Shown here: positions 1-43,032 of the stretch, piece after piece
Layout of the letters: every line of letters starts with the position of its first letter
Numbering within the stretch: the first letter of the stretch is position 1
Origin: Candidatus Nitrosopumilus salarius BD31
GTDB lineage: Archaea > Thermoproteota > Nitrososphaeria > Nitrososphaerales > Nitrosopumilaceae
Reading direction: 5' to 3'
DNA: 43,032 bases
Assembly: GCF_000242875.2 (NCBI RefSeq)
Contig: NZ_AEXL02000098.1
Location: forward strand, 1-43,032
The notes under the pieces: generated by a model
What the model saw: the letters and a program-made list of their open reading frames with translations, nothing else
Told to the model about the DNA's origin: nothing
Databases searched by the model: none
Translations under genes and position numbers: made by a program

Positions 1-2
1 TA

Positions 3-1010
3 TTCAGTCATGGCTCTACAAAATTTGTAAATCCAAATTATGAGTCTTTGAAATATTATAAAACAACTCAAGTAATAGATGATACCTATCTTGGTAAGAA
101 CGTACAGCAGTGGCAAGATGCTTGGGACTGGGAACTAGAATCTAACTACGAAATTTACAAAGACGAGTTTTATGAAAATCTTGGAAGACTGTTAGTCAAA
201 AATGAGATAACACGTGTAATGAATCAAGTTGGTATCATCAATGTGTATGATGACTTTAATGTGCATCAAGGTTATTCTTTACTGTCACTGCCTCCTCACG
301 TTGGATTTACGTCTGTGATTAACGCGACAGATGGCAATTCTTATCTCATAGAGGCTTCTGCCCATTCTAATCGTGTTAATTATTATGCTATTACACAACT
401 GACATTTTTTGATACTGCAAAAGAATTACCTCTAGTGGATATTCTTAGTTATCCACAAACAATACATGTCTTTACTGAAGATGGGCATAAATCAAAGGCA
501 GACCCATCTGATTTGATTATCCATGTTAATGACAACGCAGTAGATTTTGTTAATCATACTCCTGAAACTATACGGATACAAGAGTCAGGTACTGGCGAGA
601 TAACAAGAGCGCATGAATTAAACTGGATTGGGCCTGTCATACTTCCTTTTGGAAATGGTCAAGTGACTTTTGAAAAGCCAGGTATTTACGAGTGGGATGC
701 ACGAAAAGCCCCCACACTTGAGAACCCATTATCGTGGGGTTCGTATGCTAGAGGTGACATTGTAGTTTTAGATGATTATGTAGATGATTTGCCATTAGAA
801 GATAGATTGCGTATGGGCAGAGCAATTCTGATGAATTCTGAGATTCCTTATGGTGGTATGGGGGTAGGTAATGCAGATCATGCTCTGAAAGTTAGTTTAA
901 GACCTGCTGTTTATGAAATGTTACCTGATGCCATACAATATTACCAAGATAGAGCCGAGCAGTTGATACCATTTGATATTCCAATAATAATTGAAGGACT
1001 TTCAAAATGA
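3..1010 (+). CDS. Hypothetical protein, 5' end outside the window
   Basis: The frame is open from the first bases of the window (it reads FSHGSTKFVNPNYESL before the first TTG at 48), so the gene starts upstream and this is a 3' fragment of about 335 residues. I do not recognise the family. It has no membrane segment. The stretch around residues 200-235 (PFGNGQVTFEKPGIYEW) has the beta-rich F.KPGIYEW pattern seen in cupredoxin-like or other extracellular beta-sandwich proteins, but no His/Cys copper-ligand set is visible. The stop overlaps the start of the next gene by 4 bases (ATGA), which suggests co-transcription with the secreted protein downstream. Function unknown. Confidence 0.7.
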   Translation, partial: FSHGSTKFVNPNYESLKYYKTTQVIDDTYLGKNVQQWQDAWDWELESNYEIYKDEFYENLGRLLVKNEITRVMNQVGIINVYDDFNVHQGYSLLSLPPHVGFTSVINATDGNSYLIEASAHSNRVNYYAITQLTFFDTAKELPLVDILSYPQTIHVFTEDGHKSKADPSDLIIHVNDNAVDFVNHTPETIRIQESGTGEITRAHELNWIGPVILPFGNGQVTFEKPGIYEWDARKAPTLENPLSWGSYARGDIVVLDDYVDDLPLEDRLRMGRAILMNSEIPYGGMGVGNADHALKVSLRPAVYEMLPDAIQYYQDRAEQLIPFDIPIIIEGLSK

Positions 1011-2068
1011 AAACTATAACTCTGCTGATTATTTTGTTGATTCCACTTGCATTGGTTTTTGCGGAAAATTCCCCTGAATACACTGAAGCAAAACTAGAAT
1101 GGAGTAAATTCAACTATGGACTAATTAACGGAACCGGAACTGCAAAAATCGTTCTGACTGATTTTGATGCTCCAAATATTCCAAATTACATTGATACAGT
1201 AACAGTCTTTGTTTATTCAGACAGCTTTCCTGAAGGAATTAATCTGACACTTTATGAGACAGAAAAAAATTCTGGAATCTTTGAGAGGACCTTTTCTCTA
1301 AGTGATACGCGTTCTGCTCCAGGTGTATTGTATGTCAGAGAAGGGGATACTGCAATTGTCACATATGCTGATGACACATTGCCTTTTGATCATGTTTTCT
1401 CAGAGATTTATTTGATGGAAACAACTCTAATTGGAACAACTGGTCCTCCACTTGAGCGCGTTCCTACAAGTAATGCACGAATTATAGGCTTGGATGGCGA
1501 CTCTGTAACCCATCCTGTAGTTGGAGAGCAGATACTGCTAATGTCTGATATTGCAAGCCAACAAGACACTCCTCAGGAATTTATCTGGATTGCACAAACA
1601 ATTGACTCTCAAAATAAAGTTCAATTTTTGTCTTGGATTAATGGCACAATAAACCCTCGCTCATCTTTTAGTCCATCGACTTCATGGATTCCCCAAGCTA
1701 CTGGTGAGTATAGGACAGTGTTTTTTGTATGGGAAAGCATTGACAATCCAACTGCTCTATCTCCTCCAGTGGAAATTGAGTATACAGTTGAATCTGTTAG
1801 TTATACTCTGACTGAAATCCAGTGCCTCGAAGGTCAATTGCTTCATGATAATGAATGCATCTTTGTGATAGGGCTTGGTGGAGAACTCCCTGCATGGGCA
1901 ACAAATTACTTTCTAATAGAATCTGGCATGATTACACAGTACTGTAAGATTGAAACTAGTTCTGGAGGTGCCAGTGGTGTTACTATGGAAAGTTGTAATG
2001 ATGTCTTGACATATTCCATAATTGATAACGAGATAGAATTTGTTTTGGAATCCGATGCCTATGAATAG
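1007..2068 (+). CDS. Secreted beta-sandwich protein
   Basis: 353 residues with a Sec signal peptide (MKTITLLIILLIPLALVFA, cleavage likely after FA). The mature protein is beta-rich. Residues about 60-125 contain the pattern YSDSFPEGINLTLYET, then SGIFERTFSLS, then VREGDTAIVTYAD. I recognise this as an Ig-like repeat common in thaumarchaeal surface and S-layer-like proteins. The C-terminal third has a Cys pair (QCLEGQLLHDNECIF) and two more cysteines (QYC, ESC), probably disulfide-bonded outside the cell. It starts inside the stop of the preceding gene (ATGA), and the next gene starts just before its own stop, so the three look like one operon. No catalytic motif is seen. Role in the cell envelope is inferred only from localisation. 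Confidence 0.75.
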   Translation: MKTITLLIILLIPLALVFAENSPEYTEAKLEWSKFNYGLINGTGTAKIVLTDFDAPNIPNYIDTVTVFVYSDSFPEGINLTLYETEKNSGIFERTFSLSDTRSAPGVLYVREGDTAIVTYADDTLPFDHVFSEIYLMETTLIGTTGPPLERVPTSNARIIGLDGDSVTHPVVGEQILLMSDIASQQDTPQEFIWIAQTIDSQNKVQFLSWINGTINPRSSFSPSTSWIPQATGEYRTVFFVWESIDNPTALSPPVEIEYTVESVSYTLTEIQCLEGQLLHDNECIFVIGLGGELPAWATNYFLIESGMITQYCKIETSSGGASGVTMESCNDVLTYSIIDNEIEFVLESDAYE

Positions 2069-2705
2069 TTTTAATTATTTTTTTACACCGGTTGGTCCTG
2101 AATACAAGAAAAAGTTTGCAAGAAATGTTGGCATCGCAGTTCTTATACTCTTTGCGTTTTACGGTGTAGTAAGTCTGATTGATAATGTTTCAGAATCTGA
2201 ACAAACTAAGTTAATAGGTGATATTAATTCATCCATTCCATCTGCACAAGAATTTCTGAAAATGGATTGCGAAGATCTAAATCATATTTACCCTGAATTT
2301 CCAAGTGTTGAAGTTGCAGATGCTTGGAATACAAGAATGCATGAATGTATTGATGAACAAGAATCAAGACTATCTAATTTAGTGGCTAAAAGTGATGAAA
2401 CTAAAAATCTGTCAGACCATGAATCTGCAGAACTTGAAACATTACAAAAAATGTCTTGCGATGAAATAATATCCAGAAATAACTTAGGCGGGGATTATCT
2501 TACCAAAGCAAACAGATTGTTTGTTAAAAAAAGATTACAAGAGTGTGACGAAGAAATGAAATCCACTGAAGAATATTCAAAATTCAGCAAGTTAAGCTGT
2601 GATGAATTAGTTGTCTATGATGGGAAATTAGATGTAATAAACTCCCAACAAGTAAGGGATTATGTCACCCGTGAGATAATCGATTGTAAAAATCAAAATT
2701 ATTAG
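2061..2705 (+). CDS. Single-pass membrane protein with three Cys-paired helical repeats
   Basis: 214 residues from ATG 2061; in-frame ATG 2055 and TTG 2040 are alternatives that overlap the upstream gene more. One membrane segment at residues about 21-41 (VGIAVLILFAFYGVVSLI) follows a basic cytoplasmic side (KKKFAR), so the rest is predicted outside. The outer part holds three similar units, each opening with K(M/L)(D/S)C(E/D)(E/D)(L/I) and closing with a Cys after an Arg/Glu-rich helix (MHECIDEQE, RLQECDEE, REIIDCKNQ). Each unit is probably a helical hairpin closed by one disulfide. Family not recognised. It is the third gene of an overlapping set. Confidence 0.72.
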   Translation: MNSFNYFFTPVGPEYKKKFARNVGIAVLILFAFYGVVSLIDNVSESEQTKLIGDINSSIPSAQEFLKMDCEDLNHIYPEFPSVEVADAWNTRMHECIDEQESRLSNLVAKSDETKNLSDHESAELETLQKMSCDEIISRNNLGGDYLTKANRLFVKKRLQECDEEMKSTEEYSKFSKLSCDELVVYDGKLDVINSQQVRDYVTREIIDCKNQNY

Positions 2706-2726
2706 ATAAGAGATGACAATAAAAAA

Positions 2727-3395
2727 ATGATTCCTGAAATTCATGATATCAATCCAAAGACATGGCTAAAGCCATTCCAAAAATCAAGCGTTTCTTACCT
2801 ATTGAAAATGGGCTTGTTTTACCATGGATTGAGCCTGATTTTGATGTATTTGGGCTCTTACCTTGCAACAAATGTTATCTCTGAGTATGAAATTCCCCAA
2901 TTCCCAGTATCTATCTCACTTGCACTAAGCTCGGGGCTGCTAGAGGAATCCATATTTTTTGGAATTCCATATTTTTTGTCTGGCAATCCGCTTATACTTT
3001 TTGGAACTGGAATTGTTTGGTCTGTTGCACATCTGTTTAGCTCTGGTAACTTTACAGTTGAGACACTGGCATATGGGGGATTCTTGCTTACAATCCCACA
3101 CATATTTTTTAGCGTAAGGACTTGGATTAGTAAAAAAGGTTGGTTTGCAATTCTGTTTCATTCTGCATGGAACTTTGTCTTTTTGATGTCATACTGTATG
3201 TGGGGATTGCGCCAATGCAGTATTGTAAATGACATGTCTGATGTCTTAAATGTATTAATGGCAATCTCTGTTGGCGTGATTTTGTATCTTGCATACATTA
3301 ACAAGCAAAAACATGTAAATCGATTCTTTTATCTTGTACCAACTGTTCTTATCATATTTGCAATTGCCATTACATACTATAATGATATCATTTGA
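2727..3395 (+). CDS. CPBP-family intramembrane protein (Abi/CAAX-protease-like)
   Basis: 222 residues with about six to seven membrane segments. CPBP (Rce1/Abi) metalloprotease-fold motifs can be placed: the Glu pair E73-E74 in LLEESIFFG, H102 in WSVAHLF, and H145/N149 in FHSAWNF (HxxxN). The Arg normally found in the first motif (EExxxR) is Phe78, so protease activity is uncertain although the Glu/His/Asn set is present. The gene lies 21 nt after the preceding membrane protein on the same strand and converges with the HTH regulator, the two overlapping by 8 bases at their 3' ends. Substrate unknown. Confidence 0.68.
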   Translation: MIPEIHDINPKTWLKPFQKSSVSYLLKMGLFYHGLSLILMYLGSYLATNVISEYEIPQFPVSISLALSSGLLEESIFFGIPYFLSGNPLILFGTGIVWSVAHLFSSGNFTVETLAYGGFLLTIPHIFFSVRTWISKKGWFAILFHSAWNFVFLMSYCMWGLRQCSIVNDMSDVLNVLMAISVGVILYLAYINKQKHVNRFFYLVPTVLIIFAIAITYYNDII

Positions 3396-4005
3396 GATTT
3401 TTCTTAAACTCTTTGTATGATTTTGTCATTGTATCCATGTATTCCTCAAGGCTCTTTTGCATTCCAGGAAGCTCACCGTATAACTCCGTCCAGAGTTTTT
3501 GATATTTGGGATTTGTTGATAACATCATTGAGCTAAAAAATATCTGCATGTCTCGAGACACTGAATCTTCTCCACTTCTTATCTTCTCAATCTGTTCTTC
3601 AACTGCACTAAAATAATTCATATATTTTCTAAACACATGTTTTGATTTTTTTAGGTTCTCACTTGATACGTCAAAGCCTTCACCTTCTAGATCCTTTTGG
3701 AATTCTTTGTTTTCAATCCAAATCAGGTAATAGTTTTCAATTTTTTCTGCAAACTCTTTGTCTTGCTTGTAAAAACTTACAATTCCGTACATTGTAGGTC
3801 CGTATTCTATTTTTTTCCTACCGTTGTCTTTTGAATCGTACACTCGAATCTTGCCTGATTTGTTTAACTGCTTAAAATGCCTGTGAATTGTGCCTATTGG
3901 TATTCTTGTCTTGCTGTTTGCAGAGTAGAGTGTAAGTGGTCCATGGTCCATTATTGCCTTGAATATATCCATCGAAGTATGTGCTGCCGTGGATATATCC
4001 GCCAT
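3388..4005 (-). CDS. Winged-helix transcriptional regulator
   Basis: 205 residues. The N-terminal 75 residues form a winged helix: MDIFKAIMDHGPLTLYSANSKTRI, then a recognition helix PIGTIHRHFKQLNKSGKIRVYDS and a wing. The C-terminal half is charged and helical (YYLIWIENKEFQKDL, then SAVEEQIEKIRSGEDS) and may dimerise or bind a partner. ATG at 4005 is used here; ATG at 3972 (MDIFKAIM) is an equally good start, since a GGATATATCC element lies about 24 nt upstream of it and an AATATATCC element about 28 nt upstream of 4005. The gene is divergent from the secreted protein at 4058. The palindromes in the shared promoter suggest that it regulates itself and its neighbour. Confidence 0.8.
   Translation of the reverse strand: MADISTAAHTSMDIFKAIMDHGPLTLYSANSKTRIPIGTIHRHFKQLNKSGKIRVYDSKDNGRKKIEYGPTMYGIVSFYKQDKEFAEKIENYYLIWIENKEFQKDLEGEGFDVSSENLKKSKHVFRKYMNYFSAVEEQIEKIRSGEDSVSRDMQIFFSSMMLSTNPKYQKLWTELYGELPGMQKSLEEYMDTMTKSYKEFKKNLK
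3991..4000. promoter_or_regulatory. Palindromic TATA-like element GGATATATCC
   Basis: A perfect 10-base palindrome inside the 5' end of the regulator gene. It lies about 24 nt upstream of the alternative regulator start at 3972, so it could be both a TATA box for a leaderless transcript from 3972 and a half-site related to the 4029-4054 repeat. Confidence 0.4.
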
Positions 4006-4028
4006 ACTCTATGTATTTGATAATAATG

Positions 4029-4054
4029 AATATATCCATTTCTATGGATATATT
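4029..4054. promoter_or_regulatory. Perfect inverted repeat in the divergent promoter
   Basis: Arms AATATATCCAT (4029-4039) and ATGGATATATT (4044-4054) are perfect 11-base reverse complements around a TTCT spacer. The left arm sits at the TATA position for the plus-strand start at 4058 (about -25) and also at the TATA position for the minus-strand start at 4005 (about -28). A bound repressor would therefore block both promoters. A third copy of GAATATATCCAT lies at 3961-3972 and a GGATATATCC palindrome at 3991-4000. Confidence 0.6.
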
Positions 4055-4057
4055 AGT

Positions 4058-4909
4058 ATGAAACACATACTTTTAGCAATAATACTAGTTACAGGACTTG
4101 TTCCATACGCGTCAGCCGTACAACTTGATGCTGCAATACTATCTGATGAGAATCCAACAGAGCCATCTTTTCAGTTTTTGAGAGTGATTTACATTGAATA
4201 TCCAAATGACGGTGCTCTCTCAGAATCACTACGTAAAACAAATCAAATTCTCTCTTTTGTTGCAGACTCTGACACTCCTGGCATGGATGAACTTGTGGTA
4301 CAACTAAACAAAAACCTAAAGGAAATTTCAAGTAATGCTATTGTAACTGATGCCAAGATAATTTATCATGTGATTTTACAAGGAAATGAAAACTCTGCAG
4401 TAATTGAATACAAGGTACAATTAATTCCAACAATTACAAATCATGTACTTACAACATCCTTTGAAAAGACTGTAGTTGATGCAAACTGGAGAGGTATGTC
4501 AATTGATGAGCCAGTGGTTCTTCAAACTGTTTATGGATCATTTGATGTGAATAATCCAAAATCAGCACTTGATGTAATGATTCCAGATGTTTCTGAAAAA
4601 CTGCAAGATGTGTCCATTATACAGTTGCCATTAATTGACGCAAGCGGTATATTGGATCTACCATTACACAAATGGCATTCCATGTTTGATAACACTGCAA
4701 TTATTCCAGGTGCTGTAGAGTACAAGTACACTGGAAAAAATGTTATCACCCATTACTCCATGGGGGAGTGTAGCATTGATGTTGGTCCATGTGATGATAG
4801 ACTGTGGGTTCAGGAAATTGATCTTGATAAAAAATACACGATAAGAGTAATTGAATCAAGTGACGATGCATCAATTCTTTTGAAGGATATGTCGATACAA
4901 CTAGGATAG
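4058..4909 (+). CDS. Secreted protein, 5' part of a probably frameshifted gene
   Basis: 283 residues from ATG 4058; the frame is open upstream to a TTG at 3959, but only the ATG gives a signal peptide (MKHILLAIILVTGLVPYASA) and a TATA element at about -25. The mature part is a beta/alpha domain rich in Asn and Ser with a late Cys pair (ECSIDVGPC). The reading frame ends early. If one base were restored near the GG at 4885-4886, the frame would continue as GYVDTTRIDGDEVFLTSLK directly into the ORF at 4921, giving a 381-residue protein anchored by one C-terminal membrane segment. Function not recognised; its promoter shares palindromes with the divergent winged-helix regulator. Confidence 0.72.
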   Translation: MKHILLAIILVTGLVPYASAVQLDAAILSDENPTEPSFQFLRVIYIEYPNDGALSESLRKTNQILSFVADSDTPGMDELVVQLNKNLKEISSNAIVTDAKIIYHVILQGNENSAVIEYKVQLIPTITNHVLTTSFEKTVVDANWRGMSIDEPVVLQTVYGSFDVNNPKSALDVMIPDVSEKLQDVSIIQLPLIDASGILDLPLHKWHSMFDNTAIIPGAVEYKYTGKNVITHYSMGECSIDVGPCDDRLWVQEIDLDKKYTIRVIESSDDASILLKDMSIQLG

Positions 4910-4920
4910 ATGGAGATGAG

Positions 4921-5202
4921 GTGTTTTTGACTAGCTTGAAAACTAAAGTTGGTACCGACCCTGACACTAATGAATTTCCTGCAACTGTAATGTATGGTAT
5001 GGCAGGATTTGCAGCAATTGGAGGTGTAGTGATGTTTGTTATCAGTAACAGGAAACTAAAGAAAGACAAGAATGAGGGTCAGACAGGTGTGGATCCTGCC
5101 CATCTGATTGCCTATGAGACTAGCAATTCTGCTGGTGGATACAAAACAAACAGAGGAGAATCCTACTTGATTCCAAGGAATAAATCAAGCATGCCCATAT
5201 GA
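4921..5202 (+). CDS. Membrane-anchor part of the preceding gene (frame-shifted)
   Basis: 93 residues starting at GTG. The content is a short Asp/Thr-rich linker, one membrane helix (ATVMYGMAGFAAIGGVVMFVIS), a basic stop-transfer (NRKLKKDKN) and a polar cytoplasmic tail. The frame is open upstream through TTRIDGDEV to position 4864. This looks like the C-terminal anchor of the secreted protein at 4058, split by a one-base deletion near 4885, and not an independent gene. Confidence 0.55.
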   Translation: MFLTSLKTKVGTDPDTNEFPATVMYGMAGFAAIGGVVMFVISNRKLKKDKNEGQTGVDPAHLIAYETSNSAGGYKTNRGESYLIPRNKSSMPI

Positions 5203-5261
5203 TCTTTTTTAAAAATATGTTGCCAGTTTAATTCCCACTAATTATCTTGGAAATTATTCTA

Positions 5262-5429
5262 ATGTGTGATCCTTTACCTGTTTTAGAAAAAAGATTTGAT
5301 GTAAAACTGGATGGGCTAATAATTCTTGTAGACAATGAAGAAATTGGATATCATGTGATTGATGATACGTTAAAAATTAATGTCAACAACAATACAAGAA
5401 TTGAAATTGTTGGAGTTTTGCATCCTTGA
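5262..5429 (+). CDS. Small hypothetical protein
   Basis: 55 residues from ATG 5262 (a TTG at 5247 is an alternative). The sequence alternates hydrophobic and charged residues (LDGLIILVDNEEIGYHVIDDTLKINVNNNTRIEIVGV), which predicts a small all-beta domain. A TATA-like TTAAAAATATG lies at about 5208-5218. Family not recognised. Confidence 0.45.
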   Translation: MCDPLPVLEKRFDVKLDGLIILVDNEEIGYHVIDDTLKINVNNNTRIEIVGVLHP

Positions 5430-5543
5430 AAAAATGAAAGACATTGAGTTTCAACAATACAGATGTGGACATCTCAAAAATGAACATGAATGGAAAAAAT
5501 AGCCCCTATAATGTGTCTGATTTAATCCAAAGATATTTTACTT

Positions 5544-5568
5544 ATTTCAAATTGAACCGGTTGAATTG
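5544..5568. promoter_or_regulatory. Imperfect palindrome over the MFS gene start
   Basis: TTGAACC and GGTTGAA abut to form a core AACCGGTT palindrome, extended by CAAATT on the left and ATTG on the right. It ends at the TTG start codon (5566) and follows a TATA-like ATATTTTACTT near 5533-5543. This is the position expected for an operator that shuts off the exporter gene. Confidence 0.35.
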
Positions 5569-7005
5569 TCAGTAGGCAAAGAGACTGCGAACAGATCCTC
5601 GTGGGCAATACTTGGAATTTTATCGTGTTTGGGATTGATTGTAATGTTTGATGAAACAATGATCCTTCCTGCCATTCCTGATTTTATTCAGAATTTCAAC
5701 ATTTCCTACAGCACATCGTCATGGTTGCTGTCTGCATATATCATTGCAGCAGCAGTCATGACTCCGATAGGTGGAAAACTGTCAGACATTTACGGCAAAA
5801 AAAGAATTTTGCTTGCAATTATGGCAACATACACGATTGGTATTGTACTTGGCAGATTTGCTACTAACATAGAATTCATGCTTGTAGCCAGAGCTTTGCA
5901 AGGAATTGGCATGGCGATGTTTCCAATCGCGTTTGGAGTAATCAGAGAAGTATTGCCTGAAAATAAATTTGCAACGGGTCAGACAATATTTAGTTCTACA
6001 TTTCCCGCCGGAGCAATACTTGGTCTGATTGGCGGTGCTGCTATAATCCAAAATTTTGGATGGTCTGCAACATTTTTGGCAATATTGCCAGTTGCAATTG
6101 TATTGTGGGTAATAATCTTCAAGTTTTTACATGTCAAGTCACTTGTGCAAGAAAATTCTATCTTAAAACAACGTCAAACACTGGACATTACAGGAACCAT
6201 GTCTCTTGCATCTGCCATAATATTATTTCTCTCAGGAGTGACATTTTTGGAATCCGGCGCACTTGAATTGATTGCCACACTTTTTGCAGCGTCTGTGGCA
6301 TCCTTGGTACTGTTTATCCTTATAGAAAAAAGAGCTGCGTCGCCCCTGCTTGATTTTAGTTTGATGCGTAGCAAAAGTTTTCTGCCTCCCACAATAGTTC
6401 TGATGTTAACTTTTCTTTCAATTTTTATGGTTTACATAACTATCCCAGTGTTGGTACGAAGCCCAAAACCTCTAGGATTTGGGGGAGATGCACTGGCAGT
6501 AGCTGAAGTGCAGTTACCATTTATGATTGTGTTTTTAATTAGTACCATCATGTCTGGTTTTGTTCTAAACAAAATCAAAAACACGCGACTTACTTTGATA
6601 GGAACTGTAATTAGCACAATGGGATTTGCATTCTTGTTTTTATTTAGCTCAACTTCTGAAATGGTTTCAGTAGGCTTGACCATCCTGGCAGTTGGTTTGT
6701 CTCTTTCAATTACTGGCGGATTTAACACAATTCTTGTTTCAGTTCCTATATCGATCACTGGAGTTGCACTTGGAATGACATTATTGCTTAATTTAGTAGG
6801 TATGTCAGTTGGACCTGCAGTGTCGGGAATAATACAACAACTGTACCAGGGGACTGTTGATGGTGTTGTAGGATATTTTCCAACTCATGTTTCATATGAT
6901 GTTATATTTATCACAGCTGCGCTGATCTCAATTGCTTCGGTATTGTTGGCGTTACTGACTAGCAAAAATGAATTAGCAGTACCAAATGTAGAAAATTCAC
7001 ATTAA
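5566..7005 (+). CDS. MFS drug-exporter-like transporter (DHA2/EmrB type)
   Basis: 479 residues with about 14 predicted membrane helices, the layout of the DHA2 (EmrB/QacA) branch of the major facilitator superfamily. Motif A is clear between helices 2 and 3 (GGKLSDIYGKKR). An acidic residue sits in helix 1 (VMFDETMILPAIPDF), as in this family's motif D1. The second half contains a GVALGMTLLLNLVGMSVGPAVSG helix of the motif-C-like type. It is expected to be a proton antiporter for small toxic compounds at the cytoplasmic membrane; the substrate cannot be deduced. The start is TTG 5566, about 27 nt after a TATA-like element, so the mRNA is probably leaderless. Confidence 0.88.
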   Translation: MSVGKETANRSSWAILGILSCLGLIVMFDETMILPAIPDFIQNFNISYSTSSWLLSAYIIAAAVMTPIGGKLSDIYGKKRILLAIMATYTIGIVLGRFATNIEFMLVARALQGIGMAMFPIAFGVIREVLPENKFATGQTIFSSTFPAGAILGLIGGAAIIQNFGWSATFLAILPVAIVLWVIIFKFLHVKSLVQENSILKQRQTLDITGTMSLASAIILFLSGVTFLESGALELIATLFAASVASLVLFILIEKRAASPLLDFSLMRSKSFLPPTIVLMLTFLSIFMVYITIPVLVRSPKPLGFGGDALAVAEVQLPFMIVFLISTIMSGFVLNKIKNTRLTLIGTVISTMGFAFLFLFSSTSEMVSVGLTILAVGLSLSITGGFNTILVSVPISITGVALGMTLLLNLVGMSVGPAVSGIIQQLYQGTVDGVVGYFPTHVSYDVIFITAALISIASVLLALLTSKNELAVPNVENSH

Positions 7006-7100
7006 ATGCAAAACATCAGAAGCACTTTTCAATGATTGATTATGGATTCATTTATTCGTAAAACTTTGATTTTTACTAATGATTTATCAGTGTCTGTTAT

Positions 7101-7646
7101 ATGGAAAAATCTAGTCTGTTTTTCATGGTAGGTGTGGTAATTCTTGGAATTGGGTTTGTCTTTATGCTGTTTTTTATGCCTTCTGTATTTGCCGAAAGCA
7201 TTGAGGACAAGTATGGGACCTTTTACGGCCAGGTTGGAAATCCAGTTTCAATACACGCTTCAGTAAACAATCCAAACAATTACAGCACAACTGCATCAAT
7301 AGAGTATGTTTTTGAAAACGTAGATGGGAATAACTATTGGGATGCAAAAAAGCATTCAGGTGACGTGTCTGTTGGAAAAAGTTTTGGTGCTCATCAGGAT
7401 TATTTTCTTGACGATGTTGGAAGGTTTTTCATATTGATTGTTGGCAAAGTCAACGGAGAGATAGTTGAAACATCAAAGTCTGAGTACATACTATTTGAAG
7501 AATATTCTGATGCTGCACTGGATGGATGTGCACCTGAACATGAGTTGGTGGTAAAACCTGATTACAGCAAAGCTGTTTGTGTGTTTGACGAATCTGTTAT
7601 AAAATTAGTTAAGAGGGGATGGGTTGCAAAAAACCATTTTCTCTGA
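7101..7646 (+). CDS. Secreted protein with C-terminal Cys/RGW segment
   Basis: 181 residues with an N-terminal membrane segment or signal peptide (LFFMVGVVILGIGFVFMLFFMPSVFA). The middle is a beta-sandwich-like domain. The end has a segment shared with other proteins in this window: C143, LVVK, C160, then SVIKLVKRGW174. The frame stops just after this segment, next to an A6 tract at 7628-7633. Removing one A would continue the protein as WVAKTIFSDEQILDYY into the ORF at 7624, giving 269 residues. A TATA-like TTTTTACTAAT lies near 7070-7080. Confidence 0.7.
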   Translation: MEKSSLFFMVGVVILGIGFVFMLFFMPSVFAESIEDKYGTFYGQVGNPVSIHASVNNPNNYSTTASIEYVFENVDGNNYWDAKKHSGDVSVGKSFGAHQDYFLDDVGRFFILIVGKVNGEIVETSKSEYILFEEYSDAALDGCAPEHELVVKPDYSKAVCVFDESVIKLVKRGWVAKNHFL

Positions 7647-7911
7647 TGAACAAATTTTGGATTATTACAAGACACTGCCTGAGGTTACAGCATTTTACGA
7701 TGTGTATGATGATGCCGATACTGTCTTTGAGGATAACACCATATCTTATTTTGCAGGAGACGGGGATGATTTTAGTGTCAGAATGAATCTAGAACTAGAT
7801 TCACACTATGACATTGAAAATATCACATTTCATTGCTATGCCAAACGAGTCCATCAGATGGATGTGGCACAGGAAAGTATTTTTGCGTTTCTTGGAAAGA
7901 AACACATGTGA
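7624..7911 (+). CDS. ISYFAG-domain ORF, probably the 3' part of the preceding gene
   Basis: 95 residues read from a TTG, overlapping the preceding ORF by 23 bases in another frame. No start signal is convincing. The sequence NTISYFAGDGDDFSVRMNL followed by ITFHCYAKR closely matches the C-terminus of the protein at 17191 (HISYFAGSDDGFKVRMNL, then LKCYLNR). It is best explained as the C-terminal domain of the 7101 gene, cut off by a one-base shift in the A6 tract. Confidence 0.5.
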   Translation: MQKTIFSDEQILDYYKTLPEVTAFYDVYDDADTVFEDNTISYFAGDGDDFSVRMNLELDSHYDIENITFHCYAKRVHQMDVAQESIFAFLGKKHM

Positions 7912-7990
7912 TGAAACTGGTGTGCACAAAAATAACTAGATACAAAATATCAGAAGCATTTTTCAATGACACATTAAGATTTCATACTGT

Positions 7991-9403
7991 ATGAAGTATC
8001 TTGTAATTTTTCTACTTTTGGCTAGTTTTTCAGTAATTGCATTTGCTGAGCCAATTCCTGAACCTAAATCTGAATCCAATATCACTAATGAAAATTGTGG
8101 GTCTGGAACAACATTGCAAAATGGCATTTGTGTAGTTGACAAATCACAAAATATGTCCTCAAAATCTTCTGAAAAATGGCCTAGCCCCTACCAAAAAGAC
8201 AATAAAGTTTCTGGATCCATAATGACTATTTCCAACAATGTTATCCCCCCTGGACAAACCATGTTTGTAAATGGGACTTTCAATCAACAATCTGATGACT
8301 TTACTGTAAATATTTTCAAAGACTATGAAGATTCTCGTGATCTAGTATTGACCTTGTCTCCTTCATCACATGAGTTTGGAGGTTTTAATTTTAATTTCAC
8401 CATTCCAAACAATTGGAAACTTGGAAATTATCACATTGTTTTGGAAAATGGTCTTCAAGAAATGGATTGGCAATTTGTAGTACGGCAAAATCATTCCGGT
8501 GGATCACTTGATCATACTGTTTATCCTGTTCCGTGGATGATAGAATCTCCACTAAAACAATTCAAGTCTGGAATTCCAATTGATGAGATACAATGTAACG
8601 AATCATTAATTCTTGTAATAAAAAATAACAACACTCCTGCATGTGTGAAGGAGCAAACACTTCTAAAATTAGTTGAAAGGGAATTGATCATTACATCAAA
8701 AACAGAAAGAGATCTTATGCTAGATGCAGGATACAAACTATATCCTGGTGTTGGTTGGGTCCAAGGAGGACAGGAAAATCTAATATCTTCTGAACCAGAG
8801 TCTCCACCAATCAGTGTTGATCATCAGAATCTAATTGATGCAAGAAATAAACTCCGAGAAGCATATCATGCTAATGCGTCTTTAGGTCCATTTAACATCA
8901 AAGATGTAATTGTGGGTTATGGAATAGGTGATGGATTTTTAGTTGTAGATATCCTTGAAAAATACTATGACTCTGATGCAGATAGAAAGTCAATCATTCA
9001 AAAAATAACTGATATTACTGGTGAAAAAGTAGACATTGAGTTTAATTCATCAGTTGCGATAATTCCGACTAGTATAGAATCTGTATTTCCATACATATGG
9101 AATGGCTTTTTACATAGAAATGGAATTGAATTTACTCCAAAAGAGCAATCTTATTCAAATACTGACATTGGATTCCGTGATGTTAACCGTGTATGTTCTC
9201 CGATAATTGCATCTAACGGCACTGAACTTTACATTTCATCTGTATTTGTCTATGAACCTTTTGAAATAACTGGAACGTATGTTGACAAAATAAAGCCTGA
9301 TGACTGCTATAAAATTTGGAAGACTGATGCAATACTTGTAGAACCAACTCGTGAACTTGGTATGTGGCTAGAAAATTATTGGGAAAAAGAACATGAAAAC
9401 TAG
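7991..9403 (+). CDS. Secreted multi-domain protein with Cys segment
   Basis: 470 residues with a signal peptide (MKYLVIFLLLASFSVIAFA). Order of parts: a short Cys pair (ENCGSGTTLQNGICV), a beta-sandwich around residues 75-165, the shared segment IQCNESLILVIKNNNTPACV followed by TLLKLVERE, and a C-terminal domain of about 190 residues. That last domain begins DARNKLREAYHANASLGPFN, runs through DITGEKVDIEF and ends with a Cys pair. No enzyme motif is seen. The last codons GAA AAC TAG overlap the next gene's start (ATGAAAACTAGA), an arrangement found again elsewhere in this window. Probably an envelope protein; role unknown. Confidence 0.75.
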   Translation: MKYLVIFLLLASFSVIAFAEPIPEPKSESNITNENCGSGTTLQNGICVVDKSQNMSSKSSEKWPSPYQKDNKVSGSIMTISNNVIPPGQTMFVNGTFNQQSDDFTVNIFKDYEDSRDLVLTLSPSSHEFGGFNFNFTIPNNWKLGNYHIVLENGLQEMDWQFVVRQNHSGGSLDHTVYPVPWMIESPLKQFKSGIPIDEIQCNESLILVIKNNNTPACVKEQTLLKLVERELIITSKTERDLMLDAGYKLYPGVGWVQGGQENLISSEPESPPISVDHQNLIDARNKLREAYHANASLGPFNIKDVIVGYGIGDGFLVVDILEKYYDSDADRKSIIQKITDITGEKVDIEFNSSVAIIPTSIESVFPYIWNGFLHRNGIEFTPKEQSYSNTDIGFRDVNRVCSPIIASNGTELYISSVFVYEPFEITGTYVDKIKPDDCYKIWKTDAILVEPTRELGMWLENYWEKEHEN

Positions 9404-10547
9404 ACTTTTGATAATTTCAATATTCTTGATGAGTTTTTTTGTAACCGCTCATGCATCAATTTACATCACTCCATTTGATTTAGGTATTACAAGTGATGAC
9501 TTTTACGAGGCATATCCAAACTATAATCCTTATTTGATAATGAAGAGAGGTGATTCCCAACAGATTACAATACAAGTTTCAAACAATGATTCCACTGAAC
9601 AAACAATCAATCTATACATGGTAAAAGAAACTCCGCGACCTGACCGCAATTTTGTTTTTGAGCCAAGCCAATTACAACTGGAATCTGGTGAAACTGGCAC
9701 TTCGATTCTTACAGTAAGTGCAAGTCCTGATGCAAATACTGGACTGACAGTCCTGCACACACTGATAGCACAAAGCACTTCTTTTGGTGCCAAATCATTT
9801 GCGTTTTATGTTGAAATAACTGAGCAAATCACTCCTCCGTCACCTGATCCTATACGAATGGAGCCTGATGGGGTGATGTTTTCCAAGAATGCTCGATTTG
9901 ACCTGTCTGAAAGTCAGGCATTTGATATTATTCCCTATGATGTGTTACCTCCAAGTCTTCCTGATGAATATTCTTTTCAAGTGATGAGTGGCTCAAAAGA
10001 GGAGCCAAGATTGTTTTATTCAAAAGAACCTCTTTCTGAAAATACCTTGTATTCGGAATTTTCAGATGGTGAAAATTTGTTGATAACATTTGAAAAAGAA
10101 GAGTATTTCACATATGATAAGTATCTTCAATTCCTTAACACTAATGAACAGCAAATTATGATAGATGGAAAAAATGGCATCTTATCGTCTGCTGAGATTA
10201 AAACAGAAGATGGCAATGCATACGTGGATTCTCGTGTAATTGTTTTTCTTGATGATGTAAAACTCAGATTAGAATCTAAGATGCCCGAACAACAACTATT
10301 GCAAATAACAGACTCGATGATTAAAGATGAAAAACCAATTCAAGAATTAGCATCCATTCCAAATGAAGACTTTACTGATAAACAAACTGGTAATGACAGT
10401 TGTCCTGTAATTCATTTTCTAGGTTATGCTTGGGAAGATTGTGGTTCAATTTGGACTTGGAGCATACTGGGAGTGCCACTGTTGATGATAATTGTTGCAC
10501 CTATTGGTATTGTTTTGGCTGTGGTAATTTGGAGAATTAGGAAATGA
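9393..10547 (+). CDS. Secreted/anchored Ig-like protein
   Basis: 384 residues: signal peptide (MKTRLLIISIFLMSFFVTAHA), then a domain at residues about 40-130 that resembles a bacterial/archaeal Ig-like or COG1470-type fold (LIMKRGDSQQITIQVSNNDS, then LESGETGTSILTVSA). A less defined region follows, then a C-terminal membrane helix (ILGVPLLMIIVAPIGIVLAVVIW) with a basic end (RIRK). It is therefore tethered to the membrane with most of the chain outside. It overlaps the previous gene by 11 bases and the next by 4, so it belongs to a tightly packed operon. Confidence 0.75.
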   Translation: MKTRLLIISIFLMSFFVTAHASIYITPFDLGITSDDFYEAYPNYNPYLIMKRGDSQQITIQVSNNDSTEQTINLYMVKETPRPDRNFVFEPSQLQLESGETGTSILTVSASPDANTGLTVLHTLIAQSTSFGAKSFAFYVEITEQITPPSPDPIRMEPDGVMFSKNARFDLSESQAFDIIPYDVLPPSLPDEYSFQVMSGSKEEPRLFYSKEPLSENTLYSEFSDGENLLITFEKEEYFTYDKYLQFLNTNEQQIMIDGKNGILSSAEIKTEDGNAYVDSRVIVFLDDVKLRLESKMPEQQLLQITDSMIKDEKPIQELASIPNEDFTDKQTGNDSCPVIHFLGYAWEDCGSIWTWSILGVPLLMIIVAPIGIVLAVVIWRIRK

Positions 10548-11218
10548 ATTCTAATTTACTTTTAACAATGTCAGTAATTATGGTTGGAGTTATTCTAATC
10601 TCAATTAATTATTCTGCAATAGTTGATTTTTACATATATTCTGTCCCGTTAAACAAAGCCACAATAATTCCAAACTTTACTCTCAAACCAAATGAATTCC
10701 AAGATGTGCACGATGACAAAGATTCCACTTGTTATACTACTCCGTCGATGAATCAGTACTGTTATGAAAAACCAAAGATACATGACAGCCAAAATAGAGG
10801 CCATCTGACTTCCTTTATCACTGGAAATAACGGGATTAACGGCGAACTACACTTTGATAAAGTTGGTCTTGAAGGGGGAATTTTTACGATAAAGAATATG
10901 GAGATGATTGGCAAAAATACTGCATTGTTTACATTTGCAGACAATGATTACCGCGTTGGAAACAAAGACAGGACAACCTATGAAATAACTGACAAGTTTG
11001 AGTTTCATACAATTATAGAAAAATATGATACGTTTATTGCCAAATGTAATAATTATGAGGGAACCTCAGTAACCATAGTGCAATATCTGGGCGTTGACAC
11101 GATAGATGGCATTGATTATTTTCTAACCTGGCACACGCTTGCAAATTCTGAGCAGGGGGTAACTTGTGATTATCCTCAAATCGTTCAGCATAGTTTTGGA
11201 CATAACTTTGGACTTTGA
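10544..11218 (+). CDS. Membrane-anchored extracytoplasmic protein
   Basis: 224 residues with one N-terminal hydrophobic helix (LLLTMSVIMVGVILISINYS) that is an uncleaved anchor or signal. The outer domain carries Cys pairs (CYTTPSMNQYCYEK, AKCNNYEG, TCDYP) and a beta-rich core. No family recognised. It overlaps the preceding gene by ATGA and is followed after 7 nt by the next leader gene. Confidence 0.68.
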   Translation: MNSNLLLTMSVIMVGVILISINYSAIVDFYIYSVPLNKATIIPNFTLKPNEFQDVHDDKDSTCYTTPSMNQYCYEKPKIHDSQNRGHLTSFITGNNGINGELHFDKVGLEGGIFTIKNMEMIGKNTALFTFADNDYRVGNKDRTTYEITDKFEFHTIIEKYDTFIAKCNNYEGTSVTIVQYLGVDTIDGIDYFLTWHTLANSEQGVTCDYPQIVQHSFGHNFGL

Positions 11219-11225
11219 TTAGAAC

Positions 11226-11558
11226 ATGAAAACTAAACTTTTGATTATTATTGGGATCGTTTTAGTTGCAGTTTTTGGAATTTTTATTGTTTATCCTAAT
11301 CTAATTTTACACTTAATGTACTCTGATCAATACATGCTTGAGACAGCTATGAGTTCTGATATTGTAAAATCATTTGATAAAATGTATCCTGAAAACAAAA
11401 TACGATACGTTCAAGCATTGGAACAAGAACCTGCAATAGTTTTTGAAATGGTTCATGATCAAAAGATGGCGTTTTTAGCTGTTGGTAATTTCCAAGAAGA
11501 TCATCTGGCATTTATGTACCATTGTTCTTCTTTTGATTACCGAACAACTTTTTTTTGA
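11226..11558 (+). CDS. Small leader-type protein, frame broken in a T8 tract
   Basis: 110 residues as read: leader MKTKLLIIIGIVLVAVFGIFIV, then a domain with the patterns VKSFDKMYP and MAFLAVGNF that faintly resembles the ISYFAG C-terminal domain. The frame runs into TGA inside a T8 tract (11549-11556). With one T fewer it continues FFELSDVQSEKQ and ends CWDM at TGA 11614-11616, which overlaps the ATG of the next gene by one base. That tight coupling argues that the longer form (129 residues) is the real one. Confidence 0.62.
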   Translation: MKTKLLIIIGIVLVAVFGIFIVYPNLILHLMYSDQYMLETAMSSDIVKSFDKMYPENKIRYVQALEQEPAIVFEMVHDQKMAFLAVGNFQEDHLAFMYHCSSFDYRTTFF

Positions 11559-11615
11559 GTTAAGCGATGTACAATCTGAAAAACAAATAATGGATAATCC
11601 TTGCTGGGATATGTG

Positions 11616-13160
11616 ATGAAAACTAAACTTTTGATAATTGTATTTGTTATTTTGGTTACTGTAACAACCTATGATGCATATGCAGATAACACAGTGTTCT
11701 CAAAAGACATAGGGGAAGGATTATCACAAGACGAATGTCAAAAGCGGTATGATTTGTTTGGGACACACTATGAACCAATAATGGATTTGGCAAAGCTAAA
11801 GATAGAAACTCATTCTGCATTCAAGGAAGTAACAAACAATGATTCATACCAAATTATCTCGACTGGTCTAAGATCCAGCCCTTATTCTGAAAATTGCAAA
11901 ATGGATCTTCCCTCATTTGGAATACACTATGCCACAAACATGACTGATTTTTCATACACAAGAATCTATGTTAACCTAGAACGTATCTCTTATGATGTAC
12001 ACGAAATTACAACTAGATTAATTGACAGACCTTGGATTGATGTTCCTAAATCAGAACCTCTTCCATTTTACATCACAAACTGGGATGTGGTGCATATGCT
12101 TGGAGAATATCATCGCTCAGATCCACCAAAGTCTCCACAGACATTCAAAATTCCATACATTGCAGTAAACGGAAAAGTAAACAGCATTGATACTCAGTCA
12201 GGCAGTATTGTAGCTGAGATAAGCACCAACGAAGGAGGAATGTTTGCACTAAAAATACCACGAAACTATCCATACACTGACCATGATGACTCTATGCATT
12301 CAGGACATGGACTTGAGGTATTCGCAATTTCAGATGGACCTGAAGAAGTAAATCCTCATGTCACAAAGACTGACTGCTTTTATGATGTTTGGATGCAAGT
12401 TTCTGGGAATCAAACAATCGAAATACCATTCACATTTAGCTATCTGATGAATGATCCAATGCATGGAGACAGCGATGTTCCAGAGTATTGTTTGACAAAA
12501 ACTCTTGCTGATGAAAATCTAAATTATCTTGCAACGCTGTCTCCGCACAAACAAGCAAAGCAAGGTGTTTTGCCATACCTTGTTTCCTGCAAAGATGGTT
12601 GGTATCTTGTCATCAAACATGATGATTCTCCTGCATGTGTATCATACAATACCGCACAAGCATTGTGGGACAGAGGGTGGGTCGACAAATCAACTGACAT
12701 TTACACAAAATATGCAATACCTGAAGTACTAGATGAATTTAGCTCAAAATTAAAAAGCAGAGATGAGGCACTGCAAATTGTAGGTGATTTCATTGATGAA
12801 ACGAATCTTGAACTAAACACTGATCCAATCAATACTGATTTTAAAATAACATCTAGTCTGGGATATGTGAAATCACAAGGAACTCATCTTACACTTGAAA
12901 TAGATGAAAAATCCGGATTGCCAACTGAAATTATGACCTTTGGTAATGAAGGGTTTTACAGGACACCTCAGTGGTACTCTGAGATTCAAAAAGACTATCT
13001 TGGGTTACCATCTCAACGAATTGAACACGGACATGTTGCATGGGAAGTAGATTACAGAGAATGCAACTTGTGCCAAACATATTCATCATTTTTTGTTGAT
13101 GCAATCACCGGTAAAGTCTTTAACACCAGAAACGTGGAAGATATGTTTACGATACTCTGA
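11616..13160 (+). CDS. Large secreted protein with central Cys/RGW segment
   Basis: 514 residues from ATG 11616 (an upstream in-frame TTG at 11601 adds nothing). Signal peptide MKTKLLIIVFVILVTVTTYDAYA. The N-terminal 300 residues form an extracytoplasmic domain with several His-rich spots (DHDDSMHSGHG). The shared segment follows: VSCKDGWYLVIKHDDSPACV, then TAQALWDRGW. The last 130 residues form a PepSY-like alpha/beta region (DEALQIVGDFI, then GLPTEIMTFGNEGF, then VDAITGKVF), suggested by the terminal DxxTGxV pattern. It starts one base into the stop of the repaired upstream frame. Function unknown; probably envelope-located. Confidence 0.75.
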   Translation: MKTKLLIIVFVILVTVTTYDAYADNTVFSKDIGEGLSQDECQKRYDLFGTHYEPIMDLAKLKIETHSAFKEVTNNDSYQIISTGLRSSPYSENCKMDLPSFGIHYATNMTDFSYTRIYVNLERISYDVHEITTRLIDRPWIDVPKSEPLPFYITNWDVVHMLGEYHRSDPPKSPQTFKIPYIAVNGKVNSIDTQSGSIVAEISTNEGGMFALKIPRNYPYTDHDDSMHSGHGLEVFAISDGPEEVNPHVTKTDCFYDVWMQVSGNQTIEIPFTFSYLMNDPMHGDSDVPEYCLTKTLADENLNYLATLSPHKQAKQGVLPYLVSCKDGWYLVIKHDDSPACVSYNTAQALWDRGWVDKSTDIYTKYAIPEVLDEFSSKLKSRDEALQIVGDFIDETNLELNTDPINTDFKITSSLGYVKSQGTHLTLEIDEKSGLPTEIMTFGNEGFYRTPQWYSEIQKDYLGLPSQRIEHGHVAWEVDYRECNLCQTYSSFFVDAITGKVFNTRNVEDMFTIL

Positions 13161-13172
13161 GGTTGATATAAA

Positions 13173-14054
13173 ATGAAAACTATATTCTTAATTTTGCTAT
13201 TTGCATTTTCTTTATTGTTTCCAGTGAATCTGATTAGTGCTGCAGAAGTTACTGGCACATACGAACTAGATGAGCCACTTTGTTTAGGTGGACCCGGAAT
13301 GGTATGGAATGAGAACTGTGTTCGAATAAGACCATCGCCATATGCACAACAACAAGACGGAATAGAACCTGAAAAAGTAAGATGCAACCATGATCTGTAT
13401 CGCAGCTACAAGATCTCTGACGGCACTGCATTTTGCGCATCAGGATACACGTTAAGAGAATTGATTCATCGTGAATATGCCGAAAGCTTTGACTCTCTTA
13501 CCTCAGCTACAGTCTCAGGACAAAATAACACAGTCAGTGAATATTGTCCTGCATCACAAGAACTAGTCCAGTCTGGATGGTATGCATATGAGCATCCCAC
13601 TGATGTAATTCTTACAAACATTGATCTGGTCTTTTCTGCCAAGGAAAACTCGTACGGCGTAGAGTATTCATTTGACAAGCCAACTGATGGCAAGTCCATG
13701 ATTTGGGTTTTTGTTGAATGCGATTCCTCCTTTGATACATTTGAGATAGTCATACTTCCTGAAACTATACAGCATCGCAAGAACTTTGTTGTAAATTATC
13801 CAGAAAAACAAAACACTGCAATTCATTTTGTAAATCAGGATTCTGTTACCTACAAAATTGAGGGAATGCCAGACACAGGTGTTGGAACAGGTGATTTTAC
13901 AGTATTGCTTGACCCTGAGGATGACTGGCTTGTTGGAAACGAGTATGACGGAGTAGAATCAATTTTACTGTCAGCTGCCAATCCTGATACCGGAGAGTCC
14001 TATGACTGGATGAACTATATTATTTACATTACAGAGTTTGGAGACAGAAGATGA
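13173..14054 (+). CDS. Secreted Cys-rich protein
   Basis: 293 residues with signal peptide MKTIFLILLFAFSLLFPVNLISA. Cys pairs appear early (LCLGGPGMVWNENC). A diverged copy of the shared segment follows (VRCNHDLYRSYKISDGTAFC, then TLRELIHREY), then a C-terminal beta domain (residues about 150-290) that includes CPASQELVQSGWYAYEHP. Family not recognised. It lies 12 nt after the preceding gene and overlaps the next by ATGA. Confidence 0.7.
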   Translation: MKTIFLILLFAFSLLFPVNLISAAEVTGTYELDEPLCLGGPGMVWNENCVRIRPSPYAQQQDGIEPEKVRCNHDLYRSYKISDGTAFCASGYTLRELIHREYAESFDSLTSATVSGQNNTVSEYCPASQELVQSGWYAYEHPTDVILTNIDLVFSAKENSYGVEYSFDKPTDGKSMIWVFVECDSSFDTFEIVILPETIQHRKNFVVNYPEKQNTAIHFVNQDSVTYKIEGMPDTGVGTGDFTVLLDPEDDWLVGNEYDGVESILLSAANPDTGESYDWMNYIIYITEFGDRR

Positions 14055-14275
14055 GAGCAAGCAACATGAAAAAACCATCCTTTTCGGTTTTTCTTATTGT
14101 TTTAGGAATTGGATTTCTTACTTTATTTACTGTCATGCCATCGTTGATTGATATTAGAATTTTCTCTCCACACAGTCCTGTCCCAATGATTATCTTGTAT
14201 TCTGGTTGGATATTGTTGGGATCTGGAATTTGGAAGGCACTGTCTAAAAGAATTCTATTATTTGCTAGAAAATGA
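14051..14275 (+). CDS. Small two-helix membrane protein
   Basis: 74 residues with two membrane helices (FSVFLIVLGIGFLTLFTVMPSL and PMIILYSGWILLGSGIWKAL) and basic ends. It overlaps both neighbours by ATGA, so it is translated within the operon. Residue M6 is an alternative start. No family recognised. Confidence 0.65.
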   Translation: MRASNMKKPSFSVFLIVLGIGFLTLFTVMPSLIDIRIFSPHSPVPMIILYSGWILLGSGIWKALSKRILLFARK

Positions 14276-15645
14276 AAACTAGGCTTTTGATAATTATTGG
14301 GATTTCCGTTATTGTTATTCTGGGTATCGTTATACCAAATTATTGGTTAGAGTTTGATGATTATTCTATTTTTTTATGTGAAAGATGGTTTGACAGTCAC
14401 TATCAATGCAATGCAATTTGGATAGATCCACAATGTAATATGCCTGGAGGCGGTTGTATTTTTCCAAAACAAACTCCTTTTGAGCAATTTCTGGAGAAAA
14501 AAGCAACTGCTGCATTTAATCTAAAATTAGATGATTACAAAATAATTTCAGAAGTACATGCTGCATACCCTGCATACTCAACTGGACTTCACAAATCATT
14601 TGTGACTCAAGCAGTTGAAAGCGACGGCACTCGTTATTATTTGTCAACTACTTTTATTCCTGATGAATCCTTGGATGAAATTAATGTCAAAATTTATAAA
14701 ATAATTTCTGAAAAATGTGATCTTAGTATCATCAGTGCGGGGAGTGAATGTGAATCCAATTATCTTGAAACTATGGACCCTAAACCTCGTTCTTCTCTTG
14801 ATGGGTGGATTACAGGAATTTCTGATAAATCCAATTCCACTGTGACGATTCTACAGGGTGCAGTTATTGAGGGGAACAAAGCCTTGGATCCTGAAGTAAT
14901 TATTGTTGTAATGGGTAAAAACAACACTGTAACATGGATTAACAGTGATGATGTGGCGCATGCACTATCTAGTAATTATGAAAACAACGCATGGCAGACT
15001 GGACTTGTAAAGCCAGGCGAATCATCATCTGTGATATTTAACAATACAGGAATTTTTAGTTATCATGGAATACCTGGTCCTTGGATTTCTGGTACTGTCG
15101 TTGTTTTACCTGAAAACTATGATGAATCAAATTTACCCTCATCTGGTGATTATGATTTTAAAACAATGCACATGAACAATGCTTGCACTGAAAAACCTTC
15201 TTTTTGTTTTGGTGTTTTTGAGAATGGAACTCAGATTATGACCCAATGCGATTTTCCAATTCACGGATGCAGCCCAATTTATTCTGGCATTTCATCTACA
15301 TTTCCAGTAATGAAAGACAACATACCATTTGATGTTAATTATAGCATTAAAGGAGGTACAGTCAAAGAAATGACTTTCAGCAACAGCAATTCATTATTGA
15401 TACTGATAGATTCCATTATGGGTGGAAATTTGACATTAAACATTCCACGTGATCTATTGGACGCAAAAATGGATTATTGTCCTCCACGTAAGGTAAATCC
15501 TCTAGATGACACATTTTTTGTTTTACGTGATGGAGAAGAAATCATATTCGATGAAATCCAAACCACTTCCATACACAGAACATTGCAAATAGCATTTTCA
15601 GATAATTCAACTAAAATAGAAGTCATAGGAACATGTCTTATTTGA
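14272..15645 (+). CDS. Secreted protein with a cupredoxin-like domain lacking copper ligands
   Basis: 457 residues with leader MKTRLLIIIGISVIVILGIVI. Residues about 185-290 have the plastocyanin pattern: NNTVTWINSDDVAHAL (H230 is the usual first ligand), then LVKPGESSSVIF, then GIFSYHGIPGPWISGTVVV. In plastocyanin-type proteins the second part carries Cys, His and Met ligands (Y-H-C..HPWM). Here the positions read Y264, H265, G266, with G269 and I272 further on, so at least the Cys and Met are missing. It probably keeps the fold without a type-1 copper centre. Thaumarchaea use many copper proteins, and this one looks like a non-copper relative. The first 100 residues hold a Cys-rich N-terminal domain. 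Confidence 0.75.
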   Translation: MKTRLLIIIGISVIVILGIVIPNYWLEFDDYSIFLCERWFDSHYQCNAIWIDPQCNMPGGGCIFPKQTPFEQFLEKKATAAFNLKLDDYKIISEVHAAYPAYSTGLHKSFVTQAVESDGTRYYLSTTFIPDESLDEINVKIYKIISEKCDLSIISAGSECESNYLETMDPKPRSSLDGWITGISDKSNSTVTILQGAVIEGNKALDPEVIIVVMGKNNTVTWINSDDVAHALSSNYENNAWQTGLVKPGESSSVIFNNTGIFSYHGIPGPWISGTVVVLPENYDESNLPSSGDYDFKTMHMNNACTEKPSFCFGVFENGTQIMTQCDFPIHGCSPIYSGISSTFPVMKDNIPFDVNYSIKGGTVKEMTFSNSNSLLILIDSIMGGNLTLNIPRDLLDAKMDYCPPRKVNPLDDTFFVLRDGEEIIFDEIQTTSIHRTLQIAFSDNSTKIEVIGTCLI

Positions 15646-15660
15646 GATGATTAATTCGGA

Positions 15661-15755
15661 AAAATGAAAACTAGATCTTACTCTTGATTGTTAAAGAATA
15701 AAAGATTCGAGCCTTAACCCTTTATTTTTTCAAATTTCTTGGTTCAAATTCTACA
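15661..15755 (+). repeat. Dispersed repeat, copy A (leader remnant plus stem)
   Basis: About 95 bases similar to 18220-18312. It starts with ATGAAAACTAGATCTTA, a decayed copy of the MKTRLLII leader that ends after seven codons (MKTRSYS). It continues through AAAAGATTCGAGCCTT and ends with GGTTCAAAT. AAGATTCGAGCC near the start can pair with GGTTCAAATTCT near the end, with a few mismatches or wobbles. Confidence 0.55.
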
Positions 15756-15900
15756 AAAAAGGTATGTGCAAACCCAATTGATTTTTGGATTTTTTATGCC
15801 TAGAGTTCAAATTGTAATGAGAGCATTATGATGAAGGGGTATAGACAAGGAGACTAGGTTTGACCTTTTTTAGAAAGTTATAGTGAAAAAATTGGATTTT
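15756..15900. other. Intergenic stretch with no gene seen
   Basis: A/T-rich spacer between the repeat and the 3' end of the minus-strand membrane protein. Several T-runs (TTTTTTATG, CCTTTTTTAG) could stop transcription from either side. I see no ORF, RNA gene or clear hairpin. Confidence 0.4.
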
Positions 15901-16536
15901 TTATGAATTTTTAGAAAACAACTTTTTGTGACGTTTAACTGTTAAAACAAAATCTGCTACTGCCGCAACAGTAAATGTTGATAATAGTATCATGTATCCA
16001 AAATCTGAAAATGGTTTTACCCATGGATTATACATCAAAAATAAGATTACTCCAGTACTGATACTGTTAATCACAACCCATCCGATACTTGGAGTCCAAT
16101 CTGATTCATTATGTCTTATTTTTTTGTAGATGTTCATGCTGGCTACCCAAATGATGTCAAATACTAAAAGAATTAGTAAAATTGGTAAAAAGAAGAATTC
16201 TGAACCCTGATAAATAAAGAGTCCTAAAACTACCAATATTGTATGTTGAACAATCATTACTGTCCAACTACTTGCCCATGAATGCCCTTCATTTTGCTCT
16301 GATGCTGTAATGTGTAGAAGATTTCCTATGACAAATCGCATATTTGTCATGTAAAATATTATTGGAAAAATTAGTAAATTAAAATCAAAATCTTGATTAT
16401 GATAATTTCCTGCCACCAGTACTCTGAAAGATTCTACTCCTGTAACAAATGATGCAATTGCAAAACCTACTAAAAGTGGAAGAAAAGTGTCTTTTCGCAT
16501 AGAACTTAATGTTTTTTCTTGCGGTGACTCTCCCAT
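15901..16536 (-). CDS. Six-helix integral membrane protein
   Basis: 211 residues with about six membrane segments, including FLPLLVGFAIASFVTGVESF, LLIFPIIFYMTNMRFVIGNL, WTVMIVQHTILVVLGLFIY, FFFLPILLILLVFDIIWVAS, GWVVINSISTGVILFLMY and MILLSTFTVAAVADFVLTV. Short basic loops (KKIRHNES, KRHKKLF) suggest the orientation. No family is recognised. It is transcribed away from the cytosine deaminase gene, with an A/T-rich TATA-like stretch around 16555-16562. Confidence 0.75.
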   Translation of the reverse strand: MGESPQEKTLSSMRKDTFLPLLVGFAIASFVTGVESFRVLVAGNYHNQDFDFNLLIFPIIFYMTNMRFVIGNLLHITASEQNEGHSWASSWTVMIVQHTILVVLGLFIYQGSEFFFLPILLILLVFDIIWVASMNIYKKIRHNESDWTPSIGWVVINSISTGVILFLMYNPWVKPFSDFGYMILLSTFTVAAVADFVLTVKRHKKLFSKNS

Positions 16537-16637
16537 GAATTTTTCATATTATATTCAAATATGAAAGTTCCTTATTTTGTACTGTTTTCTTAATGTAAAA
16601 AACTTGATATGCTATAATCCTTAAAGATCTATCATCC

Positions 16638-17081
16638 ATGCTTGAAAAAAATGACACCTTTGTTTCTGAAATGATTAAAGAAGCTGAAGAGGGATTGGAA
16701 GAAGGAGGTATTCCTATTGGTTCCATTCTTGTTCAAAATGGAAAGGTAATTGGCAGAGGTCACAATAAACGAGTTCAATCCGATGATCCTTTGGCCCATG
16801 CTGAAATAGTGTGTATGCAAAATGCAGGTAGAATAGGCTCATTCAAAGATACGACAATCTATTCTACGCTTATGCCCTGCTATTTGTGTGCTGGAGCTAT
16901 AGTTCAATTTGGAATAAAAAAAGTGATTGTTGGGGAATCTGAGAACTTTGATGGTGCAAAAGAATTCATGGAATCTCATGGAGTCGAAATTTTGGATATT
17001 AAATCTTCAAAATGTATACAACTTATGTCTGATTTTATCAAGAAAAATCCAAAATTATGGAATGAAGATATCGGATGTTAA
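16638..17081 (+). CDS. Cytosine deaminase (FCY1-like) of the cytidine/dCMP deaminase fold
   Basis: 147 residues. Zinc-site motifs are complete: H54-A-E56 (proton shuttle Glu56) and P80-C81-x-x-C84. The surrounding pattern GGIPIGSILV, GRGHNKR, NAGR, KDTTIYSTLMPC, GAIVQFGI, VGESENF and the end KLWNEDIG match yeast cytosine deaminase (FCY1), which hydrolyses cytosine to uracil, better than tRNA or CMP deaminases. It acts in the cytoplasm in pyrimidine salvage. The start at 16638 fits a leaderless mRNA with a TATA-like GCTATAATCC about 26 nt upstream. Confidence 0.85.
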   Translation: MLEKNDTFVSEMIKEAEEGLEEGGIPIGSILVQNGKVIGRGHNKRVQSDDPLAHAEIVCMQNAGRIGSFKDTTIYSTLMPCYLCAGAIVQFGIKKVIVGESENFDGAKEFMESHGVEILDIKSSKCIQLMSDFIKKNPKLWNEDIGC

Positions 17082-17190
17082 TTTTTTATCGATGATTATG
17101 CTTTAGGCTAAAGAATAAAACGTCTCATTTTATCCTGCAAGAGTAAATGATTCGAATTACTTATGAACATCATAATTCATGCTTGAGTAA

Positions 17191-18234
17191 TTGAAAACTA
17201 GGCTCAAGTTCATCATAATTGGAATAGTTGTAGCAACAATAGTTTTTGGTACATATCAATCCATTATGTATCAATGCGGAACTTTGCCAGTATTCATGGA
17301 AACTCCTAGAAGTCCAACATTGCAGAATTGTTTGGAAATATGGAAACATCAATTAGACCAACAAGGATCTGATGGAAAATATCAATACAGATTTGGAGAG
17401 ACTACAATAAAAAATGAAAAAGATCAGCAGTTTGATAGAGTATTTTTCTCATATAGTCACGATTATGGGACAACTTTTTCAGAATCTAAAGACATCAGCA
17501 TGTCTAAGAACACTTGGACTGGTGAGCCAAAAATGATCTTAATGGACGATGATGTAATTCTAGTCTGGCAAGAAGAGATTCCTCCCGTGCATACCCTATC
17601 ATTTGCAAAAAGTGATGATCATGGAGAAACTCTAGAGAAAAAATACTTGTGGCATGGTTCTCGTCCTGACATTGTTCATTACAATAATGTACTGTATCTA
17701 ACTTGGGTTGATTTAGAAACTCGTCAGGTATTGTATACGACAAGTGATAACAGAGGTGAATCCTTTGAGAAACATAAAGTCATTTTTGCACCAAAAGAAG
17801 AATTTAGTCCATATGCCCTCAAACCAGAACCAAAATTTGTTGTTGATAATAATATTGTTAAGATAGTATGGGAATCCAATGGTAAAGATTTTGCATTCAT
17901 TATAGACCAGGATTCTCCCTTGTCTATGTTGAAATCCAAACATGAGGGTTTAGAAGACCTCAAAAATCATCCTCTGGTTGATGAATTTTATGCAAAGTAT
18001 CCTGATGCACATGAAGAAGTCAGAATTGATCACATTTCCTATTTTGCAGGAAGTGATGATGGTTTCAAAGTTAGAATGAACTTGTACTTTGATGAAAACG
18101 ATGAACTAGACTATATCAATTTGAAATGTTATCTGAATAGAGAATTACAAACTGATGTACCTGGAAGTTTTATCTCAAAATATTTGACAGACTTTACCTG
18201 TGATGAGAATGGTTCACAAAGAAATGAAAACTAG
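17191..18234 (+). CDS. Membrane-anchored Asp-box (sialidase-like propeller) protein
   Basis: 347 residues from TTG (same leader as neighbours: MKTRLKFIIIGIVVATIVFG). Three Asp-box motifs (SxDxGxxF type) are visible: SHDYGTTF at residue 89, SDDHGETL at 141 and SDNRGESF at 185. Each follows a beta strand, as in BNR/sialidase propellers. No catalytic Arg triad can be assigned, so carbohydrate binding or a scaffold is more likely than hydrolysis. The last 80 residues are the ISYFAG domain (HISYFAGSDDGFKVRMNL). It ends GAA AAC TAG, where a decayed leader copy begins. Confidence 0.72.
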   Translation: MKTRLKFIIIGIVVATIVFGTYQSIMYQCGTLPVFMETPRSPTLQNCLEIWKHQLDQQGSDGKYQYRFGETTIKNEKDQQFDRVFFSYSHDYGTTFSESKDISMSKNTWTGEPKMILMDDDVILVWQEEIPPVHTLSFAKSDDHGETLEKKYLWHGSRPDIVHYNNVLYLTWVDLETRQVLYTTSDNRGESFEKHKVIFAPKEEFSPYALKPEPKFVVDNNIVKIVWESNGKDFAFIIDQDSPLSMLKSKHEGLEDLKNHPLVDEFYAKYPDAHEEVRIDHISYFAGSDDGFKVRMNLYFDENDELDYINLKCYLNRELQTDVPGSFISKYLTDFTCDENGSQRNEN

Positions 18235-18312
18235 GTCTTATTCTTCCAACGAAGAGTAAAAGATTCGAGCCTTGACCGTGTAAGTCTTTAATTTCTCGGT
18301 TCAAATCTTAAT
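18220..18312 (+). repeat. Dispersed repeat, copy B
   Basis: Matches copy A (15661-15755): ATGAAAACTAGGTCTTA, then AGTAAAAGATTCGAGCCTT and CGGTTCAAATCTT. AAGATTCGAGCC pairs with GGTTCAAATCTT over 12 positions with one mismatch and one G-T. The ATG opens only an 11-codon ORF (MKTRSYSSNEE), so the leader is decayed. The TAG within it is the stop of the upstream gene. Confidence 0.55.
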
Positions 18313-18334
18313 GGATTTACTTTGATTTTGATCT

Positions 18335-18478
18335 CTAAGAATTAGATGCATCTTTTAGTGCCGTTACTGCATACTCTAATGCATGTGATCTATTTGCAAA
18401 TTTTTTCTTTTTGATACCGTTGTCAATCCATTTCACAAGTGTATCGTCCATAGATATTGAAAATTTTTCTTTTGCCAT
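18335..18478 (-). CDS. Ribbon-helix-helix (CopG/Arc-type) DNA-binding protein
   Basis: 47 residues: MAKEKFSISMDDTLVKWID, then NGIKKKKFANRSHALEYAVTAL and ending SNS. The pattern KFSISMDD (strand), LVKWIDNGI (helix A), then F.NRSHALEYAV (helix B) is the standard RHH fold, which binds DNA as a dimer through the N-terminal strand. Proteins of this size are often antitoxins or plasmid/island regulators, but no toxin gene is adjacent. It is divergent from the small zinc-finger gene at 18667; the spacer holds two tandem 10-mers and an ACTAGCTAGT palindrome that it could bind. Confidence 0.72.
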   Translation of the reverse strand: MAKEKFSISMDDTLVKWIDNGIKKKKFANRSHALEYAVTALKDASNS

Positions 18479-18572
18479 CCTAAGACTCCACTCCTAATCT
18501 TGATAATCTGGATAAAACCTCTGTGCGAATGTTCCAAGTATGGAAGTCTTTCATGCTGTAATACCCAGTGCC

Positions 18573-18615
18573 ACTAGCTAGTATTTTTAAGCAAGTACTA
18601 CAAGGTATTACAAGG
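18573..18615. promoter_or_regulatory. Palindrome and tandem 10-mers, probable RHH operator
   Basis: ACTAGCTAGT (18573-18582) is a perfect palindrome. TACTACAAGG (18596-18605) and TATTACAAGG (18606-18615) are adjacent direct repeats differing at one base, spaced one helical turn apart, as favoured by cooperatively binding RHH dimers. They lie just upstream of the TATA-like TTATTAATAT (18631-18640) of the zinc-finger gene. Confidence 0.5.
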
Positions 18616-18666
18616 TCGTACACTGTGGCATTATTAATATCTAAAAAGACGTCAAAATACTACAAA

Positions 18667-18780
18667 ATGACTTGTATTTTTGATGGCTGTAATGACGTTA
18701 TAACTATGGATGATTTGGAGCATCACATCAAAATCCATGTTGTGGATATTGTTAAAGGGATAGACGATATTCAAAATTAA
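18667..18780 (+). CDS. 37-residue C2H2 zinc-finger protein
   Basis: MTCIFDGCNDVITMDDLEHH, then IKIHVVDIVKGIDDIQN. It has C3-x4-C8 and an H-x3-H pair in a helix (C-x4-C-x11-H-x3-H), the C2H2 finger spacing. ATG 18667 is preferred over the GTG at 18568 because TTATTAATAT lies about 27-36 nt upstream and the extra N-terminal codons look non-coding. Single-finger mini-proteins occur in archaea and their viruses; the partner is unknown. It sits at the left edge of the putative island. Confidence 0.6.
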   Translation: MTCIFDGCNDVITMDDLEHHIKIHVVDIVKGIDDIQN

Positions 18781-18789
18781 GAATTGATT

Positions 18790-18864
18790 TTTTGGCGAGT
18801 GAAACTCAACAGATTTGAACTCTCATAGCATTGCACCTATAATGTAAATCTCTATGAGAGATTT
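18790..18864. other. tRNA-3'-end-like sequence plus short hairpin
   Basis: On the minus strand, GAGAGTTCAAATCTGTT resembles a T-arm (loop TTCAAAT flanked by G and C), but only part of the stem pairs and no 5' half of a tRNA is present. AATCTC and GAGATT form a small hairpin around 18848-18863. It could be the remnant of a tRNA gene used as an integration site, or chance. Confidence 0.2.
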
Positions 18865-18935
18865 AATTTTGAAATTATTTGAAGAGTCAATACATGGTAC
18901 TAAGGGATATGAGATGTTGAAAAGCTTGTTTATAG

Positions 18936-19343
18936 TCAATTCTTTACCTCAGAAATCTCAATTTCCATCCCTTCTTTGTCTTGATCAAGAACAAATTCCT
19001 TTTTTGTATGAATTTCATGAATCAAATCATCTCTATCGCCTTCAATAATTCCTAAGCCCGATTCTTTTTTTGCAGAATCCATATAATCAGGTAAAATATC
19101 TAACACAATTTTCAGTAAGTTATCAAGGTCTTTGACATATCGACTAGAATCAGCAATGTTGCCAGAATATAGATAAAAAATTACATTTAATGAGAGATTT
19201 TTGCCACGATATTTTTCTCTTAATTTGTCAAGATTTTCATGAGTTGTTAAGATGAAATCTCGAAGAGTAATTTTGCGGGCAACTTCTTCCCCAGGTTTGG
19301 CAGTCTTAGGCTCAAACCCCCTAACTGAAATTGGTTCCAACAT
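18936..19343 (-). CDS. RusA-like Holliday-junction resolvase
   Basis: 135 residues. The core SLNVIFYLY, then YVKDLDNLLKIVLDIL, then a GIIEGDRDDLIHEIHTKKE stretch and EGMEIEI matches the RusA fold. RusA cuts four-way DNA junctions with an Asp-rich metal site (D-x-D-N and a later DD). All three acidic positions are present. RusA proteins are typical of viruses and integrated elements. It lies 14 nt downstream of the exonuclease gene on the same strand, so the two probably form a small DNA-processing operon. The assignment rests on pattern only. Confidence 0.6.
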   Translation of the reverse strand: MLEPISVRGFEPKTAKPGEEVARKITLRDFILTTHENLDKLREKYRGKNLSLNVIFYLYSGNIADSSRYVKDLDNLLKIVLDILPDYMDSAKKESGLGIIEGDRDDLIHEIHTKKEFVLDQDKEGMEIEISEVKN

Positions 19344-19357
19344 TCAGTCACCAAAAC

Positions 19358-20012
19358 TTAGCATAAATTCTGATACAAATTATATTCAGAAAAAACATCC
19401 CCCATCGCATATTTGTAGAATAGTGAATCCGATGAACCTCCATCTTTTATAAAATCATCAAATGCCTTCATTATTGCCATACCACCCGCAATTCGATTTA
19501 GAGCCAAAGTATAAGAGAAATTGTAACCCCATCCAAGATCAATATTCCATTTTTTAGCTCCTTCTTTTGCTAAATCAATAACATTTGGAAGAGTTTTTGA
19601 ATTGTTCTGCAGAATCATCCATGATATTTTTGTGAGAACAGTCTATTCCAACTGCATCACATATTTCAACTAGTCTTGGTCGTTTTTTACCAATTTTTTC
19701 TTTAATAGGAATTAAATTTGACATTTCACTAATATCTAAAATTTGTTCAGAAGGAATTTCAATATCTAAAAACTTGTTTAAGAAGGGGACATCAAAATTA
19801 CGTATGTTGAATCCAACAAAAGTGAATCCTTCATTTATTTTTGACTGAATGATTTTTTTACCTTCAGTGAGTGGACTATCAGTTGAACCATCATAAAACA
19901 AATTTTGGTTTGATCCATCATTGAGTTGAACTGAAATAATTCGTTTGTTATCATTCATTATATCATATCCAAGATTCTCAGTTTCAATATCCAATACCAA
20001 AGTTTTATCCAT
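19358..20012 (-). pseudogene. DEDD-type 3'-5' exonuclease, frameshifted
   Basis: The N-terminal part (from ATG 20012: MDKTLVLDIETENLGYD) has exonuclease motif I (DIET) and motif II (VGFNIRNFDVPFL), the signature of DnaQ-like exonucleases and of DNA polymerase B exonuclease domains. The frame breaks after EQFK in an A5 tract (plus-strand T5 at 19594-19598). With one A fewer it continues as TLPNVIDLAKEG and ends at 19358, giving 217 residues. The second piece includes NRIAGGMAIMKAFDDF, which may carry motif III. It is either a pseudogene or a sequencing slip. Confidence 0.65.
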
Positions 20013-20056
20013 AAGAATATCATTACAATGATAGAAGATATACTTTGGGAAAGAAT

Positions 20057-20446
20057 ATGAAAATTTATTATGCACATGCCATGCCAATTTACGGTACAAA
20101 GACAGAGATGAGAGAAAAAGAACATATCATGAGAAATCTCCCTGAGATAGAAATTGTAGATCCGGGTTCATTTCAAGACAATCTGGAAAAACAAAAAGAG
20201 GGTATGGAATACTGTTTCAAATTAATTGAGAAATGTCAAGGAGTAATTTTTACAAAATTCTTTAATTATATAACAGCAGGAGTAGGTAAAGAAATCAATT
20301 ACGCATTATCAAAATCAATCCCAGTTCATGAGTTAGAAAGAGGAAAACTCTATAAAATAACCAAGCCGGTAAAATATCTCAACAGGCTAGACACAATCAT
20401 ACTATATAGAAAAATTAGAATGGTTCGAAAGATTCTCAAAGAATGA
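20057..20446 (+). CDS. Nucleoside 2-deoxyribosyltransferase-like protein
   Basis: 129 residues from ATG 20057. MKIYYAHAMPIYGT at the N-terminus, then a VDPG motif, then CQGVIFTKFFNYITAGVGKEINYAL. This is the layout of the nucleoside deoxyribosyltransferase-like (DUF4406-type) Rossmann family, in which a KIY.A..M loop and a late G(V/I)..E....A helix build the nucleotide pocket. Relatives are common in viruses and defence islands, where they handle nucleotides or NAD-like substrates. It is divergent from the exonuclease and the only plus-strand gene within the array. The substrate cannot be given. Confidence 0.6.
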   Translation: MKIYYAHAMPIYGTKTEMREKEHIMRNLPEIEIVDPGSFQDNLEKQKEGMEYCFKLIEKCQGVIFTKFFNYITAGVGKEINYALSKSIPVHELERGKLYKITKPVKYLNRLDTIILYRKIRMVRKILKE

Positions 20447-20472
20447 AGAATATTTTTCTTAATTAATTTGAA

Positions 20473-20685
20473 TTAATCAAGGTCAAAATTACAATTCATG
20501 CAATATAATTGTCCATTAGATGCCCTATCTTGCATCTTTTTTGGATGTTTACAATTAGGAATAAGTTCACTTCTTATTGCCTCCAAATTTGAAATTGTGA
20601 CTTTATCCGCATTGAAGAGTAATTTTGATACACCCATTGCTTCATCAAGGGCATCATAATTCCATTCTTTTCTAAGTTGTTCCAT
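20473..20685 (-). CDS. Small zinc-binding protein
   Basis: 70 residues. A helical N-terminal half (LRKEWNYDALDEAMGVSKLL) precedes a small zinc-ribbon-like end: NCKHP, then GQLYCMNCNFDLD. It is 133 nt downstream of the DrmC-like gene on the same strand and could be the last gene of the defence operon. Function unknown. Confidence 0.5.
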   Translation of the reverse strand: MEQLRKEWNYDALDEAMGVSKLLFNADKVTISNLEAIRSELIPNCKHPKKMQDRASNGQLYCMNCNFDLD

Positions 20686-20818
20686 TGTTTGTTTTTTATG
20701 TCCAATCCAAAATTTTTATTGCTTTTTTAATAGTCATAAAAAATATAATTCATCAATGTATTTTCCATTATGGGATTATCAAATAACCATTACTCTGAGA
20801 ATCAACTCAATTTTTAGA

Positions 20819-21679
20819 TTACAAAGTAAAACTGAAGTCTTTAGATACAGGTTTAGAATTAGACCAAAATATATCAAAGAAATCATACCAAAATTCAGCT
20901 TGACGTCCAGTAGTTAAATATCCAGATTCACCATTACTTAGAAATGAAGGAGAACGGATTTCTCCACTTCCAACATATGCATATTTTTTATCAACAATCA
21001 TTAATTTTTGATGAATCCCTTCATAATGTAATTTATTTAAATGAGAATCAGAAACTTCTTCTCCAAAATCACGAATTTCCATAAATGCATTAGGGTTTGA
21101 TTGGTATTGGTCAAATAATTCATATAATTTTAGAACCGCTTTAATTTTTTTTGTGTGTGTATTATTATATGATTTTTTTACTAAAACATCTCTAGTAAGA
21201 ATTTTGAAAGAAACACCACGAGAAGCACTATCTATTAATTCATCAAGGATATATGCAATCCCATCAATTTCAATAAAAGGAGATGCAATCAATACTTCAT
21301 CAGATGCAGAATTTAATAATTTTTTGAAAACATCTTTCAATTCAATAATATTTAAATCCGAATAATTCTTTTTAAGAGAAATCAATTTTTCGTGCATAGA
21401 TAAAGGCAAATTAATTACTGTAGAATCTTGTAAAGATGAAATTATTTCAGTTTTTTTATTTAGTCCTAAAAATTCTTTAATTTTATCCAAATCTTGTACA
21501 ACATAATTAATTCTTGTTCCTATTTTTTCAGATTTTACAAAACCAGCGCTGACTAAATAGTTCAGGAGGAAATTAATGCTTTCACGATCATCAGAAGAAA
21601 CATTATCTAATTCATTACCAATTTGACCATTTTTTTCAAACGTGTCCACAACCCACTGGTTAAGTTTTTCACTATTCAT
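20819..21679 (-). CDS. drmC: PLD-family nuclease, DrmC-like (DISARM)
   Basis: 286 residues from ATG 21679 (GTG 21688 is possible). The N-terminal 90 residues look like a winged-helix domain. The rest has the phospholipase D fold: SDEVLIASPFIEIDG, then one HxK(x)4D motif at H223-K225-D230 (HQKLMIVD) followed by the usual YAYVGSGE strand. DrmC of DISARM and DpdK of bacterial dpd clusters are PLD proteins of this size. It overlaps the DUF1998 gene by 8 bases (ATGAATAG), the same order A-B-C as in DISARM. A single HKD motif implies a dimeric active site. The name is inferred from fold plus gene order. Confidence 0.75.
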   Translation of the reverse strand: MNSEKLNQWVVDTFEKNGQIGNELDNVSSDDRESINFLLNYLVSAGFVKSEKIGTRINYVVQDLDKIKEFLGLNKKTEIISSLQDSTVINLPLSMHEKLISLKKNYSDLNIIELKDVFKKLLNSASDEVLIASPFIEIDGIAYILDELIDSASRGVSFKILTRDVLVKKSYNNTHTKKIKAVLKLYELFDQYQSNPNAFMEIRDFGEEVSDSHLNKLHYEGIHQKLMIVDKKYAYVGSGEIRSPSFLSNGESGYLTTGRQAEFWYDFFDIFWSNSKPVSKDFSFTL

Positions 21680-23453
21680 CAGAATCACTTAAAATTTCAA
21701 ATAATTTTGCACTCAAAGTTCTGTCTAACAAAGAATTTGCTGGAATCCACCTAGAAATTTCATTTGGTAAATAAGGCTGACAATTAAAATCATTGATAAA
21801 TATACATGCGATGCAGGAGTCGGAGCATTTTTGTGAGCATGATTTTAAATTATGCTCAGTTAATCTAAGCAATCTTTTGAATTCAGTTGCATTTGAAGAT
21901 TTTGTTATTTGAGTAATACCGCCTATTCCAAGGTCTCCTCTTTCATACAAAATTATACATCCATCAGAAATCAAAATTTTACTACCAAAATCTTCTAGAC
22001 CAGTAATTTCCATTAATGATGACAATAAAGCATGTTCGATTGAATGAAGTAGTGAAATTAAAGGTAAATTGCTTTTATTTTCAATTAAAGTTTGAAAGTT
22101 GGATTGTGTTGCAAAACTAAGAGTATTATTTGCTAAATCATCATAAGAATCCTCAGTTATAGAATTGGTTTGTTTCAAAAGTTTAATAATTTTCTTTTTA
22201 TCAAGAGAAAGAACTAATCCTCTACCTTCAGTTTTGACAACATATGCATTGTATGTATCTCCCGATTGAAATAATCGTGCCATTCGTTCATTGTCAGGAA
22301 TCACTACAGGATGAGAAGAAACCGCAGATTTGTAACCATAAATTACTGTCAGCGTAGTGATTTTTGGAACTGTGAATGATTTTTCAATTCCATATTGCTC
22401 ATGAATTATTTTAGTTTCAACATCGTGAAGATCATTTAGACTCCAGCTATCAGAATCATCATCCTTACTATCTTCATAGGATTTATTTAAAATACTACAA
22501 GAGACATTGCTGTTGCCTAAATAAAGATAAGTTTTGATCATAGGAGAAGTAATAGAAGGAGCTGATGTTACTATAGGTTTCATTATAGAAGGTTTTCCAT
22601 CATAACCGACATCAGGATCTTTTCGGATGTGACATTTACAAAACTTATCTACAGTTTCTTTGAAATTACAGGTTTCACATTTCCAATATGAGTTCAAAAA
22701 AGAACCATACATATGAAAATGCATATGCCCAGAACAAGAGTCCTTGCTTTGACAAGGAATTGAAGAACCTTGCACTTCAGATAATCTAGCCATCCTAGGA
22801 GTCAATTCCTCTAAATTGGCACATCTAGGACAAGCAAAAACATATGAAAATTGGTTTAAAGAATTCTTTTTAATTGGGTTATCACATTCAGAGCATTTGC
22901 CATCAACATGAGGCATAGGTTTTTGACAATCCCCACAAAAACCTTCATTACAACAAGGACAAGTAAGTTTAGGGTTTTGAGGGTTCACCAATTCATAATG
23001 TCCACATTTAAAACATCGAAAAGATAATGGGAACACAGATGAATCCAATCTTGTGTTTTCATTAATATAAAATAAATTAATTTGTGAAGGATTTACAGTA
23101 TAATTTACAATATCATCAGAAGTTTTATCAATAACTTGAGGTTGTTCGCCAAGCATTTCTTTCAGTTGTTTATCAATATCGGTATTTTCTGAAAAAATGA
23201 TTTCTTGTTTAGTGTCTTTAGCAAATTTGTTTGCATTATTTTTTTGTTTTTCAAAATAATGGCGTTGTAATTGGTTTTTACAATCAGAGATTTCTTTTGC
23301 CAATGCTTTTAAAATTTCTTTATCAGGATGTTCTTCAACAATTCCAATAATTTTAGATGTTCGTAATGTAACATTATCACTTGTCCAAACTGCACCCTCA
23401 TAATTTTTAAAAAGAACTTGCCATTCGGTTAAATCAGGTATTTCATTCATCAT
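21672..23453 (-). CDS. drmB: DUF1998 protein, DrmB-like (DISARM)
   Basis: 593 residues from ATG 23453. After a charged coiled N-terminus there is a Cys-rich zone (residues about 155-285) with at least six CxxC knuckles (FRCFKCGHY, CPCCNEGFCGDC, CSECDNP, ACPRCANL, CETCNF). The C-terminus matches DUF1998: LHSIEHALLSSLMEITG, then IILYERGDLGIGGI, then a CSQKCSDSCIACI cluster. DUF1998 proteins such as DrmB accompany DrmA-type helicases. It overlaps the helicase gene by 11 bases and the PLD gene by 8, so the three are translated together. Expected to act with the helicase in sensing or processing invading DNA. Confidence 0.82.
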   Translation of the reverse strand: MMNEIPDLTEWQVLFKNYEGAVWTSDNVTLRTSKIIGIVEEHPDKEILKALAKEISDCKNQLQRHYFEKQKNNANKFAKDTKQEIIFSENTDIDKQLKEMLGEQPQVIDKTSDDIVNYTVNPSQINLFYINENTRLDSSVFPLSFRCFKCGHYELVNPQNPKLTCPCCNEGFCGDCQKPMPHVDGKCSECDNPIKKNSLNQFSYVFACPRCANLEELTPRMARLSEVQGSSIPCQSKDSCSGHMHFHMYGSFLNSYWKCETCNFKETVDKFCKCHIRKDPDVGYDGKPSIMKPIVTSAPSITSPMIKTYLYLGNSNVSCSILNKSYEDSKDDDSDSWSLNDLHDVETKIIHEQYGIEKSFTVPKITTLTVIYGYKSAVSSHPVVIPDNERMARLFQSGDTYNAYVVKTEGRGLVLSLDKKKIIKLLKQTNSITEDSYDDLANNTLSFATQSNFQTLIENKSNLPLISLLHSIEHALLSSLMEITGLEDFGSKILISDGCIILYERGDLGIGGITQITKSSNATEFKRLLRLTEHNLKSCSQKCSDSCIACIFINDFNCQPYLPNEISRWIPANSLLDRTLSAKLFEILSDSDE

Positions 23454-26400
23454 TATCACCAGTTATAGATATTTCATCTAATTCTTCTTCAGGGAAAGTC
23501 ATCCATGGGGGAAGATATTGAGATTGAATTAAACTTAATAATCTATCATCGTCAACATGTACTTTGATTTCTTTATTTTTGTTAGCTCGTAATGTAGTAA
23601 GAGAATTACCATGACTCAAAAACCACTCACTCAAATAATGACCTGGTCCACTAAGTTTCCTCCATTCAGAAACAAATTCATTATATTCAGTCTTTGCTTG
23701 ATTAGCAATTTGTAAATTAACAGAATTCGGAGCAAAAACATCATCACGTAAACATATTAACAAATCATACAGTAATCTTTGTTTTAGTTTAGGTTGAGTA
23801 ATTAATGCTCTATTAATTGAGGGAGCGGTTAAAAGATATTGATAATAACTAATGATGTTTATTAAAAATTTTAAAATATTTGGAAAAATTAATTTAGAAG
23901 CATATGCGTTTGTGCTTTGAATAGGTTTTCTTTCATAATAACCACTTACATCAGAAAAGATTCTATGAAAATTTTCATAGACAAATACATCTCTTGGAAC
24001 AGATGGAAGTAAATGGATATTGACATGACCAGGAGTATTTTTTCTTCCTGTACGTCCTGCAGTTTGTGAAAATTCAGTCATACTTTTTGGCATGCCCATC
24101 ATTATCATATTATTCAAATTTCCAATATCCAATCCTAATGAAATAACCAGATTTGCCAGCAGAATATCAATTTCTTTATTTATTGCACGTTGGAAAAGTC
24201 TTGAAACTTGAGTTGTAGAGGCATCACCACTTAGAAATTCAATGGATTTATTTTCATTGAATATTTGACCAAATAGCTCTTGTAATGACTTTCTAATAGT
24301 ATATCCATCACTTTTACGGTACACATAACCAAGCAAGAAATTATATGCATCACCAACTTTGTTTGTTAATTTTGAACTAAAATTTGGGTCATGATATATT
24401 GCATTGTATGTTTTCATCATAGAATTAGACATCGAAGTTCGAGAAGAGCGAGCTACAGGTAATTGAACTACAGTTCTATATTTGATAAGGCGAGGTTTGG
24501 GTTCAAAATAAGAAGAATATGATGAATTTTCAGGGATGGTGATGATTTTATCTGATTTCATTCTTGTAATACAACAAAGTAACTCACTTTCATTAGCAAT
24601 AGTTGCAGTTCCTGTTTCAAAGGTTATTTGAAATGGGAGAGGATCACGAACATCCCACTTTTGAATTTTATTTGAAATGACATTTAGACTTCTTATGTAA
24701 ATCGATAGAAGTATTCCTGTCAAACCATAAAGGGAATGTACTTCATCAAAAACCAAATATCCAATAGGTGAACTTTGTTTTTTCTTTAAATCTAATGATG
24801 TGCCACATGCTTTACAAGATAAGGTAGTGAATTTATCACCTAATGCAGGAGCATGATATCCACAAGAACATTTAACAAAATGCCCACCAAAAAACCTCAT
24901 AGTATATTGTTCAAATCTTGCAGCAGTTGAATTATAGAACATGTTATCAGGAGTAGCTATTGTAATCAAAGGTAAGTAATCACCAGATTCTTTAGGTGAA
25001 AACATGTAAGAAATCTCATGACCACATGAACATTTTCCAATGATTCTGTGGTTACTTTCTTTGGCAAGAATAGAATTTCTTTTTCCACATGATGGACAGG
25101 CGTCAAATTGAACCATTTGTTTCCCCACAACAGGATTTGCCAAAGCCTTAAACAAAGGATCAAAAAGTCCAATGTAGATTCCACCTGTAACGTCAGGAGA
25201 TTTAAGTAATTGTCGAATTTCATATACAAATTTTGTAAGTCGCTGAAACATATCTTGATTAAGAATCCTAGTAGGGAAAATCAAAACAGACCTCTGCTTA
25301 GTAATTATAGAATGTAATGCAGCATTAACCATAAACACCAAAGTTTTTCCTGACCCAGTAGGCGCTTTAATAATAGATGTTGTTCCAAATTCATCATTAG
25401 CGATTTGTTTAATCCTGTTTTGTATTGAATCCCATTGAAATTTAAAAAAGGATGTATCTACATTGAAAGATTTTGAGGCAGCTAAAATAACATTTCTTAT
25501 TAGACCGACAAGATTTTTTTGTTGTAAAATTTGTTTGTCATTTATAGAAAGTTGGTTCAAAGAATCCAAAAAAGATTCATCAGATTCTAACACATCTAAA
25601 CTTGCTCCTAAAACAGGAATTTCTCTAATAGTATCAAAAACTCCAAATGTTGAAAAACAGAGAGTATTTTTTTCTTTAACAGATGCAGTCAAAACACCAT
25701 TAGTGTTTGAATATGGATTTTTATCGAATTCTTCTGCTAAAGAATCTTCACCATTTTTTAATACATGTTGTAATGATTCAAAATGTTGTTGAGGAGGTAA
25801 AAGTAAATCCCCATTAGAAATTTTAGTTATAATAAAAGGCATAAGAATACATCTTTTTGTCCACTCAGAAGTTCTTGGAGGGCTGGAAGAATAAGAATTT
25901 GCATTTAAAAATTCAACACCTATTTTAAAAACATCATTTTGGTTTGTTTTAGAAATAGAAATTTCTAAAGTGGTTTTTGTATCACCAGTTATTAATTCAA
26001 TAAAACCTATAGAAGTTTTATCTGGATCACATTTTTGAGTGGGTTCATAATCTAAGGCATCCATAGAAGTTTGATTAATTTCATTTAAAGTATCAGTATT
26101 TGCATCATATTTTTTAATTACAGAGATTGAATCAGTAGAATTAGCAAGATCAATTTGTTTTGGATTATTCTGTAATAATTCATTTAATGAAAATTCAACA
26201 TCATGTTCAAACAATTTTGGTTCAACTGTTTTTGGTTTAAATTCACTATCAAAATTTAGACCATATGTTTTTCCAAATAGATTAACATTGCCAAACGTAG
26301 GAGGTAAGTTAACTTTAGGATTACTTACACTATGAATTATTCGTACATGACTTGATTTTTCGCCAGAGACAAATCGTCTTTCTCCATATCTGATGAATCT

Positions 26401-26700
26401 AGGAACAGCATATCTGATTTTTAATTTGATTTTTGTCTCAGAACTTCCCTTAACGAGAAATTCATAAAAAATATGAGGAGGAAATCTCCAGACTTGATTT
26501 AATTTTAACCGATATAATTGAGGAGGGACTAAATAATTAGCATCAAACGCATTTCCTAAAGATTCATTTTCAACATAAGAAGAATCAATTATCTGTCGTT
26601 TTGACATTAAATTCAATGTTTCCTGATCATCAGAAGCGGGAGATATGTGGTCTAAAATCTCATCCATCCAAGGTTCCAAATTAGTATTAGTCACAAACAT
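23443..26700 (-). CDS. drmA: Superfamily 2 helicase, DrmA-like (DISARM)
   Basis: 1085 residues. The first 430 residues form a beta-rich domain (PPQLYRLKLNQVW, PRFIRYGERRF) seen before the motor in DrmA-type proteins. The motor is complete: Walker A APTGSGKT at 446-453, DEVH at 652-655, TGTAT as motif III, and QTAGRTGR at 879-886 (motif VI). Zinc knuckles are inserted between motifs (CPSCGKR with CSCG, then CSCG with CKACG). The size and the downstream DUF1998 and PLD genes fit DrmA of DISARM; DpdJ-type helicases of dpd islands are the other option. The start is 2 nt after the stop of the 638-residue gene. Confidence 0.84.
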   Translation of the reverse strand: MFVTNTNLEPWMDEILDHISPASDDQETLNLMSKRQIIDSSYVENESLGNAFDANYLVPPQLYRLKLNQVWRFPPHIFYEFLVKGSSETKIKLKIRYAVPRFIRYGERRFVSGEKSSHVRIIHSVSNPKVNLPPTFGNVNLFGKTYGLNFDSEFKPKTVEPKLFEHDVEFSLNELLQNNPKQIDLANSTDSISVIKKYDANTDTLNEINQTSMDALDYEPTQKCDPDKTSIGFIELITGDTKTTLEISISKTNQNDVFKIGVEFLNANSYSSSPPRTSEWTKRCILMPFIITKISNGDLLLPPQQHFESLQHVLKNGEDSLAEEFDKNPYSNTNGVLTASVKEKNTLCFSTFGVFDTIREIPVLGASLDVLESDESFLDSLNQLSINDKQILQQKNLVGLIRNVILAASKSFNVDTSFFKFQWDSIQNRIKQIANDEFGTTSIIKAPTGSGKTLVFMVNAALHSIITKQRSVLIFPTRILNQDMFQRLTKFVYEIRQLLKSPDVTGGIYIGLFDPLFKALANPVVGKQMVQFDACPSCGKRNSILAKESNHRIIGKCSCGHEISYMFSPKESGDYLPLITIATPDNMFYNSTAARFEQYTMRFFGGHFVKCSCGYHAPALGDKFTTLSCKACGTSLDLKKKQSSPIGYLVFDEVHSLYGLTGILLSIYIRSLNVISNKIQKWDVRDPLPFQITFETGTATIANESELLCCITRMKSDKIITIPENSSYSSYFEPKPRLIKYRTVVQLPVARSSRTSMSNSMMKTYNAIYHDPNFSSKLTNKVGDAYNFLLGYVYRKSDGYTIRKSLQELFGQIFNENKSIEFLSGDASTTQVSRLFQRAINKEIDILLANLVISLGLDIGNLNNMIMMGMPKSMTEFSQTAGRTGRKNTPGHVNIHLLPSVPRDVFVYENFHRIFSDVSGYYERKPIQSTNAYASKLIFPNILKFLINIISYYQYLLTAPSINRALITQPKLKQRLLYDLLICLRDDVFAPNSVNLQIANQAKTEYNEFVSEWRKLSGPGHYLSEWFLSHGNSLTTLRANKNKEIKVHVDDDRLLSLIQSQYLPPWMTFPEEELDEISITGDNDE

Positions 26701-26702
26701 GT

Positions 26703-28619
26703 TTAATCCTCAATCTTGTATGCTTCAATATAGAACTCTACCTCTTTAACTGATCGCCCAGTTTTGTCAACGATTATTCTATCAATTCTCTTCACACGAG
26801 GTTCCATAAAAGCAAATTGTCTAGAAACAAAATTTGCAACATAATGTGCTTTTGGTACCCATCTACCTCTAGATTTTACACATGATTGTCCAAATTTTCG
26901 AAAGATATTTCTGGAATGGTTAATGTAAATTTCTTTATCTTTTTTCCCAACTAAAGTTTCTTGGAAATTTTTAGAGTCCGTTGACACATTTAGAATAAAG
27001 TTAGTTCGAGACTTATTTCGATTAATGATTTGTTGTTTATGATATTTTTTGGTAGAAGCAACAAAATCAAAAATCACGTCAATATTTTTTAAATTGTCAT
27101 GTAGTTTGTCTTTCAAGTTTACAGGTATTGAATAAGATAAAGGATGAATTAAGGATAAATTTTCACGCATTAATGACCACAAGACATACCAACGTTCCCT
27201 AAAAATTTCACGAGTTGGTAATAATGAAGGGTCATCCATAATACTCAAAAGAAAAGAATATTGTTTTTTAGTTAAAGCATTATATTTATAATAAAAAGTA
27301 TTATTTTTTTCCAATACATCATCATCATTCAATAATGAAGACATCTGATTATCAAAATTAATTTCATGAAATAAACTAACAAATTTTTTTAAAATTTTGT
27401 TATCCACATATCCAACATATTTTATTAACGCAAGAATATTTTTTAGAATAAAATCTTCTTTTTTGATGAATCTAAATGATATTCCAGATACAGAGGAAAA
27501 ATCTACATCATCTCTTGAATTATGTTTATTATCTAATAAATTTTTTAAAACGATACTCAAATATCCATTTTTGGAAATTTTATGAATTTCATCAGAATTT
27601 TTTTCATAAGTATCAAAATCCCAAGATAATTTGAATATATTTCCAAAGAAGTCTTCTACAATCATACATGGAATTTTTCCACTATAATCTATAGGCTCTA
27701 GAATTTTTACATAGGTAATAAAAAATCTACTTAAATTATCTGAACCTCTCCACTCCTGTAAATCTAAAGTAAAACTATCTAAATAACACATATCTCTCAA
27801 AATTTTTTCAATTGTAGGAATTCCCACGATTGTTCGTAAACAAGTTTCAATGAATTCATGGGAGGTATCTTCAAAGAAGATTTCATTCTTTTTACCAGTG
27901 TTTTTCAATTTCCCAAGAAATGGGAATAAACGCCATTTTTGTAATCGGGTTTTTTTAAATCGAATTTTGTTTGGATCTAGTTCACCAACAGATTGATTAT
28001 ATGGTGCAAGGGTCGTTTGAAGATGTACAGGTAATTCAAAATTTGGTAAAATGAGTGAAAGTTCATTTGAAGTCCAATGACCTTGAAATTTCTTAGATTT
28101 TCCAGATAAAAGTAAACTTACAATATCAGAAGGTACAGAAAAATTGTCCATTTGTTTCCAATCAAAATAATTTACTAATTTTTCAGTCAAAAAATCATAT
28201 AATATATCATCAAATGATGAAAATTCTTTTTTAAAAATTGAATCTAAAAGTTGTTTAACTTCGGGTTTAGAAATTTTTTCAGTGTTTTTCATAAGTAATG
28301 CTAATTGTAATTCTTCAATTTCAGACTCTTTTTTTAAAAATTCACTATAAAGAATTTTTAATAATTCAGATATTTCAGATTGCAATATTTTAGATTCATC
28401 ATCGGGGTTTTGGTCAGTGTCAGAACTTTCAATTGAAATCATCACATTTTTTTTTGACATGATGGATTGCAACGTAGAAAATTTTGAAATAGGGACAGAA
28501 ATTTTCCCTTCAAATGTAATTACGCCTTCAATATCCATTATTTCAAAATATTCATCGGATTGAAAATGAAATTTATGTGAATTAATCATCACATAACCAG
28601 ATTCTTCTACACATTTCAA
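26703..28619 (-). CDS. Unrecognised 638-residue protein of the defence array
   Basis: 638 residues if read from TTG 28619. No motif is recognised: a mixed N-terminal domain, a coiled stretch around 85-125 (SEISELLKILYSEFLKKESE), a helical middle and a conserved-looking basic C-terminus (SRGRWVPKAHYVANFVSRQF, then RVKRIDRIIVDKTGRSVKEV). The frame stays open upstream to 28797 with protein-like content (YFVIFRNGWIVRK, RSPYYF) but no start codon, so the true N-terminus may be longer. It lies 2 nt before the helicase gene and so is part of the same translation unit. Its position is that of accessory subunits such as DrmE or DpdG/H, but similarity cannot be shown by eye. Confidence 0.7.
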   Translation of the reverse strand: MKCVEESGYVMINSHKFHFQSDEYFEIMDIEGVITFEGKISVPISKFSTLQSIMSKKNVMISIESSDTDQNPDDESKILQSEISELLKILYSEFLKKESEIEELQLALLMKNTEKISKPEVKQLLDSIFKKEFSSFDDILYDFLTEKLVNYFDWKQMDNFSVPSDIVSLLLSGKSKKFQGHWTSNELSLILPNFELPVHLQTTLAPYNQSVGELDPNKIRFKKTRLQKWRLFPFLGKLKNTGKKNEIFFEDTSHEFIETCLRTIVGIPTIEKILRDMCYLDSFTLDLQEWRGSDNLSRFFITYVKILEPIDYSGKIPCMIVEDFFGNIFKLSWDFDTYEKNSDEIHKISKNGYLSIVLKNLLDNKHNSRDDVDFSSVSGISFRFIKKEDFILKNILALIKYVGYVDNKILKKFVSLFHEINFDNQMSSLLNDDDVLEKNNTFYYKYNALTKKQYSFLLSIMDDPSLLPTREIFRERWYVLWSLMRENLSLIHPLSYSIPVNLKDKLHDNLKNIDVIFDFVASTKKYHKQQIINRNKSRTNFILNVSTDSKNFQETLVGKKDKEIYINHSRNIFRKFGQSCVKSRGRWVPKAHYVANFVSRQFAFMEPRVKRIDRIIVDKTGRSVKEVEFYIEAYKIED

Positions 28620-28951
28620 ATTAATTGTAGATGATGTTGGAAATGAATGAATAGTAGAATTTGCATTTTTTGAACCAATAGAAATTAGATTGTTTTTTTT
28701 AATTTGAAAATAATAAGGAGATCTTTTTCGATGAACTTTTCTAACAATCCATCCATTTCGAAAAATAACAAAATAACTCTGAGAACCGTCTTTTTTTTAT
28801 ATTTAAAAAAAACCCATTTTCGGTTTGCAGGATCAAAAAAATTGCCACATATCATTTTCTGAACATTTCAATGAAAAATAGGTGTCAAAATCAGGTGGAT
28901 TTATCATAAGTTATGAATTACCAGTTCAACTCCTATTCAAGTATTTTCAAG
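28620..28951 (-). other. 332-base gap: probable coding extension and A/T-rich leader
   Basis: From 28620 to 28796 the minus strand is open in the frame of the 638-residue protein. An ATG at 28817 is in the same frame but separated by two TAA codons lying in T8/A8 runs (net-zero length changes would join them: M-G-F-F, then K-D-G). From 28818 to 28951 I see only A/T-rich spacer behind the dpdA-like gene. Confidence 0.4.
28797..28806 (-). promoter_or_regulatory. TATA-like element upstream of the 638-residue gene
   Basis: TTTAAATATA on the minus strand, flanked by T8 and A8 runs, fits the archaeal TATA consensus. It would start transcription near 28775, inside the open frame upstream of TTG 28619. 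A second transcription unit for the Drm-like genes may therefore start here, separate from the que/dpd genes. Confidence 0.45.
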
Positions 28952-30378
28952 TTATTTTTTTGAAAGCCAAATCTTTGTACTATGTAGTTTTTGACCAATC
29001 TTTCCTTTAGTAGTCTTTACAACACATTTCTTTGGGAGAACATTATCAATACCATCAAACAAACAGAGGTAATCTTTTCCCATAGATAGCATTACTTCAT
29101 TGTAATTTTCATTTTTTGTAAATTTTTCTAATTTAATTAGAGTTTTCTTTTGAAGTGTAGGAATCTGGTCAGATGAAAGGCGTTTATCATAATTTGTTAT
29201 TTGTTGTGTAGGACGAATTAATCCATATTTTGCAGATACTATCAATAAATCTACTCCATTATAGTTAAAGGGTTTATGTTTTCGAATCATCCTAAACATC
29301 GGTCCATCATACATCTCCACAGCAGGCATACGATTCATTTCTATTTTTTTACGTTGAGAACAAGATACAACAAGAAGTTTTTTTGGTTTCATAAGACTGT
29401 AGATTTTTTTATGTAAGAAACGATTTACTTCTTCAAATCTTTCTGCACGTAATTCGTCTTCCGAATTTTTCTCTAATTGTAGAAGTTGATTTAGTTTTTC
29501 ATCATATTCTTTGTTTTTTAGTCTCTTCGAAATTTTTTTCTTATATTTTAAAAGTTCTAAAAATTCTTCATGAGCATCATCGGTATCCAAATTATGAAAT
29601 TTATTTTTAGAAAGAATAGTTTTTAGAGGTTTAACAAAATTTTCCTCTTCAATTTTTTCTAAATGTTTTATCAATCTTCCACGTTTTTCTGCAGGATTTT
29701 TATAATTGAATATCCACCCCTTAAAATCGGCACCAAAAATTTTATATTTTTTTAGTAACGCATAGCGCTTTGAATGGAAGCAACCTAGCAAAAATAACCA
29801 ATCTTTAGGATATTTTGAGCGAATTTCAGCAGTAACTTTTTCTAAAAAGCTTTCATTTCGTACAGTTACAAATCGGGCAGTGTTTTCTTTTTTTGCCAAT
29901 AACCCCCCTATTGCAATATTCTTGTAACCCATTCTTTTTAGAGAACGATAACATTCAAGGTATTCTTTAACAGTTTTTCCTTGAGCAACCCCAATTAATT
30001 TGAATGACCTTTTTTTCTTTTTGTATTCTTTGATTGCATTTTTTTGCACTTTGAATTGTTTTCTTTTTATTTTTTAAAACATCTAAAATAATCCCATAGT
30101 CAGTTCCCATCTCTTCATATTTTTCAAACAATTCAGAATAATTTTTTGATAAACCACCATCTTTTGTAAAAATTCCAGAATCAGTAATTTTTACAATATT
30201 TTTACCAGTAAATTTTTTGAATGCTTTTCTAAAAATTAGGAGTAGAATTTGCATTTCCCATCAAACCAATTGGAGAAGATTGTCTGTGAACACCACTATA
30301 TCTCAATAATTCAAGGGATTTTTGTCTGTCAGCTACCAAGAAAGGAATAGGATTTTTGGGTAAATTACCTACTACCAT
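28952..30378 (-). CDS. dpdA: DpdA-like DNA 7-deazaguanine transglycosylase with DUF6884-like tail (two frameshifts)
   Basis: Three overlapping pieces of one gene. ATG 30378 opens FLVADRQKSLELLRYSGVHR and stops at TAG 30229 in a T5 tract. The next frame carries KITDSGIFTKDGG and breaks in an A7 tract (30039-30045). The third runs to 28952. Removing one base from each tract gives 474 residues. The TGT barrel is clear: DSG at about 66-68, VAQG near 132, IAIGGLL near 158, and FGADFKGW with D217 at the nucleophile position. DpdA enzymes replace guanine in DNA with preQ0. The last 140 residues (LLVVSCSQRKK, EMYDGPMF, LLIVSAKYGLI) look like DUF6884. queD and queC lie directly upstream. A tRNA-TGT is unlikely because PUA and zinc-site features are absent. 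Confidence 0.78.
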
Positions 30379-30421
30379 GTACTGAGGTGAGATCTAGTCT
30401 TTATAACCAAATCGAATGAGA

Positions 30422-30775
30422 TTACTTTTCAACAATACACCATTTTCCATTACCTTCATAGAATTTTACTGAAGAGAGAGGGATTTTATCTTCAAGATTT
30501 TCAAATATCCATCCTGCAATATTTTCAGATGTAGGATATTCAAACATAGTATTCAAGTCATTGTGATCTAGTTGAGAAATTACATTCCAACATTGAGTTT
30601 TCATATCAGCAAAATCCATAAGCATGTTATCTTGATATGTACTGCCTTTAACTAAATCACCCATAATTTCAACTTGAATTCTAGAAGTATGCCCATGTAG
30701 TTTACCACATTTAGGATGTCCTTTTAGAATATGTGAAAAATCAATTTCAAATTCTACACCTAGTTTAGTTTTCAT
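30422..30775 (-). CDS. queD: 6-carboxy-tetrahydropterin synthase
   Basis: 117 residues, the usual length. Zinc ligands H15, H27 and H29 (in KLHGHT), catalytic C23, and the D70-H71 pair (LDHND) are all present. PTSENIA and the final VKFYEG Glu also match. QueD converts 7,8-dihydroneopterin triphosphate to 6-carboxytetrahydropterin, step two of preQ0 synthesis from GTP. It lies 4 nt after queC and 43 nt before the dpdA-like gene. QueE and a GTP cyclohydrolase are not in the window and are presumably supplied by the host pathway for archaeosine. Confidence 0.92.
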   Translation of the reverse strand: MKTKLGVEFEIDFSHILKGHPKCGKLHGHTSRIQVEIMGDLVKGSTYQDNMLMDFADMKTQCWNVISQLDHNDLNTMFEYPTSENIAGWIFENLEDKIPLSSVKFYEGNGKWCIVEK

Positions 30776-30779
30776 AATA

Positions 30780-31445
30780 TTACTCAGAATATTCAGTAGG
30801 GTCAGTCACGTTTGCCTCTTTAAAAGCAGTTTTTCTCTCTCTACACGCACTACATCTACCACAATGCCTATGTTTTCCCTCATAACAAGACCAGGTTAAT
30901 TCAAAAGGAACGTTTAGAGAATGACCAATTTTTACTACTTCAGATTTTTTAATTGTAGCAAAAGGTGATGAGACAGAAGCATCATCATCACCTAAAGATA
31001 GTTTGGTCATATTTTCAAATGCGGAGATAAACTCCTCTCTACAATCAGGATACATCCCTCTATCAGAATAATGTGCTGCAAAGAAAATATTTTTTGCTCC
31101 AATACTTTGAGCATATCCTGCACCAATAGATAGGAAAATTGCATTTCTGTTTGGGACAACAGTTGTTTTTAATGTTTCATAAAATTGTGCACTAGAAGGA
31201 ACAGCTGGAATAGAAATATTGGGATTAGTTAAGGCAGAATCAAGTACAGTTTGTAAAGGAGACAGATCAATTACTTTATGTGAAAGAGTTAGGTTTTGAC
31301 ATATTTCTTTTGCAGATTCAGATTCTTTACAATGTTTTTGACCATACAAAAAAGTCATAGGAAAAACTTCATGACCTTCATGTTGTAATTTGTATAATAG
31401 AGTAGTACTATCTAAGCCACCAGAGAAAATTAAAATAGATTTCAT
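30780..31445 (-). CDS. queC: 7-cyano-7-deazaguanine (preQ0) synthase
   Basis: 221 residues. The PP-loop SGGLDST at 8-14 binds ATP. The four-Cys zinc site is C187, C195, C198 and C201 (HCGRCSACRER). VPNRNAIFLSIGAGYA and the YPDCREEF motif are diagnostic. QueC turns 7-carboxy-7-deazaguanine and ammonia into preQ0, the base that DpdA-type enzymes place in DNA. Its start overlaps the RHH-zinc gene by ATGA. As archaea normally carry queC for archaeosine in tRNA, this island copy is probably an extra one dedicated to the adjacent DNA-modification gene. Confidence 0.93.
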   Translation of the reverse strand: MKSILIFSGGLDSTTLLYKLQHEGHEVFPMTFLYGQKHCKESESAKEICQNLTLSHKVIDLSPLQTVLDSALTNPNISIPAVPSSAQFYETLKTTVVPNRNAIFLSIGAGYAQSIGAKNIFFAAHYSDRGMYPDCREEFISAFENMTKLSLGDDDASVSSPFATIKKSEVVKIGHSLNVPFELTWSCYEGKHRHCGRCSACRERKTAFKEANVTDPTEYSE

Positions 31446-31762
31446 TTGACTCGGCCTCCAATTAAATCCTCATAGACTTTACGCATGTAGAAAACTGCGC
31501 CTGATGTTTGTTCAGTTAATTTACAACTACAATTTTTACATTTAGTGCATTTAACAAAACTACATTTTGGACAAACCTTAGCTTTACTGACATAAAATTT
31601 TTCACCACATGAAAAGCAGTAAAGATGAGGGTCACCTACATAATGTAAGAAAGATTCAACGATCCTTGATCGAGGAATATTTTTTTCTTTAAGAATTTTT
31701 TCAGACTTTTTAATTACATCTTCATCAATGTTTAAGGTAACTTTGACTTTACCATTTGCCAT
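31442..31762 (-). CDS. RHH-type N-terminus fused to zinc knuckles
   Basis: 106 residues. Residues 5-42 (VKVTLNIDEDVIKKSEKIL, then IPRSRIVESFL) fit a ribbon-helix-helix DNA-binding domain. Residues 49-80 carry many cysteines in pairs (CFSCGEKF, CPKCSF, CTKCKNCSC), enough for two zinc sites. It overlaps queC by 4 bases. A regulator of the array or a DNA-targeting adaptor for the modification enzyme are both possible. Confidence 0.65.
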   Translation of the reverse strand: MANGKVKVTLNIDEDVIKKSEKILKEKNIPRSRIVESFLHYVGDPHLYCFSCGEKFYVSKAKVCPKCSFVKCTKCKNCSCKLTEQTSGAVFYMRKVYEDLIGGRVK

Positions 31763-31790
31763 AATGTTATGTATTTTTATGTACTATTAT

Positions 31791-32090
31791 TTAAGATGAT
31801 TTTGTATATTTCTTGATCTCATTTGGAGCCAATAATCGAAATCCAGATTTCCCATCAAAATGAAATTGAGGATTACGTTCAAATCTTTTGGATGCATCAT
31901 GTCTATTTCCAGGATGATTTACACAATGAAAGATGGTTTGTAGGCGTAAAGTCATCTTGTTTACGTCATCAGACGGAAATTCTATCTTTACACGAGAAGA
32001 GATTTCTTTAAGATCAGCATATTCTTGGGAATCGTTGTTTTGAAAAGTGTCTACAATCATTTGCCAAACAGGTTTAGAATATTTTGACAT
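31791..32090 (-). CDS. Small HTH-like protein (DUF7669-like)
   Basis: 99 residues from ATG 32090 (GTG 32093 precedes it). KPVWQMIVDTFQNND, then LKEISSRVKIEFP, then LQTIFHCVNHPGN and a GKSGFRLL end. This is the pattern of a small winged-helix domain often attached to restriction enzymes or modification systems, where it reads DNA. It lies 28 nt before the RHH-zinc gene in the same direction. The assignment is from pattern and context. Confidence 0.55.
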   Translation of the reverse strand: MSKYSKPVWQMIVDTFQNNDSQEYADLKEISSRVKIEFPSDDVNKMTLRLQTIFHCVNHPGNRHDASKRFERNPQFHFDGKSGFRLLAPNEIKKYTKSS

Positions 32091-32128
32091 CACAAAGATT
32101 CAGAAGTTCTAGAATTAATCTTTTCAGG

Positions 32129-33115
32129 TTAATAGTATCGGGTGTCTTCTAATGGTATCAATAATCTAGTTTTTTTATCACAGAATTTGTGAAAGGGGCA
32201 TGCGGTTTCATCGGTTAGACAAATAGGATTGTTTTCTTCACATTTTGTTCTATTTCCCCAAATCATGTTGTCAATATAATCTCCAGGAAGTTTAGTTTTT
32301 TCCATTATTTCAAACAATGCAGATAAACCAGCTTTTCTAATATCTAGAGCATCAGAATTATCCAACAAGTGATAATGTTCAAGTTTATTTTCAATCTCAG
32401 AATTAGTTGTAATAACACCCAGTCTCAATAACTGTTTGAGTATTTGGTAATCAATTCCAGGAATTATGGGTTGATCAAAAGTCACTAATCCCCTTCCTTG
32501 ATGCATAATTGCATTAACCATAATCATTTTACATATTGGGTCATCAAATGCTCTAAACGTTTTCAAGGATTTTGTAAATTCAACTAGAGAGTTTTTGCAA
32601 TGATGTAACAAATTAATCATATTTCCATCCCAGCAATCATTTAGTTTTGTTGCCAAATCAATCCAATTTCTATGTCTTTCTTCTAGTAAAGGTAACACAT
32701 CATTTCTAGAATCATCTTGGAAAATCTTTCTAAATTCATCAAATGTTATTTCAGATAATTTTTTTGAATCAAGAATATCAAAGGTTCCAGAATCAACACA
32801 AGTTTTGAGACACCTCCACATGTACATTGCACCTCTAGCATCAATTCCACTTTTTTTTCCACTAGAATAGATTAATTCAGAGTTATTTTTTGACCAATAT
32901 TTGAAATTTATTGAATTACCTAAAGTAAAGAATTGTGAAACAAATTCATCAGATTCTGTTTTTGGCAACCAAAAATTATCATCAATCCAATCATAGCCTT
33001 TGTGAGTTTGACTCAATTCTAAGAGAGACGAACTAAGCAATTCTACTTTAGATTCATTTACTTGGAATTTTGGTGAAAATTCGACGTTAATTCCAAGATC
33101 ATCAAGCAGAGTCAT
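32129..33115 (-). CDS. Q-salvage (DUF2419/QNG1)-like protein with C-terminal Cys cluster
   Basis: 328 residues. Residues about 60-290 follow the queuosine-salvage family order: WIDDNFWLP, FKYWSKN, MYMWRCLKTCVDSG, LSEITFDEFRKIFQD, LPLLEERHRNWIDLATKL, FDQPIIPGIDYQILKQLLRLG, DIRKAG. In eukaryotes QNG1 removes queuine from its nucleoside or nucleotide with a DNA-glycosylase-like fold. The tail adds four cysteines not typical of QNG1: C292-x6-C299-x6-C306-x5-C312, similar in spirit to the Fe-S cluster of endonuclease III. First gene of the que/dpd array; it may act on deazaguanine nucleotides or DNA. Confidence 0.6.
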   Translation of the reverse strand: MTLLDDLGINVEFSPKFQVNESKVELLSSSLLELSQTHKGYDWIDDNFWLPKTESDEFVSQFFTLGNSINFKYWSKNNSELIYSSGKKSGIDARGAMYMWRCLKTCVDSGTFDILDSKKLSEITFDEFRKIFQDDSRNDVLPLLEERHRNWIDLATKLNDCWDGNMINLLHHCKNSLVEFTKSLKTFRAFDDPICKMIMVNAIMHQGRGLVTFDQPIIPGIDYQILKQLLRLGVITTNSEIENKLEHYHLLDNSDALDIRKAGLSALFEIMEKTKLPGDYIDNMIWGNRTKCEENNPICLTDETACPFHKFCDKKTRLLIPLEDTRYY

Positions 33116-33138
33116 AACAGATTACCCATGTGTGAAGT

Positions 33139-33149
33139 TTTATAATTTA
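33139..33149. promoter_or_regulatory. Shared TATA element of two divergent leaderless genes
   Basis: TTTATAATTTA reads as a TATA box on both strands. It is centred about 26 nt before the TTG at 33170 (plus) and about 29 nt before the ATG at 33115 (minus). It is the likely main promoter of the defence array. Confidence 0.55.
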
Positions 33150-33169
33150 GGTTTGAAATAGAATTAACC

Positions 33170-33718
33170 TTGGCAGAAGAACCAACTCGCAAAGATTTTT
33201 TGATAAAAATGTACGAAAGTAGTTGGAATAATGTTAGTCGTGCAGAGGATTCATTATGGAAAATTTTTGCAGCATATACAGCATTATTTGCAGGTTTAGG
33301 AATAGCCATAGACACCATAGGAGTATTTGGATTCCTATTCATCATGACAATCTTCAGTTTTGCAGGAGTTATCTCATCATTGATTACAAATAGTTGGTTT
33401 GTACGTAATATGGGGATCATATCAAATATCGAAAAAGAATTTTTAGAATTTACAGATACAGAAGTAATTCCAAAAATATGGATGTCTGGAAAAGTGTCAT
33501 TTCTTAATAGAGAAAATTGGTGGATTACAATTGCATTGTTTTTTGCAGTTATAGTTGGAATACATATTATTTTACTATCAGAATTAACATGGGAGGAATT
33601 TGTGAAATTAATTACTCTTGACGTAGTAGGATTAATTTTTGTAGGAGGATACTGGATATATTTAACAAAGGCTCAAAATGATTTTGAAAATCAGGCACCA
33701 GGAAAAACAATTACGTAG
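33170..33718 (+). CDS. Four-helix membrane protein next to the defence array
   Basis: 182 residues from TTG 33170, chosen because TTTATAATTTA lies about 26 nt upstream. There are two membrane hairpins (FAAYTALFAGLGIAIDTIGVF with LFIMTIFSFAGVISSLI, and ITIALFFAVIVGIHIILL with LDVVGLIFVGGYWIYL) joined by a cytoplasmic loop of about 50 residues. The N-terminus YESSWNNVSRAEDSLWKIF resembles SLATT/RipA-like small membrane proteins common in defence islands, but only loosely. It is divergent from the first gene of the array, so it may belong to the system. Confidence 0.62.
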   Translation: MAEEPTRKDFLIKMYESSWNNVSRAEDSLWKIFAAYTALFAGLGIAIDTIGVFGFLFIMTIFSFAGVISSLITNSWFVRNMGIISNIEKEFLEFTDTEVIPKIWMSGKVSFLNRENWWITIALFFAVIVGIHIILLSELTWEEFVKLITLDVVGLIFVGGYWIYLTKAQNDFENQAPGKTIT

Positions 33719-33915
33719 AATAAGCATTCTGCCAGATAAATCATTAATCAGAGATTTTAACCAATCAGATAACTCCCCTTAAGAGAAAAATGTTCAAACC
33801 TTGACAGATTTGCACATACAGAGACGTTGACCCTGAAGATATTCTCCTTCAGAGATTTATTGTAAATCTATTAGAAATGATTCAATAATAGTTCTCAACT
33901 AGAATCCTTCTATAC
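33719..33915. other. Spacer between two membrane-protein genes
   Basis: A/T-rich with no ORF. Short complementary stretches (ACCAATCAGATAACTCCCCTTAA) do not form a convincing terminator. I see nothing further. Confidence 0.3.
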
Positions 33916-34554
33916 ATGACATTGTACATCATAAGAGAAGTTTTATCAAAACCAAATATTGCATTTGAGAAAATATCGCAAAATCCACGATATTTCAGAC
34001 TATCTGTGATTTTGTTTAGTCTTGCATGTTTTACCTCATTTTTTGCTGAAATATCGGAATTATTCTTTCAAATATCATATGGTCTCAGAGAACTTCCAAA
34101 CTTGATCCATTATGTAGTAAATTTTGGTGGAATTGTATTGAATAATTTTGTAATTATTTTGATTATTTTTTACATTGGGAGAAAATTAGGTGGCAGTACT
34201 AGTTTTAGACAAATATTCACAAGTATGTCGTTTTGTTTGATTCCTGTCATTATCGGTACAATGACATTGGCATTGAGTACTTTTCTCTACTTTTTTAGCA
34301 TTCCCTCATTTGATGAGTTATCTACATCATATGCATCAACTTTTATGTTTTCTCCACCCATGTTGAGCAATTTTATCATCATTCCATTTTTTATTTGGTC
34401 GATTATACTATATTTCAAATCAATAAAAATTACAAATAATTTTACAAATCTCAAGACAATTCTTACTTTGGGCTTGGCATTTCTTTTAATGTATTTGGAA
34501 TCAATGTTTTATGATTTGACCACAAGTATTCCATTACAATTTCTGTATCACTAG
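33916..34554 (+). CDS. Yip1-domain membrane protein
   Basis: 212 residues with about five membrane helices after a cytoplasmic start in which PNIAFEKISQNPRYF matches the Yip1 family opening (P..AF..I...P). Helices include LSVILFSLACFTSFFAEI, GIVLNNFVIILIIFYIG and FIIIPFFIWSIILYF; the middle has the FRQIFTSMSFCLIPVIIG stretch also typical of Yip1 proteins. Archaeal members have no assigned function. Upstream A/T-rich DNA gives no clear TATA box. Confidence 0.7.
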   Translation: MTLYIIREVLSKPNIAFEKISQNPRYFRLSVILFSLACFTSFFAEISELFFQISYGLRELPNLIHYVVNFGGIVLNNFVIILIIFYIGRKLGGSTSFRQIFTSMSFCLIPVIIGTMTLALSTFLYFFSIPSFDELSTSYASTFMFSPPMLSNFIIIPFFIWSIILYFKSIKITNNFTNLKTILTLGLAFLLMYLESMFYDLTTSIPLQFLYH

Positions 34555-35000
34555 ATTTGATTTTCATTTCAAAACATATCTCAACAATACAAAATTAATA
34601 AATTTTTTACATTTTCTTTGAAATTAAATTATTTTCAATGGCTTTCAATTTTTTTATAATATCGCAAATTTTTTTCAAATGAATTTAATTTTTCACATCA
34701 ATCTCAAGAAATCAAACAAAACCACATTCGTGCCTGAGACAATTAGACAAAAACCACATTTTTGTGGACTTTTGTCTAATTTTGTGGCTTTTTTTTGTGG
34801 CATTTCACGCCTAAAAAATACCACAATTTAGACAAACCACAATTTCCCTATATTATGAGGTGGTTGTGTCTAAAATATTGTAATTCGTATCTTGTAATTA
34901 TTTTTATTAAGATTAAATTAGTTTAATGTAATTGATAACGCGCATGTCTAGAGGAAATTATCTTTTCTTCTTTGTGATTTATTGTAGTACCCTAATATTG
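34555..35000. other. 446-base gap with repeat cluster, no gene
   Basis: The left 160 bases are A/T-rich without features. Bases 34710-34880 hold the repeat cluster described separately. GATAACGCGCATGTC near 34933 contains a GCGC-centred palindrome. No ORF longer than about 50 codons looks coding. As it lies just after the recombinase 3' end, an attachment or accessory-protein site is possible. Confidence 0.45.
34741..34781. repeat. Nested inverted repeat downstream of the integrase
   Basis: AATTAGACAAAA and TTTTGTCTAATT form the outer arms; CCACA and TGTGG form the inner arms around TTTT, with a small bulge between. The same words (CCACA/TGTGG and TAGACA/TGTCTA) recur at 34717-34735 and at 34782-34875 in both orientations, making a cluster of related sites. 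Confidence 0.6.
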
Positions 35001-36200
35001 TTATAATTTTTCTTTTTCTTGTAATTCTTTAATGTAGTTAGGATCTGAGAACTTTTTTGCTTGTTCCTCAAATAGTTTGACAACTGAACTCTCCCAATCT
35101 TTGTCTCTATTTTTTAGATTATTTTGCAGTGTTTGTATCGTACTTTCAAGCTCTTCTATCTTTTGTGTATTTTCTTCTAGTTCTGAGATTTTCTTGCTCT
35201 GCTTGTCTATTTTTATCTGATTTCTAAAGTCCTCGCCGATTGTTATCTTTGGCTCAAGCTCAATGTATTTCTCTAATCTGTCCTCGTTGCTGAGTCGATA
35301 ATACTGTTCCATGTATCCGCTGTGTCCTATCAATGCATGAGCATATTCCAGTCCATGGGTGTTTGATGCTTGTGTCTCAAAAAATGCCCTAAAAGAATGC
35401 AAAGTTATCTTGTGTACTGTAGAGTTGTCATATTTTGTGTCAAGTTCTGTTTTTTTCCTCAAATGTCAGAAATTCAGTATTTCTCTGTCAACTGCCTTTC
35501 TGTTGTCTTTGTTTGTGGTAAAAACCAAGTCGTCCTGATTCATTCTTTTAATTATTGGTAAAAGATAGTGTTCAGCTTCCTTTGAAATGTAGGTCTGCCT
35601 TTCAGTGTTTTTCTTTGTGAGTTTTGCAGGAATTGTAATTCGTATTCTTTCTTGCGAAAAGTCAAAATCTCGCTTTTTTAGCCCCATTGTCTCACCAATT
35701 CGCATTCCTGAGCTAATTAGAACAGTATACAGTGCTTTTCTCTTCGGTTTTGAATTGTCAACTAGTTTTCTAATTTCTGCAAGGGTTAGGGCATGTCTCA
35801 TGTTTTTTGGATCCTCTGGTAGTGTAATGTCTCGTCTTAGATTGTAGTGGTTTATCCTCAACTGGTGATATGAAAAATACTCTACTACTGTCTGGTAATA
35901 TGCAACTGAGGTGCTTGCCTTTGAATCCTCGTGTTTCCAGTGGAGATACTTTTGAAACAAGTCAATCATCACTGATTCATGTCTTGACTCTGGAAGTTTC
36001 TTGATGTCCTCAATTACTTGCTCTGTGGAGTCTTTTCCAAACTTTGCAAACGCAAACTTGTCAAAGCTATGCAGTGCTCCCTTGCAAAAGTCAACAGTAC
36101 TAGTAGACTTTGACTTGTTGAACTTGTTTGTAAGGAATTTATCTCTGGATCTCAACACATTGAGATATCCTAACTCGTCAATTCTTTCACGTTCAATCAT
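35001..36200 (-). pseudogene. Tyrosine recombinase (integrase) with in-frame TGA
   Basis: Two pieces in one frame, split by a single TGA at 35466-35468 (NF, stop, HLRKK). The N-terminal piece has a SAM-like core-binding domain (residues about 33-120) and the first catalytic Arg, R167 in SSGMRIGE, plus the Lys-bearing beta hairpin. The C-terminal piece has HSFR (about H268, R271), GHSG (H293) and the nucleophile Tyr in YMEQYYRL (Y300 or Y301). A coiled coil (KISELEENTQKIEELESTIQ) follows. All catalytic residues survive, so only the stop is disabling. The family resembles thaumarchaeal/crenarchaeal XerA-like or viral integrases. It marks the right side of the island; the sense-to-stop change may be real or an error. 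Confidence 0.8.
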
Positions 36201-36260
36201 ATGGTATGATAGTACGATCGCAGTATAAAAGAAAACCTAACCCTTTAGAAAATCACAAGG

Positions 36261-37079
36261 TTATCTTTCTAACTCTTTAATTTTAGATGCTGTAATTTCA
36301 GCTGCTCTTTTTCCAGAGTATAGCATTGAACCAAACGTTGGCCCCATTCTTGCTAATCCGTGGGTCTCTGTAACTGACATCCCTGCTGCTACTAGTCCTG
36401 GATAAACCTCGCCTGTTTTGTGAACTACATGTTCTTCCCCATCATTGACATGCATTGGTTCCATTCCTTTCCATTTTGCTAATCCTCGGTCAACTAATCT
36501 TTTAACAGCTACAGAATCATGACCTGAAGCATCAATGATCATTTTGGCTTCTAATGCAACTGGATCAACACATGTGATGTTTCGTGGCAATGCTGAAACT
36601 GGCATCCAATTCACAACAATTCCTGTTACTCTGCCATTTTTCAACACCAAGTCATCAAATTTTGTAAGTTGAAGAAATTTTACACCTGCATCACAAGCTG
36701 CTGCAATTAATTTTGATACTGCATGTGGTCCTGGCGTTAAGTATAATCCATCTGCAACCTTTTTGTATGGTACTCCTAATTCATCCCAAAATTTCTGTGC
36801 TGGCTCTCTAACTGTAACTGGATTCATCATGTATCCTCCTAACCAATAACCTCCTCCTAGGTAGTTGTTTTGTTCAATGACAAGAACTTTGAAACCCATA
36901 TTGGAAAGTTCTCTACTTGCTGTTAATCCTGCTGGACCTGCGCCAATAATGATGACGTCTGAATCTGCTCTATCAATTAACACGTCATGAAATTCGTTTG
37001 CAATTGCACGTGTGATTTCAACTTCACGTACATCTGTGAATATTTTAGATGATTGTTCTGCAATGGTTGCTTCTTGCAT
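36261..37079 (-). CDS. thi4: Thiazole synthase Thi4 (sulfide-dependent type)
   Basis: 272 residues from ATG 37079; TTG 37103 extends it, but the TATA-like AGTATTAATTG about 27 nt upstream of the ATG supports the shorter form. The FAD/NAD Rossmann motif is VIIIGAGPAGLTASREL; GGGYWLGGYMM and RMGPTFGSMLYSG complete the family pattern. Thi4 makes the ADP-thiazole precursor of thiamine from NAD and glycine. In yeast a Cys after GHDGPFGAF donates the sulfur and the enzyme works once. Here the sequence is GHDSVAVKR with no Cys, as in methanogen Thi4 that uses free sulfide catalytically. It is divergent from the sulfite/nitrite reductase. Confidence 0.88.
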   Translation of the reverse strand: MQEATIAEQSSKIFTDVREVEITRAIANEFHDVLIDRADSDVIIIGAGPAGLTASRELSNMGFKVLVIEQNNYLGGGYWLGGYMMNPVTVREPAQKFWDELGVPYKKVADGLYLTPGPHAVSKLIAAACDAGVKFLQLTKFDDLVLKNGRVTGIVVNWMPVSALPRNITCVDPVALEAKMIIDASGHDSVAVKRLVDRGLAKWKGMEPMHVNDGEEHVVHKTGEVYPGLVAAGMSVTETHGLARMGPTFGSMLYSGKRAAEITASKIKELER

Positions 37080-37270
37080 GGCGTTGGTTTCTTTCGTGAA
37101 CAATTAATACTTTCCCACAACTTTTTTTTAAAAAATTAGGTTGCACTAATAATTTTACTTTATGTCTACATGTGTAGAAGTAGGAAAATTATGTACGTTA
37201 TAGAAATTTTTTCTCCTAAAACATCCAAATATCAAAAATTTATAACCAAACCAAAAGGAATTTCATTGTA

Positions 37271-39079
37271 TTGACCATATCTGATCTTAAGCAATCTGCC
37301 TCTGATTCTGTTAAACCTAAAATTAATTGGGCAAGAATTGAGGAAGCCGATAATTTTGCTAAAACTGTAAAATTGTTCCGCCAAGGAAAATATGATGAGG
37401 ACAGCTTTAGACGGTTTAGACTTCAACATGGTGCATATGGTACCAGGATGACTGGGGATTATGCCATGGTTAGAATAAAACTCCCTGCAGGCGAAATTTA
37501 TCCTAATCAATTTGAAAAAATATCTCAACTCAGTGAGCAATATTCTATAGGCAGTGCACATTTTTCAACTAGGGAAAACATCCAACTACATTGGGTGATT
37601 CTTGAGGATGTATCAGAAATCTTTAGAGGTCTAGCGGAAGTTGGATTGACATCAAGAGAAGCATGTGGTAACTCTGTAAGAAATGTAATGTGTAGTCCTT
37701 TATCTGGTGTTTGTCCTGATGAGGAGTTTGATTCAACTCCTTATGCACTCGCTACTGCAAGATTCTTTTTGAGAAATCCTATGGCTCAAAACCTCCCACG
37801 TAAATTCAAATTTAATTTTACATGCTGTGAAAAACACGGGATGGTGAGAATGGTTGACGTTGGATTAATCCCGCAAATTCGAAAAATAGACGGGGCTTCT
37901 CAACGTGGCTTTAAAATATTTCTTGGTGGTGGACTTGGAAACAAATCATACGTTGGACATCAATTGGAGGAATTCACCCCTGAAGAAGATTTATTGTACA
38001 CTTCTATTGCTGTAATGAGAATCTTTGATAGATTAGGTGATAGAAAAAATCTTGCAAGAAACAGAATGCGTTACCTTGTAAATGATATGGGCTGGGAAAA
38101 GTTTCAGAATCTTGTTTTCAAGGAACGTGCAATTGTAAGGGCCACCCAATCTGTAATCACTCAGCTGGAAGTTGATCATACTCCTAACGTAATTAAACGA
38201 CCAATTAGAATTTCTGATGAAAGTGGTGCATCTTTTCCTGATGGATTTGCTCGATGGTTGAAAACCAATACTGTTAAGCAATCTCAAAATGACTATCGTT
38301 CTGCATTTATCACATTGGAGGCAGGAGATATCACTGCAAGTCAACTTAATGCATTGGCTGATATTGTTCGTGAATTTTCATCTGAGGGAAAGGCAAGAGG
38401 TGGATTTGTACAAAATGTTGCATTACGATATGTTCACGAAGACGATTTACCACGCCTATATTCTAAACTTCTCCAAGTTGGATTAGCAAAATCCGGTGCT
38501 TTAACCATGACTGCTCCTATTGGGTGTTCTGGAACCACTTCTTGTAATCTTGCATTGACAAACTCTCACCGACTAGCAAAAGAAATTCAAAGAAAATTCC
38601 TTGAACTGAAACTTGATGAAGATGATGATCTTAGTGATTCATCCATTAAGATTAGCGGTTGTCCTAATTCTTGTGGGCAACATGGGATTGCAACAATTGG
38701 ATTCTTTGGAGGTGGCGGTCGTGTTGGTAAAGACATGTATCCAAACTATCAGATGTCTTTAGGTGGACGCTCTGACGGCGATACTATGTTAGGTCAAACA
38801 TGTCTTAGAATTCCTGCAAAACGAGTAATCCCTGTAATTCTAAAAATCATCGAACTATTCAAACAAAACAAGCAATCTGATGATACTCTCAAATCGTGGA
38901 TTCATAGAATTGTAAATGGGAATGAAGATTCTGAAATTAAATCAATCAATGACATCAAAAAAATATTGGAACCTCTAATCGTTCCTCCTGCAAAAGAGAG
39001 TGATCCTGACTTTTATCTTGACTATGGCAGTGATACAAGTTACCATACAAAAACTGGAAAAGGTGAATGTGCTGCTTGA
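37271..39079 (+). CDS. Ferredoxin-dependent nitrite/sulfite reductase
   Basis: 602 residues with two ferredoxin-like half domains (AHFSTRENIQLHWV, then a second half) and the siroheme/4Fe-4S site C419-x5-C425 (GCSGTTSC) and C464-x3-C468 (SGCPNSCG). This family reduces nitrite to ammonium or sulfite to sulfide by six electrons in the cytoplasm; the motifs do not tell which. TTG 37271 is chosen as the start because AATTTATAACC lies about 26-34 nt upstream and no ATG is near. The rhodanese gene starts before its stop, which points to sulfur metabolism. Confidence 0.88.
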   Translation: MTISDLKQSASDSVKPKINWARIEEADNFAKTVKLFRQGKYDEDSFRRFRLQHGAYGTRMTGDYAMVRIKLPAGEIYPNQFEKISQLSEQYSIGSAHFSTRENIQLHWVILEDVSEIFRGLAEVGLTSREACGNSVRNVMCSPLSGVCPDEEFDSTPYALATARFFLRNPMAQNLPRKFKFNFTCCEKHGMVRMVDVGLIPQIRKIDGASQRGFKIFLGGGLGNKSYVGHQLEEFTPEEDLLYTSIAVMRIFDRLGDRKNLARNRMRYLVNDMGWEKFQNLVFKERAIVRATQSVITQLEVDHTPNVIKRPIRISDESGASFPDGFARWLKTNTVKQSQNDYRSAFITLEAGDITASQLNALADIVREFSSEGKARGGFVQNVALRYVHEDDLPRLYSKLLQVGLAKSGALTMTAPIGCSGTTSCNLALTNSHRLAKEIQRKFLELKLDEDDDLSDSSIKISGCPNSCGQHGIATIGFFGGGGRVGKDMYPNYQMSLGGRSDGDTMLGQTCLRIPAKRVIPVILKIIELFKQNKQSDDTLKSWIHRIVNGNEDSEIKSINDIKKILEPLIVPPAKESDPDFYLDYGSDTSYHTKTGKGECAA

Positions 39080-39873
39080 CCGAATCTGGTAAAATTACAA
39101 CCGATGTAGATTCTTTACGCTCCGAAATAAGAGACAAGAGCGTACGAGTAATAGATGTTAGACGAGAAGATGATTACAAACAAGATCATATTCCAACTGC
39201 GGTTAATTTGCCTTTAGCAACTCTTTTGTCTGATGATACTCCAGAACGAGTCTTAAAACTTGTAACTTCCATGGGAATTGACGATGAAACTCCTGTTGTT
39301 GTTTACGATGATACATTTGGTGCTCTGGCATCCAGAGTTGCTTGGACTTTAGAATACATTGGACATTCTAATGTAACATTGCTTGAAACTACTTATGGTC
39401 ATTGGAAATCTCTTGGATTGGAAAATGACTCTCAAACACCTGATGTTCAAAATAAAGATCACTCTTTGAATTTACATTCTGAAATCTTGGCCACTTCTGA
39501 TTATTTGGAAAGTGCAAAATCGAGAGATAATGTGATTTTAATAGATAATAGAGAACGATTGAATTTTCTTGAACAGCATATCCCCGGAGCAATCAGTCTT
39601 CCTTATCGAACTCTTGCTTCAAATGATAAAATCCTACGCTCTAAAGATGATATGAAAAGATTGCTTGATAATCGAGGAATTACTGGAAATTCTGAAATTA
39701 TTACGTATTGTGGCAGTGTGGGAACACTATCAGGTTTAGCATACTATGCTTTGAAATCTGTAGGCTTACCCAACACAAAATTATATGTTAGATCTTTTAA
39801 GGAATGGAAGAGTCTTCATAAACCTACAGAAAAACAAGAAGATGCGAGTTATTGGGATTTATCTGCAGAATAA
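39067..39873 (+). CDS. Tandem rhodanese-domain sulfurtransferase
   Basis: 268 residues. The first rhodanese domain (VRVIDVRREDDYKQDHIPTA, then VVVYDDTFGALASRVAW) has Asp where the catalytic Cys would be and is inactive. The second (LIDNRERLNFLEQHIPGA, then ITYCGSVGTLS) keeps the active-site Cys at about residue 215. This is the layout of thiosulfate or 3-mercaptopyruvate sulfurtransferases. It overlaps the reductase gene by 13 bases; TTG 39076 (MTESGK) is another start. Its stop abuts the stop of the convergent TPR gene with no spacer. Confidence 0.87.
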   Translation: MCCLTESGKITTDVDSLRSEIRDKSVRVIDVRREDDYKQDHIPTAVNLPLATLLSDDTPERVLKLVTSMGIDDETPVVVYDDTFGALASRVAWTLEYIGHSNVTLLETTYGHWKSLGLENDSQTPDVQNKDHSLNLHSEILATSDYLESAKSRDNVILIDNRERLNFLEQHIPGAISLPYRTLASNDKILRSKDDMKRLLDNRGITGNSEIITYCGSVGTLSGLAYYALKSVGLPNTKLYVRSFKEWKSLHKPTEKQEDASYWDLSAE

Positions 39874-40998
39874 TCAAGAAGAAATTTCGTTTCTAAGTTT
39901 CTTTGTGACTGTGCCTTCTATATTGTCAAACAGAACTAACATCTTGTCTTTGTTATCAATCAAATAATCTTCTCCTCTATCTTTTAATCTAATTTTCCAT
40001 AATCTGATTTCTCTGTGCTCATCAAAGAAATTCTCAATCATTTGTTCTCCTGATTTTGTTGGGTCTATGAACACATCAAAAATTTCAATAGTTTTTTCAA
40101 CATCTCCTTCTTCAATTGCTTCTTTGACTGATTGTATAGCTTGACTTAGTTCTTTCAAATTTTTTACAGGTTTTGGTAATGTTTTTTTTGTAATTCCAAA
40201 CAATCCTTTCTTTTCTTTACCTATTTTTTCTGCAACATTTGGTGCAAGATCATATATTGGAATTTTACTTAAGCCATCACGTTTTTCGTTTTGAACAATT
40301 AACCCTTTTTCTAAAAGTTTCTCCAATGCATTATCTGCATCAGCTTTGTCTAGAAATGTTGTCCAAACAATTGCACCTAGTGTATGATATCCTTGTCTTA
40401 TTGATTCTAACACTACAACTTCTTGAATTCTCTTGAACCCTTCTTCAATTCTAACATTCATGAAGTCTTTATCTCGAATTGATTTTCTTGCATTTTTAAC
40501 ATCAATCTCAATGGAGCGCTTTAATGCTTCAAGTGATTCTGGGACTTGATTTAACAAAGATAGGAAACACGCTTGATTGTACCATGCCATTCCATATGTT
40601 GGGTCTGACTCAATTGCTTTCTGAACTGCATCTAGAGCTTTAGAATAATTTTTCTGTTCATAATGGACTAGTCCTTTAAGATTCCAAGCTTCTGGATTTG
40701 TAACATCTATGTCTAAAATTCTATCATAAATTTTTAAAGCTTCACTGTAATCATCTATGTGAAATCTGGCATATCCTAATTTCATCAAAGTTTCTATGTT
40801 ACTGGGATCAATTCTCAATGCCTGCTCAAAAATCTCTATGGCTTCTTCAAGTTTCTCATCTGCCATCAAATTAATTCCACGCTTGAATAATTTTTTACGG
40901 TTATAGTCCGAATCTACAATACTTGTTTCTTCTTTTACAGATTTCTCTAACTTTTTCTCTTCATTCTTCTTTGATTTTTCTCTAAATAGTTTTTTCAC
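39874..40998 (-). CDS. TPR-repeat protein
   Basis: 374 residues. The basic N-terminal 38 residues are followed by at least three TPR units (residues about 37-70, 71-104 and 105-138, with patterns such as AIEIFEQALRIDPSN, ALKIYDRILDIDVTN, ALDAVQKAIESDPTY) and a fourth weaker one. The C-terminal half includes a winged-helix-like stretch (GYHTLGAIVWTTFLDK, then LEKLLEKGLIVQNEK) and a charged end. It is likely a cytoplasmic scaffold; partners unknown. Convergent with the rhodanese gene. Confidence 0.8.
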   Translation of the reverse strand: MKKLFREKSKKNEEKKLEKSVKEETSIVDSDYNRKKLFKRGINLMADEKLEEAIEIFEQALRIDPSNIETLMKLGYARFHIDDYSEALKIYDRILDIDVTNPEAWNLKGLVHYEQKNYSKALDAVQKAIESDPTYGMAWYNQACFLSLLNQVPESLEALKRSIEIDVKNARKSIRDKDFMNVRIEEGFKRIQEVVVLESIRQGYHTLGAIVWTTFLDKADADNALEKLLEKGLIVQNEKRDGLSKIPIYDLAPNVAEKIGKEKKGLFGITKKTLPKPVKNLKELSQAIQSVKEAIEEGDVEKTIEIFDVFIDPTKSGEQMIENFFDEHREIRLWKIRLKDRGEDYLIDNKDKMLVLFDNIEGTVTKKLRNEISS

Positions 40999-41102
40999 TA
41001 GGACAAATTGTGTTTTTATCTAGATAAATACCATCTTAATCGAGCCTAATTGCATATATCTTGAACTTGTGATGAATTTATGCGATCTAAATACAGAAAT
41101 AC

Positions 41103-42752
41103 TTGAAGTATGCACAATCGTTTGTGTCATCTCAGCCACGAATAGAAATTCACGGACAGGCACCATTCAAGCAATCTGGTGTCTATGAAGCTCAAATCGC
41201 AATTACTGAAATAAAGCCTTCAGACGATGCACTTCGAACAAAACAATTCTCATCGTTGTGGAGAGGTAATTTCCATCTTAGAGTAAAAGATGGGATGTTC
41301 TCTGAAACTCTTGGTTCTCCATCAAACCCTCTTCCAGCATCTATCGCAAATCTTGATAAAATTTGGATTGTGGTAACTGATCTATTTTCTTCGTTACATT
41401 CTATGTTTGATGTTCCTTTAGCCAAATCCACTACTAAATCTGAAACTAAATCTGAAACTAAATCTGAAACTAAATCTGAAACTAAATCTGCCGATGATCA
41501 ATCTGTGAAGCGTTCTGCAAAAACAAGTGTTGATTCTTCTTATTCTTATGGCAACAAAGGTCCTGACGGTCCACCTGGTCCTCCAGGTGACAAAGGCCCA
41601 CAAGGTCCACCTGGTCCTCCAGGTGACAAAGGTCCTGACGGTCCAGTAGGTCCCCCAGGTTCTATTGGTGACAAAGGATCTACTGGAGATAGAGGATCTC
41701 AAGGAGATAAGGGTATTGCAGGTGACAAAGGTCTAACTGGAGATAAAGGAATTACTGGAGACAAAGGAGACAAAGGAGACAAAGGAGTTACTGGTCCTCC
41801 AGGGGATAAAGGAGACAAAGGCCCAACTGGTCCTCCAGGTGACAAAGGTGCAGATGGGTTAAAAGGTCCTCCAGGGGATAAAGGTGACAAAGGCCCAACT
41901 GGTTCAACTGGTGACAAAGGCCCAACTGGATTAAGAGGTTCTCCAGGTGACAAAGGAGATGATGGTCCTCAGGGAATTATTGGTGATAAAGGATTAACAG
42001 GTTTAACTGGTCCAACGGGTGACAAAGGCCCAACTGGATTATCTGGTGTACAAGGAGAAAAAGGAATTCAAGGTCCACCTGGCCCTATTGGAGAAAAAGG
42101 TCCAGTAGGTCCTCTCGGCGATAAAGGCCCAGTGGGTCCAGCTGGAGTATCTGGGGATAAAGGATTAACAGGTCCAACAGGTCCTCTCGGCGATAAAGGT
42201 CAGCAAGGTCCACCTGGTCCACTAGGAGAAAAAGGAAACAAAGGTCCTGAAGGTCCACTAGGAGAAAAAGGTCCACAAGGTCCACAGGGACCTGCAGGAG
42301 CTAAAGGATTAACTGGAGTGCCAGGACCTCAAGGAGAAAAAGGAGAAAAAGGTCCTTTGGGTCCTATTGGAGAAAAAGGTCCAACAGGACAAATAGGTGC
42401 TCCAGGTGACAAAGGCCCACAAGGCCCACAAGGCCCACAAGGAGAACGTGGAACTACTGGTCCATCTGGAGAAAAAGGTCCACAAGGTCCACAGGGAATT
42501 CAAGGCCCACAAGGAGAACGTGGTCCAACAGGTCCAATGGGTTCTATTGGTGATCAAGGTCCTGTAGGAGGTCAAGGCCCAGTGGGTCCACCTGGTCCTA
42601 GAGGTCCACCCGGCCCACCTGGAGAAAAAGGACCATCCGGTGGAATGTCTTCTGAGCAAAAAGCACTCTTTAAAGATTTGTTAGAAATCTTAACAAACAA
42701 AAATGTTATTTCTACTGAAGAACAAATTAAATTAATGAGTTATCTATATTGA
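41103..42752 (+). CDS. Collagen-like triple-helix protein
   Basis: 549 residues from TTG 41103 (ATTTATG about 26 nt upstream). Residues 1-105 form a globular domain without a signal peptide. A K-S-E-T linker repeat follows (residues 112-127). Residues 150-514 are about 120 uninterrupted G-X-Y triplets dominated by G-D-K-G, G-E-K-G, G-P-P and G-P-Q, giving regularly spaced salt-bridge pairs (DKG/EKG) that stabilise a triple helix without hydroxyproline. The last 35 residues are a short helical cap ([18 protein letters not shown]), probably a trimerisation unit. The N-terminal domain has no match that I recognise. Collagen-like proteins are unusual in archaea; export would need a non-Sec route, as no leader is seen. 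Confidence 0.85.
41436..41483 (+). repeat. Four perfect 12-base tandem repeats (K-S-E-T linker)
   Basis: AAATCTGAAACT occurs four times head to tail and a partial copy follows. Identical copies suggest recent slippage, so linker length may vary between strains. Confidence 0.85.
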
Positions 42753-42973
42753 TTTTTTATTTTTAAAATTTCTTTGTTGATTAATTTTATTTGAATGTTG
42801 GGTATTATTTTTTATTTTAGAAATTTCTTTTTTTGAGATTTTTTTCGTGTTTAAAATTTATTAAAAATTAGTTTCAAAATTTGTTTATCTTAAATTTCTT
42901 GATTCTGAAATTTTTCATCTCTGCTAATGATTTGAAATATCTTTAGTTAACACTGACTTGATTTAGAAAAAGG
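42753..42973. other. A/T-rich non-coding stretch after the collagen-like gene
   Basis: T-rich runs (ATTTTTTATTTTTAAAATTTC, TTTTTTTGAGATTTTTTTC in pieces) directly after the stop probably end transcription. No ORF or RNA gene is seen. Confidence 0.4.
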
Positions 42974-42976
42974 AAA

Positions 42977-43032
42977 ACAATTCGTCATCTATAAGACGAT
43001 TGTTAGTTTGCTAACGATGTTATCGTCTTTTT
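42977..43032 (+). terminator. Series of short hairpins ending in T5 at the window edge
   Basis: ACAATTCGTC can pair with GACGATTGT (42977-43003, one bulge), GTTAG with CTAAC (43002-43015), and ACGAT with ATCGT (43014-43026), followed by CTTTTT. It may be a terminator or the start of a structured RNA cut by the window end. Confidence 0.3.

Follow-up and report, generated by a model that had tools for sequence, protein, structure and literature searches.

The locus described here raises the question of whether a DISARM-type effector can be coupled to a self mark other than a methyl group. Dpd systems are bacterial 7-deazaguanine DNA islands. DISARM consists of DrmABC together with DrmMI or DrmMII, with DrmC often but not always present, according to the available excerpt of PMC9142583. 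For the window, i.e. the whole 43,032-nt stretch of DNA analysed, the original prediction had joined a Drm effector to a preQ0-based mark that takes the place of the methyltransferase.

Gene content of the run

Ten genes run along the minus strand of the window from 33115 to 20819, in the order Q_salvage protein, DUF7669-like protein, DUF6364-like protein, QueC, QueD, DpdA-like protein, X, DrmA, DrmB and DrmC (Table 1). The ORF list places all genes of the original prediction on this one strand, between 20819 and 33115, as had been stated, but its gene list lacked the three genes that head the run. The close packing of the last four genes was also confirmed: measured from the first start codons, there are 2 bases between X and DrmA, and DrmB shares 17 bases with DrmA and another 17 with DrmC. 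Searches with the first gene of the run gave no tblastn match at E 1e-3 in loci L040, L041, L084, L085 and L096-L098. No tRNA was found in the window, and Rfam gave nothing on the window at gathering score or on positions 28600-36300 at E 0.5.

Table 1. Features of the gene run and of the neighbouring recombinase gene
Feature	Positions	Strand	Evidence and remarks
Q_salvage-family protein (PF10343, DUF2419)	32129..33115	-	First gene of run; PF10343 6.2e-16; PDB 7ugk queuosine salvage protein 1.7e-5
DUF7669-like protein, 100 aa	31791..32093	-	PF24706 4.8e-4, 20.7 bits, under Pfam cut-off 23
DUF6364-like protein, 106 aa, Cys pairs	31442..31762	-	PF19891 2.7e-7; 4-base overlap with queC start
QueC (7-cyano-7-deazaguanine synthase), open	30780..31445	-	PF06508 3.1e-67 (over cut-off); TIGR00364 208 bits, cut-off 150; SGGLDS and C-rich motif
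QueD (6-carboxytetrahydropterin synthase family), open	30422..30775	-	PF01242 8.4e-23 (over cut-off); TIGR03367 78.2 bits, under cut-off 89; CxxxHGH
dpdA-like gene, transglycosylase half and DUF6884 (DpdC-like) half	28952..30378	-	Three frame pieces in assembly; PADLOC DpdA 1.6e-9 and DpdC 1.1e-5 on last piece
Gene X	26703..28907	-	Family 725-761 aa with C-terminal Alba domain; in-frame stops in first part here
DrmA-like helicase, 1085 aa, open	23443..26700	-	PADLOC DrmA 1.6e-74; Walker A, DEVH, QTAGRTGR
DrmB-like protein, 595 aa, open	21672..23459	-	PADLOC DrmB 6.8e-33; E 1e-39 to annotated DUF1998 protein of Haladaptatus DYSN1
DrmC-like PLD nuclease, 289 aa, open	20819..21688	-	PF13091 1.5e-11; PADLOC DrmC 3.1e-27; single HKD at residue 226
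Tyrosine recombinase, one in-frame stop	35001..36200	-	PF00589 1.2e-10 on 35466-36200; two same-frame ORFs

The QueC and QueD calls stood, each above its Pfam cut-off, and neither QueE nor FolE was found among the ORFs scanned in the run. A second full-length QueC match, 34% identical to the island QueC, lies elsewhere in the genome on contig C149. The calls of a DrmA-like helicase, in which the helicase motifs are present, and of a PLD protein with one HxKxxxxD motif were likewise borne out. PADLOC scored the helicase at 249 bits as DrmA compared with 21 as DpdJ and 33 as DpdF, and its PDB profile matches include YprA/MrfA and DrmA 7s9v. The protein named after DUF1998 is not matched by any Pfam DUF1998 model, but keeps its assignment through PADLOC DrmB and its similarity to an annotated DUF1998 protein. 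Against NCBIfam, DrmA (51.9 bits; curated cut-off 950), DrmC (22.3; 133) and the DpdA-like protein (31.9; 200) all score far under the cut-offs, indicating divergent members.

When six-frame stop-free stretches of at least 60 codons in 20473-33115 were scanned for [DNS]PP[YFW], PC[QN] and FxGxG, a single match appeared, PCQ in the DrmB frame, and no methyltransferase family rose above its Pfam cut-off in the 11 ORFs scanned; the claim that the run carries no methyltransferase motif was therefore right in substance, and the searches gave no methyltransferase for the run. DrmD and DrmE were absent from the PADLOC matches listed for 10 ORFs and for P0001 and P0004 (for DrmA, the best 25 of 54).

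Gene X had been read as a 638-residue gene (26703-28619), which proved too short: seven homologues measure 725-747 aa and the family profile spans 26706-28901, with 3 internal stops. The Alba fold was found at the C-terminus of the relative P0001.

The transglycosylase and its likely substrate

The gene predicted to encode a DpdA-like paralogue of tRNA-guanine transglycosylase (TGT) does not form a single open frame. It is split over three frames, and the pieces, at 30375-30214, 30233-29997 and 30073-28961, match an intact relative, P0145, in alignment; a second analysis likewise gave three pieces. The affinity to DpdA was upheld by PADLOC and Foldseek, and the protein turned out to be a fusion, its second half being DUF6884/YaaA-like (PF21818 1.1e-13, with a PF03883 domain) and reaching only 1e-5 with the DpdC models of PADLOC. 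P0145 (472 aa) matches PADLOC DpdA at 3.5e-12, and the best PDB match of its predicted fold (pLDDT 83) in Foldseek is 7ui4, the DNA preQ0 insertase DpdA, at E 1.8e-9, slightly ahead of tRNA enzymes at 4.1e-8, with TM values of 0.37-0.41. In the PDB profile search with the transglycosylase, 7ui4 was the sole sequence match at E 0.1, with an E of only 0.0041, and the motifs DSGxF and GxDxKGW occur in 11 of 11 aligned relatives. The check by profile and fold of whether the gene encodes a tRNA enzyme thus came out in favour of DpdA with PADLOC and narrowly so with Foldseek, which supports an enzyme closer to DpdA than to tRNA enzymes, as judged from sequence profiles and a modelled relative.

An enzyme acting on tRNA or another RNA, next to Drm proteins that are incidental or RNA-directed, would agree with the fold, which is of the tRNA-guanine transglycosylase type, and with the VIA-align rows listed, which are tRNA enzymes including arcTGT 1iq8. 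We regard this as improbable given the preference of the sequence profiles for DpdA and the presence of a separate, canonical arcTGT in the same genome. In an own-genome search, Pfam TGT (PF01702) matches contig C64 only and does not pick up the island enzyme; the relative at L040 reaches E 0.15 and 11.5 bits, compared with a cut-off of 26.3.

Distribution and coupling in other genomes

Across 400 genomes of the window's class, both the transglycosylase part and full-length X occur in one, G000, the window's own. Coupling is indicated by a Heimdallarchaeota locus (L040), where X, DrmA, DrmB, DrmC and DpdA are contiguous in a gene order unlike that of the window, with DrmC and DpdA either overlapping by 4 bases or separated by 5, according to the start chosen. 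Among 227 genomes of this phylum, this DrmA occurs in one and the transglycosylase part of DpdA in one, namely in the same genome and on the same contig; the other 16 of 17 DpdA-profile matches cover the DUF6884 part only. The five-gene block and this unique co-occurrence argue against a coupling that arose by chance on one contig. The DUF6884 half of the Heimdallarchaeote gave no match to Pfam DUF6884, and no queC or queD was found on its contig, which L040 and L085 span between them; QueC is present elsewhere in that genome.

Further contigs appear to link X, DrmA and DpdA (two contigs; 22509, 21355), X and DpdA (one; 7725) or X and DrmA (two; 30095, 18009), links that rest on equal size of the longest contig and overlapping source tags. 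By equal size of the longest contig, only 2 of the 120 DpdA relatives listed, out of 375, are tied to the same contig as any of 49 DrmA relatives, besides P0057, which is the Heimdallarchaeote itself, and P0136, which is tied to X only; the fusion family therefore occurs mostly without this DrmA. The island is rare among archaea. Phages searched with the DpdA P0134 yielded nothing, plasmids yielded nothing for X and 12 records for DpdA that match the DUF6884 part only, a DrmA-only scan of genome contigs gave 13 pattern matches with none confirmed, and viral contigs gave 186 pattern matches for the X alignment, 90 for that of DrmA and 61 for that of DpdA, of which none was confirmed.

These distributions bear on the alternative that two independent modules happen to be neighbours, a deazaguanine marker of other use and a DISARM core with another means of discrimination. 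DrmABC relatives without DpdA do exist, as tblastn detected neither DpdA nor X at the DrmABC loci of G129 (same order), of Anaerolineales (L041) and of a Haladaptatus plasmid; most listed DpdA relatives are not tied to this DrmA; and DISARM can act by DNA structure instead of a mark, according to PMC9142583. Nevertheless, the tight spacing both in the window and in L040 despite the different gene order, the joint occurrence in one genome of 227 and the further linked contigs make separate modules rather unlikely.

Proposed mechanism

The run is quite probably a defence operon resembling restriction-modification systems, with an effector of the DISARM type joined to a self mark of the Dpd type, as suggested by its sequences and by structure models of relatives. 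QueD and QueC would supply preQ0, with chromosomal genes presumably providing the FolE and QueE steps. The DpdA half of the fusion would replace guanine in host DNA by preQ0, which is probably hydrolysed to amido-deazaguanine by the DUF6884 half. X may be a subunit that binds DNA through its Alba domain and so directs the mark, the effector or both to it. DrmAB, consisting of the helicase DrmA and the canopy subunit DrmB, would load on unmarked foreign DNA, which the DrmC nuclease would cut. Gene content, folds of relatives, motifs of catalytic type and the conserved coupling are observed; we infer DNA as the substrate, the direction of discrimination and the role of X. The predicted replacement of the methyltransferase by a preQ0 mark gains from the coupling kept in a second archaeal phylum, from the affinity to DpdA and from the separate arcTGT and second QueC, and is weakened by dpdA and X, which read as broken in this copy.

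The reverse polarity, in which the mark is put on invading DNA and DrmABC attacks marked DNA, is invisible in sequence and has nothing specific in its favour; it appears very improbable, because, according to the available excerpt of PMC12839542, bacterial Dpd puts its mark on host DNA. An extended version of the self-mark model, which we consider doubtful, would make the island a further DISARM class with self marked by base replacement and the Alba protein X linking marker and effector. X would bind Alba-coated or deazaguanine-marked host DNA and steer DpdA and DrmAB, with discrimination via archaeal chromatin.

If the self-mark model is true, the effector DrmAB would be portable and able to work with different kinds of self mark, either methyl groups or substituted bases, so that the self/non-self question of DISARM could be tested directly by swapping the mark, and deazaguanine-based DNA marking would be placed in ammonia-oxidising and Asgard archaea.

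State of the copy in the window

The breaks of dpdA and the stops of X fall between about 28.8 and 30.25 kb, making activity in this organism doubtful: the genome from which the window comes may hold an inactive system or a mis-assembled copy. We somewhat favour the view that the system works in relatives and that here dpdA and X were inactivated, or that one stretch carries homopolymer-length errors; this view applies to the present copy alone and leaves the self-mark model for the family intact. The broken stretch is rich in A/T runs, and the in-frame stop of the nearby integrase, which is not at a homopolymer, looks like real decay. Conversely, DrmA, DrmB, DrmC, QueC, QueD and the Q_salvage gene are all open, and breaks per A/T run of at least 5 (by-eye count) amount to 4 of 82 in dpdA and X versus 0 of 82 in eight open genes, which is not significant (Fisher p 0.12). 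Open-frame coverage is 0.65 at 28.7-30.4 kb, and five stretches elsewhere in G000 have 0.87-0.93, but the range in five control stretches of the complete genome G013 is 0.70-0.89, so that the low value is weak evidence either way.

Synteny with relatives stops at 36229-36261. The tyrosine recombinase gene lies at the right-hand border of the strain-specific region and has no part in the mechanism.

Comparison with known systems

The separate, neighbouring genes for the helicase DrmA and for DrmB and the DrmC-type PLD nuclease resemble DISARM as described in the available part of PMC9142583; the run differs from it by having a deazaguanine module and X instead of a methyltransferase (DrmMI/DrmMII), DrmD or DrmE match. 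A locus on a Haladaptatus sp. DYSN1 plasmid (L096) has DrmA (25% identity over 87% of the query), a DUF1998 DrmB and a PLD DrmC in the same order, but differs in that a DrmD/PbeA-like helicase precedes them, cytosine methyltransferases follow at a distance of about 4 kb, and both DpdA and X are lacking.

With Dpd, in part as generally known and in part as given in excerpts of PMC12839542 and PMC6884629, the island shares a DpdA-like enzyme, a DpdC-like domain, QueC and QueD, a YprA-family helicase and a PLD nuclease. It differs in combining DpdA and the DpdC-like domain in one chain and in its helicase, which is DrmA-like rather than DpdJ or DpdF, and no DpdB, D, E, G, H, I or K family was the best match of any scanned island ORF.

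For the combination, which the original prediction did not know as described in thaumarchaea, the general idea has precedents in print, as a deazaguanine mark with another defence core is found in the haloarchaeal BRIGADE (PMC12458937) and in the BREX-related capture system BRC (PMC12839542), both according to available excerpts. The words DISARM, Dpd and deazaguanine are absent from the main text, as far as available, of two archaeal defence surveys (PMC12988326, PMC11291487; word search). BRIGADE, following the excerpt of PMC12458937, was reported from halophilic archaea only and is likewise a hybrid, combining a deazaguanine cluster with a YprA-family helicase and a PLD nuclease; it usually has two YprA-like helicases, at least one of them ARMADA-like, and carries the OB-CON-DUF1998 module inside the helicase chain, in contrast to the single DrmA and separate DrmB gene of the island. 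The one helicase gene here is best matched by DrmA, with weak matches to Druantia DruE in a PADLOC library without an ARMADA model. BRC, in the excerpt of PMC12839542, likewise recruits a transglycosylase to another defence core and has archaeal representatives, but its core consists of HerA/FtsK, PglZ and a STAND-NTPase, without DpdC or Drm proteins. The island thus fits none of DISARM, Dpd and BRIGADE fully, and is anticipated by BRIGADE and BRC.

Gene content of the run

Ten closely spaced minus-strand genes form one run from 33115 down to 20819, reading Q_salvage, DUF7669-like, DUF6364-like, QueC, QueD, DpdA-like, X (a family with a C-terminal Alba domain), DrmA-, DrmB- and DrmC-like. The best explanation for this run, and in our judgement a reasonably probable one, is a DISARM-type effector coupled to a Dpd-type self mark. 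Assignments based on Pfam, PADLOC and NCBIfam agree with the original prediction in placing queC, queD and Drm-like genes on one strand. In PADLOC, DrmA scored 249 bits to its best DrmA model; among the 25 of 54 families listed, the top DpdF model reached 33 bits and the DpdJ model 21. DrmA, DrmC and DpdA match their NCBIfam models only far below the cut-offs, implying that all three proteins are divergent. Pfam gave no match for DrmB, which does resemble an annotated DUF1998 protein adjoining a haloarchaeal DrmA (E 1e-39), consistent with its earlier description as a DUF1998 protein. A motif scan recovered helicase, HKD, QueC and QueD motifs wherever they were looked for, and the run showed no methyltransferase, as had been claimed, with a lone PCQ motif falling in the DrmB frame. 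The sole PDB sequence match of the Q_salvage-family protein is a queuosine salvage protein.

Selected features of the window
Feature	Coordinates	Strand	Remark
Q_salvage-family protein	32129-33115	-	PF10343, 6.2e-16; heads operon
DUF7669-like protein		-	second in run; Pfam match below cut-off
DUF6364-like protein, 106 residues		-	third in run; Pfam
Tyrosine recombinase, one in-frame stop	35001-36200	-	directly beside conserved gene 36261-37103, synteny edge
Small DUF7768-like protein	20045-20446		below cut-off; just past operon end; possible island gene
RNase_H_2 protein	19575-20099		just past operon end; possible island gene
ORFs with similar MKT(R/K)LLII starts	9393-15645		several (9393, 11226, 11601, 14272); by eye one family of secreted or membrane-anchored proteins
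Collagen-like protein	41103-42752		long GPP/GDKG repeats

Interruptions in dpdA and X

The DpdA-like transglycosylase gene proposed earlier is indeed DpdA-like, and it is not one open frame: P0145, an intact DpdA-fusion relative with an open frame of 472 aa, matches three separate pieces of the window, each in a different frame, and profile search likewise gives three pieces. The 638 residues earlier assigned to X, read from a TTG start, were a truncated reading, as the seven homologues found have 725-747 residues and the family profile extends to 28901, with three internal stops in the window. The breaks in both genes sit within a stretch of about 1.5 kb rich in A/T runs and may reflect either sequencing errors or decay. 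Between 28.7 and 30.4 kb the open-frame coverage is 0.65, versus 0.87-0.93 in five other stretches of the same genome; five stretches of a complete control genome gave 0.70-0.89, so that this test is weak. Breaks per A/T run of five or more, counted by eye, came to 4/82 in dpdA and X versus 0/82 in the eight open genes, a difference short of significance (p 0.12). Should the breaks be genuine, this genome tolerates an open DrmABC without a mark, and attack would then seem to require X.

Coupling in other genomes

Scanning genome contigs with a DrmA alignment, using short patterns such that absence means little, gave 54 pattern matches and two confirmed loci. The first, in a Heimdallarchaeota contig, holds X, DrmA, DrmB, DrmC and DpdA in one block, with PADLOC matches to the latter four; its X (761 aa) is 28-32% identical to other X proteins and its DpdA has 492 aa (489 per database). 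The second, in Anaerolineales, carries the DrmA-B-C trio behind a 1015-residue coiled-coil-like protein (L041, 2-3049); tblastn detected neither DpdA nor X at the locus, and the genome gave only a partial QueC match. The coiled-coil-like protein stands in place of X and is possibly another partner class.

Within the Heimdallarchaeote's phylum, DrmA (E 1e-30) occurs in 1 of 227 genomes and DpdA (E 1e-20) in 17, the transglycosylase part only in the genome carrying the block. In the window's class, 3 of 400 genomes match DpdA (E 1e-10), the transglycosylase part being confined to the window's genome, and one has full-length X; at family level X (E 1e-8) is found in 1 of 250. A 436-residue ORF in another genome of the family (L031, 1198-2508) has the N-terminal part of X only. 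DrmA matched 97 of 150 relatives at E 1e-3, strongly only in the window's genome and in G129 (1.7e-63), the remaining matches, from 5.4e-9, being short generic-helicase ones. G129 carries the DrmABC trio, and tblastn over 19.5 kb detected neither DpdA nor X there. Some 4 kb past its drmA lies an ORF that contains an SPPY motif and is by eye a methyltransferase.

From equal longest-contig sizes and overlapping source tags, we infer X-DrmA-DpdA linkage on two metagenome contigs (22509; 21355); equal sizes and source tags likewise suggest X-DpdA (7725) and X-DrmA (30095; 18009) linkage. Against a strict tie, only 22509 and 21355 among the 120 listed of 375 DpdA relatives recur among 49 DrmA relatives. 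A 51-row DrmA tree, built with a quick support method and containing long branches, places all six X-bearing rows, known or inferred, in one 12-row group (support 96), within which they are not one clade, the presence of X being assessed for these six of the twelve rows.

Genomic setting

Other contigs of the genome carry a canonical arcTGT (C64) and another QueC match over the full length (C149), which shares 34% identity with the island QueC, and the island QueC and DpdA are therefore extra. Within the 20-kb stretches compared, alignment of four same-genus genomes to the window is confined to the part right of 36229 or 36261, a boundary adjoining the interrupted recombinase, and the deaminase gene at 16638 occurs in 1 of 17 genomes, namely this one. 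Much of the left 36 kb is therefore probably strain-specific.

Proposed mechanism

The evidence consists of gene content, motifs, linkage and the predicted folds of relatives, and every activity described below is inferred. QueD and QueC would increase preQ0, which DpdA would insert into host DNA and the second domain of the DpdA fusion may convert. X, as a putative DNA-binding protein, may take the place of DpdB in Dpd or of DrmD/E in DISARM. According to PMC9142583, DrmAB is autoinhibited, is activated by 5'-overhang DNA and has a lower ATPase on methylated DNA. By analogy with DISARM, the mark would restrain DrmAB, and cutting would fall to DrmC. The Q_salvage family is a queuosine-nucleotide glycosidase family, and its member here could serve to reclaim deazaguanine bases once marked DNA is broken down; neither the Heimdallarchaeote contig nor any other locus in the comparison gave a tblastn match to this gene.

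Relation to known systems

Text searches of a mostly open-access literature on 7-deazaguanine, DISARM, DrmA, DpdA, transglycosylases and archaea listed no account of DrmABC with DpdA, and we therefore regard the combination as a variant of what is known. A locus on a Haladaptatus YSMS36 plasmid (L098, 1441-24393) encodes a DpdJ-like helicase, PLD, DUF6884 and several transglycosylase genes; its 352-residue transglycosylase matches DpdA in PADLOC (3e-6) and has no real BLASTP similarity to the window DpdA. This locus may well be of BRIGADE or Dpd type. In BRC, as described in PMC12839542, a transglycosylase is joined to a HerA/PglZ core.
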